A DNA stretch of 64,000 nt from Psococerastis gibbosa (lineage: Eukaryota; Arthropoda; Insecta; Psocodea; Psocidae), in assembly GCA_963971405.1 (NCBI GenBank), contig OZ020490.1:28607464-28671463 (forward strand), read 5' to 3'. The notes under the pieces are model-generated. The model saw only the letters and a program-made list of their open reading frames with translations, made no database searches and was not told where the DNA came from. Shown here one piece after another: positions 1 to 64,000 of the stretch; positions within the stretch are counted from its first letter, which is position 1; each line of letters opens with the position of its first letter. The translations under genes and the position numbers were made by a program.

Positions 1-791
1 TAAAGAAAGCCTTACTAAACAGGAACGGAGATTCAAGAAACGAACTCATGGAAAACCAATCACTTCGAGGCAACGCATTATGGTGGAAACATAAAAAATT
101 CGAATATCAGCTTTTGGCTCTCAGAACCTTTGAAAACGGTATAAAAGAGCCCTATCGGAGCTATTTGAGCCACTTTGAATTAGATTCCATTGAAGAGGGC
201 CTCACGAAATGCAAAGCGCTGGATAACAAGCACCAGCAATGGAGCTACTCCGAATTTTTCTCCGAAATTACCACAAGACCCTATCAGCAACCCTTCGAAA
301 ACTCAATCCCGCCGAGGCAGAGACTCAGCCAGCCAAGACTTTGGCAACCGGGTCCATCCGGTTACACCCCGAATCCGTCCGGCTTCGCTCCGAGACCCTC
401 CAAGAAACCACGTTTCTTATAGTCAGCCTAGACAGCCGTTCTACAAACCAGGCTTCAGACCCCCCTTCACTTCTCAAAACACTAAATGGTCTCCGCGCCC
501 TCCACAGGGTCCACTACAAAAGGTAAAAAAGAGGTATGTAACGTCGAAATCGAAGACCAGCAAGCGCACCAGTCTCAGGAGTACCACAAGCAAGGTGAGG
601 GAGAAATTATAAGAAAATGGAGAACAGTAAGAAAAACAAGATGGACAACAGAATGACGGAAATTATACCGTAGATACCGGTCTCCTTCGATCAAGCTACG
701 TAACCGAAATAGACCTCAATTCTCTGAGGTCTTCTATCTCCCGGGTCTGGACCTCAAAATCTCAGACTCAGGTGCTTCGAATTCTATCATA
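1..791 (+). pseudogene. Gag and protease start of a Ty3/gypsy-like relic, left half
   Basis: This is a degenerate retrotransposon stretch. An open frame from 48 to 422 begins NALWWKHKKFEYQ and ends in a proline-, arginine- and glutamine-rich tail like the nucleic-acid-binding end of many insect gypsy Gags. The tail continues in another frame to about 612, so at least one frameshift is present. An aspartic-protease active-site motif (D-S-G-A) is encoded near 768-780, just before the sequence is cut by the Sola-type insertion at 796. The rest of the protease resumes at 8075. Gag's first half and the LTR lie outside the window or are lost. The gypsy assignment is inferred from the protease and pre-RT region on the far side of the insertion. 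Confidence 0.55.
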
Positions 792-975
792 AATTGAAGC
801 CCTTGGAAGCCAACCCATGTAAGTGACATTTTCAGATTTTTTTAGTTAAGTGCACGGTGAAAATTTCCGCACCAAGGACTCCATGAGAAGCCAATCCGTG
901 TAACTGTGCGACTGTTACAGACCAAAATATTGAGGTTTGAAAATGAGTGTAAGTGCAAAGTTGCAGATACATTAA

Positions 976-3900
976 CAGGGCCGTGCCGTCCATTGAGGCA
1001 ATGAGGCAGCCGCTTCAGGCGCCACGCTGCGGGGGGCGCCAAATTGGACAAAAATGTATCCTAAATATACCTTCTAGATTTTCTTTTTATTGAAAACAAA
1101 AATTTTAAATATTGACATGAATGCAATATAAAAAAGAATAAAATTTAAAATAATTGTAAAACTCAGAACTAAACAAACTATTTCAAACTTTTTGGCGGCT
1201 TTTCAGTCGATACTCGATAGGTAAGTGTTTCTTGTTTACGCGTGTCGCGTGGTATCATGTTTGTTTACAAATGGCGCTTGGTTAATTTTTAAAGGCCCAA
1301 ATTGGTGTTTTTTTATTTTCTTGCGAAAAATATCTTTGTGTTAAATTTAAATTTAGCTTCCTCCCCTAATACTCTGCCCTTCCCAATGCCCCAGTGACTG
1401 GTGAGTGCTTTCCGACCCCGTTGGGCTGACTTAAATACAAAGTACAAATCCTCTATACAGACGCCGTGGGTAGCTTTTGTGAACAATTACCTTACCTAGC
1501 TACATACTGTATAAAGTATAACTTATGGTAAGTAAATTTGAGCAGTAGGCTACATATAGTATATGTATTTATTTATGTATGTAGCTATGCTATTGCATAT
1601 TTCAGTGAAGGAAGGGTAGCGCGTTTGCCTTGTACACTACAATAGCTAATTTATTTACTGTAAGTATTTAGGCATTCATTGCCATGGTTGCCGGTTTCCA
1701 TTGGCTAGTATCTGTACTGTATGTGTGGGTGTGCATGCACTATGCACGTAGAGCTAAAGCCTAAACTAATGGATGGATTTTGATCAAACTTCACACATAT
1801 ATTAAGGGACACGAGCACAAAACAGAAGGATTGCAAATTTCACTGCCCCCAAAAATCAGGTTTTCAATTTTTTTTCCTAAAAAACGGCTCTAACGATTTT
1901 GATTAAATTTTAAGAGATGTTAGTCATAAAAATCAATAAAAATACCAAAGTCACTTCCTCCAGAAAATTTGTGTAATTCAGAAAATAATTTATTTCAGTG
2001 CAAGCATGTCAGAAAAACGTGGAAAATTGTCCGGATATCAGAACAAGCTAAAACGACAGAAGAGAGAAGAAGAAAATATAAAGTTGAGTAAAGCTATGAA
2101 GGCCTTCACCAGCAACAATAATTCAACCGAAGAATCGCCTGTGATATTGAATTGTCACGCATCCGAGCCGATAAATGATGATACACCATCGGGACCATCC
2201 AGTTCTAACGAAGTCTCTGAATTAAGTTCTGACCCAGCCTTATGGGGATTTTCAATTACTTCGGCAATTCGTCAAATATTGGTAGAAAGGGGCCCGCAAC
2301 AAGTACGACAATTCCAATTTCCAGCCAACAGCTCAAAACGTAGATTTGTAGCATCAAATTATGAGATGGTTTTGCAAAATGGCGAAGTTGTACAAAGAAA
2401 TTGGCTCATTTATTCTGTTTCAAACGACTCCGTGTTTTGTTTCTGTTGCAAACTTTTTGATCAGTCAGACGTCTCTCAATGGCCAAAAGCAGGCTTTTCC
2501 GATTGGCAGAATATTGGCAGAACCCTCAAGTCTCATGAAAAATCGAAATACCACAGGGATGCCTTTCGAAAATGGAAAGAATTTAACTCAAGATTGCGGA
2601 TGAAAAGAACCATAGACGATGAGTACCAACGACTTACTGAAATGGAGATTCAGCACTGGAGAGGAGTCATTAAAAGAATAATTTCTTTAATTAGGGCGTT
2701 GGCAACGCAATGTTTAGCTCTGCGAGGATCAAATGAACATTTGTTTGCCGAAAATAACGGAAACTTTCTTAAATTTATAGAATTTCTTGCAGAGTTTGAT
2801 CCTGTTATGGAGGAACACATTAGAAGAGTTCAAAGGGCATCAGACAAACCGTCTGTTACTTATTTAAGCAACCGTATACAAGATGAATTGATTCAATTAA
2901 TGGGGCAAACTGTTTTAGAAAAAATTTTGGAATTAACAAATACAGCTAAGTATTTTTCAGTGATAGCAGATTGTACGCCTGATGTAAGCCATACTGAGCA
3001 ACTGTCCTTAACAGTAAGAATTGTTACCCTCAACAAAAAAATTAAAAAGTATGAAATTCATGAATTTTTCGTTGGGTTTTTTGAGGCTACCAATTCGACT
3101 GGTGAAGCTTTGGCTGAGCTTATTCTGGCGCATTTAAAGAAATTGGGATTCACGTTGAAGTGGTTAAGAGGTCAGGGATACGACAATGGCGCCAACATGA
3201 AAGGAGTGAGAAAAGGTGTACAAAGTCGCATCCTTAAAAATTATCCTCGAGCTTTTTATGTGCCATGTGCAAATCATACTTTAAACCTTGTTGTAAATGA
3301 TGCGGCTTCATGTACCTTGGAAACCACATCATTCTTTTCTACCGTACAAGAACTATATAACTTTTTATCCGCTTCTACAAAGCGTTGGGAGGCCTTAAAA
3401 AAACATGTCACTCAGTTGACTATCAAACCCTTGAGTGCTACTAGATGGTCTAGTAGAATCGATGCATTGAAACCACTGAGGTATCAACTAGGCGATGTGT
3501 ATGACACATTGATAGATATCATGGAAGATGAAAGGACTGACGAAGAGGCTAAAGTAAGAGCTAGAGGGTTGGCTAGAAGCATTAATAATTACAAATTTAT
3601 CTGTGGGTTAGTTCTGTGGTATAATATTTTATTTGAAGTGAATGTGGTTTCCAAGTTACTTCAATCAATTACAATAAATCTTTCGGACTGCGTAACACTT
3701 TTATCAGAGACAATTAACAGGATTCAAGCATTTAGAGAAGCAGGGCTGGAGCATATAAAAATTACAGCCAACGAAATCGCAGACGAAATGGAATGCAATA
3801 AGGAATTCCCTAAAGAAATGGAGGTAAGGGCCAGAAAAAAAAAGCGACAATTTGATGAAAAAGCAGAAGATGAACCTTTAAATGAAGAAAAAAAATTTGC

Positions 3901-4742
3901 TGTAAATTTTTTTTATTATATTTTAGACAAAACCATTACTTCATTGTGTGAGCGATTCCAACTTCTACAAAATCATAGTAAGAATTTCCAATTTTTATAT
4001 GATATCTATAAAATTAGAGATATTGATGACGAAACTCTTGAAACTTTTTGTAAAGAACTTGGAAATATTTTAACAGCTGACAATGAATCTGATATAAATG
4101 GAATTGATTTACAAGATGAGTTGCGTGATGTGGCCCGTTTATTGCCTAAATCCATGAAGCCTTTAGACACTCTCAATTATTTAGTGGAAAACGAGTTGGA
4201 ACCGTTGTACGCCAACCTAATTGTGGCCTTACGAATACTCCTCACCCTGCCCGTATCTGTTGCGAGTGGGGAGAGGAGCTTTTCAAAACTGAAAATAATT
4301 AAAAATTATTTAAGAAATTCTATTAGTCAACTGAAACTGTCCAACTTAGCTGTAATATCGATTGAGTCTGGCTTGGCCGCCACTCTCGACTATACTGATT
4401 TGATTGACGAATTTGCCAAATTGAAAGTAAGGAAAGTAAAATTGAAGTAGCCTAATATTGTTAAAATGTACCATTATGCCAGTAATTACTTTCCATTTTA
4501 TGAGGAGTTTCATGAAGAACTAGGAAAATTCTTTTTTATAACTTCAATGCGTAATAAATAATAAATTTTTCTCGATGAAGATGGTTTTGTTTTTATTTGG
4601 GAAATATATTATGTACCTATGGTGCTATACATATATTATATATAGGGCCTATACACTATATACGTATATATAATATATGCATACAAGAGGGCGCCATTTT
4701 CGAACCTTGCTTCATGCTTGAAAAATCCACGGCACGGCACTG
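976..4742 (+). mobile_element. Complete-looking hAT transposon with 8-bp target duplication
   Basis: The ends are CAGGGCCGTGCCGT at 976 and the complementary ACGGCACGGCACTG at 4729-4742, an imperfect inverted repeat of about 14 bp. Identical 8-bp duplications TACATTAA lie at 968-975 and 4743-4750. The 3767-bp element has one long uninterrupted transposase frame. It sits in the 5' part of the Sola-type element, upstream of that element's first coding exon. The 3' flank of the transposase (about 4590-4690) is AT-rich with TATA-type palindromes. The intact frame and perfect duplication suggest a fairly recent insertion. Confidence 0.9.
2006..4450 (+). CDS. hAT-family transposase, ZMYM1-like (814 aa)
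   Basis: The product probably catalyses cut-and-paste transposition of the enclosing hAT element. The N-terminal 80 residues are lysine-rich, with nuclear-signal-like runs. Residues about 85-195 form a TTF-type zinc-finger region with the run CFCCKLF followed by spaced histidines (SHEKSKYH). Residues about 200-450 match the DUF4371-type catalytic fold, with VIADCTPD and the second acidic motif GQGYDNGANM. The C-terminus has the hAT dimerisation block, including PVSVASGERSFSKLK, at about 740-790. Length is usual for the family. The start at 2006 is the first ATG; a TTTATTTCAG acceptor-like run lies just upstream (1989-1998), so a 5' UTR intron is possible. No stop or frameshift is seen, so activity is plausible but untested. 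A domesticated host gene is less likely because the inverted repeats and target duplication are intact. Confidence 0.88.
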   Translation: MSEKRGKLSGYQNKLKRQKREEENIKLSKAMKAFTSNNNSTEESPVILNCHASEPINDDTPSGPSSSNEVSELSSDPALWGFSITSAIRQILVERGPQQVRQFQFPANSSKRRFVASNYEMVLQNGEVVQRNWLIYSVSNDSVFCFCCKLFDQSDVSQWPKAGFSDWQNIGRTLKSHEKSKYHRDAFRKWKEFNSRLRMKRTIDDEYQRLTEMEIQHWRGVIKRIISLIRALATQCLALRGSNEHLFAENNGNFLKFIEFLAEFDPVMEEHIRRVQRASDKPSVTYLSNRIQDELIQLMGQTVLEKILELTNTAKYFSVIADCTPDVSHTEQLSLTVRIVTLNKKIKKYEIHEFFVGFFEATNSTGEALAELILAHLKKLGFTLKWLRGQGYDNGANMKGVRKGVQSRILKNYPRAFYVPCANHTLNLVVNDAASCTLETTSFFSTVQELYNFLSASTKRWEALKKHVTQLTIKPLSATRWSSRIDALKPLRYQLGDVYDTLIDIMEDERTDEEAKVRARGLARSINNYKFICGLVLWYNILFEVNVVSKLLQSITINLSDCVTLLSETINRIQAFREAGLEHIKITANEIADEMECNKEFPKEMEVRARKKKRQFDEKAEDEPLNEEKKFAVNFFYYILDKTITSLCERFQLLQNHSKNFQFLYDIYKIRDIDDETLETFCKELGNILTADNESDINGIDLQDELRDVARLLPKSMKPLDTLNYLVENELEPLYANLIVALRILLTLPVSVASGERSFSKLKIIKNYLRNSISQLKLSNLAVISIESGLAATLDYTDLIDEFAKLKVRKVKLK

Positions 4743-4901
4743 TACATTAAGAAGCCAAGTGAAGTTGCCTGTTCCTTTGGTGGCCAAGAAATGTAATTGT
4801 GTCACTTACACCTCTTTGCCTCCAAGCCGGACTTTGTTTACATTCGCAAATCGAATTCTAAGCGTTGAGACATTGCTCCAAGCAATTATATTTTCTTAAA
4901 A

Positions 4902-7484
4902 ATGGAAGGTAAGAGTGAAATTTTTGCACTTGTTTTCTTATAAAACTGTCCACATTGAAAAATAGCGTGATGCTTGTGTTTTCTTCCTATACAAATTAAC
5001 TAATTACTGCAAAAAAGCATAAGTTAATTTGAGCCTTCATGCATAACCTAACCAGGAACAATATTTTAATATATTCTGATTTTGTTTCAGCAGAAAAACA
5101 AGATTTTGATAAATTTTATGGAGGAGTAGTTGAACCAGAGAGAGACTTATTTGAAGGTAAGCTTTGAAACTATTTAAAAGAAGGGTGTTGATAAAATTCT
5201 TAGTTTAGTGTTGGCTCTAGGCTATTGACTAGGCGCCGCGCTGCCTTCACCATATAGACTTTCCCCAACCGCCCTGCACCCCTGAGTATAATATGTGCAT
5301 TGTATGTACAAAAGTATTTACGGCCATATTGAATGTTTTTTTTCTTGGTCGATCCGGCTGTAGCTGGTCAAGGACATTACAATTTTTAATATACAGTTTG
5401 CATTACTTGTCTGGGAACGAAGCCACGACTTTCCAATTCGCAGCCTAGCTCCCTACCAACTATAATACGGCTGCCTTGTAATATGTAAAAATTTATTTTC
5501 CAGATTCCGATGATGATTTTGATGACCCTAACTACGAACCAGAGACAAGCCCTAAAGCAAAGAGACGGCTGTTTTACATGCCAGGGCACGTTAGTGAATC
5601 TGATTGTGAATCAGTAGTCATTGTGTCAGTGTGTCAGAAACCGACAATGAAAGCCCTGTAAAGAAGCGCAAGAAACAGAGAAAAGTTGCGAATTGGGCTC
5701 GAGTGAGGGCATCAAGTCTGCGAAATCACGGACAAGAATACGTGGATAGGCTGGGCCATTTTCATAAGAAAAAACAAGTTCAGCCACTTGGTGACCATAA
5801 ATGTCACCTAAAATGTTACGAAAAAGTTACAGAAGGAATGAGACAAAAAGTTTTTGAAGAATTTTGGGAATTAGGCAGTTGGAACTTGCAATCATCATTT
5901 CTTCATTCCTGCATCGAAGTTTCTCAGCCTCTTAGAAAGAAGCAAGGTGGAGTAAGGAATCGAAAATGTAGCCTAAAGTTCAAATTGCATTCAACTCATG
6001 TTTGCAAGAACTTTTTTTTAAAGACTCTGGATATAAGTGGCTCAAGGGTGGATTTTCTTGCTAAAAAAATGACTGATGCATCTTCTTTTGTGAGCCCTAA
6101 AGACAAAAGAGGGCAAAAGTTACCAACAAACAAGCATGCAGAGTTCACCGTGAATATAATTAAAGAACACATAAAGTCTTTTCCAAAATATACCAGCCAT
6201 TATAGCAGAAATAAAAATCCGCAACGAAGATATCTTGCTACTGATTTAACATTAAAGAAAATGTACGAACTTTATAGACAGCAATGTAATGTACAGAGTG
6301 TGCAGCCAGTGAAAGAGAGTTTTTACCGCAAGATATTTAACACAAAATTCAACTTAAGCTTTCATCGCCCTTTAACGGATACATGTACCACTTGTGATCA
6401 GTTGCAAGTCAAGATAGAGCATGGAAATCCAGAAGAAAAGAAAAGCGCAGAATTGGCTAAAGCGTTGCATTTGAGGAAAGCTGATGCCGCCAAAGAATGG
6501 AAAAAGTCGGACACTGAAGCCGCCAAAGAAGACCCTACGAAATTGGCAATAGCATTTGACCTTCAAAAAACTCTACCAACCCCGGTACTTACGTGCAGCA
6601 GTGTGTTTTATGCCAGACAGTTATGGACTTACAACTTTAACGTTCATAACTTGGCGACTAACAAAGCCAATATGCACATGTGGCATGAAGGCAATGGCTC
6701 CAGAGGTTGCAACGAAATTGCATCATGCCTTCTGCGTTTCATTGAAACGCTGCCTAAATCGGTAAAACACATTTACTCGTATAGCGACAATTGTGGTGGC
6801 CAAAACAAAAGTCATTTTATTGTCAAGTTTTGGTTGTATGTCATAGCGAACACTGAGATTGAGACGGTAGATCATAAATATTTTGTTCCTGGGCACTCCT
6901 ACATGGAGTGTGACCAGGACTTCGGAATAATCGAGAAGGCAAAAAAAAAAGCAGTGAGTGTGTATGTACCTGATGACTGGTATACATTGGTGGCAACAGC
7001 GCACCGCAAATTCGCTGTTACAAAAATGGAGGAATTCGTAGACTTAGAATTCCTAAATCCGTTCTACCGCCCAAGGGTCAACGGCATTAGTAAAATGGTG
7101 TGGCTCAGATACACAAAAACAGAACCATTCACTTTATTTTGGAAAAATTGTTACAACGAACAAATTCCGTTTTATAAACTAGACATGAGGCCGACCGATG
7201 GAAAGGTTCTCCGTTCGTCAAAAATGGAAGTAGCAAACGTCTTGAAGCTGCCTCCTACAATGCAATTTGCCGAACAAAACCCAGGCATTAAGAAGGAGAA
7301 AAAGGCTGACCTTGTTAAACTGGTGCAGTACATACCTCCAATACACAGATGATTCTATGAAGGGCTAAAAATAAAACCTCTGCTATTAAAGAATAAAACA
7401 AAAAAGCCCACAGAAGAAAGTGACGACGAAGCAGAGGAAGCGGAGGTTTATGATGATGAACTTGATTCCTGTGACTCTGAATAA
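4902..7484 (+). pseudogene. Sola2-like transposase, three exons, frameshifted and with a premature stop
   Basis: Exons can be placed at 4902-4908 (ATG GAA G), 5091-5156 and 5504 onward. All junctions have GT/AG borders and consistent phase. The long body (from about 5631) carries blocks typical of Sola-type proteins in arthropods: cysteine pairs CHLKC and CTTCDQL, FDLQKTLPTP, the acidic motif YSDNCGGQNKS, and GHSYMECDQDFGIIEK, which probably supply the DDE-type catalytic residues. Two lesions are visible. An exact 8-bp tandem duplication (TGTGTCAG twice, 5622-5637) shifts the frame between the acidic N-terminus and the body. An in-frame TGA at 7350-7352 precedes 43 further acidic codons ending at TAA 7482-7484. 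Family assignment is by recalled motifs and the 4-bp target duplication, not by search. Confidence 0.75.
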
Positions 7485-7565
7485 TTAAAACTTTAAAATT
7501 ATAACTTTCACCGAAGCTTTGATGTTTTTATTAAATATGAAATGCCATTTCTCATGAAAGCCTCT

Positions 7566-7675
7566 AAAAGCCGCGTCCAGACTATGCAATAAACGCATTG
7601 CATTACGGTAATGCCGCAATTCTTTTTAGTAGTGCGAAATGCAATGCGTAAATGCTCAGTCTGGACGCGGCTTTT
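7566..7675. repeat. Short palindrome in the 3' part of the Sola-type element
   Basis: The left arm AAAAGCCGCGTCCAGACT (7566-7583) is exactly complementary to the right arm ending at 7675. Between them are imperfect repeats of ATGCAATGCG. A further related half-site, GCATTGCGGCTTTACC, follows at about 7686. This may be a small foldback insertion or transposase-binding repeats of the host element. Confidence 0.6.
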
Positions 7676-8074
7676 CTACGATAAAGCATTGCGGCTTTAC
7701 CGAAATGCAATGCGTTAATGCACAATCAAAATGTGGCCTTAAACATACGTTGAAAAATCGAAACACCCGTTTTGTGCACTAGTACTAAACGCTCCATCCT
7801 CGAAGAGGCCAAGTCAAGTTAAAGATATTTTCAGAAGCCAAGTAGTGCAAGTGACGTACCTTAAAAAAAAAAAAAAAATCTACAAAACGGCCTGCATTAT
7901 GGTAATTTTTTATTTTTAGATTCAAACATACCAATGTTCAAACATACCATTCCGTTATAATTCATGAAAATAGAACAACTAGATCACTTGATATCAGTTC
8001 CTGAACTTTGACATCCATTATCTCGAAATCACAAAAATGTCACTTACACGGGTTGGCTTCCAGGGGCTTCAATT

Positions 8075-8668
8075 GTGAACAGGCCTTTGAGAAATTTCCC
8101 CAATACTTGTTCAAGAAACCATTCACCGTCAAAAGCCTTGGGGCTGAAGTGAAAGCCGACAACAACATCAGCATACCAATTCTGCACGAATTAGGGCTGG
8201 AAGCCTACGTCAGTTTCCATGTATTGGACTGGCATAAAAGGTTCAACGCACTACTAGGGAGTGAAGACTTGAAGCGGCTGAATGCCATCATTAACTACCG
8301 TAATAATACGATCGAAATAGGCGAAAATAGAATCCCTTTTACGCTGGAATACCTATCCATCGAAGTCCCGGTAACCATCGAAAATCCCAGAAACAGAAAT
8401 ATGCGAAATAGTAATACCCGAATGCATCGCCATTGCGAAGGAAGGCAAGTGCAGGATTCCTCTAGAAGTAACCAAAGAAATAAGGACGAGCGAACGAATC
8501 CCTGTCACATCCCTTTGCCAGGTGGATATAACTACCCCTCCAAATAATCGAACCAAGGCCAACCTAAGGAAAACCCTACGATTAGGCCATTTGAACAAGG
8601 AAGAGGCAATAGAGATATTCGAGTTGTGCAGAAGGCACAATGACATCTACCACGAGGGTGACAACTTT
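8075..8668 (+). pseudogene. Protease and pre-RT region of the gypsy-like relic, right half
   Basis: The reading frame continues the aspartic protease interrupted at 791. The frame starting at 8008 includes insertion sequence before 8075. It contains a flap-like stretch and the ALLGSEDLKRLNAIINY block that matches the C-terminal part of insect gypsy-type proteases. A second frame (about 8522-8660) gives LRLGHLNKEEAIEIFELC, like the linker just before reverse transcriptase in insect gypsy elements. The two parts are in different frames, so the copy is dead. Homology fades at about 8668 and no RT is present. Confidence 0.55.
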
Positions 8669-10184
8669 GGTCCCACCCCGCGGTTGTTTCTTTTTTATCG
8701 TACACTAGATGCGTATGAAAGCCCTTTCATCTCTCTTTTTCTGGCAAATTTTGCCATGGGGGGCAATTATGTTAAGGCCAACTTCCAGCAGGAATTGGCC
8801 TAACATACAAACTCATATAATATGATTAAATTAGTGAATGTGGCGGGCCTTAATCCACCACTGCCTTCTCCACTGACGTAGTGGTTGGAGTTGAACTGGA
8901 GTGGGGGACCAATCGGCTGACAGTACTGTAATTGGGGCGTCTGCCCATATAATTGTAAAATATATGAGACTAGTTTTTGAATCCAACCTGTGTGGTTCCT
9001 TCTCTCCAACACCAAGTGCACAACCCTTCCCCGTACGCCGAGTACGAGCGGAAACAAAAATATAAACCAACGGATTTTGAGGTGACTTACTCCAGGGGTG
9101 ACTAATATTTACGTTCAGCTTCCCCTTAACTTACTACATAGTCTTGCTATTCGAATTAAAAATATTGTACCTAGCTACAGCAATGTATTATCCTTATTCC
9201 TTTTCCAGCAAAAGCTTGAGGATGTCGCAATTAACAATATTAATGTTGTTTCTATAGCAGAAATGAAATATAATGCCCCTTCCGCGCTGCACTCGTTCTG
9301 ACCATGAGTAGAAAACGTCAAGTATTCCACTCAGTCGCGGGTCCGTGCTGCTTGCGTTTGACCGGGGAAGGAAAAGGTTTGAAGTGCCACCCTCCCACGC
9401 TTCGGCTTGAGGGGGCACAGGTTGTTATCTCACGTTCAGATGTTCATTTTTGTTGAGAAATACACGGTTTTTCTATTCTATTCTATTCTAAAAGAGATTC
9501 TTTTAAAATTATAAACGAGACGGAGAGCAGAGGAAAAGAAGCAGGATGTAAACAAGTCGCCATAAGGGGGAGACGGAAACGAGAAATTATTGAATTTCGT
9601 TAAATACACCGGGATAATAATAACGGCAGGGGCCCAAAGTAAATAGCAATAAAACCGAGTACATGGAATGCGTAAAGCTTGGATCAATAAAAATCGACAA
9701 CCAAGACCCTGAGAAAGCCAAGAATTTCAAACACCAGAGAGCAACATTACACGAAGATGGCGGCTGTGAAAACGATGTCAGAGCACGGATGACTTCAGCC
9801 AAGTGGCGACATGTGACGGGGATCTTGAGAACAGGAGAATGCAGAATAAAGTCACTCAACTTAAGGAAGAAGAAGAGCAACAGCTACAAGTGGGGGAAAT
9901 GCGAAAGTTGCGTTACTCCCTCGGGTATAACCTAACGGATAGGAGGAGCAACGAAGATAGCATGGTGGGGCCACACGAAGAGGACAGAAGATGGTGCTAC
10001 GAAGTGTAGGTGACTATTCGGTGGAGAACGACCAAGGATGTCCCTAAATACCAAAGGGAGGGAGGACATCAGGACCCTTGGTTGGTTACCAGAAGATGCA
10101 CCTGTACCGCCGACTCCGTGGGAGCGACAATGCGCCATTAAAGGAACGTACGTATACTTCTACGGGGAATCCGTTTAAAAAATA
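8669..10184. other. Intergenic, probably old repeat relics, nothing identified
   Basis: No convincing gene was found. A short hairpin-like run occurs at about 8770-8803. A stretch ending with a (TTCTA)n tail at 9470-9490 resembles the 3' tail of a retroposed element. The open frames around 9663-10009 are short and match nothing I recognise. Confidence 0.5.
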
Positions 10185-11765
10185 TTATAAACCTGAGTCT
10201 TTTCGTTTCGACACTAGGCGCCACAAACCATCCCACGGTACGTGCATAACAACCAATCCGAACTGCAAATCCCTAGTGACCGCTGACACATCACAGTTAG
10301 AATCTTTAAGGAATTTGACCCTACTAAAGAGAGACTCAGTCGTAATACATTGCAATGTCGGGACATCGCAAAACAAATCTTCCAGCTCTACCTGCCAAAT
10401 ATCCTGCTGTTGCAAAGTTGACTCCAAATGGCGGTAGGGCAACACGGAAATAATGTTAATTTTACTACTACCCACGAACGTGAAAAGTGCCCTTACTTGC
10501 TGTAAAATGCTACCTTCAAGCTGACAATTAACCTCCAGAAACAAAAGGTTGTTGAGTGAGTACTGACTGTTTTCAATCAGACATTTATTTGGAATTTTGC
10601 ATCGCAGCGACTGCATTTTATCATTGTAGATGGTAAAAGCATTAAAACTTATGTGTGTTAGACCACAAAAGGGTATATCCAGTATCTCGATATTGGGCAA
10701 AAAATGGGCTACAGCATCAATGGCATCGTCATCAAGGAGAGCGTGCAGTCGTAGGCATTTTAAATTTGGCCGGAACGTCGTACCAAACAAGGGTTGTAAA
10801 TCGTCCTTCGGTATATAGTCGGTTTGTAACATTAAGCATGAAAGATTTGACAGAGTTCCCACCGCCGCTAAATCATTTCCAGTCATATTTACACACTTTA
10901 AGCAAACATGAGTTAAACCTTTCACTAGAGCGAAAAAACCCGCCAAATAGTTTGGTTCAAACGTAAAAAAAGGCAGGGAAATTTGTTTTAAATTAACAAA
11001 CCTCTCGAATAATTCTAGGGGAAATGGATTAAGCATATAGGATTGATTAGTGAATAGCAGAGTTGTAAGCTGAGAATTTAAAACCGGCAACAATTTTACT
11101 ACATCTTTAGTTAATAGACAATCATCCAAAACTAGTTCTTTCAATTCGGAACCGCGATTTTCCACAAATGTAACCATGTCAAATTTACGAGACCAAATCC
11201 TCCCGTCAACCGCCACTGAGTTGATAGCAGGAGCATTGCTGAACACCCAGTCTACCAAGTGTTGGCACTTATATCCGTAAAAACTCACCTTTGCCAGATT
11301 TTTGGCAGGTACACACGGGATCAAAAGGCTTGTATTGACATTGCAATAATGACAGTCGAAGCTGCACAACTTCGAGTGCACCTGCCGAATTTCCAACTCC
11401 TGCATATTGGACAGATCTTGGAAAATATTCGTCAACGCATTCTGCCAGTATTTGTGAAAAATGACCTGTACGTACTTAACAGTCGGGCTTAGAAGTTGGA
11501 AAAAGACAGGACTCTGCAGCTGGGGCTCCATCTTGTAATGTCTAACGCACACCCGCACTTGCCCGATATTGCATATGTTTGTTGGTAAGTATTGGCCAAA
11601 GTCGTCGTACTCAACGACCAGAATGTCGTTTTTGACGACTTCGAGGTCGTACGAGAGTCGTAGCCACTGTTTGCAGGTTTGCCGCACATTTTTCCTGTCC
11701 TGAAGATTCAACTTTTTGAATACCATCACAATAACCTCCTCCGGTATGGTGTCAAGAGCGTCCAT
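10185..11765 (-). CDS. F-box protein with LRR-like repeats (526 aa)
   Basis: This is a likely host gene on the minus strand. The N-terminus has a typical F-box (residues about 3-45, containing IPEEVIVMVFKKL and CKQWLRLSYD), which in known proteins binds Skp1 in SCF ubiquitin ligases. The rest has irregular leucine-rich repeats such as NLSCLMLQTDY, NLKCLRLHALL and NIEILDIPFCGL, the usual substrate-recruiting scaffold. The whole frame is one uninterrupted exon. The start codon lies at the exon's 5' side, 16 bases after a plausible splice acceptor on the minus strand (ATTCATTAG, cut at about 11781/11782), so a 5' UTR intron is likely. No membrane segment or signal peptide is seen. The substrate cannot be told. 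An old retrocopy is possible but there is no sign of decay. Confidence 0.8.
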   Translation of the reverse strand: MDALDTIPEEVIVMVFKKLNLQDRKNVRQTCKQWLRLSYDLEVVKNDILVVEYDDFGQYLPTNICNIGQVRVCVRHYKMEPQLQSPVFFQLLSPTVKYVQVIFHKYWQNALTNIFQDLSNMQELEIRQVHSKLCSFDCHYCNVNTSLLIPCVPAKNLAKVSFYGYKCQHLVDWVFSNAPAINSVAVDGRIWSRKFDMVTFVENRGSELKELVLDDCLLTKDVVKLLPVLNSQLTTLLFTNQSYMLNPFPLELFERFVNLKQISLPFFTFEPNYLAGFFALVKGLTHVCLKCVNMTGNDLAAVGTLSNLSCLMLQTDYIPKDDLQPLFGTTFRPNLKCLRLHALLDDDAIDAVAHFLPNIEILDIPFCGLTHISFNAFTIYNDKMQSLRCKIPNKCLIENSQYSLNNLLFLEVNCQLEGSILQQVRALFTFVGSSKINIISVLPYRHLESTLQQQDIWQVELEDLFCDVPTLQCITTESLFSRVKFLKDSNCDVSAVTRDLQFGLVVMHVPWDGLWRLVSKRKDSGL

Positions 11766-11781
11766 CGCGGGGTTCAGTTAC

Positions 11782-12120
11782 CTAATGAATAAATAAATAA
11801 GCAAGTAATCATATTATTTTTTTACGTTTGTACGTTACAACATTTCTATTGGACCGGCGCACACAGACGATTTTGTTAGTACCTACTGAGAAATCCTCAC
11901 TGGAGCAAATACGGTGGTGAATCAACAGTTAATTACTCAGCGTACTTCACATCGCGATAAACTATTCTCCATAACGCCATGTTAGGCCGCTGGAGAGATA
12001 TGACATCTTTTAGGTGTTTTAGGGTACTAATACTACGCTGTATAAAACAATGGGTGTAACCGTTTTATACCAGCAAAACACCATATAATACATTAAGTAG
12101 AAAATATATACTATTGTTAT
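11782..12120. other. Upstream region of the F-box gene
   Basis: AT-rich sequence between the F-box gene and the next transposon. It should hold the promoter and any 5' UTR exon of the minus-strand gene, but no specific element could be recognised. Confidence 0.35.
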
Positions 12121-13877
12121 GCCTGCCATACCTCCCGGTTTACCCGGGAGGCTCCTGGTTTTCAGCCCAATCTCCCGTCTCCCGGGTGAATGTTGTCGGG
12201 AGGCCGTAATCTCGCGGTTTTGGACAATGTCCCGGAAAATCTCCCTGTTTGAAATTGAGTGATGTAATTTTACGATTAAGTATAAGTTTTAATCAAATTG
12301 TGCGCAGTTGTATTCATCGCTTGTAAATTCTAATATCCGCAAAACCCCACTATTTCAGGCCTGTTTTTCAAAATTTTTCAACCGGGGGAGACCCCCGGGC
12401 CCCCTTGTTTCCAACTACCTACCTACTTAATTCCAGAGGTGGACGCAGCGACCGGCACTGCGGGCAATTGCCCTTCGGAAGGCAGATATATTTTTTGTCT
12501 CTACAATCCAAGTGTTAACTGCACTCAAAAGGCGTAAATCCCATTATTTGAGCCCGATTTTTCAAAAAATTCTCCCGGGCCCCCCTCATGCACAATTTTA
12601 TAGATTCCCTGTAATATAGAAACCTTATTTCTCTAAAAATGAGCAAAACCCCATATTTCAGCCCAATTTTTCAAATATTTTCTACCGGGGGAGACCCCCG
12701 GGCTCCCCATCATATCCTCCGAACCTTCTGGCTCATGCGCAAAAGACACTGAGGTCATTAATGTAAAAGCTGCGTTCGTCCATGAGAACGGCTTTTCCCA
12801 TTTTATACACTTTTATGAAAATGGGTGGAGGGGCGCCAAATTATACACAGCCCCTTCAAAAACCTATCGTTACGCTACTGACAAATGCTTCCCCCTTCCA
12901 TGAGGTCTGGGACCGCCTCTGCTTAATTCATCGCATGTTAAACCAGAACGTTACTGCTATCAAAATATGCAAAACCTCACTACATCAAGCCAATATTTCA
13001 AAAAAAAATTCTAACGGGGGAGACCCCCGGGCCCCCCTTGGGTGCAATTGTATTTTTCGCCTTTAAAATCTAAATGTTACTGCTATCAGTATACGTTACG
13101 GCTAACTAAATGCGTAAAACCACATTAATTTAAGCCAATTTTTCAAAAAAAAATTCTTGTGCGCAATTGTATTTTTCGCCTGTAAAATCTAATCAATGTT
13201 ACTGCTATCAATTTGCGTAAAACCCCACTATTTGAGGCCTGTTTTTCAAAAAATTTCAACCGGGGGAGACCCCCGGCCCCGCCTTGTTTCCAACTACCTA
13301 CTTAATTCATCCCATGTAAAATCTGAACGTTACTGCTATCGAAATGCGTAAAACCACATTATTTTCAGTCAACTTTTCAACAAAATTCTACCGGGGGAGA
13401 CCCCCGGGCCCCCTTGTGAGCAGTTGTATTTTTCGCCTGTCCAACCCCGCTATTAAAATCTAAACATTACTGCTATTGAAGTGCCTAAAACCTCATTAAT
13501 TTAAGCCAATTTAAAATATATATATCTACCGCCGGGGGAGACCACTGGGCCCCCCTTGTGTGCAGTTGTATTCATCGCCTGTCAAATCTAAATGTCTAAA
13601 AACTGCGTACGTCCTTGAGACCCCTGTGGAGGCCCTCTATATTTTTGATGCTAACTTATTGCACTTGGCCCTAGATGTCGAAAAAAATAAGAAAAATAGG
13701 TACAGTGTATAAGCCAAACTGAAACCTCCCGGTTTTTTGAAAAATAAATCTGGCAGGCTTAACTATTGTATAACTTGGCTGGGAATAGGCTAGTTCAGCA
13801 CCAGACGATGACCCGGGAGGCGGGAGATTGGGCTGAAAACCGGGAGCCTCCCGGGTAAACCGGGAAGTATGGCAGGC
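12121..13877. mobile_element. Non-autonomous DNA transposon with about 72-bp inverted ends
   Basis: The left end (12121-12192, starting GCCTGCCATACCTCCCGG) is matched in inverted orientation by 13806-13877. Flanking TAT on both sides (12118-12120 and 13878-13880) may be a 3-bp target duplication. There is no transposase. The inside is filled by about seven units of a roughly 130-160 bp repeat built around a GGGGGAGACCCCC palindrome. The superfamily is not clear. Confidence 0.75.
12340..13580 (+). repeat. Irregular tandem array with a GC palindrome in each unit
   Basis: Each unit reads roughly GCGTAAAACCCCACTATTT, then TTTTTCAAAA, then the core CCGGGGGAGACCCCCGGGCC, then a TTGTATTTTTCGCC segment. 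Cores are visible near 12384, 12565 (partial), 12683, 13013, 13260, 13390 and 13532. Similar cores recur at 31540-31760, 36955-37180 and, inverted, 53805-54245. Confidence 0.8.
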
Positions 13878-14252
13878 TATAGCGCCAGCACCTTAGCAAT
13901 TCATTGGCCCTTCATTTCTTGTAAAACCACTACCACCAAATATCACAAATACTAATCCCTGACCTGCGGGAGCCGCCACGCCGGATCGGCTGTGTCACCG
14001 GGATGTCATTTCACGCCTCTAGGCAATAATATGCTGAAAAAAAAAATTGCAGCTTGCGTAAACATCTTACCTTGATCAATGACTGAAATATTAAACTTCT
14101 GGACTTCTCGACTGATTCATAACAGAATTTAATTTTAGTTCTGATTATTGATTTTTATTTGGCAAGTTGCAAAGTTGACATTGACAATATGAATATTTGA
14201 ATAATATGAAATGAATGAATGAATTCATTAATTCAACGAATATGATTTATAT

Positions 14253-14399
14253 TAGGCGGGGATTCCACGAACGTCAATGGTCAGTGGTAAATGTGAAATT
14301 GACGTTTTAGCAGACATTAAAAACATACTAAAAATGTCTGCTACCACGTCAAAACCATATTTACCATTAGTCATTGACGTATGTGGAAGCCCCACCTTA
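14253..14399. mobile_element. 147-bp foldback MITE
   Basis: The two halves are complementary (TTAGGCGGGGATTCCAC against GTGGAAGCCCCACCTTA) with an inner hairpin around TAGCAGACATT. The 6-bp repeat TTATAT lies on both sides (14247-14252 and 14400-14405) and is a probable target duplication. Confidence 0.7.
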
Positions 14400-14615
14400 T
14401 TATATGAATGATTTGATAAGAATTCGATAGGTCGACAGTCGACGCTCGAGAATCGAATTTCGCAAATGTGCGACAAGTCTTTCTGCTGTTGGCTATATTT
14501 TTCAAATGACGTCAATAGTTCACTATTGACGTGTTTGACGTGTTAGCAGACATTAAAGACATTGTAAAATGCCTGCTACCACGTCAATAAATGTAAAACC
14601 GGCCATTTGACATTT

Positions 14616-15411
14616 GGCGCCAATTCCATTGACCGGCTAGGGCTATTTCCAAAAACAGAGACGTGGTAGCAGACATTCAAGACATAGGTTAGGTTTCCAC
14701 CGATCTCGCATTGCAGAATGCAAATGACATTGCCGGAAATTAGAATTTTTCTTTTTATAGAAATCTATAAATATTTGTACTTAACATATCCCATGACGCC
14801 ATATTTTAATTTTAGTTTGTGATTTTACTGTATGATCATTGATCAATTTTAACTATGGCATAGAGGAAAATAAACATTTCCATCAATTCTGCAATGCGAG
14901 GTCGGTGGAGTGGCCACCTAAGTCATGAATGTCTGCTACCCCGTCACCGTTGTTGGAAATAGCCCTAGCCGGTCAATGGAATGGGCACCTTTGATTATTT
15001 TGATTTGAATTTGTAACATTGATAAAGGTGCCCATTCCATTGACCGGCTAGGGCTATTTCCAACAACGGTGACGTGGTAGCAGACATTCAAGACTTAGGT
15101 GGAGTTTCCATCAACCTCGCATTGCAGAATTGACGGAAATGTTTATTTTCCTCTATGCCATAGTTAAAATTGATCAATGATCATACAGTAAAATCAGAAA
15201 AAAACAAACTAAAATTAAAAAATGGCTTCATGGGATATGTTAATTACAAACATTTTAATAGATTTCTATAAATAAAAAAAAAAAACATTTCCGTCAATGT
15301 CATTTGCAATCTGCAATGCGAGGTCGGTGGAAACGCTACCTAAGTCTTGAATGTCTGCTACCACGTCATCGTTGTTGGAAATAGCCCTAGCCGGTCAATG
15401 GAATGGGCGCC
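14616..15411. mobile_element. Two head-to-head MITEs forming a 0.8-kb palindrome
   Basis: Unit 1 (14616-14989) and unit 2 (15027-15411) each begin and end with the same inverted terminal sequence (ATTCCATTGACCGGCTAGGG). Inside each unit is a second inverted pair beginning TTTCCACCGAT/CTCGCATTGC. The interior of unit 2 is the reverse complement of unit 1, so the whole block is a near-perfect palindrome around a 37-bp spacer. There is no coding sequence. Confidence 0.8.
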
Positions 15412-15785
15412 ATACATGGATTGCTACCACGGCACCTAGCCCACGCTGAACAAATGTCTTCACTTTTGGTCACGTGACAAAAGGGGTATTATGGCAAGAT
15501 GTGGTTGACTCCATTGCGTTCAATGCGATTTAGACGTATTTCATTGCCTGTTATTTAATCTATTTACCCATTTATTTAGTTTTTCTTTGGTTTGACATAA
15601 TGTTCATATCTTGCTCTGCTTATAAATGCACTAACAGGTTCAAGATATGTCGAGAAACGGGGGAAAATATTACTTTTCACAAGTAAGTGTTCGCATGGTT
15701 TGGTCATTAGTTGATGCAACATTTATGGGTTTATTTCAGTTTTATTAATCATTATGTTAACAAATCGCACACTTTCAATTGTCCT

Positions 15786-16105
15786 CAAGGCCGTAGCCAA
15801 GGGGGGATCCTTGGGGGCGGAGGGGGCGGTCGCCCCCCCCCCCTACCGAGAGAAATAGCATTATTCTAGTTAGAATGGACTTTTCAAGGAAATTAAGAGA
15901 AATTATTACTCAAGTAAGGGAAACGCGATATTTTTTGCCCCCCCCCCCGAAATTTTTTTCTGAAACCGTTACTGCCCCGAAATGAAATGGCTTGACACTA
16001 GATAGAGTCGGATTTTGAGAGGAAACATAAAAACCACTATGTAATACCCAATGAAATTTTTACCCCCCCCCCCCCCCCCAAAAAAAAATCCTGGCTACGG
16101 CCTTG
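15786..16105. mobile_element. Poly-C containing MITE
   Basis: The ends CAAGGCCGTAGCCAAGG (15786) and CCTGGCTACGGCCTTG (ending 16105) are inverted repeats. The interior has poly-C runs near 15830, 15942 and 16063. Flanks ATTGTCCT and ATTGTGTA agree only in part, so the target duplication is uncertain. A partial second copy in the other orientation is at 46326-46480, and an end-like fragment is near 38510. Confidence 0.65.
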
Positions 16106-16127
16106 ATTGTGTATGTATAATTTTAAT

Positions 16128-16131
16128 ACTA

Positions 16132-16179
<48 letters not shown>

Positions 16180-16199
16180 ATTATTACTATTATTATTGT
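16128..16199. repeat. ATT trinucleotide microsatellite
   Basis: About twenty consecutive ATT units with a few interruptions near the 3' side. Confidence 0.95.
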
Positions 16200-16571
16200 T
16201 TCAACCTCAAGGCATTTTTTAGTTCGTCCAAGTTTAAAATTATTTTAGGAAGCTGAAAATTCCTGCAGCCTAAGCAGGCCTAGTCCTGCAGAACCTAAGT
16301 TTTGATAGTGAATAAAAATAGCGAAACACTATAAGGCAAATTTACAGAGGAAAAAAGTGTTTTTATTTCCCATTTGGGCGAATTTCGTGGCTTTCTTGCG
16401 AATCACACGTACTGCAAAATGTCTAGAAATTATTAGGCTTATTGATATTGACATCCCTAAATCAACACTGCAATATTTTTTCATTGATGATAGCACACAG
16501 AATATTCACATCGTGTAAGCATAATAAGTAGGCTATGAGATTTAAAAATTCGAATGCCGGTGTGGGTGGAT

Positions 16572-16894
16572 CAGGGACGGATCCAGCTCATCATGGGGGG
16601 GGGGGAGCTGTGGGTCAAAATAGGAAAAATCTATGTAGTATCGATTAAATCAGAGCGTTATAAAAATTACTTTATCAAATAGATTCACTGATTATTTTTT
16701 TTTGGAGGGGGGAATATCCGCCCCCCTGTCAGACAGCTGACAGCTGAAGGGGGGAGCTGCCCCCAAAATCTTATAAGATAGCCTGTTGTAAGTTGCCTAA
16801 CTTATTACGTTATAATGTAAAGGATACTACATATGTTTGTTATATTGTGAGCCAAATTACCCCCCCCCCCCCCAATGGGCTGGATATACTCCTG
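16572..16894. mobile_element. Probable hAT-type MITE with poly-G/poly-C ends
   Basis: The left end CAGGGACGGATCCAG is followed by a poly-G run. The right end is poly-C followed by a degenerate complement (CTGGATATACTCCTG). This mirror arrangement suggests a non-autonomous element. No target duplication could be confirmed. Confidence 0.45.
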
Positions 16895-18053
16895 GTATAG
16901 GTAGGAGCCTAAATTTAGCAAGTTGAACACTTTAAATTTAGTCCCAATGCAATTAAATAGACGAACATGGTTAGATTGGACTAAATAGTTTGACTATATT
17001 TTGTTAAATTGCTGCTTGACACAATTTTTCTTAGTAACATATTCCTAGCTAAATATTAATAAATCTTTATAAATGCTGGTATGTGACCATAGAATATTGT
17101 TCTATAATAAATAAAAAAATATTACAAAAGCAGAAAATGTCAATAAATCGTATTAAAAAAATTATTGAAAAACATCAAATTTACACGTAAGTGTATATGG
17201 CATGGAACGCTTCTGCCATAATATCCAAGATATCAGGTTTTGTCCGTTGCCGACATCCCTAGCGCTCCTGGTGTTTTTCCAGTGTATATATATATAGTTC
17301 AATGATTTGTAAACAAATCGAAATCTGATCTGACTCTGACAATCTGACATCTGTGATTGTTACTATTAGAAAGCCTGAAAGGATGGCACTTAATTTCACA
17401 TAAATATATTATTACAACACTTATTTGAGAAAGCAATTTAGTTAGTATAGATTTGAAAACATGGAAATAAAATATGAAATTGGTGAGTCGTCTTAGTTCT
17501 GCGTGGTTTCTAGAAAAACATAAATTACAAAATGTGAAATGTCCCGTTGGCCTTCCCTTTACAACTAATGCAGCCTGTCTACCCTTACGTGATATTATTT
17601 GTTGTGAAGTCCTAATTAATGCTTGAAATGCCCTTATTACACTGTGGTCTGTGGTACGAAACATGCTTATTTAAAAACTGCAACACAGAATAATAATATT
17701 ATCACTCATCCAAGGCTGCTGGATTGTATCAACACATTTTACCATTTACCCAGGACACCCTGCATCGATCGCTTGATATGATGAGGTAACAAATACTTTT
17801 GAATAGGTCTGGCGTTAACATATTGGCTCGACCACAAAAAATATGAAGCCGTTCTTAGACTAGCCAAGGAAGTCAAGTTAGGCTGGATGAAAAATCTATA
17901 AGAAGGTTCCCTTGATTATTGGGCAAAGAATAAGGCACGTAAGTTTCGATAATACGGTAGTAGAAAGAAATACAGCCTAGATAAAAGCAAATGGCGAGGA
18001 AAGCTTTGAAAGAATTACAAGGTTAAGTTTAGCTTCTTCTTAAGGTTACAATC
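16895..18053. other. Intergenic, nothing recognised
   Basis: AT-rich sequence without a convincing gene, RNA or repeat boundary. Short minus-strand frames at 17162-17664 show no recognisable domain. Confidence 0.5.
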
Positions 18054-20240
18054 TTAGCGATTGGTTGGCAGCAACTCCCTGCATATCGTCCTCCAGTTTA
18101 CTCGGTCCTCGATCTTCCTCTTCAGTTCTTGATATGATATTGCTCCTGCGTCTTCTTTTACTTGATCCATGAATTCCTTCTTCGGTTATTTCCCTCTACT
18201 GTGCCCTCGATAATAGTGTGTACCAGATTTTCGTGCCTTAGCAAATGCCCCATCCATTTCGCTCTCCTGATTCGTATCTGGGCTACTAACTGTCTTTCTT
18301 CCCCGATAGCGTCTAGCACTCTTTCATTTGTCACATGGTCCCTCCAGCTGATCCGTAGCATCCTTCTGTAACACCACATTTCGAAAGCTTCGAGTTTCTT
18401 TAGTTCCTTATCTGCTATAGTCCAGGTTTCACAGCCGTACAATAAAACACTCCACACACATGTTTTTAGAAATTGCTTCCTGATGGTTAGTTTTATGTTA
18501 CAGGATTCCAGAATCTTGGATTTTTTATTGAATGCCACCTTGGCTTGTTGGATACGGCTGTTTATTTCAATCGCTGAGCTATTGTCTTCTGTTATTGTGC
18601 TGCCCAGGTACTTAAATTGCTTGACACTGCTGAGAACTACTCTGTCAAGGGATGCATATGCTTGGCTAATGTCATTCTTATTCTTCACAACCATGACTTT
18701 GGTTTTGCTTTTATTTATGGTCATATTATATCCTCTTGTCAATATGTCCTGCATTGTTTCTAAGGCACGCTGTAGTTCCTCTTCGTCGTTAGCGATAAGT
18801 GCAATGTCATCAGCGAAACGTATCATGTCAACTTTTACCCCCTGCACTCTCACACCTCTTACGTCAAGCAGCGATTCTCTCATCTCGTTTAAGGCCATTT
18901 GTATGTATATATTAAATAGTGCCGGAGATAACGAACATCCCTGTCTTACCCCCTGACGTATTCTGGCCTCTCCAGTTTCTGTCCCAGACCTTATGACCAC
19001 CGATTCATTCTTGTATAGCGCCCATATGATTTTCCTGTCCTTGTGCTTGACTCCAGACTTTTTTAGTATTTCGAAGAGCTTTTTCCATTGGACTTTGTCA
19101 AAGGCCTTCTCCAGGTCAATAAAACCGTTATAAGTTCTACGGTTTCTTCTTAGTCTTTTTTCTAGCAGTACTCTTAGTGATACAATCGCTTCTCGTGTTC
19201 CTCTGCCATTGCGGAACCCAAATTGGTCTGGGGTTAATCGCTCTTCAATTATCGGATTTATTCTCTTTAGAATTATATTGGTCAGGATCTTGGACGCATG
19301 GGAGATTATGCTGAGCGTTCTATGTTGTTCGCATTTGGTGGTCCCATCCTTCTTAGGCAGTGCCACAATAACGCACTTCTCAAAGTCTCTTGGTATTTAG
19401 CCAGTGTTGTACATTTTACAAACCAGTCTATAGAGCTCTTCCATGCAGTTCTCCCCAATATTTTTTAACAATTCTGCTGGTATATTGTCTACTCCTGGGG
19501 CTTTTTTAGCTTTTAACTTTTTTACCCCAAGATCGAATTCGTCTCTAAGTATATTGTCTCCTAACTCACTGTCGTCTGGTTCGTTTTCTAGTATTTCATT
19601 CTCATTGACAACACTATTTCCATCATACAGTTGTTCAATGTATTCCTGCCATCTTTTGTTTATGGCATCGGCATCATACAGTATTTTCCCATCTGCGCTT
19701 TCGATCACCGGCGACTGTCCCTTTTTATTCTTAAAGAAGCTCTTAGCCATCTTGTACGCAACGTCTGTGTTTCCTTTCGCCATATGCTCCTCAATTTCAA
19801 GACATTTCTCTTGGTAGTAACACTCCTTGGCAAGCCGCGATTCTTTGTTAATCTTGTTTCTCAAGGTTTTATACCTTCTTTGGCCTGCTTCCGATTTGTC
19901 CTTTTTGGCTTCCCTCCTTTGCCCTATTAGCTCCAGGATTTCCTCTGTGATCCATTCTTTTCGTGCTTGTGGTCTATCATTGTTTCGGACTTCTTGGTCT
20001 GCCACTTGTAGTATATTGTCTTTAATCTGGTTCCACCATCCCTCTACATCGTCACTGTCTCTGTCAGCATGGCCCTCTGATGTCTTTGTTTGGTACCGCT
20101 CTAGGACAACGGCATCTTTTAGCTTTGAGAGGTCCCATCGCTTTTCCGTTCCCTTTTGCAGTTTTTTCAATTTTATTCTGCTTTTGGTCAGTACCATGTT
20201 GTGGTCGCTTTCTATGTCGGGGCTGGAGTAGCTAGTAGTT
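18054..20240 (-). pseudogene. 5'-truncated LINE with reverse transcriptase
   Basis: Read on the minus strand, the relic begins inside the endonuclease domain (a terminal SDH motif, near 20205), followed by a lysine-rich linker and a reverse transcriptase. The RT contains NIILKRINPIIEERLTPDQF, FIDLEKAFDKV, VRQGCSLSPALFNIY and the catalytic IRFADDIALIA. The C-terminal block ends with the arginine-rich WMGHLLRH region. Lesions: an in-frame TAA at about 19395-19397 splits the linker from the RT, and a one-base shift near 18170 moves the last 35-40 codons to another frame ending at 18054. The 5' half is missing. I could not decide the exact LINE clade. Confidence 0.85.
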
Positions 20241-20790
20241 TAGCTACCCCTCATAAAATCAGAGAATTTGGTTCTATATCGTTGATTTAGCTTTAAAGAC
20301 ACCCATTTCCGAAAGAATTAAAAGTCGGAAAATTATAGTTTTTTAGTTACCGCCGAATTTTTGCATGGGCAGGTAGGCTATAGGGACAAATTGCTTATAA
20401 AATTTTTAATGGAAGGAACATTGCCAGAGTCATGTAAATAAGACAACCCTTGCTTAAAATATGAATTCCCTTGCAAATGGAATGTTTTCCTTCCATATTA
20501 AAAGCATTTTCATTCGACTTTTGATACAGCGGGGTAGCTTAACTTAACCTTTACCATAATTACATTCGACTATGTAGTAGCATGGTTGGACACAGTCCCA
20601 GGCCACGGTGTGGGCCCATGGGACAGTGGACCTGATTATAGTTGTTGTTGTTGTTGTTTCTAACGCCTGCTTTCAGCATTTCTGCTTTTAAGCAACCCTG
20701 TCAGCCTGGCGGGGGGAGTGAGTCTGTTTGTTAACTTGAGGCACCCTAAGGGCAGACTCTTTCACCTCGGGGAAAGGGGGGTTGACTAAC
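20241..20790. other. Intergenic with a short GTT microsatellite
   Basis: No gene was seen. A (GTT)n run lies at about 20639-20658. Confidence 0.5.
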
Positions 20791-20794
20791 AGGG

Positions 20795-21190
20795 TGGACC
20801 TCCTGATTATAGTGGATTCCGAACCACTTGGGGAACATGGTAAAGTCACACGATTAAATCGGAGGTGACCAGGACTCGACTTATACTGCCTAAGCGAATA
20901 ATCATGTCCCACCAGGTTCCCCTGCCAACGCTGTGCACACTACCAAGTTGCCGCAGTTTGAAACATGCTCTGCTCTAATGGAATCAACATGGTAAGGCCG
21001 TTGGCGCCCTTATTATCCTGATTATAGTGGATTCCGAACCACTTGGGAAACACAGTGAAGTCACACAATTAGTTTGGAGGTGACCAGGACAAGTCCTACC
21101 TTGTTTCCCTACCGGCACTGTGCACACGACCAAGTTATCTGCATCTTTGAACCTGCTCTGGTCCGCTGGATTCAACTTGGTATGGTGGCC
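20795..21190. repeat. Two diverged direct repeats of about 190 bp
   Basis: Both copies (about 20810-20995 and 21018-21190) start with GATTATAGTGGATTCCGAA, share GGAGGTGACCAGGAC and GCACACNACCAAGTT, and end with a TGGAATCAACATGGT-like run. There is no coding potential. Possibly a tandemly duplicated retroposon fragment. Confidence 0.65.
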
Positions 21191-21482
21191 GGCTACATTC
21201 GACTATAATAAGAGAAGATTTATACTGGCCCTTTTGTGGGATTGAAATGAGCTACCAGACAGCAAACCAACCCGGCAATTTAGAGACTTAGGTTTGAATC
21301 CTGTTTCCGTCATGGTCCCATGTCATCCTTTCTCTAATATACAACCGAAGAATGAAGAGGATGGAAGTTCCACTCTAAAACATTGCCTCCTACAATTCTT
21401 TAAATTTTAACATAAAGATCCGCAGAGGCTGACGAATAAACGGATAATGTGAAATAATTTTGTTTCATATTTTGTTATCTAG

Positions 21483-24400
21483 ACATCTGGGATGATGATG
21501 ACGACGATGGTATCCATTTGGACGTTGACCATAATTATTGTGGCAAAATGAAGTCCGAGACTGTTGTAGGATGCAATAGTATGGGGGCTGGAGGGGCGCT
21601 TCCTGGATGTGACAATGGTAAGAAACAAATGTTGAGGGTTCACGGACCGTTATGACATGACAGCCAGTAGCAGAGTAGTAGTTGAGACCTAGACTTTCAT
21701 AGTGATATCCATCAGTGTGTTCGTCCTATCGAGCGTTTGCGAATCTATTTCTCCCCAACGAACCTTGTGGCTCATCGACAACTTGCCACATCGGGTTCAA
21801 TCTATTATTTCCAGTCAGGGCGGTGTTACAAAATATTAAATGTTGAAATTAATACTGTCCAACTTCATTGCCCTCGCAGTGTTCTCTTCAACCACCATTT
21901 AAAAAATGATATTGGCACATAGTTTAGTATTTATTTCTGTAATTCTATAAAGGAATGATGCCTCCTCTATGTTGTTGTTTCCTTTTCTACATAAATCAGA
22001 ACATTGAAAAAAATGTCAAAAAATTAACACTGTTAATAAGCAAGGTGGTCCAACTTCAATGTCCCGGGGTTGTACGTGCTCTTCGCTTATTTATAACATT
22101 TACTTTTTATTTTCAGACAAAGCCCGTGTTAAAGATGAAATGTGCAGTCGTCAAGATTTAACTGGCCTTCTGCTGGAAAACGGTGCGTCGTTATATAGGC
22201 TAGGCCTATGGTGTTTTAGGAGGGAAATAAAATAATGATTTAAAATAAAAAATTTTCTTGTTAATAATAATAAAATAAATTAAAAATTCATTTAAGAAGA
22301 AATAAATTTATTTCAATAATTTTTTTTTTTTTTTTGGTCTTTGACACACATGGCGAATACTTAATCAATAATTAATCAACCGACCTTCGGCCTAACTCAA
22401 CAGCCCCGTAAAACCGGCATTTTCGTAAAACGGATTACAAGTAAAACTAAAATTGTTATTTTATTTTATTACTAATTGCTGGTGTAACCCTACAAAATCA
22501 CCATATCCGACGAACTAAAAATTGACAAATGGAATGGTTGAAGGCCGTAAAAGTAGAACATGTACCAAGTAATCAACAAGTAGCTGATATCTTTACAAAA
22601 GCCCTGTCTCTTTTACCAAAAACAAAAAATAACCAATACTTAGAGTTTTAGAAAAACTAGTTATAACAACCTGAATTAGTAAAACCCAAATAATCGTTAA
22701 GAAATTAACTTTGTCTAAGAAACCCACTTGTGTTATTATAAAACCCTGAGCGCTTTCGGCAAGAACTGACATCTACATCTACCTTATCTGCGATTTGAGA
22801 CTTGGTCAACTCGAGGAGAAGATGCAAATGTGACTAGGGAGAGGAAACCTTGGTTTATATAGGACTGTGAGGGGGTGGGAGGGGGCGTGGTTGGTTACCT
22901 ATTCCTAACCTACTAGCTAGATCTATTAGTTGCCCAGCAGTCACTCTATCACAATAATACCACAAACAATCTTATTTCTGAGACCCTCCTTCTATTAGAC
23001 ACATGCACTTATCAAAACTATTTCCGATTCGAATCTGGCTTCTACCAACAAAAAATAGGCCTACCTATGGGTTCTTCCCTTTCTCCCCTTCTTGCGGAAA
23101 TTTTGACGGTTAACTTCGAACTTCGAATAAAAATCCCCTAGTTAAATGTATATCTTTCTGGACACGGTATGTAGATGATATCTTCTGCATTGGGACAGGA
23201 AGTAACAGACAACTAGACAATTTCTTAAGTTTTATCAACACCATTCACCCAAAAATAATAGTACCCTAATAGTACTTCAAGATATTTCGTAAAGAAACCC
23301 ATAGCGATAATATAATCCCTGTTGATTCTTCTCACCCATTCCAGCACAAACACGCAGCCTTCCATAGTATGATTTTTCGACTTCTTAACATCCCTATGAA
23401 TGAAACCAACTATAATAATGAATTAAATACAATAAAACAAATTGCCCAAAATAACAATTTCAGTCTCAATCTAGTAGACAGAACCGAAATTAGAGGATAT
23501 GGAAAAAACTGGGCTTGGCGGGATTCGAACCCACGATCTACGCCTAACCGGGGCGTCGTCCAGCAGTTAAGACGACGCCCCGGTTAGGCGTAGATCGTGA
23601 GTTCGAATCCCGCCAAGCCCAGTTTCTCCATATCCTCTAATTTCGGTTATAACGAGGAGGTTACCTCTTCAACCGAAGTTAATTTAATGTCAGTGTTATA
23701 TATACCATATAATACTACAATGTAATAAATAGTAGACAGAATCCTACGACATCACAAAATCAAACACAACCTCAAACTAATTTACCCCACAAAGAGCAGA
23801 AACCCGGAAACCAATAAATCATATTTCAGGATACAATACTTAGAAAAAAATCACAGAAAAAATAGGTAACCTCATTTCTTCTACAACACTACAGCCCCGT
23901 ACAACCGCAATAATTTAGCCAATAAACTCATGAACTGCAAAACCAAACCAGAAAAGGAAAAGGGCAATGATTGTAATTGTGATTGTAATGTAATTTACAT
24001 AGACCAAACAGGCAGAAGCTTTAAAACTAGGGTCCAATAACATATAACGGGTATACCAACACCAACAGCACATTCACGAAACACGACTCAGAAAATCACA
24101 CATTCGATCCTCACAATTGGACAGCCCTACGCAAAATAAAGAAAAGTTACGACATAACATTCACACAATCATCCCCTCTAATAGATCTAGCTAGTAGGTT
24201 AGGAATAGGTAACCAGCCACGCCCCCTCCCATCCCCCCACCCGCTCCCAGTCCTATATAAACCAAGGTTTCCTCACCCTAGTCACATTTGCATCTTCTCC
24301 TCGAGTTGAGCAAGTCTCAAATCGCAGATAAGGTGTAACTGTGGTAGTGGGTTTCCCTCTTTTGATGGCAGTTCTTGTCGAAAGCGCTCAGGGTTTTATA

Positions 24401-27400
24401 CTAACACAAGTGGGTTTCTTAGCCAAAGTTAATTTCTTAACGATTATTTGGGTTTTACTAATTCGGGTTGTTATAACAAGTTTTTCTAAGACTCTCGTTT
24501 TTGTTATTTTTTGTTTATTAAAATGAAATACCACGAAGTCACGAGTAAACTAATTATTTATGTTAAAACAGCTAGTCTTGCTGAACAACTCAAAATCTAT
24601 AGGAAACTTAAAGAAAAATTCGCCATTGCTTCACTTAACCTCAAATTTAACCAAGATTGCAAAAGACTTAGAATCACTCCTAAATACATCCAAATTAAAA
24701 CAGCAGCCTTTTCCACACAAGGCTACAATATAACACAAGTGGGTTTCTTAGACGAAGTTAATTTCTTAACGATTATTTGGGTTTTACTAATTCGGGTTGT
24801 TATAACAAGTTTTTCTAAAACTTTTAAAAAGTTTTTGTTATTTTTTGTTTGTTAAAATGAAATACCACGAAGTCACGAGTAATTTAATTATTTCTGTTTT
24901 ACCCATTGAAAAATTTATACAAAAGCTTGTTGATTGATTCTTTCTACTTTATTGCATTTTTCTTTAATTAAAGGATTTTTTCTTTCTTTAATATACTATT
25001 GGATTTTAATTAGGTGGCAATTCCACCGGCGATTTTACTTCATTTGTGATTTTTTGTTTTGTTTTAAGGAGACTATTATGTAGATACTTAACTTATCTAT
25101 TATAAATTAAGTTATAATATGGTAGCAGACATCATTAATTAGTCTCTTCCATAGTATAACTTAATTTATAATATATAAGTTAAGTATCTTCATAATAGTC
25201 TCCTGAAAACAAAACAAACAAAAAATCTCAAATCACAAATGAAGTAAAATCGCTGGTGAAAAATTAGGGGGAGGATGCTAAAATAACAATTTTCGCTTAT
25301 TCCGAATAATTAAATAAATAAAAGTTTAGTTTAAGAAGAAATATATTAATAATATTTTTGTGTTTTTTGTTGTCTCTGACATAATACAATAACTTGTTAC
25401 TTTTCTACCTGCCATTCACAACATGGCGATTACATTGATTAATTTTCCAACATTTACTTTTATATCTGTATGGTATTAGACGATCTTCGGCCTAACTCAA
25501 CAAAATCAGCGACTTTCCAAGGAAATTTAATATTTCTTGAGCTACAGCACAACCTCTGAAATATATAAATTTCCCTAAGTTATCTTTTGATGGGCTCTAT
25601 TACTGCCGATGAAAGTTAAAGAAAGTTTCCCTTTGAATGAGGACTTTCGGTTTTATCAGCTGTATATTAGTAAATATTTACTATTTGCTATTATACAGCC
25701 CTAAAAAACCAAGTCCCAATTCAGTGGGAACCTTTCATTAAATTACGTCGACAGAATGTGGCTGAAAAAAACTTGTGGTTATTTGATTAATGGGGTTAGA
25801 CTTGATTTTTTTTTAATGTTGGCTTTTCTTCTTAACTTCACAGCATTTATTGCCACGAAATCTTCCGAAATACACAATTGTTACGCGGAAATGCAAACTC
25901 TTTCGATTTTGTGTATTAGTCTAAACTCTAAAGAATAGCAAGATATTTATCTTGAAGTAAAACATTTTTAGAATGTTTGACATCTTTACAATAAACTCAC
26001 TTCATCTTCGAACATGAAAATGTCTTACCTGAATAACATCTCATATTAGAAAATAATCTTCACATGTTTCCCTGTCCAGTAATACCAGACAAATGGGAGT
26101 ATATTGGCAATTTTTTTCATATAATTGATTCTTACGCTCAAATCTTTACACTTCAAAATGTACTTTTCATGTAATAATGTAATATAATTGTAGTATATTA
26201 TATTTATTTGCAGAGCTATTGGAAAATTATGATGAAACTGATTATGGAATGAACGGCTTTGACGTGAAACAGGAGCATATAGATTGGGAAACATTGAAAT
26301 GCCACGTATGTAACGAGATTTTTTCCACGCATAGCGACCACCATGCCCATATGCTCACACACACAGAACGAATTCAATTAGAGCCGACCGACCAAAGTAA
26401 CAGGCAAGCAGGTATAGATCTGAAGCCAGTCAAGACCGTGAAACCGTTGCAATGTGATACATGTGGAACGGCGTTTGCTAGCAGAACTACACTAGAGACT
26501 CATATGTTACTACACGTTGTGGCAACGTCATTCTGCTGCCACATATGTAATGTTCAATTCATGAAAATGAGCTCACTTGAAAAACATAATGTAAAACATA
26601 CTGGGAATAGAGCATATGGTTGTAACATATGCCATGTCACGTATAACAATCGTAATGACCTGCAGATACATGCGTTGATGCACAGGGGTAAGAATTTTCA
26701 GTGTTGCTTATGCAACAAGAAATTTAATGTTATCAGTCAACTTAAGAGACATGCGTTGGCACATAAAGCGGCAAAAGTGTTTAAATCATTTGTTTGCGAG
26801 ATATGCCATAAGACTTTTGCCAAACGTGCTGATCTAAAGGTTCATGTGTTGGTTCATAGAGATAAAATGGCACCCAACTGTCGTAAAAGGTTAAAATATA
26901 CAAGGGAAAAATCTAATGTTTGTATCATATGCCGAAAGGTATGTGACAACCGTAATGATCTCAAAGTGCATGTTTTGTGTCATAAGGGTAAAAATGGGTT
27001 TACTTGTCGTATATGTAACGAGAAATTTGATATTTTCAGTCATTTTAGGAGACATGTGTTAAGCCATACTCGTAGAAAGCCGTTTAAATCATTATTTTGT
27101 AGCATATGTCAAAAGATATTTGACAATCGTAAGGATCTCAAAGTTCACACGATTTCGCATGGTGATGATCAATCGCTGAGTGATAGAAATTTGAGTGACA
27201 TACTGGATAGCGAACATAAGGTGATAGAGGAACCAAAGATGCAGACTAGCATGAGGGATATCACTCATACGCCAGCATATAATCTGGAAGAAACGCCGAA
27301 AATTGGAGTACAGGATAACTACGTTACGGTAACGCACAATGTGGAAGAACTTCATCACAGTTGCGTATGGGATAGTATGCAAACAGTGGTACCTACTGTG

Positions 27401-29668
27401 GAAGCGTCACTGACTGAAGGCACATTGGCTAAGGCAGATAAAGTAACCAATAATTTAGTAGAAACGCTGGAAAGTGTCGAGCCGAGTAACCCGCATACAG
27501 TGGAAAATGCCCACCATAGTTACATATGGGATAGCACGACACTCACTCTGGACGACACGCTGGAGATGGATTCTGAGGATGTGACGCATTTAGGGAAAGA
27601 CACGTACCACAGTTACATATGGGATGGCAGGCAACCGGAAACGCCTACTATCGAAGAAGTCTTACCTGGAGAAACGTGGGATAACACGCATATGGTAACA
27701 CTCACAGAAGAGCCATTCCGTTGTCAGATATGCCAGAGAATATTCGTTAACGAGAGGGGTCTCAAGACTCACACCACTGCAGCTCATAGCACGAAAAGAT
27801 CTGATTGCTCGCGTTTTGTAGAACCTATTCTGGAAGAACCATACGGATGTAGCATTTGCCGGGAGACTTTTTCCAGCAACAGAAACCTCAAGAAACATAT
27901 GCTAGCGCACAGAGCGGAAAAGCCATTCACCTGTCATATATGCAGTAGGAAAGTGTTCTTATATGATACTCTTAAATCTCATATGTTAACACATATAGCC
28001 AAAAAGCCGTTTGGGTGTAACGTATGCAAAGACTCATACTCCAACATTTTTAGTCTCAAGTCACATACCTTGGTGCATCCAGGAGTTCAGATGTTCGATT
28101 GTAATATATGTGTGAGGGTGTTTTATGGTTTTGAAACATATAAAACGCATATGCTAACACATGCGGCGGCAAATCCGTTTGGATGTAATTTTTGTCAAAA
28201 GTCGTTCTCAAGCAGCAACGATCTCAAGGAGCATATGTCGAGACACGCAGAGGCTGAACCGTTCCAGTGTGCAATTTGTAATAATTTGTTTTCTGATAGC
28301 AATATGCTAAAGGTACATATGTTGTCACATATCGGAAAAAATCTGTACCACTGCACTATATGTAGAAGGAGGTTTTTCAAATGGAGTAACTTAAAGACGC
28401 ATTTGTTGACGCATGCTGAAAAAGAACCAAATGGATGCCACATGTGTCAAGCGACGCATGCGAACGTATCTAAGCTTAAAAAACATATGTTAAAGCATGC
28501 ATTCCAAAAGTCATTCTCATGTATTCCGTGCACGAAAATATTTTCTAGCTTGGGAAAGTATAACACGCACATCATAAGTCATATAACAGAGAAACCATAT
28601 GGTTGCAATAAATGCAAAAGAACATTCTCGAAGGGCAGTGCCATCAAGAAACATATGTTGTCACATTCGGGGTATGTTGTGCCAAATTTTCTTTGCAACA
28701 TATGCATGAAGACATTCCCCAAGAACAGTGATCTCGCAGCTCATATGAATAACCATACTGATGAACCAACTATCAAGTGCCACATATGTGACAAAACTTT
28801 TGATAATGACATATGGGGTAGTATTAAGATGCATATGTTAACACATGGAACCGAGCAGCCCTTTGGATGTAGCACATGCGGGGAAAAATTCACGGTGTGG
28901 AACAACTTTAAGGCCCATTTGTCGACACATACGATGAAACATTCCTTTGGATGTAATTTATGTAAAGAGAAATTTTCCAGCAATGGTGATCTCAAGGTGC
29001 ATATGTTTACCCATAAAGAGGAGAAAGTTTTGAAGTGTGACGTATGTAAAGAGACGTTTCGGTCACGTGAGCTTTTAAAATCGCATTTGCCTACACACAC
29101 AGCGGAAACCCAATTTCAGTGTGGCATTTGCCAGAAGATATTATTGACGAGAGTCGACCTAAAGGTACACATGTTAGCTCACCCGGGGGAGGACCCCCTG
29201 CAATGTCACATATGCAAAGAGATATGTTGGTCGACTTTTCACTTGACGAAGCATTTGACAACACACGGCGAAACTCCACTACATTGCTATGTGTGTAACA
29301 CAAAATTTGTTTCCAAACCTAGACTCATCAAACATATGCCAATACATATGGCTAATAATCCACTTAAGTGTAAAATATGTAGAAGGGTATGCTCGACGCA
29401 AGGTAGCTACGATAGGCATGTCCTAATACATACACGTAAGGTATACACGTGCGAGTTGTGTGGTAAAACTTACTTGAATCTGACTGGCCTCAAGAATCAT
29501 ATAATAGCACACACGGGGGATAAACCTTTTCAGTGTCCGGTATGTAGTAAGACGTTTGCGGTCAAGTCGTATCTGCGAATACATATGACAATTCATGAGA
29601 AACATAGACAGCTTGTGAGGGAATGGGAGTATTTCGGTGAATCCGATGGTGAAATCAGACCATGGTAA
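21483..29668 (+). CDS. ZNF-A: poly-C2H2 zinc-finger protein, about 31 fingers, three visible exons (5' end incomplete)
   Basis: Exons are 21483-21617, 22117-22182 and 26214-29668. All borders are GT/AG and all introns are phase 1, so the exons join in frame. The first visible exon encodes an acidic stretch (IWDDDDDDG). It begins at an acceptor, so the start codon is probably in an unseen upstream exon; an internal Met also exists. The last exon encodes nine C2H2 fingers, a linker of about 150 residues without fingers, then about 22 more fingers to the C-terminus. Most lack the classical TGEKP linker; the last two have a TGDKPF-type linker. No ZAD, BTB or KRAB domain is seen. The product is probably a nuclear DNA- or RNA-binding protein with unknown targets. 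Intron 2 (4.0 kb) is filled by nested transposons. The gene is related to ZNF-B at 57499. Confidence 0.85.
22618..24896 (+). mobile_element. Penelope-like element (RT and GIY-YIG remnants) with inverted and direct terminal repeats
   Basis: The insertion is bounded by the 7-bp duplication TTTTACC (22611-22617 and 24897-24903) and splits the end of the copia pol frame. Order: an inverted terminal block (22618-about 22930), the reverse transcriptase (about 22965-23470 with GLPMGSSLSPLLAE and RYVDDIFCI), a GIY-YIG-like endonuclease remnant (about 23990, YIDQTGRSFKTR), a direct-orientation terminal block (about 24180-24545), the N-terminal start of the ORF (about 24545-24720) and a partial third terminal block (24729-24896). 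Tandem and inverted partial copies are typical of Penelope insertions. Stops break the frame, and a tRNA-derived insertion interrupts it at 23483. Confidence 0.8.
23483..23729. mobile_element. tRNA-derived foldback insertion, 247 bp
   Basis: An 11-bp duplication TAGTAGACAGA (23472-23482 and 23730-23740) flanks the insert, and the Penelope frame continues across it. The insert is an inverted repeat. The left arm is the reverse complement of a tRNA-like 3' half plus a CCTCTAATTTCGGTT segment, and the right arm is the same in the forward sense, followed by a roughly 90-bp tail ending ACAATGTAATAAA. The same unit in longer form is at 43423-44149. Confidence 0.8.
25024..25258. mobile_element. 235-bp palindromic MITE
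   Basis: Arms of about 90-100 bp beginning CACCGGCGATTTTACTTC are nearly complementary. The loop carries GGTAGCAGACATC, recalling the hairpin motif of the 14-15 kb MITEs. It is inserted in the 3' untranslated part of the copia relic. Confidence 0.7.
25503..26213. other. Remainder of ZNF-A intron
   Basis: Unique-looking AT-rich intron sequence ending with the acceptor TTTATTTGCAG at 26213. Nothing else was recognised. Confidence 0.5.
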
Positions 29669-29734
29669 ATTTCGGGTTGGTCACAGAATGAAGACAAGAG
29701 TTACAAATACTCACTAGTCAGCATTCCAATTCGA

Positions 29735-30260
29735 ACTGGTATGGTTCCTGGGCCACAGGGGAGTCCCACACAACAAAGAAGCGGATCGACTAGCCCGTCA
29801 AGGCTCAAAGACCATTTCTATAGGACACGAACCTGTTCTGCCTATAGGCCTAGCATAATTTGTTAAACACCTACTATGGAAACGAGTACAAAAGTAATTT
29901 TTCCAACATTGGGAATGTTCGACACCTAGGCACGCTAAACCGTTCACAAGGAACCCAGCAAAATACCACGGACTGCATAAAATGGTTACAGATCCCAGAA
30001 CTACAAGAATGGTTACTGTTTTATTCACTGGCTGCGGACCACTCCGAGTTCACGGGCTGAGTGACGCTAAGTGCAGATGGTGCCACACATTGTGACTCTC
30101 CCTCATTAACGAAGTTATAGTATAAGCACCTTGAATGCTTTGTTTTCTCTAATCCTGCTTTGGCGAGATCACTTCCTTGGACCTGAGAGGAATGTTGCAA
30201 TTTACCTAATTAAGATAAAAATGAGTTTCACTTTTTTCAATGAAATTAATATTTCCAAAG
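29735..30260 (+). pseudogene. LINE 3' fragment with RNase H end
   Basis: The frame reads LGHRGVPHNKEADRLARQGS, a standard LINE RNase H C-terminus. It is followed, with stops and shifts, by a CRWCH-type cysteine block (about 30075) and an end-of-ORF-like stretch. It lies just downstream of ZNF-A and is heavily decayed. Confidence 0.65.
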
Positions 30261-30629
30261 ACTTCTTGAGTTCCAGCATATTACTAACGGTCGCGGTCGC
30301 TGCCAGGCTATTTCGTCTTCCTTCGCATACGTATATACTGTATGTTCCTCCAGTGTACTTGTTTGAGCTGTTGATTGGGCTAGCGTCAGCGAACTAAAAT
30401 TAATTTCCTAATTCCTATTAGAGAAAGGAAGATATGGAAGAACCACCAGAAACGGGATTCGGACCAGATTGGCAGATTCTCCACCTTGCTGGGGGCGGGG
30501 TGGTATGCTGACCACTGAATCAAATCCGTAGCTGCCCAGTCTCTTTCATATTTAGATGAACGCTCTAGTGGCAGATGCAGGTTTTTGACCAGTACTAATC
30601 CCAAAAATGTCAAGACGTGCAATTAAGTG
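30261..30629. other. Intergenic, nothing recognised
   Basis: No gene, RNA or clear repeat boundary was seen between the LINE fragment and the next transposon. Confidence 0.5.
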
Positions 30630-31818
30630 CAGCGTTTCCACTTTGAGGGAAATTTCCCTTTTTAGGGAAAATCCGGGTTTATTCACTGCACTGAAGGGAA
30701 ATTGGAGGGAAAAGGGAATTTTGAGGGAAATTTGAAGAAATAAGATAGATATTGAGGGAAATTTGAGGGAAAACTGGTGGAGAAGTCAATGATTAAAATA
30801 AACTAGCTGAAAATGGAAAATGTTACAACATACAATAAAAACACATAAAATTTGATAAATATGAGTAAGTAACGTTTTCAAATTTTAGCGCGAATGCTAT
30901 GAATTTTAAAAACAGGAGTACATCAGTGCATTGCTTATGATATGATGATTTGACTAGTTGTAGCAGCACAACTACACGACAACACGAAGTAAAGGCAAAG
31001 GCACGTGTTTTGGGTCCTCCCCCCGAAATATTTGCAGCGTACACTAGATACTAGATAGAATGGAGTTTTAAATATACAGTAGAATCCGGTTATAATGACA
31101 TCGAAGGGAATTGACAAACATGGATGTCATACAAGACGTATAGTATACAATATACCTAGGTATATATAATGAAAACCAAACTATCTTCGTAATTCGTCAT
31201 AATAGGCGGTTGGTCAATGTTCAATATAGACTGAGTCTTAATATTTACTTCTACTGTATTGAGGTTACACCAATTTTAGGAAAACTCGTTGAAAGGCGAG
31301 GGAAAATCATTGGCGAAAATAGGGGGGTCCTCCCCAGGATTTCTGGTGACAAATGGAGGCTAAAGGCGTAGTATCCACAATAACGAAAGGGAAATTAATT
31401 CTTGGTGTGCTTTATTTCACCCGAAAGACTTAACAAAAATAAAAATAAACATTTACCAAGTACTTTCACAAAAAAAAATATTACTCAAAAAGCTTAAAAC
31501 TCCAATACTTCAGACCAATTTTTTCAGAATTTTTCTCGGGGAGAGACCCCCGGGCCCCCCGCAGTGATACGTTTACTTTTCGGTAAAATCTCAACTGTAC
31601 TGCTTGCAAAATTCGTAAAACCTCAAGAATTTGGGCCTATTTATAAATTTTTTTCTCCGGGGAGAACCCCGGACCCCCTTTCCCCCAGTGTATAATATGC
31701 GTAAAACCTCACTAATTTGGGCCTATTAATTATCAATTTTTTCTCCGGGGGAAACCCCCGGGCCCCCCTGCCTCCAGGGAAAAACATGTGTATTGGTCAC
31801 TTATACCCTACTTGAAAG
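30630..31818. mobile_element. Truncated non-autonomous hAT, copy A
   Basis: The left end CAGCGTTTCCACTTTGAGGG and the following 1.2 kb match the complete copy at 36138-37652, including three GC-palindrome units (31540-31760). Similarity stops at about 31818, a few bases before the gypsy LTR at 31833, and the right end was not found. There is no transposase. Confidence 0.75.
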
Positions 31819-31832
31819 ATGAATGTGTAGCT

Positions 31833-32212
31833 TGTCGAAGGACGATGCAATTGAATAGGCAGTGTAGACTTGAATTGGTTTGTATTGCAGTGCTTCGACT
31901 CAAGTTAGAGTAATTTAACACACAGTGGTTACAATATGAGCTGTGAGACAAGAACGATACATGCTTACAATTAATATTGAATTTGATCCAGCCTGCTTCC
32001 ATATAGAAAAACCAACTCTGTGTCCACAGCTAAAGGAGCTGATGAGACACAGAGGGTAGATTAAAGATATTATTGAATAAGAGAAATAAATACGTAAAAG
32101 GAAGATTGAGGAATATTGAATTATCTGAATGTGAACAGCGCCATCTACCGGGAAAAAGGTGAAGCTGGAAGCAGACTGGTTATTACACATGTGGGACTAA
32201 GTGGTCCCCACA
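31833..32212 (-). repeat. 3' LTR of the gypsy element
   Basis: 380 bp, TGTCGAAGG...CCCCACA in plus orientation. It is nearly identical to 37969-38348. The adjacent minus-strand polypurine tract (AGGAGGGGGG) marks it as the 3' LTR. Confidence 0.9.
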
Positions 32213-32223
32213 TTACCCCCCTC

Positions 32224-35200
32224 CTAAGACTGGAAGTCGGAGAAATGTCGTGGAACGTGGACGTGACGACCTGAGCGAGTGGTGCGAGTCGGTGGTGTCG
32301 GCACGACGTCAGTGGCAGGAAGTGGTGAGGAGACCTTCTCCTGAGGTTTATCATGAGCAGTATGCTGATGCGGGGGGTTGATCGTAGACTGGTGAGACGG
32401 TTCGTCTGTACTGGCATTAATGTAGGCCGGCTTGACCCTGTCCATTGACACAGTAACCGCACGACCGCGGCTTGAAATCGTAACTGTTTTGTCGGTGCGA
32501 CTTAACACAGGGAATGGTCCCGCATAAGGACGTTCGAGGGAAGCACGGACGTGGTCTTGTCTCACGAAAACGTGCGTGGCCTTGGCAAGGTCTTGTGGGA
32601 TGAATGTTTGATGAGCCCCGTGTCTCTTGACGCGAGTGGGGCGTAGTGAGTCGAATTTCCTTCGAAGTGAGATGAGAGTGTCCACCGGACTCTGATTTGA
32701 AGGAGGAGTTGTCAGCATCTGTCCTGGTAGTTTTAATGGTTCACCATAGACCAGATCTGCTGGAGAAGCTTGAAGATCTTTCTTAAGAGTGGCGCGCATG
32801 CCCAGTAAAACTAGCGGAAGGGCTTCCGTCCATTTGTCATTGGCATGACACATAATGGAGGCTTTGAGTGAGCGGTGCATACGCTCTACCATGCCGTTGG
32901 ATGCAGGGTGGTAACTGGTAGTCCGTGCATGGTGAAATCCGCATAATCGGGCCAGGTCAGCAAACAAATGGCTCTCAAACTGTCGGCCGCGATCTGTAGT
33001 AATTGTCTCCGGGCACCCAAACCGGCTGATCCAGCAGGAAATGAGGGTTCTGGCGACGTTTTCGGCGGTGATGTTCACCATAGGAGCGGCTTCCGGCCAT
33101 CGCGTGAAACGGTCAACGAGTGTTAACAAATACGTGTAGCCTTCCGACGGTGGTAATGGGCCTACAATGTCGAGGTGTATGTGCTGAAACCGTCGGTCAG
33201 GCTGAGTAAAGGTTCCAATCGCAGTGAGGGTGTGTCGATGTATCTTGGACAATTGACAGTTGACACACAGACGAGCCCAAGCGCGGCAATCCTTACGGAT
33301 AGAAGGCCATATGTAGCGTTGGGCAACCAGGTTAGCAGACGCTGCTATTCCTGGGTGATGTAGGCTGTGTAGGTGCTCGAAAAGTTGTCGACGTAATGGT
33401 TTGGGCACAAATGGGCGTTGTATGTCTTGACTAGAATCGCACGTAAGGACTGAATCAGAGCCCGGAATGGGAACATCAACGAGGATGAGGGACGTCTTTC
33501 TACTGGACCGAAGCTCTTTGAGTTCTCTGTCGTCTTTCTGAGCAGAAGAAAGTTGCTCAGGAGATACGGGAGTAGAGATTGCTTCGATTCTTGAGAATGC
33601 ATCAGCGGCCAAGTTGTCCTGCCCAGCGATGTATTGGATGTCCGTGGTGAATTGAGAGACGAATTCCATTTGCCGCATTTGGCGAGGTGAGCAACTTGTT
33701 TTTGGATTCTGAAAAGCGTGCGTCAACGGTTTGTGATCGGTATACACGACAAAAGCGCGCGCTTCTAGCAGGTAACGGAAATGACGAATGGCGTCGTGTA
33801 CCGCAAGCAATTCGCGATCGTAGGCGGACCATGTTCGTTGGTTTTCTTTAAGTTTCTGCGAGAAGAATGCCAATGGCTGCCAATGATCGTTGATCCGTTG
33901 TTGGACTGTAGCTCCGATACTGGTGTCTGATGCATCTGTGACTAGTGCAATCGGAGCCGTATGATCTGGATGCGCGAGTAGGGTGATGCGTGCCAGACTG
34001 TGTTTGCATGAGCTGAAAGCTTCGGTAAGCTTTGTTGTCCATGGTATCGTAGCGTTCCCTTTTACCTTGTCTCCAGATAACAACGTGTTGAGTGGTGCTT
34101 GTTCGTTGGCTGCATTTGGTAGGAACCGGCGGTAGTAGTTAATCATGCCAAGGAAACGGCGTAGATCTTTGAATGTCTTTGGAAGAGGGTATTCAGTGAG
34201 TGCCTTTACCCTGTCTGGTAGGGCTTGTGTGCCTTCTGCTGACACGAGGTAACCAAGAAAGCTGATTGACCCAACGCCGAGGGTACACTTGCTAGGATTA
34301 ATGACTAGGCCATATTCTCGGAATCGTTGGAAGAGTTGACGTAGGTGTGATTCGTGCTCCTGCTTATCACTCGATGCAACCAGTACGTCGTCGATGTATG
34401 AATATGCCCACGGGAGGTCGCGTAGGATGTTATCCATGAAGCGTTGGAAGGTTTGAGCAGCATTGCGAAGACCGAATGTCATGAATGGGAATTCGAAAAG
34501 GCCGAACGGAGTATTTATTGCTGTCTTTGGAATGTCACCATTGGAAACTGGTATCTGGGTGAATGCTTTGACCAGGTCTATTTTGCTGAATACGGTTTTT
34601 CCTCGCAATTCTGCACTGAAATCTGCGATGTGGCGGACTGGGTACGCGTCAGGAATTGTTCGAGCATTGAGCCGTCTGTAGTCCCCGCATGGGCGCCATG
34701 AATGGTCGCTTTTAGGTACTAGGTGTAATGGTGAGGCCCATGGGCTGTCGGACGGACGACATACGCCGGTCTGGATCATGTCGTTGAACTCCTTTTTGGC
34801 GATAATAAACTTGTCCGGGGCCAACCGGCGTGGGCGAGCGGAGACGGGAGGTCCGTCTGTCGTTCTAATGTAGTGGACCGTGGAGTGTTTGACCTGGTCT
34901 GTGGGTTGTCTCGGCCGCGTGAGGTCGCTAAACTCCTCAATTATTACTTTTAGACTGGCCGGGGTACTGTGCGGTATTGTTAAGGTAGAAACGCTAGGTT
35001 GCTTGGAGGGGCTTTGACACAGGTTCGCCTTGCGATGCGTTGTCCCGTCGATCAGCTTTGAGTTCTGGAGATCCACCAGCAAATTAGAGGCTGCGAGAAA
35101 GTCTGCACCGATGATGGGTTGCGTGACATCGGCAATGATGAAATTCCAACGGAAACTGCGTCGTAATCCCAGGTCCAGTTGTTGAGCTGTTGTTCCGTAC

Positions 35201-35487
35201 GTATTGATGATTGTGCCATTGGCGGCAGTCAGCTCGAGTTGAGTACGACGGAGCGGTAGGTTGAGACGGGCACGTGGAAAAACGCAGATGTCGGACCCTG
35301 TGTCAATGAGATAACGTATCTTGGTGCAAGGGTCCGTGATAAGAAGGCGATGTGAGGTTTTAAGCAGGTGTGTAGTGGCGCAGGCAGGCCCTGCCTTTAC
35401 TGGCTGCGATCGTCGTTTTTCGGAAATCTGCATGGCTGCTGGCACTTTCTGGCCTTCCTCCCATAGGTTTGGTGGTAAAAACACCAA
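32224..35487 (-). CDS. pol: Gypsy Pol polyprotein: protease, RT, RNase H, integrase (1087 aa)
   Basis: This is one uninterrupted minus-strand frame. Domains in order: aspartic protease with [13 protein letters not shown] (about residue 60); reverse transcriptase with [10 protein letters not shown] and the catalytic YIDDVLVAS (about 365); RNase H with LVTDASDTS and [12 protein letters not shown] (about 515-600); and integrase with its HHCC finger (HLHSLHHPG...CVNCQ), then the DDE residues in [15 protein letters not shown] and [14 protein letters not shown] (about 700-880). The C-terminal tail is threonine- and proline-rich. Gag overlaps it by 91 nt in a different frame, offset by -1, so expression probably needs ribosomal frameshifting. 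The coding sequence looks intact although gag is interrupted. Confidence 0.92.
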
Positions 35488-37759
35488 GTTGGGTCTTGTT
35501 TAGGCGCTGGTGAACGGAACTGGCGCTGGAACCGTGGCTGTGTGGCACGTTGTCCGTATCTGTCGGCGAACTGTGCCTGTAGAGCCGCGACGTTCTCTGT
35601 TAACGTCTTCAATAGGTCCACAGGGGCCATTGTGCACTCAAGAATCCGGTCACGTGTTGCTGAATTGATGGTGGCCATCTTGTCGGCGAGGTTCGCGACG
35701 TCACCTAGTGACAGGTGATCATGACCGATGATTGCCAATTGTATAGCGTGCGGGAGGCGAGACGTCCAAATGGTGCGTAAAACCGAGTCTGATATGGCTT
35801 TCTCTGCGAGGGCCCGCAGTCTCCGGAGAAAAGAGCTGGGAGTTTTGTCCCCTATGTCTTCCGACATTAGTAGCTGAATGCGACTGCTTGCTGGAAGACT
35901 CATTCGTTGGATTAACTGCGTTTTTAGCTCAGTGTATGGGTTTACTGGTACTGGGGCAGCTAACAAATCTGAGATCTCGCTGAGGGTACTTTGGTCGAGC
36001 GCTGAAAGGACGTGGTAATATTTCGTCGTTTCCATTGTGACCCCAGCAAGTGCGAACTGAGCCTCCGCTTGAGTGAACCACAGTGCCGGTGACAGGTTGG
36101 CCGACTGTGTCCAGAAGGGTGGAAGCTTGACCGAGACCAGCGTTTCCACTTTGAGGGAAATTTCCCTTTTTAGGGAAAATCCGGGTTTATTCACTGCCTT
36201 AAAGGGAAATTGGAGGGAAAACTGGTGGAAAAGTCAATGATTAATATAAACTAGCTGAAAATGGAAAATGTCACAATATATAATAAAAACACATAAAATT
36301 TGATAAATATGAATAAATAACGGTTTCAAATTTTAGTGCGAATGTTATGAATTCTCACGACTGATGGCTTGGTGGGAATTTTAAAAACAGGAGTACATCA
36401 GTGGTTGATGATGATTTGACTAGCCTAGTTGTAGCAGCACAACTACACGATAACACGAGGTAATGGCACTGGCACGTGTTTTGGGTCCACCCCCCGAAAT
36501 ATTTGCAGCGTACACTAGATAGAATGGAGTTTTAAATATACAGTAGAATCCGGTGATAATGACATCGAAGGGAATTGACAAACATGGATGTCATACAAGG
36601 CGAATAGTATACAATATATCTAGGTATATATAATGAAAACCAAACTTTCTTCGTAATTCGTCATAATAGGCGGTTGGTCAATATAGACGGAGTCTTAATA
36701 AACGGATTCTACTGCATTGAGGTGACACCAATTTTAGCAAAACTCGTTGAAAGATGAGCGAGGAAAAATCATTGGCGTAAATAGGAGGATAAAGGCGTAG
36801 TATCCACAATAATGAAGGGGAAGTTAATTCTTGGCGTGCTTATTTCATCTGAAAGACATAACAAAACTACAAATAAACGTGTTGACCAAGTACTTTCACA
36901 AAAGGATATTACTCAAAAAGCTTAAAACCCCAATACTTCAGACCTATTTTTTCTCCGGGGGAGACCCCCGGTCCCCCCTCAGTGGTAGGTTTATTCGTCG
37001 GTAAAATCTCAACTATACTGCTTGCAAAATGCGTAAAACCTCACGAATTTGGGCCTATTTATAATTTTTTTTCCTCTGGGGGAGACCCCCGCGCCCCTCT
37101 TTCTCCAAGGTATAACATGCGCAAAAACCTCACTGATTTGGGACCATTTATCAATTTTTTCTCCGGGGGAGACCCCCGGGCCCCCCTGCCTCCAGGGTAT
37201 ATCATGTGTATTGGTCACTTATACCCTACTTGACAGGCAAAATTCTCACCTATCCTCCGAGAAAAATACCAAAATCCGCGCCTGGTACCACCATTCAAAA
37301 CAGGTTCAGCAATTTGGCCGTCAGGCATATACAGTATATAGTAGAATGAGACGACTAGGTCGCTGGGCGTTCCGGAAACAAAAGTTTACTTTTTTATTTT
37401 TTTGTTTTACTGAACTTGAATAGTTTAATGTGTATAACGTATTTCATACTCATTAAAAAACAATAAAACTTAAATAATAAAAAAGTCATATAATTTGCTA
37501 GGCAGACTTCCCCCCCCCCCCCCTCAGAAATTTTGGAAATTTAGAAAATAGAGGAAAATTCCGAATATTAGCGAATTGGGCGAGTGAGGGAAAAGAGGGA
37601 AATTTTGAGTTGCCGCTGAGGGAAATGTGATATATCGCAAGTGGAAACGCTGACCGAGACTACCATCGTACTAGCAGGGCCTGTCATCTTGGTTGTAGCT
37701 GTAGCGGTTGTAGCTGTAGCGGTCGTAGCTGTAGCGGTTGTGGCTGTGGTCTGCGGCAT
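35397..37759 (-). pseudogene. gag: Gypsy gag split by a hAT insertion
   Basis: Gag starts at 37759 with a threonine/alanine repeat (TTATATTATATT), encoded by a 15-18 bp minisatellite at about 37690-37755. It is cut at 37653 and resumes at 36129. Counting bases shows that removing the hAT and one copy of its 8-bp duplication would leave the frame unbroken, at about 279 codons. The body has a capsid-like helical region (FWTQSANLSPALWFTQAEAQ) and ends with the CHCC motif. Gag was therefore probably intact when the hAT landed. Confidence 0.85.
36138..37652. mobile_element. Non-autonomous hAT, copy B, complete
   Basis: The ends CAGCGTTTCCACTT (36138) and AAGTGGAAACGCTG (37652) are exact inverted repeats. 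The 8-bp duplication ACCGAGAC lies at 36130-36137 and 37653-37660. Length is 1515 bp with no transposase, three GC-palindrome units (about 36955, 37077, 37161) and a poly-C run at 37510. It is the full-length version of 30630-31818. Confidence 0.9.
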
Positions 37760-37968
37760 CTTGCAGGTTGTGGCTGTGCTGCTGCGGTGAATGTAGCTGC
37801 TCCGGGGTGGTTTCCACCGCCTATGGCCGGATGAGACGTTCTGGAGGCTGGAACTGGAACGGGCTGGAAGCTGGAACTGGCTGGAAGCTAGGACTGGAAC
37901 TGGAACTGGAACTGGAGCTGGAATCTGGAAGGCTGCTTGTTCCGTTGTCGAGGGTCACCAATGTTGCT

Positions 37969-38348
37969 AGTCGAAGGACGATGCAATTGAATAGGCAGTG
38001 TAGACTTGAATTGGTTTGTATTGCAGTGCTTTGACTCAAGTTAGAGTAATTTAACACACAGTGGTTACAATATGAGCTGTGAGACGAGAACGATACATGC
38101 TTACAATTAATATTGAATTTGATCCAGCCTGCTTCCATATAGAAAAACCAACTCTGTGTCCACAGCTAAAGGAGCTAATGAGACACAGAGGGTAGATTAA
38201 AGATATTATTGAATAAGAGAAATAAATACGTAAAAGGAAGATTGAGGAATATTGAATTATCTGAATGTGAACAGCGCCATCTACCGGGAAAAAGGTGAAG
38301 CTGGAAGCAGACTGGTTATTACACATGTGGGACTAAGTGGTCCCCACA
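37969..38348 (-). repeat. 5' LTR of the gypsy element
   Basis: 380-bp partner of 31833-32212. Its outermost inner base is A instead of T, and about three further differences are visible. Confidence 0.9.
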
Positions 38349-39999
38349 AAATCATTGCTGATTAAATCTGATAGTTCGCAGCTTTAGTTTAAAAAAATTT
38401 CCCCTACTTGTGAAAAAAAAGTTGTCTGTTTCCCTTCTGACATAATTCTTGTTCCGCCCCTGTCTATAGTATCTGCTTTGGCTCCCTAGTTGAAACCTTG
38501 AGCACCCCCTCTAAAAATCCTGACTACGGCGTTACGGCCCTTCGCAAAAACATTCTACATCGGCCCCTATAGCCTACCTGTACGGAGGATCACCGGATTG
38601 AACGTAGGATTATCTTATCTGTCAGGGCATGGAGATGGAGTCACTGGAACCTGAAGAGTCCTAGCTCCAGATGATTGTCATCCAGAGGCGTTTTCCTTCC
38701 CGTCCGCTAATAAATTTATGCTTTACGTTTAAAGTTTGGCGCGCACCATAAGTATCCTAGAACCACGGAAGACGGGTTTGGAGAGGAAGACTTTTTTTCG
38801 GTTACCTACCTTTTTTGATTCGACCTCATGACTAAGACGAGCGAAAGAATTTTTTGATATTAAATAATGAAAATGCTCGGAAAGACCCATATTTATTCCA
38901 GCCTATCCACAGCAGTTTCAGCGAAATCCATGTAGATGAAGCTGGAATGGGGAAGAGATACCTGTACCTTAGGAAACTCCGGACGATCAACGTAGGCTAC
39001 ATAAAGGAATGAAATAATATGTTATTTAACAGGACACCCATTTTGTTTTATTGTCTATTCAGTGTCACAGCTGTAACATTTACTATTATACCTTAAGCCT
39101 CTCCTTTCATAATTTTTAACTTAAAAAGTCTTCAGTAATTTGTTTAATGTCCAAAAGTAATTACCTAATTGAATTAGTAATAAAATATAAACACATAGGG
39201 CTCTATAAATATATAAACAAAATATAATATATATGCATTATGTCAAACTAATTCTTAAATCATTAATTGTACACGGTAACTTGAATTGATAATAAATTTT
39301 TTATTGTTTATTGTTTATTTAATGGCGAAATGTTCTTCTGGGAATCTCTTCAAAGCAGTTCAAATCCCTTTGCACTGAAACAGGCTTTCCCTGAATTGTT
39401 TTTCGTTTCTCTTTCCTTGCTTGGAGCTCACCATCCCCCATAAGAGATTCCAATTGAATAGTGCCGACTCCAATAACCGGGAAAAGCCTGTCTTGTTTGA
39501 GTCTCATGCCGGTCTTGCTGTCTTCTATTTCGGTCTTCGGAGACCCTGCTTATTTAGTTAGTCGGGTCACCGGAGGTGAGCGCAGGTGGTTACATTTTTT
39601 TATTGTTTTTTTTTATGTTTTAATTTAGTATTTTTTTCCTATTTTCACCTTTAAGAATTTTAGTTTTAAATCTGAAATACCTACCCGTTTTCTTGTAACT
39701 ATAGATTGCGAAAAGTTTTAGCCTACGTTATAATTATAGGCTTATGTTATGTGATAAGCATATTGTATCGCCATAGCCTACAAATTTTCTGTAAGTTTGG
39801 AATGCACGCCGAACTTCTCATTCTGTTCGTTATCTAAAACAATTCCCATTCATTATTTCTTGACCTCCTTATAATGTATAACTTAGGCTTCTGGGAATCG
39901 GCCGGTTGGCCTAAGTTATGTCAATTTTTTAAAGACAGATTGTTATTTATTTTTTGTGTTTTACAATAAAATATAGAGGCCTAACATTGATTTCTGTCG
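38349..39999. other. Intergenic, mostly unassigned
   Basis: No gene was seen. A sequence resembling the end of the 15786 MITE (AAATCCTGACTACGGC) is near 38513. The rest is AT-rich with no clear boundary. Confidence 0.45.
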
Positions 40000-41387
40000 C
40001 AGTGTTGTGAACCGGCGTAAGCGCAATCCGAGAATCCGAGTACCAACACCTTGAAAACCGAGTACATAGGCCTTATTACCAAGCACGCAATGAAGTGTGA
40101 AAGGAAGGAAACAAACTTGCCTTTATTAATCAATTTACAGTTGCTATTTTATAATTAATGTGGACTTTCATTTTCAAAAAAATTTATTGCTTTCCAATTT
40201 ATACGTAGTATAAGGAAAGCCGAGATTTCAACGGATTAACACGTTTTAAGGTCCCAGGAACCAAAAAAAATTAGTTTTTACGAAATGTCTGTCTGTCTGT
40301 GCGTCGATTTCCGGGCAAACTACTCGGTCGATTTTGATGAAATTCGGCATGTAGGTTCACAAAAATCATACCTCGGGACTATTTATTTTTATTTTGGGCT
40401 AACTTAATTTGGGGGGGTTTTATTCTCAAAAAACTCCAAAAAAACGTCTAAAAAAATTATTTCTCAGAAACGGCTCCAACGATTTCTTTTAAATTCACAT
40501 ATATTGTAGTCGTTATTAATGTTAACGGAATGCGGGGGGTCGCTTGCCCCTTGATAGGTTGCTTCTGGGGGTAAAAAAATAAAAATAACTAAATTTTAAT
40601 GAAAAATGACTAAAAAATAATTTTTCTGCGAAACCTTTCTATCGATGATTTCTACCTTCAGGTATGTTTTAGGTGTTAAATTGAGTAACGAAACCAGACA
40701 GGTTGCTTTCCCAGAAAAGTATTTGGTTCTGTAAAAAAAAAAGGTTTTTTTGAAAAAATGATAGAAAATTCACGATTAAATGTATTGCGTGCCCTGCCAG
40801 TATTGCTGTGTGGTAATTAATGTGTTTGTTTGACCTATCGAGAATTTACCTCACTTCCAGTGACGTCAGGTGGACAACCGCCCCCCCCCCCCCCCCCCCC
40901 CGAGACATCGGAAATTTAACCATAGGAAAATTATTTACCATGAAATTACTCATTTTCTCTATCTACTAATTTTGATAAATTGGAAAGCATGTTCGAGTAA
41001 ACTCGGACCGGTTCTTTTTTTATTATTATAGCCTAATTGGTTTTAGGGGCGACTGCAAGTTAGGGCTTGCTTATACGCCCACCGAGCCAATGGGTGTTTC
41101 GATGAGATGTATTAGTACGTTAATAGGTTACATATTAATAAAACCTAACAATGACAATTAACGCGTTCACAGTCTGACATATTTTCTAGATTAACTAATG
41201 TTTGAATTTTGAATATATATATATATAATTATTTTGTATTATGAAAATCTGGATGAACTTCTCAGTTAATGGGAACTAGTGAAATCCGAGTACTTTTGCA
41301 AATTGCCAAGCTCTTTCCCAGTACCGAGTACCATCAACCAAATCTGAGTACTTGTACGATCGAATCCGAGCACGGTTCACAACACAG
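40000..41387. mobile_element. Probable hAT-like element with another element nested inside
   Basis: The outer ends CAGTGTTGTGAACCG (40000) and CGGTTCACAACACAG (ending 41387) are inverted, with one mismatch. Repeated AATCCGAG/GAGTACC motifs occur near both ends. GTCG flanks both sides (39996-39999 and 41388-41391), shorter than the usual 8 bp, so the boundary is tentative. There is no transposase. Confidence 0.55.
40187..40990. mobile_element. About 0.8-kb nested element with short inverted ends
   Basis: TTGCTTTCCAATTTAT at the left and ATAAATTGGAAAGCAT at the right are complementary. The interior has the phrase ACTCGGTCGATTTTGATGAA and a 22-bp poly-C at about 40880. A diverged relative of the phrase (GATTTTGATCAAACTTC) occurs inside the hAT at about 1775. 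Class unknown. Confidence 0.5.
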
Positions 41388-41872
41388 GTCGGCTGCCACG
41401 GGGATGACAAATAATACTAAATTTTTGGTTAAAGGGAAGGAAAAGTGAGACAGTCTATTAGCTCCGGGGCCATGTAGTTGAGAGACAATCGGGCGGGAAA
41501 AGCCTTATAAGTGTATACAGTCATGAAATATTCGGTATAGAGCCGCCACAAATATTAGTATAAGTCTTACCGCAACAAATTTGTCTGCGCATTTTGATAT
41601 ATTATGATGTGTGCCTCTTTCAAACACAGACTGGCCGCAATTGTTGCATTTGATTTGCACAAAAAGCGATTGGTATGATAGTCCTGAGGAAGTTTAAGAA
41701 CTGTGGCCAATTGGTTTTAGTCAAGAATGCATGTAATATATCCAAATGTAGAAGACCATAAACGGATATTTTGACAGCTCTGGGATCGATATATCCTGGT
41801 AAAATTGACTTGTACAAAAAACGAGTGCCTAATGAGGGAACGGTTGGTGCTCTGATTTGTCATGTGCAGTAA
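41388..41872. other. Unassigned sequence upstream of the LINE fragment
   Basis: Nothing coding was recognised. It may include decayed LINE sequence. Confidence 0.4.
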
Positions 41873-43042
41873 GTGAAGTTACCTATAACTTATATGATAA
41901 CATTAAAGTTGCAAGTTTGTGACCAAAGAGTAACAACATTGAAGATATGGGAACGTATGAAGCGGGCCAGGTCAACTTTTTGGAAAGCATATAACCCTGC
42001 TCGGGAGCGACTGCGTACTCACATGGCTCCTATTGCAAAGACTCTCGAGCTGGCAGAAAAGTATGGGATCAACTTGGGTGAAGCTGAAACTGCCAACAAT
42101 AATTTTGAGTTCTTTAATAACCTACCTGCTGCAAACTTGACCTTAGAAGATCACAACCTACCCAAATCCGCATCCTTGGATATAGCCCTGCGTAAATCGG
42201 CCCTACAAACAATCCATAGCCGATATCCGGCTGCTGACTGGCTTCATGTCTACACGGACGGATCATCTATGCCCGGGTCAGGAAACACAGGTGCTGGGTA
42301 TTTCAGTCCCTTATTTGAAGGGCACGCTGCTGTAGGAGCCCCCCTAAGCTGCTATGATGGAGAGGTTGCAGCCGTTACGATAGCAGTGGAGAGGTTAAAA
42401 GAAGCGGAGAGTCACAAAAAAGCAGTTATCTTTGTCGACTCCCATGCTGCTATCCTCGCCCTCTCCAGCAATAACGAAACTGACTGTCCTCGCACCATCC
42501 GATGTAGGCGACTACTCGACGAAATGGCTGCTGTTGGCTGGACAATTGCACTTCAGTGGATTCCGAGTCACATAGGTGTGGCTGGAAATGAGAATGCAGA
42601 CCACCTAGCTAAACTTGGCGCATCACTACAGCAGGTTAAAGTGAAAACTACACTCTCCTCTGCGAGATCACTAATAAACTGCACATGTGCTAATCAAGTA
42701 AAAACTCGTCATGCCACAGCTGCACAGGGCAAGAAGTGGGAGAGGCTAGTAAAGGACGGGCCAATCAACCGAAACCTCCCCCGCCACGTGTTTGTTGCCT
42801 CCTTCAGAGCCCTGACTGGACACGACTACCTAGCTTCACACCTACATAGGATAGGCGTATTCGACTCGTCCTCATGCCCCCTGTGTGGACACCCCTCAAT
42901 GGTGGCCGATCATCTCTTTGGATGCCCGGGGCTTGCAGACGCTCGAGACTCGTCGGTGAACACAGGAGAATATCTCCTCGCTGATCTATACTGGCTTGCG
43001 CGACACCAAATGGCAGAGATGCCAAGAGTGGGCATTGGATAA
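41873..43042 (+). CDS. LINE ORF2 C-terminal part with RNase H (389 aa, 5'-truncated)
   Basis: The frame lacks the reverse transcriptase and begins in the RT-to-RNase H connector. RNase H is complete, with LHVYTDGSSM, CYDGEVAAVT, VIFVDSHAA and WIPSHIGVAGNENADHLAK supplying the four acidic catalytic positions. It is followed by a C-terminal cysteine/histidine finger (SSCPLCGHPSMVADHLFGCPG). The ORF ends MPRVGIG and runs straight into an (AAT)n tail, so this is the real LINE 3' end and the copy is 5'-truncated. The frame is open throughout, which suggests a young insertion. A related but shorter piece is at 45655-45893. Confidence 0.85.
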   Translation: MKLPITYMITLKLQVCDQRVTTLKIWERMKRARSTFWKAYNPARERLRTHMAPIAKTLELAEKYGINLGEAETANNNFEFFNNLPAANLTLEDHNLPKSASLDIALRKSALQTIHSRYPAADWLHVYTDGSSMPGSGNTGAGYFSPLFEGHAAVGAPLSCYDGEVAAVTIAVERLKEAESHKKAVIFVDSHAAILALSSNNETDCPRTIRCRRLLDEMAAVGWTIALQWIPSHIGVAGNENADHLAKLGASLQQVKVKTTLSSARSLINCTCANQVKTRHATAAQGKKWERLVKDGPINRNLPRHVFVASFRALTGHDYLASHLHRIGVFDSSSCPLCGHPSMVADHLFGCPGLADARDSSVNTGEYLLADLYWLARHQMAEMPRVGIG

Positions 43043-43450
43043 TAATAATAAAAGTCTTGTTTAGGAATACGATAACTAACTAATAGTAAAAATGTTTGCC
43101 CCAGAACTGTAGTAGAATGCATAGTAGCCGAGTTTGGGGAAATGATGCGACGGAACTACTCAGCCTGCATCTGGGCAGATCCAAACAGTCAGCATTTCTG
43201 GTCTTATGCAGATGAACAGCATTTCTCTTAATGAATAGTTTTGATGTACAGTAAGCAGAAACGTTATGTTGATTGTTGAAACTATTTTGTAGCAAAGTCA
43301 AAGTCAAACCGAATAACATATGTTGATTAATGTAGGCCAGGCCTAGACGTCGAATTGGAAGCTATCGCAAAAAAATATTTCAATACTGTCTTTTATCGCT
43401 AAAAATTATTTAATATCATGATAACCGAAATTAGAGGATACGGAAAAAGC

Positions 43451-43523
43451 TGGGCTTGGCGGGATTCGAACCCACGATCTACGCCTAACCGGGGCGTCGT
43501 CTTAACCTCTGGACCACAAGCCC
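43451..43523 (-). tRNA. Opposed tRNA-like copy in the same foldback element
   Basis: Reverse-strand counterpart of 43972-44044 with the same cloverleaf and very few differences (for example an A for the C of the D loop). Together the two would form a long hairpin if transcribed through. Confidence 0.5.
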
Positions 43524-43971
43524 CGACAAGTCCAGTAAATGCCAAATCCTCTACTTATGCTCTAATTGACATGATTCGTGTTGCTAGACAGGTTAGCACA
43601 ACTATCTAACCGAACAGGTCTGCGAGCTGACTTAATTGCATAAAGGCAATGCTTTATTCATTACATTCTAGTATTATATGGTATATAAAACACTGACATT
43701 AAATTAACTTTGATTGAAGAGGTAACCTCCTCGTTATAACCGAAATTACAGGATATCGAAAAAAGTTAATTTAATGTCATCAGTGTTATAGATTTAGCCT
43801 ATATACCATATAATACTACAATGTAATGAATAAAGCATTGCCTTTATGCAATTAAGTCAGCTCACAGACCTGTTCGGTTAGATAGTTGTGTAGTTGTGCT
43901 AACCTGTCTAGCAACACGAATCATGTCAATTAGAGCATAAGTAGAGGATTTGGCATTTACTGGACTTGTCG

Positions 43972-44044
43972 GGGCTTGTGGTCCAGCGGTTAAGACGACG
44001 CCCCGGTTAGGCGTAGATCGTGGGTTCGAATCCCGTCAAGCCCA
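43972..44044 (+). tRNA. tRNA-like sequence inside the foldback element (probably a SINE head, not a functional gene)
   Basis: 73 nt fold as a cloverleaf: 7-bp acceptor (GGGCTTG/CAAGCCC), D arm with box A-like TGGTCCAGCGG, anticodon stem ACGCC/GGCGT, T arm with box B GGTTCGAATCC, discriminator A. The seven-base loop CCGGTTA would put GGT at the anticodon, but position 33 is C instead of the invariant T. That and its place in a mobile element argue for a tRNA-derived promoter. Confidence 0.55.
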
Positions 44045-44437
44045 GTTGTTTCCATATCCTCTAATTTCGGTTATAACGAGGAGGTTACCTCTTCAACCAA
44101 AGTTAATTTAATGTCAGTGTTATATATACCATATAATACTACAATGTAATAATATCATGATGTCAAGTAAAATAGACAAAGTTAAATTCTCGGTTTTATT
44201 ATATTTATTTTTGAAATGCTTAAAGGTTATTATTCTGTATCAGGCTTATGATGGCTCTCAACCAATCATCGCAAAGGTTGATAAGTATCCAACCAATCCA
44301 AATATTGTAATTTGACGTCATTTCTCATACCAAAAGTCAAAACACGAGTCGGTCAGCGTAACACCTGTGTTTGCACCATTCGTTTGCACTACGCATGCTC
44401 ATGGACTCCAACCACAGAACATCGTATAATTATATAT

Positions 44438-45273
44438 TAGGGCTGCCACATTCCGTGGTTTACCTCAGAATTCCGTGGGAAATAATTCTATTCCGGGGTC
44501 AACAATTTTTGAGTACCTAACCTAAGAACAGTGGGTACTGTAGGTATGTAGGCTACAGTTCAATGTGAAGGGTTGTAATACTGTAATTTACTTTTGGCCT
44601 ACGCGGTACTGCATGCTATTTTGGTGTTCTGTGCTGCTGACTATTCTGTAAAGTGCAGTGAAGTTTTCAATTGCAAACACAATATAAGTCTAATTAATTT
44701 TTCCGTTAATTATTTAGTAATATCAAAACACAAGCTTCTTTAATCCTATTTACATGATTTGAAATTTAGGTGTGCCACTGCTTCATCATTTAGCTTATTA
44801 GGTGCAGTAGTAGAAAAAAAACTAAATGCTAAAATGCACTAATTACTAATGATGGTAAGCTACGATGAGTACCAGGCTGGGCAGCCAAACGACTTCAGCC
44901 GTATTCCTAACAATTTTTAAATAATTCACGGAATACAGAATACTCCGGAATTTTTTAAAATGTTGGTCCCCTTTACATGATATGATTTTTTTAACTCTCA
45001 TCTGTCCATGGCCCTGGTTCCTAACCTTATCTGGTTATTTTTAAATTTTAATTGTAACTTTAAATTGCAGCCGATAAAAAATACCCATCAGCTTCAGATT
45101 CAACCATCACAAATTGACATGATTCCATAAATTGACATACAAATATTGGTATGCATAGGTATTTCCCCAAAAATCCACAGAAAAACCTCAAAAATTGTTG
45201 ATTCCGGAAATTTCTCGGAATCGAATTATTTCCCACGGAATTCTGAGTTAAACCACGGAATGTGGCAGCCCTA
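44438..45273. mobile_element. hAT-like MITE with about 58-bp inverted ends
   Basis: TAGGGCTGCCACATTCCGTG at the left and its complement at the right, extending through a GAATTCCGTGGGAAATAATTC block. The flanks are TATATA-type, so the target duplication cannot be resolved. There is no coding sequence. Confidence 0.75.
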
Positions 45274-45654
45274 ATATATAATGTTCTTGCGCAGGTAAAA
45301 CAAAGATGGCGGGCTGTCGGAAAGGGAGGGGGTACCCCTGATTCTCGGACATCACCCCCTCATTTTAACATGGTGTGTATAGGCTTTCCACTGAAATTTA
45401 TTTTATTTTAAGAAATTTTCGCTTTTAAATGGCAAATTAGTGCTATTTATATGTTCCTTCAATACTTGTGCGGGTACTGACAAAAAATTACGGCAAAGTA
45501 GCTGCAAATAATTGTCGAAAAGTATTATTTACTTGTGTATCTAATTTTATTTCATTGGTTGTGATACTTCCGCGAGGGCAGAACAGATTTTTAAATTGGT
45601 ATATGAGCCTAAGCTTGCTTATACATATTACAATTAATGTATTAGTAATGATTT

Positions 45655-45893
45655 ATTACCATAACCATGACCATGACTACCTCCAGGGCCACCTGCACAG
45701 AATGGGCCTCGCAGAATCTCCAATCTGCCCGCTCTGTAACGAGGCCGAGGGTACGGCCGACCACCTGCCCAACTGCAGTGCTCTGGACATTGATGACGAC
45801 GACGATGAAGACTCCTCCTTGCAGCAACGGTCAAAACTCTACTGGGCGACACGGCGTCTGATGGCAGAAATGTCAAGGACGGGCGTTGGATGA
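45655..45893 (+). pseudogene. LINE 3' fragment
   Basis: The frame reads DYLQGHLHRMGLAESPICPLC and ends MSRTGVG, equivalent to the last part of the ORF at 41873-43042 but from another subfamily. A poly-aspartate run (DIDDDDDED) replaces part of the usual end. The 5' part is missing. Confidence 0.75.
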
Positions 45894-46115
45894 GTAAGAG
45901 TAAGATTACCATAACCATACAACTTTACTGCATAACTACCATGAAATGTAGCCTAGTCGGCTGGGCTGTCGACACGCTAGCCTATCATGTTGTTTGTAAG
46001 TATTAGTAGCGTAAAAAGGGTTATTGTCTCTCCATAATACTATCACTAGAATTCAATTTAGTATCTGAGCACCAAAGCAGTTAATTTTCGTAGGGCCACA
46101 GGTCGTTTGCTTTTG

Positions 46116-46270
46116 TTTTCGGGGGGGGGGGGGGGGGATCCAAAAAATTTTTAACGTAATTTATTATTGAATTAATGGTCATCAAGCAATACAGGTTTAC
46201 ATAAAAAATTATTTCGGGGGGGGGGGGGAAGGTCCGGACCCCATGGACCACTCACCTGGGCACGGGCATG
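46116..46270. repeat. Poly-G-led repeat, copy 1
   Basis: Starts with a G run of about 17, then AAAAAATTTTTAACGTAATTTA, a second G run near 46217, and a GGACCCCATGGACCAC block. Copy 2 is at 46592-46760. Confidence 0.7.
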
Positions 46271-46325
46271 GCCACTGGAAAGTAACGACGATATATATTA
46301 ATATACATTATTGATCCCAATCAAG

Positions 46326-46480
46326 CAAGGCCGTAGCCGGGATTTTTCGGGGGGGGGGGGGGTTCAGAAATTTAGTTGGATACTACATAGTAGTTTATAT
46401 TTTTCCTCTCAAAATCCGATTCTATTTAGTATCAAGCCATTTCATCACGGGGGGGGGGGGGGGGGGAAGGAGGTTGAACT
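46326..46480. mobile_element. Partial inverted copy of the 15786 MITE
   Basis: CAAGGCCGTAGCCGGG followed by poly-G and CCTCTCAAAATCCGA, the reverse complement of 15965-16105. It ends at another poly-G run. Confidence 0.65.
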
Positions 46481-46591
46481 CCCCCTCAATCTCAATTGAC
46501 TGTCCAATTGGATCTGGAAAATCTTTTGTTGGCCCACTAGGATCCACTAAATGTTTTGAACATATATACAAGGCTGTTCCCAGGTTATGAT

Positions 46592-46760
46592 TTCGGGGGG
46601 GGGGGGGGGGGTCCCAAACATTTTTTACGTACGGTAATTTAATAATGAATTAATGGATAAATTCTTCAAACCATAGTCTACAGGTTTATCTGCAGAAATT
46701 TATTTCGGGGGGGGGGGGGGGGGCGGACCCCATGGACCACCTCCTGGGCACGGCCATGCA
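46592..46760. repeat. Poly-G-led repeat, copy 2
   Basis: Same order of G run, TTTTTTACGTACGGTAATTTA, G run and GGACCCCATGGACCAC as copy 1, with small indels. Confidence 0.7.
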
Positions 46761-47599
46761 TATATATGTGTATTTTGTAACTTTAAATATTGCGGACTTC
46801 GTTGTGCCACAAAGATGCAACCTCCACTTGCATTTCTTAATTTTTTCCAGTGGCTTGGGAAACGATATAATTCGGACCTCTCTCATATGTGTCCTGTCCT
46901 GGTGTAGGCTATCACTATTTAACAAGCTATAGCAGCAATGCTTGACCATAACGCTAGAAATATGAATAATAACAACATAAAACTGTAAAAGTCAATAGCG
47001 CTCAATGCATTTCATATCCTCCAATGGCCGAACAGCTGATTTTGTTTACATTATTTTCGCAATCGCGCATGCGCTGTTAGCTCCGCCTCTTACTATGACG
47101 TCACTACGCAAGAACTCTATTATACGATGTTCTGTGGTTTGAGTCCATGAGCATGCGCAGTGCAAACACAGGTGTTACGCTGACCGACTCGTGTCAAAAC
47201 CAAAGAGGTCATCAACATAGACAACAGATAACTAGACTCGTCACCGGGATAGGGATTCAGTTCGCGATAGCAGCGCCACGCCGCGCAGCGGAAATTTTTT
47301 CTCCGTCCACTTTCCTTGAACAACAAAGCTCAAGTTAAATTCTTTTGTAAATATTTAAATGTCAAATTAAATATTAATGGGAATAAAATGTATTTTAAAA
47401 ATTGTAATGATTTTTTTACAAATTCTGAAACTATCACTAAAATCTCAATTTGAAACATATTTTCAAAAAGATAGTCCAAAATCAAGGACTGAAGGACGCA
47501 CTCCATCCAGCCCCCAGCCTACCAGCCATTACTGACATTGTTTTGTTTACATTTTCAACTGGGCACTATTATATTTTAGATTTGAGTTTTAGTAGAAAA

Positions 47600-47707
47600 A
47601 TGCCGAAAGCTAGCAAAAGAAGAGTCCGATATTGCTCGGTTGTGGGCTGTTTCAATTCAATTAATATGCCAGTCAAAAGGGTGATAAATCCTAGGGAGAA
47701 GGAATAG
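47600..47707 (+). pseudogene. Possible THAP-domain N-terminus
   Basis: A short frame MPKASKRRVRYCSVVGCFNS resembles the start of a THAP zinc-finger domain (C-x4-C near the N-terminus). It stops after 35 codons. A degenerate stretch at about 48390-48465 (RRGAEKIISVHLAEDGS) could be the later CSxHF part in another exon. No complete gene can be built, and the match may be accidental. Confidence 0.3.
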
Positions 47708-48923
47708 GTAGTAGTGGGACGACCACGGATGCAATGGCTACAAGGCATCGGGGTTAGGGTCATTCGGGGTAGCTGTGGCTTGCCTAGTAGACCAAGGTCG
47801 TTCATGGGTTTCAGTTTTGACTTGGTAAAGTCATTCATACGACTATGTACATTTTGTCCATGTTGAGCATGGCTCATTCTCTCATCGTGTCCATTATCCC
47901 TCGTATAGTAGATAGCATAAGTTGACATCGAAGACGTTTAACGGATTGCTAATGGAAAAAAAATCAATTTTGGTCGTTGGTATGAGGCATTCGACATAGG
48001 ACGAATGAGTTACCTACTAATAATAATCTAGAGTAATAAACAATGTGCTACGTACGGGCTATGAAAAAGTTTTTTTAGGACATTGCGGGCTCTAGACTGT
48101 AGCGCCAAAGAGTAAAAATAAACTACCGTATTAATGGGAATGTTCAGTACAGTATAAAAGTATATGAATAAAATTGAAATGTGGAAATTTAACGTTTGAA
48201 CTGCAATTGACTAACGCTGCCTACTGTATTACCGATACTTATCATACGTAAGCTTATTAGACTTTACACTGCCAATGGCACATTACATAATATAAGCGTT
48301 GAAATACAGTCAACTGTCATTATAATGGAATATAAAAAAAATTGGAAGAATTGGAATATGGCAACTAAAATGTTACAGACCAAAATTTGAATTTAAGCGG
48401 GAACGCTGCAAGCGCCGCGGTGCGGAAAAAATAATCTCCGTCCACTTAGCAGAAGACGGTTCTTAGTGGAAGAAGGGCAAAATTCCATTTTATACAGCGT
48501 TGACAGCCCCCTGGTCATCAAATCATTCAAATCGGCAAAGATGGCCGTCATTTTAAAAATAAAGCAATAACAAAAATGTATTATTTAGTTTATTTTTTAA
48601 TTGAATGCATTAATAGACTTAAATCATTCTAATTTATTATATATTCAAAGAAAATTCTGTAGTGACTAACATTTAATTTTAATTAATTTTATTGGAAATA
48701 CGGGGTAAGTGGAAGTAGGCTATTTTTTTGTATTTCAACACTAGTTCATTATTGTGTGCAAATTGGCTTGGTTAGGTACGTTTATCACGAAATTTAACCT
48801 ATAGTAAATAAGGGGAACCAAATATGAATAAAAATCGGATAGTTGCTTTTGCTGAAAAATTGTGTTTACAGTAGGTTAACACTTAACCTCTCTGAAGTTT
48901 CTTGAATTTACTAATTTAAGGCC
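47708..48923. other. Intergenic, nothing firm
   Basis: AT-rich. A GRPRMQWLQGI-like LINE end is readable at about 47715-47750, but little else is recognisable. Confidence 0.4.
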
Positions 48924-49069
48924 AATGGAACTAGGGTTGCCAACTTTTTTTCTCGAAATAAAGTACATTTGACTTTTGAGAAGGAAGATAAAGAGTACAG
49001 GATTTCAAAAAAGAGTACTTAGTATATTTACTGTTAAATGAGTCAAAACCAAGGAACTATGGAAACTGT

Positions 49070-49325
49070 TGTTGAAATAATTTTTTAAATTATAATTTTT
49101 GCTATTTCATAATAAAATAATAATAAAATTAAAAATAATAATAATGAAAATAAATATTAATTTAATAATATTTTTGTTTGTCTATGACATTGTCTGTGAC
49201 ACTGTTTAGAGTTTACAATGTTTTTTTACTTCCTTGCTAAAAAGATGGCGAATACACAATATTAATTCAAAGTGTGATATTTTTTTATCTATAAATTTAA
49301 AACCGATCCAAGGCATAACCCAACA
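49070..49325 (+). repeat. 5' LTR of copia
   Basis: 256 bp, TGTTGAAATAA...CCCAACA, AT-rich. Same sequence as 53445-53700 on inspection. Confidence 0.95.
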
Positions 49326-49339
49326 GGTTATGGGCCCAG
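49326..49339 (+). promoter_or_regulatory. Copia primer binding site
   Basis: GGTTATGGGCCCAG immediately after the LTR. It resembles the known copia site that pairs with a half-molecule of initiator methionine tRNA. Confidence 0.8.
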
Positions 49340-49454
49340 ATAAATCGGGAAACCAAGATGTTCCGTAAAATCAATTAAAAAGAAAAATTAAAAATAATAA
49401 TTAAAATTGTCGCGTGTGCAAAGTGCTTGTGTAACCTAATCTTACCAGTACACC

Positions 49455-52400
49455 ATGCACGAAGACGTAAAAATTGAAAAATTAAATGGTCCAAACTACC
49501 TCACGTGGAAATTTCAAATAGATGTCATCTTAAAATCGATATATGCGTACGACATTGCAACCGGAACGGAACCTTTACCAAGTATCCTTACCAAGGATAA
49601 AAAAGATGATACATCGTGGATAAAAACTGACATAAAAGCTCAACGACTAATTGTAACCTCAGTGGATAGCAGCCAAATTGTGCATTTACTAACATGTACA
49701 ACATCAGCCGAAATGTATAAAGCATTAAATGATCTCTACAATAAGGACACTCATCAACAAAAATGTTCTCTTCTAACGGATTTTTACAACTTTAAATTGG
49801 AAGATGTCAACAAGGGAATTGCTGAAATAAAAATAATTATCCATAGACTAGCTTCATTGGGAGAAAAGTTAACAGACGAGATGGTTGTAACAAAGATTGT
49901 ATCTTCTCTTCCCGAAAAATTCAACGCCTTCAGAAGTGCTTGGGAGTCAGTCACTGCAAAAGATAAGACGCTTGCCAATCTTTTTTCTCGCCTTCAATTA
50001 GAGGACGAACGATGTGGAAACAACTCAGTAGCATTCAAAACACTAGCCCAAGGTAAAAGTACTCTATCTAATTCTAATTTTAAAAATAAAAATGAACTTT
50101 TCTGTACGTATTGCAAATTAAGAAATCATAGGATTGAAAAATGTTTTAAAAAAGCTAGAGATGAAAGAAATACGCTTTATTGCGGAATTTGTAAAAAGAG
50201 GAATTCGCACCGATCCTCAGAGTGTTTTTTCCGTAACAGAAATAGAGAAAATGGTGACAGCAATAATAATAAAGTTTTTTTGGTATCTAAAAATTCCAAT
50301 TACTTTAATAATAATAAAAGTATTAGCTTAGCTGTCGATAGGGCAGCAAGTAAACATTTAGTTAATAATTTAAATTGTCTTGAGAATAGTAATCCTGCAA
50401 TATCAAAATTCAGTTTAGCAAAAAAGAATGAATCCTTATTTGGAACGGCCATAGGAACATTAAAGAGTGAGAGTGTGACATTAAACAATGTAGTTTACGT
50501 ACCGGAGTTATCTCAAAATCTTCTTTCTGTTAAAAAAATCACCGATAAAGGTGGGTTTGTATTATTTTCAAAAGGAAACGTAGAAATTATTAATTCAAAA
50601 TTCGAAACTGTCATGGAAGGTAAAGAAAATAACGGTTTGTTCGTTGTTAATTTAAAATATGGTAAAAACCAAAATTTAAAAAATAGAGAAAATATTTTTT
50701 CTGTGAATGATTATGACGACATTTATGAATGGCATAGAAAATTAGGTCATATTAGTTTTAAAAATTTGCAAAGACTTGCAACAATGTCAGATGGAATAAA
50801 AATAACTAAAAATTCTTTAGATATTAAAAATTGTGAAATTTGTATTAAAGCTCGACATGCTCGTGATCCCTTTAGTGGAAATTTAAAGCGTGCTACTCGA
50901 ATGCTCGAAATAATTCATAGTGACGTCGAAGGTCCCTTTGAAATTGAATCTATTGATCAATGCAAATATTATGTATCAATAATTGATGATTTTACGTGTT
51001 ATAGTGAAGTACATCCTATAAAAGCAAAATCAGACGCAGCAAATGTTATAAAAAATTTTATTTTGCGAGCCGAAAATGAAAAAGGTTTAAAAGTATGCAG
51101 ATTTAAATGTGACGGTGGAGGTGAATACCTGCCATTAAAACAATGGTTTTATAATAGAGGAATATTTTTTGATGTAACTGCTAGTTATAGTCCTCAAATG
51201 AACCCTCGTTCAGAAAGATTAAATCGGACAATTACTGAAAAAATAAGAAGTTTACTCTTTGATAGTAATGTTAATAAAAATTTATGGAGTGAAGCGGCTA
51301 AGACAAGTTGTTTTTTACTTAATCGCAGTCCAACAGTTAATAGCAAGGCAACGCCTATAGAAAATTGGACTGGAAAAAGACCAGATTTAAAAAATTTAAA
51401 AATTTTTGGTTCTGAAGCTTATGCTAAAATTCTACCTCGTGTTAAGAAGCTTGATGAAAGATCAAGAAAATTGATATTCGTTGGTTATAATCATAATGGT
51501 TATCGTTTGTTTGACCCAAACATTAAAAAGATTGTTATTTCTAGGGATGTTATTTTTCCTGAAAATTCACTTAAAATTAAAAATAAGCTAAAACCTGAAG
51601 AAATGGTAAAACTTGATTTTAATGTTTCAGAATTTTTCAAGGATTCAGAGTCTGAATCAGACAAGCACCAAGTGAGCCCACGTAGAGTCAATGAATCTGT
51701 GGAGGAAATAATCAGTGAAAATGATGCTGACGGTGAGTCTGAATCAGAACCTGAAACTCCAAAGGAATACCCTTATAAATTAAGAAGTAGAATTAATCTA
51801 CGGAAACCTGCTACACTTGATGATTGTGAAACTAATTTAACTGATCTATTTGATGATAGCGTATATTTAACGTTTGAAGAAGCCGTAAAAGGCAATGAAT
51901 GTAAAGAATGGGTAGATGCTGTAGAGAAGGAGAAAGAATCGTTGATTTCTAATAAAACTTGGATTTATATTCCAAAAGCAGAAGCTGAAAATAATAAGAT
52001 TTTGACTTCTCGCTGGATTTTTCGCAAAAAAGATAATAATACTTTTAAAGCCAGACTCGTTGTAAGAGGTTTCGAACAAGAAAATGGCATAGATTTTACC
52101 GATATATTTAGTCCAGTGGTAGATTCAAATAGTTTACGATTGTTATTTGCTTTAGCAGCAAAGAAAAAAATGCTAATTGCTTCATTTGATATAAAATCTG
52201 CATTTTTAAATAGCGATCTTAATGAGAAAATTTTTATGCATATTCCGGAAGGATTTAAAAACGCTAAAAACAAAGACAAAGTATGTCTATTAAAAAAGTC
52301 ATTGTACGGACTTAAACAATCTCCAGCATTGTGGAATTCTAAGTTGAATGATTATTTATTATCGATTGGTTTACAGAGATTAAAATCAGATCCTTGTATT

Positions 52401-53351
52401 TATTGTAATACTGATAAAAGCTTGATAATTTCAATTCATGTTGATGATGGATTAATAATAAGTAAAAATGAATTGATGTTGAATGATTTTGTAAAAAAGC
52501 TAAGCAAACTTTGCGAAGTTACCTATAACAAAGACATAAAGAAATATGTAGGTATTGAAATTTTGAGAACTAAAGCTGGTATAAAAATTAGCCAGGAGAA
52601 ATATGTTGAAAACATGCTTAAAACTTATAATATGTCGGAAGCAAATTCTGTTAAAACTCCAATATGTAATCAAAAGTCAGATAACAGTAAAAATATATCC
52701 TTTCCATACCGCGAAGCAGTCGGTAGTCTCTTATATTGTTCTACTAAAACACGACCAGATATAACTTTCAGTGTGAATTATGAAAGTCGTTGTATTGAAC
52801 CTAAAACTGATAATGTTTCCGATGTAAAAAGAACTTTAAGATATTTAAAAGGTACAAAGAATTTAGGAATAACTTATAATGGTTCAAATTGTAATAAACT
52901 AATTGCATATTCAGATGCAAGTTACGCAGATGATGAAATATCTCGGAAAAGTACCACAGGTTTCGTGATTTACTATTGTGGCGGACCTGTAGCTTGGTGT
53001 TCAAAGAAACAAAATATTGTAACACTTTCCACTACTGAAGCTGAATATATAGCAGCTGCAGAATGTCTAAAAATGTGTTTGTTTTTGAAATCTTTAATCC
53101 AGGAATTAACTGGTGAAAAATTGGAAATCTTACTATTTGTTGATAATACTAGTACAATTGAAGTAATGAAAACTGGTTGTGGAAAACGAACAAAGCACAT
53201 AGATGTAAGATATAAATTTATTACTGATCTAGTAAAGAACAAGGTAGTAGAAGTAAAACATGTTCCAAGTAGTGAACAAGCAGCAGATATTTTTACAAAA
53301 GCTCTACCTAATTCTTCATTTGAAAAGTTTAGAAAAATGCTTGTTGTTTAA
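49455..53351 (+). CDS. Copia Gag-Pol polyprotein (1298 aa) with altered protease motif
   Basis: Order: Gag (UBN2-like, residues about 1-200), two CCHC-type knuckles (CTYCKLRNHRIEKC and CGICKKRNSHRSSEC, about 215-255), protease, integrase, RT, RNase H. Integrase has its HHCC finger (HRKLGH...CEIC, about 430-465) and DDE residues in HSDVEGP, CDGGGEY and RSERLNR. RT has SFDIKSAFLN and HVDDG (about 910-1000). RNase H has AYSDASYADD, STTEAEY, VDNTSTIEV and AADIFTKAL (about 1155-1280). The frame has no stop. Oddity: where copia proteases have D-S/T-G, this copy reads D-R-A (VDRAASKHL, about 50334-50360), which should inactivate protease. The usual DNGGE of integrase is DGGGE. The start is the first ATG after the leader. 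Confidence 0.92.
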   Translation: MHEDVKIEKLNGPNYLTWKFQIDVILKSIYAYDIATGTEPLPSILTKDKKDDTSWIKTDIKAQRLIVTSVDSSQIVHLLTCTTSAEMYKALNDLYNKDTHQQKCSLLTDFYNFKLEDVNKGIAEIKIIIHRLASLGEKLTDEMVVTKIVSSLPEKFNAFRSAWESVTAKDKTLANLFSRLQLEDERCGNNSVAFKTLAQGKSTLSNSNFKNKNELFCTYCKLRNHRIEKCFKKARDERNTLYCGICKKRNSHRSSECFFRNRNRENGDSNNNKVFLVSKNSNYFNNNKSISLAVDRAASKHLVNNLNCLENSNPAISKFSLAKKNESLFGTAIGTLKSESVTLNNVVYVPELSQNLLSVKKITDKGGFVLFSKGNVEIINSKFETVMEGKENNGLFVVNLKYGKNQNLKNRENIFSVNDYDDIYEWHRKLGHISFKNLQRLATMSDGIKITKNSLDIKNCEICIKARHARDPFSGNLKRATRMLEIIHSDVEGPFEIESIDQCKYYVSIIDDFTCYSEVHPIKAKSDAANVIKNFILRAENEKGLKVCRFKCDGGGEYLPLKQWFYNRGIFFDVTASYSPQMNPRSERLNRTITEKIRSLLFDSNVNKNLWSEAAKTSCFLLNRSPTVNSKATPIENWTGKRPDLKNLKIFGSEAYAKILPRVKKLDERSRKLIFVGYNHNGYRLFDPNIKKIVISRDVIFPENSLKIKNKLKPEEMVKLDFNVSEFFKDSESESDKHQVSPRRVNESVEEIISENDADGESESEPETPKEYPYKLRSRINLRKPATLDDCETNLTDLFDDSVYLTFEEAVKGNECKEWVDAVEKEKESLISNKTWIYIPKAEAENNKILTSRWIFRKKDNNTFKARLVVRGFEQENGIDFTDIFSPVVDSNSLRLLFALAAKKKMLIASFDIKSAFLNSDLNEKIFMHIPEGFKNAKNKDKVCLLKKSLYGLKQSPALWNSKLNDYLLSIGLQRLKSDPCIYCNTDKSLIISIHVDDGLIISKNELMLNDFVKKLSKLCEVTYNKDIKKYVGIEILRTKAGIKISQEKYVENMLKTYNMSEANSVKTPICNQKSDNSKNISFPYREAVGSLLYCSTKTRPDITFSVNYESRCIEPKTDNVSDVKRTLRYLKGTKNLGITYNGSNCNKLIAYSDASYADDEISRKSTTGFVIYYCGGPVAWCSKKQNIVTLSTTEAEYIAAAECLKMCLFLKSLIQELTGEKLEILLFVDNTSTIEVMKTGCGKRTKHIDVRYKFITDLVKNKVVEVKHVPSSEQAADIFTKALPNSSFEKFRKMLVV

Positions 53352-53444
53352 ACTTTTTATTGTATTTCTATATAATGAAGGAATTTTATTTTATTTTACT
53401 AAAAGTTTGGAATTTAATTATTCATGCAAAAATTAAGGGGAGGA

Positions 53445-53700
53445 TGTTGAAATAATTTTTTAAATTATAATTTTTGCTATTTCATAATAAAATAATAATA
53501 AAATTAAAAATAATAATAATGAAAATAAATATTAATTTAATAATATTTTTGTTTGTCTATGACATTGTCTGTGACACTGTTTAGAGTTTACAATGTTTTT
53601 TTACTTCCTTGCTAAAAAGATGGCGAATACACAATATTAATTCAAAGTGTGATATTTTTTTATCTATAAATTTAAAACCGATCCAAGGCATAACCCAACA
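53445..53700 (+). repeat. 3' LTR of copia
   Basis: 256 bp, identical by eye to the 5' LTR. Follows the polypurine tract. Confidence 0.95.
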
Positions 53701-53739
53701 ACTGTCATATATAAATTAGCGCCCAACTCAAAAATTAGT

Positions 53740-54310
53740 GGGGTTTTACACAATTTAACAGCAGTACTAATGCAGCAATAGTGCTTATTCATATTGCTGG
53801 AAACAGGGGGGCCCGGGGTCTCCCCCGGAAGAAAAATCAGTAAATGTCAGTGCAATATAGTGGGGTTTTACGCATTTTAACAGCAGTAAAGTATTGATTT
53901 TTTTTAAAGCTTGCAAAGGAATGCTTAAAAGCTTACCCAATTTGCTGGAAATAAGGGGGCCCGCGTTTCCCCCGGAGGAAAAATTTGAAAATTGAAGTGC
54001 AAAATAGTGGGGTTTTGCGTAATTTAACGGCAGGAAAGCGCATATTGTTAATACTTACTTATATAGCTGGCAGCGGGAGGAGGTCTCCCCCGGAGGAAAC
54101 GTTTGAAAGTTTAAGTGCAAAATAATGGGGTTTTACTCATTTTAACAGCAGTAAAGTAATGATTATTTAGAGCTAGCAAAGGAATGCTTAAATGCTTATC
54201 CAAGTTAATTGCCGGAAGCAGGGGGGCCGGGGGTTCTCCCCGGGGAAAATTTTGAAAATATAGGTAAGTTCAAAATAGTGGGGGTTTACGATTTTTACAA
54301 CAGTAAAATT
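53740..54310 (-). repeat. Array of GC-palindrome units, inverted orientation
   Basis: Four units of about 130-150 bp with cores at about 53807, 53957, 54075 and 54222 (GGGGGGCCCGGGGTCTCCCC type), each followed by GTGGGGTTTTACGCATTTTAA. This is the reverse complement of the arrays at 12.3, 31.5 and 37 kb. Confidence 0.8.
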
Positions 54311-54479
54311 TATAATTTAAGCATGGAAGACATATTCATGTTACCATACTAAGGCTTTTGTCAATCAATCAATCAATCAATCATGTATTTAAATGTTAGA
54401 ACCATATATGGCATACATTACGTCATTTTTTTATAAATTATGTCATAAGTTAAATATAATATAATATAGCCTAGTATAA

Positions 54480-55823
54480 GTAGCCGATGAGGATCCTTGT
54501 CAAATATTACAATACACAATTATAATTATAATTATAACTCTCCCAGCCTATCCTCCAATGCCTCGGCCAGGGAATAGTATGCCCTCCTACTTCACCCGAA
54601 CCTTGAAATTGCTCCTGCTCAGTGCCTTTGTGCCTTCTGAAAGGTAATTAAAAAACTTTATGCCCCAATAATTTCCGCAATCTTTGACTCTATTTATTCT
54701 AGTGAACCGCACCTGAAGATTTCCAGCATTTCTGGTGTTATAGTTATGCACGGCTGAGTTTGTTATATAAGAGCTTCGTTCATCGAACACATACAACAGG
54801 CATTTTAGTATGTAGGCACTGGGCAGTGTCAAAATTTCAAGTGAGATGAAGTCCTCTCTGCAGTCTTCCATGTAGCCTCTGGAGGCCAGCACTCGTATGC
54901 TTCTCCTTTGCAAGCCGAACACTCGTGTTGCATGCACTGAGTGGCCCCATACCGAGAGAGCATACTCTATATGGCTATGAAAGCATGCAAAATAGCATGA
55001 ACGTAAAACGCTGACCGAGACACTGGACGACAGGCTACGTAGTAAGAAAGATAGGGAACTTAGTTTTTTGCACAATAGGTCACAGTGTGTCTGCCAGGAC
55101 ATGCCTGGGTCAAGATGAACGCCTAGAAACTTAACGCTCTCCACAATGTTCGGAGGCATTTCACGCATTGTAAAAACTAGATCTACAGTTTTGGCTTCAT
55201 TCAATGTGAGACCGTTTGCATTCATCCAGCTCTTTACTTTTCCTCTAATAACTTCATTTCTCTGCTTAGCCACATTCAAGTCCGCCTCGACAACACTGGT
55301 GGTTTTATCGTCGGCGAAAATAAAGTAGTCTGCATTTGTACATATTTGTGGAAAATCATTTGTTTGTATTATAAACAGGACTGGTCCAAGAACTGAGCCC
55401 TGTGGTACACCTATCTCTACTTTTAAGAGCTCTGATAGGATTGAGCCGTCAACTACAGTCTGATATCTGTCACTGAGAAAAGACCTCACGAAATCCAAAG
55501 CAGACTGTCGGAAGTGGTACTTTTTAAGTTTCATTAGGAGGAGCTCGTGGGGAACGCAATCGAAAGCTTTCGAGAGGTCGTAGAAGGAACTTACAGAATA
55601 CATTTGATCAAAAAATGCCTTCAATGTCCGCTTACTGAATGCCATAATGGCGTCGTTAGTCGAGCGTTTCTTCCGGAAACCGTATTGGTGGGCATTGAAA
55701 AGGTTGAATGTTTCGAAATGACCACTAATTTGTTCCTTCATTATCTTTTCGAGGATTTTGGAGAAAAATGGCAGTATTGATATGGGCCTATAATTATTTG
55801 GGTCTGATGTATCCCCTTTTTTA
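54480..55823 (-). pseudogene. 5'-truncated LINE reverse transcriptase
   Basis: The minus-strand frame (ORF 54587-55741, open upstream to about 55823) starts at the RT's first block (NNYRPISILPFFSKILEKI) and keeps FYDLSKAFDCVPHELL, GVPQGSVLGPVLF and the catalytic FADDKTTSV. It ends at FKVRVK followed by a short 3' UTR and an (ATTATA)n tail. The frame resembles CR1/Jockey-type LINEs; the clade is not certain. Endonuclease and ORF1 are missing. No internal stop is seen, so insertion into the hAT is fairly recent. Confidence 0.85.
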
Positions 55824-56030
55824 AAGATAGGCCTAATCTAACCTAACCTTGTTTTGAATGTCCTATTTTATATAGTGTACGCTGATTTTTCTCGGGGCCC
55901 CCATGGCCCCTTTTCTGGACCCGCCCCTGCTAAATTTACTTTCACAAAAAAATATTTTTGCTTCTTACATGTTTCAGAAAAAGAGCACAATACTCTGAAA
56001 TAGAGTACGGTTGGCAACCCTAAATGGAAC

Positions 56031-57484
56031 CCTCCATTTTTCATTTAGCATGAAATTGGCTATTGATCGTTGAGCGATAAATAAGGTGTCATAAACTAGA
56101 ATTTATGTATTTATATATTACTCCACGCCGTGATGTACATTAAGGTGCAGTCACCAACACCAATCGTCCACAATTCTTATAGAACCAACTTAATTTGTTG
56201 TAAATAATGGTCACTGAGATTGTCAGGTCGAAGGACTGAGTTCCAAAACTGTCGGTGTTATTGCCAATATGTTTTTAGTAAATCTGTTGGGGGCTTTTGT
56301 TTTGTTTTATTACGCTCCAATTTAATTGATACTGTTTGTTCCATTTTTCGTTTTGACCCACAACTACCTACTTTTTATGTTCTAAAATGAAGTTATCTGT
56401 CCCTGGGTGTTAGTCACGGCCACCAAATTCTATAGCCTTTATAAATATGAAGGGGAACTTCTCTTCTAATTTATAATATCTGATTTATGGCTCAACGATT
56501 GAAATGTCAAACTGTTAGACACACCCGGAAACAAACGTTCATGTCAAACCATGACTTACAGGACCACCACACACGCCTGTACTCCTGTACTACAAGGTTT
56601 CGCCTACCTTAGAAAACTCCCGATTGAACTGAGAGCGGAGAGAAATGCTTCTAACTTCCCTAAATTGCTTAGAAACCATCTCTTAGAGAAAGCTTTCTAC
56701 ACTGTCACTGAGACACTAGCACAATGACAGAACTATCTGAGTTTGACGATACTCTGACGATTTTACCTTATACCTTACATGTATTGTATAATTTAAAGGA
56801 AATATATATTGTATTGTATTGATGTAGGGACAACATCCACTTGGAGCAAATAAGACTAGCCAAAACTGGACCCCAGCAAATGGGACTAAGACTCTTCATT
56901 AAGTTACCAAGTCCACAATATCACTGAATCTAATTTCAGAAAAGGTGTGAAGGCATTGCTCCAGGGTTGTTGTCCTTACTCCGTGAGTGAGTTATTAGAG
57001 TGTCTAAACTAGATAATCTACTCGTAGTTCATCTGCTCCTAAGCTACGTATTGTTTTTGTGTTATTTTCGTTACTCTTATTATAAGTATTTTATTGCATG
57101 ATATTAAAGAGTTGTCCCTAATACGTGCAGGAATTTATTTAAGTCAGACCATTTAAGACAACTAATTTTTAAACTTAATTAATTTTTTTAGGCTAGTTAT
57201 TATTGACGACGCGACGTCTACATTGTATTGTACCTTGCGGTTAAAAATGAAATAAATAAATATTGTATTGCAAATGTCATGAGAAATTTTACTTTGTGCA
57301 TAAATTGCCCTGTATTTGCAGTAATCCCAATCTATGAGCTAGTTCTATGATGGACTACGCAGAATTAGCATCTGATGATTCGATGGATAGATTTCAACCA
57401 AACTAATCCATCGGTGCCAAAAACTCAATTTCAGACATTTGTGCTCGGTTTTCTTCTATACCACTCATATTATTTTGGTTGCAG
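56031..57484. other. 5' flank of ZNF-B with a LINE tail
   Basis: Apart from the LINE 3' end listed separately, no gene is recognised. A second LINE-like tail with AAATAAATAAATATTGTATTG lies near 57250. ZNF-B's promoter should be in this stretch but no motif is identifiable. Confidence 0.4.
56598..56830 (+). pseudogene. LINE 3' end fragment
   Basis: The frame LRKLPIELRAERNASNFPKL ends LAQ-stop at 56727. It is the usual C-terminus of LINE ORF2, followed by an ATTGTATTG-type tail to about 56830. Confidence 0.55.
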
Positions 57485-57498
57485 ACATCTAAATAAGC

Positions 57499-60400
57499 AT
57501 GGTAGACATGTGGGACACTGGGCAGGTCCTGCAGGAACATAATTATGCTGACGTGGAGGTTGCAGGAGTGAGCAGCTGTGTGGAGGTCGTGTATGACGCC
57601 CCGGGTAAGTCTTATTTAGGAAAGCCATTCCCACCTACTCTTTGTAGACTTTTCTGCGAGCAAACTATCACACGGTAAATTTAGCAACTTCAATAAAATT
57701 AACAAATTTACTTTAAAGTTTCTCCCAGTTTTTCCGCGGGTAAACAGAAAACTCTGCCTTCTGGTACACAGCGTTTCCAGATTTGTCTTTTTATTGGTTC
57801 AAGGAATAGAAATTGAATCTTAAATTATATTTCGTATATAAATTAAATTTAAATTTTTAAAATGTTATTTTCAATTCTCCTTGTTTTTTGCAGACTTGGA
57901 GGCTAACTGTGAACGAGGCGATGAAGAAGCGACAGTCAGCAACCGGGAAGAGGAACAGGTGATTACGGCAACCGAAAAAAAATTTGTATGCAATAAATGC
58001 GGCGAGACGTTCACCAGAACAAAAGATTTCATCGTTCATAGGCGTACACATGGCGAGAACATCAGTGCGGAATGCGACATTTGTGGGCAGACATGTACCA
58101 GCAATGACTTAAATACACACATGCAATCACACGCGGGAGGGAAACCGTTCTATTGCCGCCTATGTAGCAAACAGTTCATAAAAATGGGTACCCTTGACAG
58201 ACATAATGAAAAACACGTGTGGGTCAAATCGTTTGGTTGTAACATGTGTAAAAAGTCTTTGGGCAGCCGTAATGATCTCAAGGTTCATATGTTGACGCAT
58301 AGAAACAACAGATCATTTCGTTGTCATATATGTTACGAGGAATTCTACATCAACGAACAGTTTTTGAAACACATGTTAGGACATAAGAGGAAGAAGAAAT
58401 TGGCTTGTAACATATGCAAGAGGGCTTTTGCTAATAGTATGGACCTCAAGCTTCATGCGATAACCCATATGGAGGTAGAATCAGTGGAAGTACCATTTAG
58501 GTGTAACATATGCCAAAATACGTTTTCCAGCGAATGCCGCCTGGAGAAACATGTACTAACACATACATGGGCAAATCCAGTTTATTGTCTCATATGTAAT
58601 AAGACATTTTCTTTGTATGATACCCTAAAAACGCATATGTTACATGTGCACAAAAAGCACATAGCGGGTGGACCGTTTGTTTGTAATACTTGTAAAGAGG
58701 CGTTCTTAGACATTAAGAAACTTAAAAAACATGCGTCCACACATGAGGGAGAGCAGACGTTTGATTGTAATATTTGTGCAATGACCTTCCCCGAGTTTCA
58801 ATTGTACGAAAGGCATATGCATACACACACTGTTCCGTTTGGATGTAATTTATGCCAGGAAGCGTTTTCCGACTTTACTGGACTCAAGGAACATATTATA
58901 TCAACCCATAAAAGGACGGACCTGTTTCAGAGTGGTGAACAGAGTGCCGCGCCTGTAAAGAAAGCACCATTTCGATGTAACATATGCCAGGAGGCCTATT
59001 CAAGTGTCAGTAACCTCGAGAAACATATACTAACACATTCATCGGCAAATCCAGTCTATTGCCGCTTGTGTAATAAGACATTTTCTTTGTATGATACCTT
59101 TAAGAAGAAAGTGTTACACACAGTGCATAAAAAACACATGGAGGGAGGGCCGTTTGCTTGCAATACGTGTAAAGAGGCGTTCTTGAACATTAATACCCTT
59201 AAAAAGCATGCATTAACGCATGTAGGAGGGCAATTGTTTGATTGTAGGATATGTGTAAAAACATTCTCAAAATTTGAGTTGTATGAGGCGCATATGCTAG
59301 CTCACACAGTTCCGTTTGGATGTAATCTATGTCACGAAAAGTTCGCTAAAGGCTCAAATCTCAAGGAACATGTGTCAACACATGAGAAAACTGAGCTATT
59401 TCAGAGTGAGGCTTCAACGCTTACAAAGAAGCTACCGTTTAAATGTAAGATCTGCCAGGAAACATTTTCGGACGTGAGTAATTTAGAGAAACATATCCTA
59501 ACTCATACATGGACAGATCCAGTTATTTGTCGTGTTTGTAAGAAGACATTTTCTACGTATGATGCCCTGAAGGGACATATGTTACACGTGCACAAAACAG
59601 AGATAGATGGAGGACCGTTTGGGTGTAATTTATGTCAAAAAGTCTTCTCTAACTGCACCGATCTCAAAGAACACATTTCAATGCATACAAAGGGACAGAA
59701 TACAACAAGTGAAAAAACTGTATCTGCCGACATTAAGTTGGTGGATAATACAATCAAACCCCTGTACAGGTGTAGTATATGTAACGAACCTTTTTCCTAT
59801 TGGAATAGCGTTCGGGTGCATTTGTTGACTCATACTGAACGAGATCCATTCGGATGTCATATATGTGAACAACTATTCTCGAACATTATTGCGTTGAAGA
59901 AACACATGTTGGAACATGCACAAGTACAGTCTTTTGGCTGCAATTTATGCAATTCAACATTCACAGTATGGAAAACCTTCAAAGCGCATATGTGCCAATG
60001 TCATACATGTGACAAGACGTTCTCCAAATGGGTTGGCGTTAAAATGCACATGTTAACGCATATTGATGTGAACGTTTTAACATGTAATGCATGCGAGGAA
60101 ACATTCTTGGAGTGGGAAAAATTTGCGGCACATATGCGAGTACACGCTTCGAGAGATGCGTACCAATGTAAAACATGTAAAGTAACATTTAGAAATAGTA
60201 TTGATCTCGAAGTGCATAAGTTGAAGTTGTCCCACGACGGGCCATTTCCAAGTCGTATAAGTAATGAGCCGCGTTCTTCAGGTAGCAACGAAAACTCGCA
60301 TGCGCTTCCGTATACGGAGGAAAAGAAAGCTATTAACAAAGGACAAATGTTGTCACACATAGACAAGCCGTTCGGGTGTGGCAAATGTGAAAAATCATTC

Positions 60401-62545
60401 TCAAAAATCATGACACTAAGGAAGCATAATAAGAAGAAACACTCAGAGGAGCAGTCTTTTCACTGCAAATTGTGCGATAGTTCATTCCCCACGTGGCAAA
60501 ATTTATATGGGCACATGTTCCAGTGCCACTTGTGTAACAAGTCTTTCTCAGGGTGGAATGCTGCAAAAATGCACATGTTGACTCATATTGCTGTCAATAC
60601 ATTCGGATGTAGCGCGTGCAATGTTTCATTCTCAGGTTGGGAAGGCTTTACCTCTCATATGCGCACACACGCTATAGTAAAACAAGCAGTTAAACAAATT
60701 TTGTTACCTGAAAAGTTGTCACGTGAGTGTGCGTTATGTGGAAAATGCTTTTCCCTCCGTCGCAACCTCAAAAAACATATGGCCACTCACAAAGGTGAAA
60801 ACCCTTTCAAATGTGAAATATGTTGCTCATTCTTTGCGGACGATGATGACCTTAAGATGCATAGTGTGGTACATACTGGGGAAAAACCGTACAAGTGTCA
60901 AATATGTGACAGAACATTTGTTAGACCCAGCAGACTTATGAATCATATGATGATGCATATGGCTGCGAAAGAATTTGAGTGTAATATATGTTGGAAGACA
61001 TTTGCTGAAAGAAATACTCTGGATGTCCATATGTGGTCGCATTCAGGGGTCAAAGAATTTCAGTGTGACACATGCAATCAAACTTTTGCCGAACCTAGTA
61101 CACTGAAGGCACATGCATTGTCGCATGCGGAGTTGAAAGAATTCGGATGCACCATATGTAAGAAGCCATTTACTGATGCTTCTAGACTTGAAAGACATAT
61201 GTTGTCGCATACGGGGACTAGTGTATTTCAGTGTAACGTGTGTCATATGGTGTTTAACAACGATGTTGACTTTAAGGTGCATAAAATTATGTTATCCCAT
61301 GAAAAGCCTCTTGTATGTCACGTATGCAAGAAGTGGGTTCCCTCTAGTGATGACCTGCAATCCCATATGTTAATACATACGGAGGGACAGCAATTCCAGT
61401 GTGAGAGGTGTCCGATGGTACTGTCCAGTAAAGATGAGCTGACTTTGCATAAATTCAAACATTCAATGGAAAATAAACTGCAGAGTGAAAAAATGGTTAG
61501 GAAGATTCTGCCTAAGAGCGTAGGTGTTGAGGTGTGTATTTTGACGCATCAAAAAGAAAAACAACCTTCCACCAGTCAGCAACTAACTGAGCATGCAGTA
61601 AATAATTCGTACAAATGTGCCAAGTGTAGCAAGATATTTCCGGACAGAAGTAGACTCATAGCACACATGACAACCCATACAGTGGAAAATAAATTTCAGT
61701 GCCATATATGTAAGGAGATTTTAACGACTAAACTAGAACTGAAGGAGCATATGCTATCTCATAACTTAGCAAATCCACTGCAGTGCTATTTATGCCAGAA
61801 GATTCTGCCCGCAAGTGCAGATTTAAAGGTTCATTTGTTAGCACATCAAAACATAACCCCAGTGCAATGTCACATATGTTACAAGATGTGTGCTAACAGT
61901 CAACTTCTATCGAAACACGTGTCTAAACACGCAAACCAAATCGCACACAGTTGCGACGTGTGTGGCAAGGCGTATTTTCATAAAAATAGACTCGAAGCGC
62001 ATATAAAAACGCATAGTATAAAAAAATCGCACATTTGCAACGTATGTGACAAAGGGTGTATCGATGAAAAAAGATTGAAAGCTCATGTGCAAACACATGG
62101 TAATTTGGAATTTCCGCGACAGTGTGAAAAATGCGTTGAGATGTGTTGCACAAAAGCTGAGTACAACAAACATGTATCTTTACATAGGGACAAGATACAC
62201 GCGTGTGAACTGTGTGGTAAAACGTTTACGCAACGTGGCCATCTCAAGACGCACTTGCGGGTTCATTCGGGAGAGAAGCCTTACCAGTGTACCGAGTGTT
62301 CCGCTGCTTTTTCCCAAAGCGGTTCGCTCAAGTTGCATATGGTGAAACATACGGGGTACAGGCCGCATGTTTGTAGCATCTGTGAGAAGGGGTTCAACAG
62401 GACCATTACACTCAAGGAACATATGAAGACGCACACCGGGGACAAGCCATTTGTATGCGGCATATGTAAACGGTCGTACAAGGGAATGCTCAGCGTGAAG
62501 AGGCATATTGCTAGGATACATGGGAAGGTACCGAAAAAAATGTAA
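57499..62545 (+). CDS. ZNF-B: giant poly-C2H2 zinc-finger protein, about 49 fingers, two exons
   Basis: Exons are 57499-57604 and 57894-62545, joined across a 289-bp phase-1 intron (GTAAGT...TTTTTTGCAG). Exon 1 starts at the first ATG after an acceptor-like site (57484) and encodes VDMWDTGQVLQEHNY, related to ZNF-A's IWDDD exon. Exon 2 gives about 49 C2H2 fingers over about 1550 residues, with short acidic gaps. Fingers 7-11 are repeated as 12-16 and in part as 17-19, a five-finger higher-order repeat. Finger 13 has lost its first zinc-binding His, and fingers 22 and 27 are cut short and run into the next one. Classical linkers (HSGEKPYQC, HTGDKPFVC) appear mainly at the C-terminus and near finger 32. 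No effector domain is seen. A nuclear nucleic-acid-binding role is likely; the target is unknown. Confidence 0.88.
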
Positions 62546-64000
62546 CGGTAATACTTTTTTTTAATGGCTATGATGACCAGGTACCCGCTAGTGAGTGATG
62601 TGTAACTTGCTTATTTAGCTTGTCCATGCTACGCTAATTTGTAGTGCTGAAGGCTAGTCCATATGGCCTTGTCGTTAGCTTCAAATAGGACAGCAGCTGT
62701 GCATATACAGTAGTCATATATAGTAGTCATCTAGTCGTGTGTAGCGCCGCTGATAGGCCGGCAGTCCTGTCCCTCCGGCAGGAAGCCCAATCTTTTGCAA
62801 ATGAGGGCGCCAGTTCTGTCTGTTGAGGGAGTGCCAGACGGGGTATCGGTGACTTGAACACATCATAAACTCCTCATTCTGAGGGGGCGACTGTGGGTGA
62901 AATTGTTGCCAGGCATGTGACCAAGCGGTTGACCATGCATGGATTGACATGATGTTTAACATTTCCTGGACTTCAGTCCAGAACGGTGCTATCAGCAGTG
63001 GATTGACTCCTTCCAACTGACAACTACGTGGGCTAACACCGGTCTGGGTTGTTAATCCGATTCTATTTGCTCATACCATGGCTAGAGGAAGAAATAGTGG
63101 GAACACAAGGAAGGGGATGACCGCAAGCATGAGGTGATAGAGAGAATGGGCAACTACAGCTCACTATTATTCTGTTGATGATGTCTCCAACTTCCTTTGG
63201 GAAAAGTAGGAGTCTCTATTTGGTGGTGTTAAGCTCGAGCCCTTGTTATGTATAAATTTAAATAAAACTTACGTGATGCTACAGATTTTTTTTTAGTTTT
63301 TGCTATTTGCACACAACCAAATTTAAAGTAGCGCCAGCAAACGTTTTTCGTATAAGTATCAGTGATTATTATTATCAGTGAATTTTTCACTACCGGTACG
63401 TGTTACCTGATGGATCAAATTTCTAACATGGTAGTCAAAATATTGGTGTAAAAAAATACGCCTAATATTGGGGTACCTAATACTAGTAACAGGAATTCCT
63501 CACTGACAATTCCAGGAAAACATTTGAAATTAGAGCATGACGGCCTCGATGGGACCAAAAGCTAGTATAACCTGAAATTGTGTTGTTGCAGCGCAGAAAG
63601 TGGCTTCTTTATTTTATAATTTAATATGTTCTCTACATTAACTTAAATTAATATTATATATAAATTGACTATTATAGGCCTATATAGAATTAATTCATTA
63701 ACCTAACTAAAAAACAATCCCTTTCGGCTGTGGCCGATTAGGTGTAGGGAGATGTCTTATGATGTTTAATTGAATAAAATTTTTCTTTTTTCTTTCGTAA
63801 AAGCTTCGAGGCGCGGCGGTTTCTCCTTCACTTATAATTAATAATACGGCACCGTACTAATAATATATGTCTTATATTTACGGGGCGAGACTTAAGACTC
63901 TAGAAAGTCCTTTTCTGTCAAATAATTGATAACATATTGCGCTATTAAGGTACATGTTGCAAATTTGTCAGTAATATACTAGATTATAGGTTTTAAAAAA
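62546..64000. other. 3' flank of ZNF-B
   Basis: No further gene was recognised. An AATAAA signal at about 63261 could end the ZNF-B transcript, and another AATAAA is near 63774. A GGCTGTGGCCGATTAGGTGTAG-type stretch near 63727 resembles retroposon tails but is not assignable. Confidence 0.45.

What the first reader, a model, noticed from the sequence alone, without database searches (positions are those of the whole stretch)
43423..44149. tRNA-derived foldback retroposon, apparently a new element type
Two independent insertions (23483-23729 and 43423-44149) share the same ends, have 11- and 12-bp duplications, and consist of opposed tRNA-like sequences. SINEs usually carry one tRNA head at the 5' end. 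Here an inverted dimer appears to be the inserted unit, and the two copies have different arm lengths. A Pol III transcript starting at either head would read into the opposed copy and fold as a long hairpin. This may be an undescribed SINE-like or self-complementary retroposon, and is the best candidate for a novel system in the window.
Basis: partly seen in the sequence, partly recalled or inferred. Interest (0 to 1): 0.75.

Follow-up and report, generated by a model that had tools for sequence, protein, structure and literature searches.

The report
tRNA-carrying two-armed Penelope-type retroposon
A 323-base, tRNA-bearing, protein-less mobile element is present in very many places in this genome, mostly as two opposed copies that look as if both cut strands of the target each copied the same RNA (probably a circle) from two different fixed starting points, which gives a genomic record of how Penelope-type elements insert.

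Summary
The window's two copies belong to a high-copy family: 2,958 sites match its core with at most one mismatch, control 0. The unit is 323 bp: tRNA-like head (u1-73), usually T6, then body. In a positional sample of 66 insertions, 47 have opposed arms; 36 of these have two different intact outer ends, one near u101 and one near u179; one has the same end twice. Inner ends vary, arms can lap the unit several times, and target duplications, mostly 12 bp, mark two-ended copies (27 of 36) but not one-armed ones (1 of 13). Snap-back priming is not supported. Opposed arms share variants beyond chance. This fits the two internal start sites and two-strand extension shown in vitro for a Penelope protein (PMC11167929). 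Two resident Penelope copies, one the target of copy A, have similar anatomy. I read the family as a non-autonomous Penelope-type retroposon, retrozyme-like but with a tRNA and no hammerhead core found. Sequence kinship to the resident Penelope is only suggestive.

The parts
23472..23483 (.). left target duplication of copy A, TAGTAGACAGAA
23484..23560 (-). copy A, first arm (outer end u~101, inner end u23)
23551..23729 (+). copy A, second arm (truncated tRNA-like head, body, outer end u~179); overlaps the first arm at the junction
23730..23741 (.). right target duplication of copy A
43411..43422 (.). left target duplication of copy B, TAATATCATGAT
43423..43764 (-). copy B, first arm: starts at u~101-103 and runs one full lap of the 323-nt unit plus ~28 nt (inner end -248)
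43451..43523 (-). tRNA-like head of the first arm of copy B (ARAGORN: Thr, anticodon GGT)
43763..44149 (+). copy B, second arm: more than one lap of the unit (inner end -195), outer end u~179
43972..44044 (+). tRNA-like head of the second arm of copy B
44150..44161 (.). right target duplication of copy B
22618..24892 (+). decayed Penelope-like element into which copy A is inserted: inverted first arm 22618-22929, then RT/GIY-YIG-related arm and 3' part; its two ends are offset by ~42 bp (by eye)
   Evidence: tblastn/blastn with the L099 element; sequence; ends
22607..22617 (.). probable left target duplication of that Penelope-like element (TCTCTTTTACC; right copy TCTGTTTTACC at 24893-24903, one mismatch)
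   Evidence: by eye

Best explanation
The family is a non-autonomous retroposon copied and inserted by Penelope-type machinery. Its template is RNA of a 323-nt, tRNA-bearing unit with no detectable end inside the unit, most simply an RNA circle. The enzyme cuts the two target strands about 12 bp apart. One 3' end starts copying the RNA at an internal site near u101, the other at a second internal site near u179. Each cDNA runs a variable distance, sometimes several laps, and the two are joined by short homology or end joining. Filling the stagger gives the duplication. The typical result is a head-to-head pair of arms with fixed, different outer ends and variable inner ends. Shown here: the anatomy, the end positions, the duplications, the lack of matched inner ends, the laps, the shared variants. 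Inferred: the Penelope protein as the actor, the circle, and the order of steps.
For: Outer ends: in the positional sample 82 of 94 outer ends of 47 opposed-arm insertions fall in two windows that cover 11.8% of the unit; 36 insertions have one end in each window, 1 has the same site twice. Target duplications of score 9 or more: 27 of 36 such insertions against 1 of 13 one-armed ones (Fisher 3e-5); with 21 chosen and window copies, 44 of 54 against 1 of 16 (6e-8); commonest length 12 (21 of 44); mismatched flanks 2 of 1,000. Inner ends are not matched, as snap-back would require: within 15 nt in 4 of 50, 4.9 expected by shuffling. Laps: 17 of 50 first arms and 13 of 50 second arms exceed 323 nt; 19 and 13 cross the u179/180 point without a break; L039 has a second arm of about eight laps, identical to each other. 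Same template: opposed arms of 38 young insertions share 20 of 157 variants (12.7%) against 3.1% when arms are permuted, 0 of 2,000 permutations as high; four variants seen in one insertion only recur in its other arm or lap (L060, L071, L081, L092). Biochemistry: a Penelope protein cleaves and extends both strands and starts inside the RNA at two adjacent sites, the interval being the 'tail' of genomic copies (PMC11167929, parts 1-2 of 4 read). Two resident Penelope copies are head-to-head with offset ends and duplications of 12 bp (L099) and 11 bp with one mismatch (window), both by eye.
Against: No clear homology to an autonomous partner: best matches to the resident Penelope 3' region are 14/14 and about 18/20 columns, reached by 1 and 3 of 300 shuffles; they stand in the same order round the unit but at different spacing. 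Two other Penelope 3' regions show no match at E<=5. In vitro the Anolis protein showed no difference in start site between top and bottom strands (PMC11167929), which does not predict the one-site-per-strand rule seen here. Copy B's arms share 0 of 20 variants, so its template unity is not shown. The weak correlation of inner ends (Spearman 0.30, p 0.037) is unexplained. Of 10 opposed-arm insertions with an outer end missing, 1 has a duplication; the same-site one (L097) has none. Site 1 to site 2 distance is ~78 nt here, ~42 in the window Penelope. Variants shared by arms could in part arise by gene conversion in a palindrome. The tRNA's role is unexplained; the head shows no excess conservation (non-CpG 2.9% against 2.4-3.0% elsewhere). 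No RNA data.
Confidence: 0.78

Rival explanations
1. Snap-back self-priming: one strand primes first-strand cDNA, whose 3' end folds back and copies itself; self-priming was proposed for rotifer Penelope elements.
For: Head-to-head inverted repeats are common in Penelope elements and self-priming was proposed for them (PMC3846280, passages).
Against: Inner ends of the two arms fall within 15 nt in 4 of 50 copies, shuffled mean 4.9; it does not explain a second fixed outer end near u101.
Confidence: 0.05
2. An ordinary tRNA SINE moved by a LINE, with twin priming making the inverted copies.
For: tRNA-like head, high copy number, target duplications. Twin priming is known for L1 (recalled). LINE-type reverse transcriptases are coded in the window (my reading of the translations).
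Against: Opposed arms are the rule (47 of 66), the second priming point is fixed, and one-armed copies, the normal SINE product, mostly lack duplications (1 of 13); multi-lap arms. No LINE 3' end was compared, so a LINE partner is not excluded by sequence.
Confidence: 0.09
3. A variant of the best explanation, not exclusive of its main claim: the same two-strand, two-site priming, but on linear multimeric transcripts of tandem genomic copies rather than on a circle.
For: Tandem arrays exist (L039; 200 exact read-through sites of the u179/180 junction). In the Anolis work the authors infer multimeric mRNA and found that hammerhead mutants do not affect insertion (PMC11167929, part 2).
Against: In the 50 clean copies no inner junction carries more than 24 nt of unmatched sequence (arms more than 60 bp apart were not joined by my grouping, so longer inserts would have been missed); transcripts of typical short two-armed copies would carry their own junctions. 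Two private variants recur lap after lap in one arm (L081, L092).
Confidence: 0.35
4. A foldback or MITE-like DNA transposon with a captured tRNA.
For: Inverted arms and target duplications.
Against: The two outer ends differ (offset ~78 bp), inner ends and arm lengths vary, tandem laps inside single insertions.
Confidence: 0.02

Closest known systems
Penelope-like elements (Penelope/Poseidon type)
   Same: Head-to-head inverted first arm, tandem pLTR-like units, offset ('tail') between the two ends, target duplications (8-10 bp in the passages read; 11-12 in the two resident copies), internal start of reverse transcription at two sites (PMC3846280 passages, PMC11167929 parts 1-2).
   Different: No room for the protein in a 323-nt unit, a tRNA-like head, an offset of ~78 bp rather than 30-42, no hammerhead core found.
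Metazoan (non-LTR) retrozymes
   Same: Non-coding unit of a few hundred nt, tandem copies, low G+C, co-existence with Penelope elements, proposed circular template and Penelope mobilisation (PMC7229834, passages).
   Different: No hammerhead core; a tRNA instead; an opposed-arm structure, which the retrozyme paper's main text does not mention (the word 'inverted' occurs 0 times).
tRNA-derived SINEs
   Same: tRNA-like head, no protein, high copy number.
   Different: The head lies inside a unit with no detectable 5' or 3' end, T6 usually follows the head, insertions are mostly two-armed.
Helenus and Ajax (small-RNA-gene-bearing non-autonomous LTR elements)
   Same: A small-RNA gene carried by a non-SINE retroelement (search listing and start of abstract only).
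   Different: Those are LTR elements; the anatomy here is not that of an LTR element.

Membership tests
Penelope-like element (PLE) | ORF with telomerase-like RT and usually GIY-YIG endonuclease | tested here: not met
   The unit is only 323 nt; the feature is met by resident elements. Hence at most a non-autonomous derivative or passenger.
Penelope-like element (PLE) | Inverted arm head-to-head with a direct arm inside one target duplication | tested here: met
   36 of 66 with two opposed arms and both ends; duplications in 27 of these 36
Penelope-like element (PLE) | 'Tail': two outer ends offset on the unit, matching two internal RT start sites | tested here: met
   82 of 94 outer ends in the two windows u93-109 and u169-189; that these are RT start sites is inferred, not measured
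Penelope-like element (PLE) | Tandem or partial-tandem units (pLTRs) | tested here: met
   L039 about 8 laps; arms over 323 nt in 17 and 13 of 50
Penelope-like element (PLE) | Sequence homology to an autonomous PLE end | tested here: inconclusive
   Short matches, 1 and 3 of 300 shuffles as good; none in L100, L101 at E<=5
Metazoan retrozyme | Type I hammerhead ribozyme in the unit | tested here: not met
   No CUGANGA core on either strand; no ribozyme family in Rfam at E<=10, but Rfam at E<=5 also missed the hammerhead-like cores found by motif in L100/L101, so the motif scan is the better negative
Metazoan retrozyme | Circular RNA of the unit expressed | not testable with these tools
   No RNA data; fold of the closed circle, tRNA included, is more stable than the mean of 100 shuffles (z -3.5)
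tRNA SINE | tRNA-related head | tested here: met
tRNA SINE | Pol III transcript begins at the head and covers the element | tested here: inconclusive
   T6 follows the head in 132 of 165 arm observations, though not in the + arms of A and B, and arms contain sequence upstream of the head; transcription itself not measured
tRNA SINE | Partner LINE sharing the 3' end | not tested
   No LINE 3' end was compared directly

The most novel reading that the evidence does not exclude
A ribozyme-free 'retrozyme': a tRNA-bearing RNA circle that Penelope machinery inserts by using both cut target strands as primers at two different fixed sites on the same circle, one site per strand, with the two cDNAs joined in the middle. 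The tRNA would stand in for the hammerhead in making or stabilising the circle, and the one-site-per-strand rule would be the missing second-strand step of Penelope insertion.
Probability: 0.4. Interest if true: 0.85.

Novelty: new variant of a known kind. Interest (0 to 1): 0.72.

Why it matters
How Penelope elements finish an insertion is open: the 2024 biochemistry shows two internal start sites and extension of both strands, and leaves second-strand synthesis and repair to be validated. This family is a natural large-scale experiment on that step. Because the unit is only 323 nt, an insertion records where each strand started, how far it ran and how the two were joined. The records read so far say one site per strand, unmatched stopping points, a template without a detectable end inside the unit, and a duplication mainly when both strands prime. 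It also bears on the published guess that Penelope elements move retrozyme-like circles, and suggests that a hammerhead need not be present.

Tried and rejected
Snap-back self-priming (not supported). Two SINE monomers inserted into each other (the fixed offset ends inside one duplication argue against it). A hammerhead or other known ribozyme in the unit (no Rfam ribozyme family at E<=10; hammerhead core scan negative). A selected tRNA: the head is no better conserved than the rest, and the loop reads CCGGTTA with C where U33 is expected (recalled rule). An RNA end at the u179/180 point: 2 of 100 inner ends lie within 10 nt of it (second arms of L045 and L023). Genome-wide counts of end sequences by pattern: the site-1 pattern occurs 2,749 times, 947 times with read-through; the site-2 pattern 790 times, 200 with read-through. 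Older copies in my sample carry variants at the site-2 end, so I draw nothing from the ratio. A closer Penelope partner: two 1-kb 3' regions gave no match to the unit; more could not be fetched. A cluster of first-arm inner ends about one lap plus 25 nt from the start (9 of 50 between -262 and -228) might mean collision with the enzyme's own primer on a circle; not tested.

Corrections made on checking: the first count of one-armed copies (duplications in 42 of 51 two-armed against 1 of 17 one-armed) held L017 and L059, which reads as two-armed once pieces of an arm are joined across inserts; one search recounts that way, and I use its numbers. The positional rows also held L030, a repeat of L029. 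L063 stays one-armed although a stub of the other arm is visible.

Full report
What was reported. Both are there, at those coordinates to within a base, inside perfect 12-bp duplications. Copy B has two complete tRNA-like heads, 43451-43523(-) and 43972-44044(+). The heads point outward, so the proposed read-through hairpin transcript cannot start from them.

The family. The window lies in a 409-Mb genome of 68 contigs. The core CCTCTAATTTCGGTTATAACG occurs at 1,483 + 1,475 places with at most one mismatch, the reversed control at none. A tandem copy, L039, shows the unit: after a short inverted arm, a second arm of about eight laps of 323 bp, identical to each other, all inside one 12-bp duplication. 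I number the unit from the tRNA-like head: u1-73 head, then usually six T (132 of 165 arm observations; the + arms of copies A and B lack it), an outer end at about u101, a second at about u179, and u180-323 leading into the next head.

Sample. I took the first 74 of the 100 places listed, all exact matches on contig C1: loci L009-L038 and L059-L098, 70 loci, 66 distinct insertions after removing four repeats. This sample is positional, but conditioned on an exact u84-104 core; an insertion with the u101 end on both sides would carry that core only if an arm ran a full lap, so such pairs are under-sampled. I also held 20 regions chosen from the best matches (L039-L058; L055 repeats L028, so 19) and the two window copies: 87 in all.

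Anatomy. Of the 66, 36 have two opposed arms with one outer end near u101 and the other near u179; 1 (L097) has the u179 end on both sides; 10 have opposed arms with an outer end missing; 10 are one-armed with the u179 end, 3 with the u101 end; 6 are fragments. Of the 94 outer ends of the 47 opposed-arm insertions, 82 fall in the two windows, which cover 11.8% of the unit.

Duplications. 27 of the 36 have a duplication of score 9 or more, 1 of 13 one-armed copies does (Fisher 3e-5). With the 19 chosen and 2 window copies it is 44 of 54 against 1 of 16 (6e-8); 21 of the 44 are 12 bp. Flanks paired at random give 2 of 1,000. Of the 10 opposed-arm insertions with an end missing 1 has a duplication, and L097 has none. 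So a duplication goes with priming from both strands.

Inner ends. In 50 clean two-armed copies (chosen ones included, which are younger and longer; arms more than 60 bp apart were not joined), the inner ends of the two arms lie within 15 nt in 4, with 4.9 expected by shuffling; there is a weak rank correlation (0.30, p 0.037) that I cannot explain. 17 first arms and 13 second arms are longer than one lap; 19 and 13 cross the u179/180 point, and 2 of the 100 inner ends lie within 10 nt of it. Snap-back priming predicts matched inner ends and is not supported. Extension from two fixed starts to separate stopping points fits.

One template. Where opposed arms of an insertion cover the same unit position, 20 of 157 departures from the reference are shared, against 3.1% when arms are swapped among 38 young insertions (0 of 2,000 permutations as high). 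Four variants seen in no other insertion recur within one: across the two arms in L060 and L071, from lap to lap of one arm in L081 and L092. Most differences are private to one arm, as later mutation would make them. Copy B itself shows no shared variant (0 of 20). Gene conversion between arms is a possible alternative for part of this.

Who moves it. The genome holds at least 48 GIY-YIG matches (some may be host genes). L099 is a Penelope-like element with RVT_1 and GIY-YIG domains, itself head-to-head (342-1316 against 5813-4849, 98%), with a likely 12-bp duplication ATTTAAATATGT (by eye). Copy A sits inside a second, decayed member at 22618-24892, with an offset of about 42 bp between its two ends and an 11-bp duplication with one mismatch (by eye). 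Anatomy and duplication length therefore resemble those of the tRNA family. Sequence kinship is weak: 14 identical bases (u240-253) and a match of about 18 in 20 columns (ending u138) between the unit and the resident 3' region, each at the level of 1-3 in 300 shuffles; the antisense control scores 20 against 28. The two stand in the same order round the unit as in the Penelope element but about 209 nt apart instead of 91. A third resemblance seen by eye (CTAATTTCGG-TTATAAC) breaks that order. Two further Penelope 3' regions (L100, L101) show nothing at E<=5.

What is known. The purified Anolis Penelope protein cleaves and extends both strands of its target, starts inside the RNA at two adjacent sites, and the interval between them is the 'tail' of genomic copies; the authors saw no difference in start site between the strands, and infer a multimeric mRNA (PMC11167929, parts 1 and 2 of 4 read). 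Rotifer Penelope elements have inverted pLTRs, duplications of 8-10 bp in the passages I saw (some copies none) and a 31-bp tail, and self-priming was suggested (PMC3846280, passages). Metazoan retrozymes are tandem units of a few hundred bp with a type I hammerhead, expressed as circles, with Penelope elements named as strong candidates to move them (PMC7229834, passages). The present family has the Penelope insertion anatomy and the retrozyme size and laps, but no hammerhead core on either strand. Rfam is a poor negative here, because at E<=5 it did not report the hammerhead-like cores in L100 and L101 that the motif scan finds. 'Short, nonautonomous Penelope elements' are mentioned for heliconiine butterflies (PMC6685494, passage). 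My eight searches for a tRNA-bearing Penelope-type element found none in their listings; most hits were seen as listings only, and the library lacks most subscription journals.

Mechanism, with what is shown and what is inferred. Shown: two fixed outer ends, one of each in 36 of 37 sampled insertions with both ends intact; variable inner ends; laps; a duplication tied to two arms; shared variants. Inferred: a Penelope enzyme cuts both strands about 12 bp apart and primes one strand at each of two RNA sites; the RNA is circular (or multimeric); host repair joins the cDNAs. Unexplained: what the tRNA does. It is not better conserved than the rest (2.9% against 2.4-3.0% outside CpG), and the T-run behind it should often end a Pol III transcript before the start sites, so it is unlikely to be the promoter of the whole template. 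It may help to process or close the RNA, as host tRNA enzymes could; that is a guess.

Verdict. A real, abundant, unusual family: a new variant of a known kind (Penelope-type, retrozyme-like), whose main value is that it reads out the Penelope insertion reaction strand by strand.

Noticed in passing
L100 about 264-304 (+) and L101 (reverse strand, position ~260 of the reverse complement): Downstream of GIY-YIG hits in another Penelope family of this genome lies a hammerhead-like core (CTGATGA...GAAAC, stem II 5 bp) that Rfam at E<=5 does not report.
   Followed up: partly
L072 (C1:13689800-13692900): The two-armed element itself is repeated in an array of period 483 bp (sites at 13690849, 13691332, 13691815), apparently a later amplification.
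   Followed up: no
window 14615-15412, 25021-25261, 14251-14400, 7589-7719, 25603-25754: Other self-complementary stretches (up to 811 columns aligned, 87%) in the same window; not examined, could be further foldback families.
   Followed up: no
window 49070-53700: Copia-like element (my reading of the translation) with 256-bp terminal repeats 100% identical and a 1303-residue frame open stop to stop; looks recently inserted.
   Followed up: no
window 31826-38348: Gypsy-like element (my reading of the translation) between 387-bp repeats 98.7% identical.
   Followed up: no
window 58540-59621: Tandem repeat of period 477 bp inside a 1567-residue zinc-finger-like frame.
   Followed up: no
unit u74-79: A T-run of six follows the tRNA-like head in 132 of 165 arm observations, which should terminate Pol III directly after the head; the + arms of window copies A and B have interrupted runs.
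   Followed up: partly
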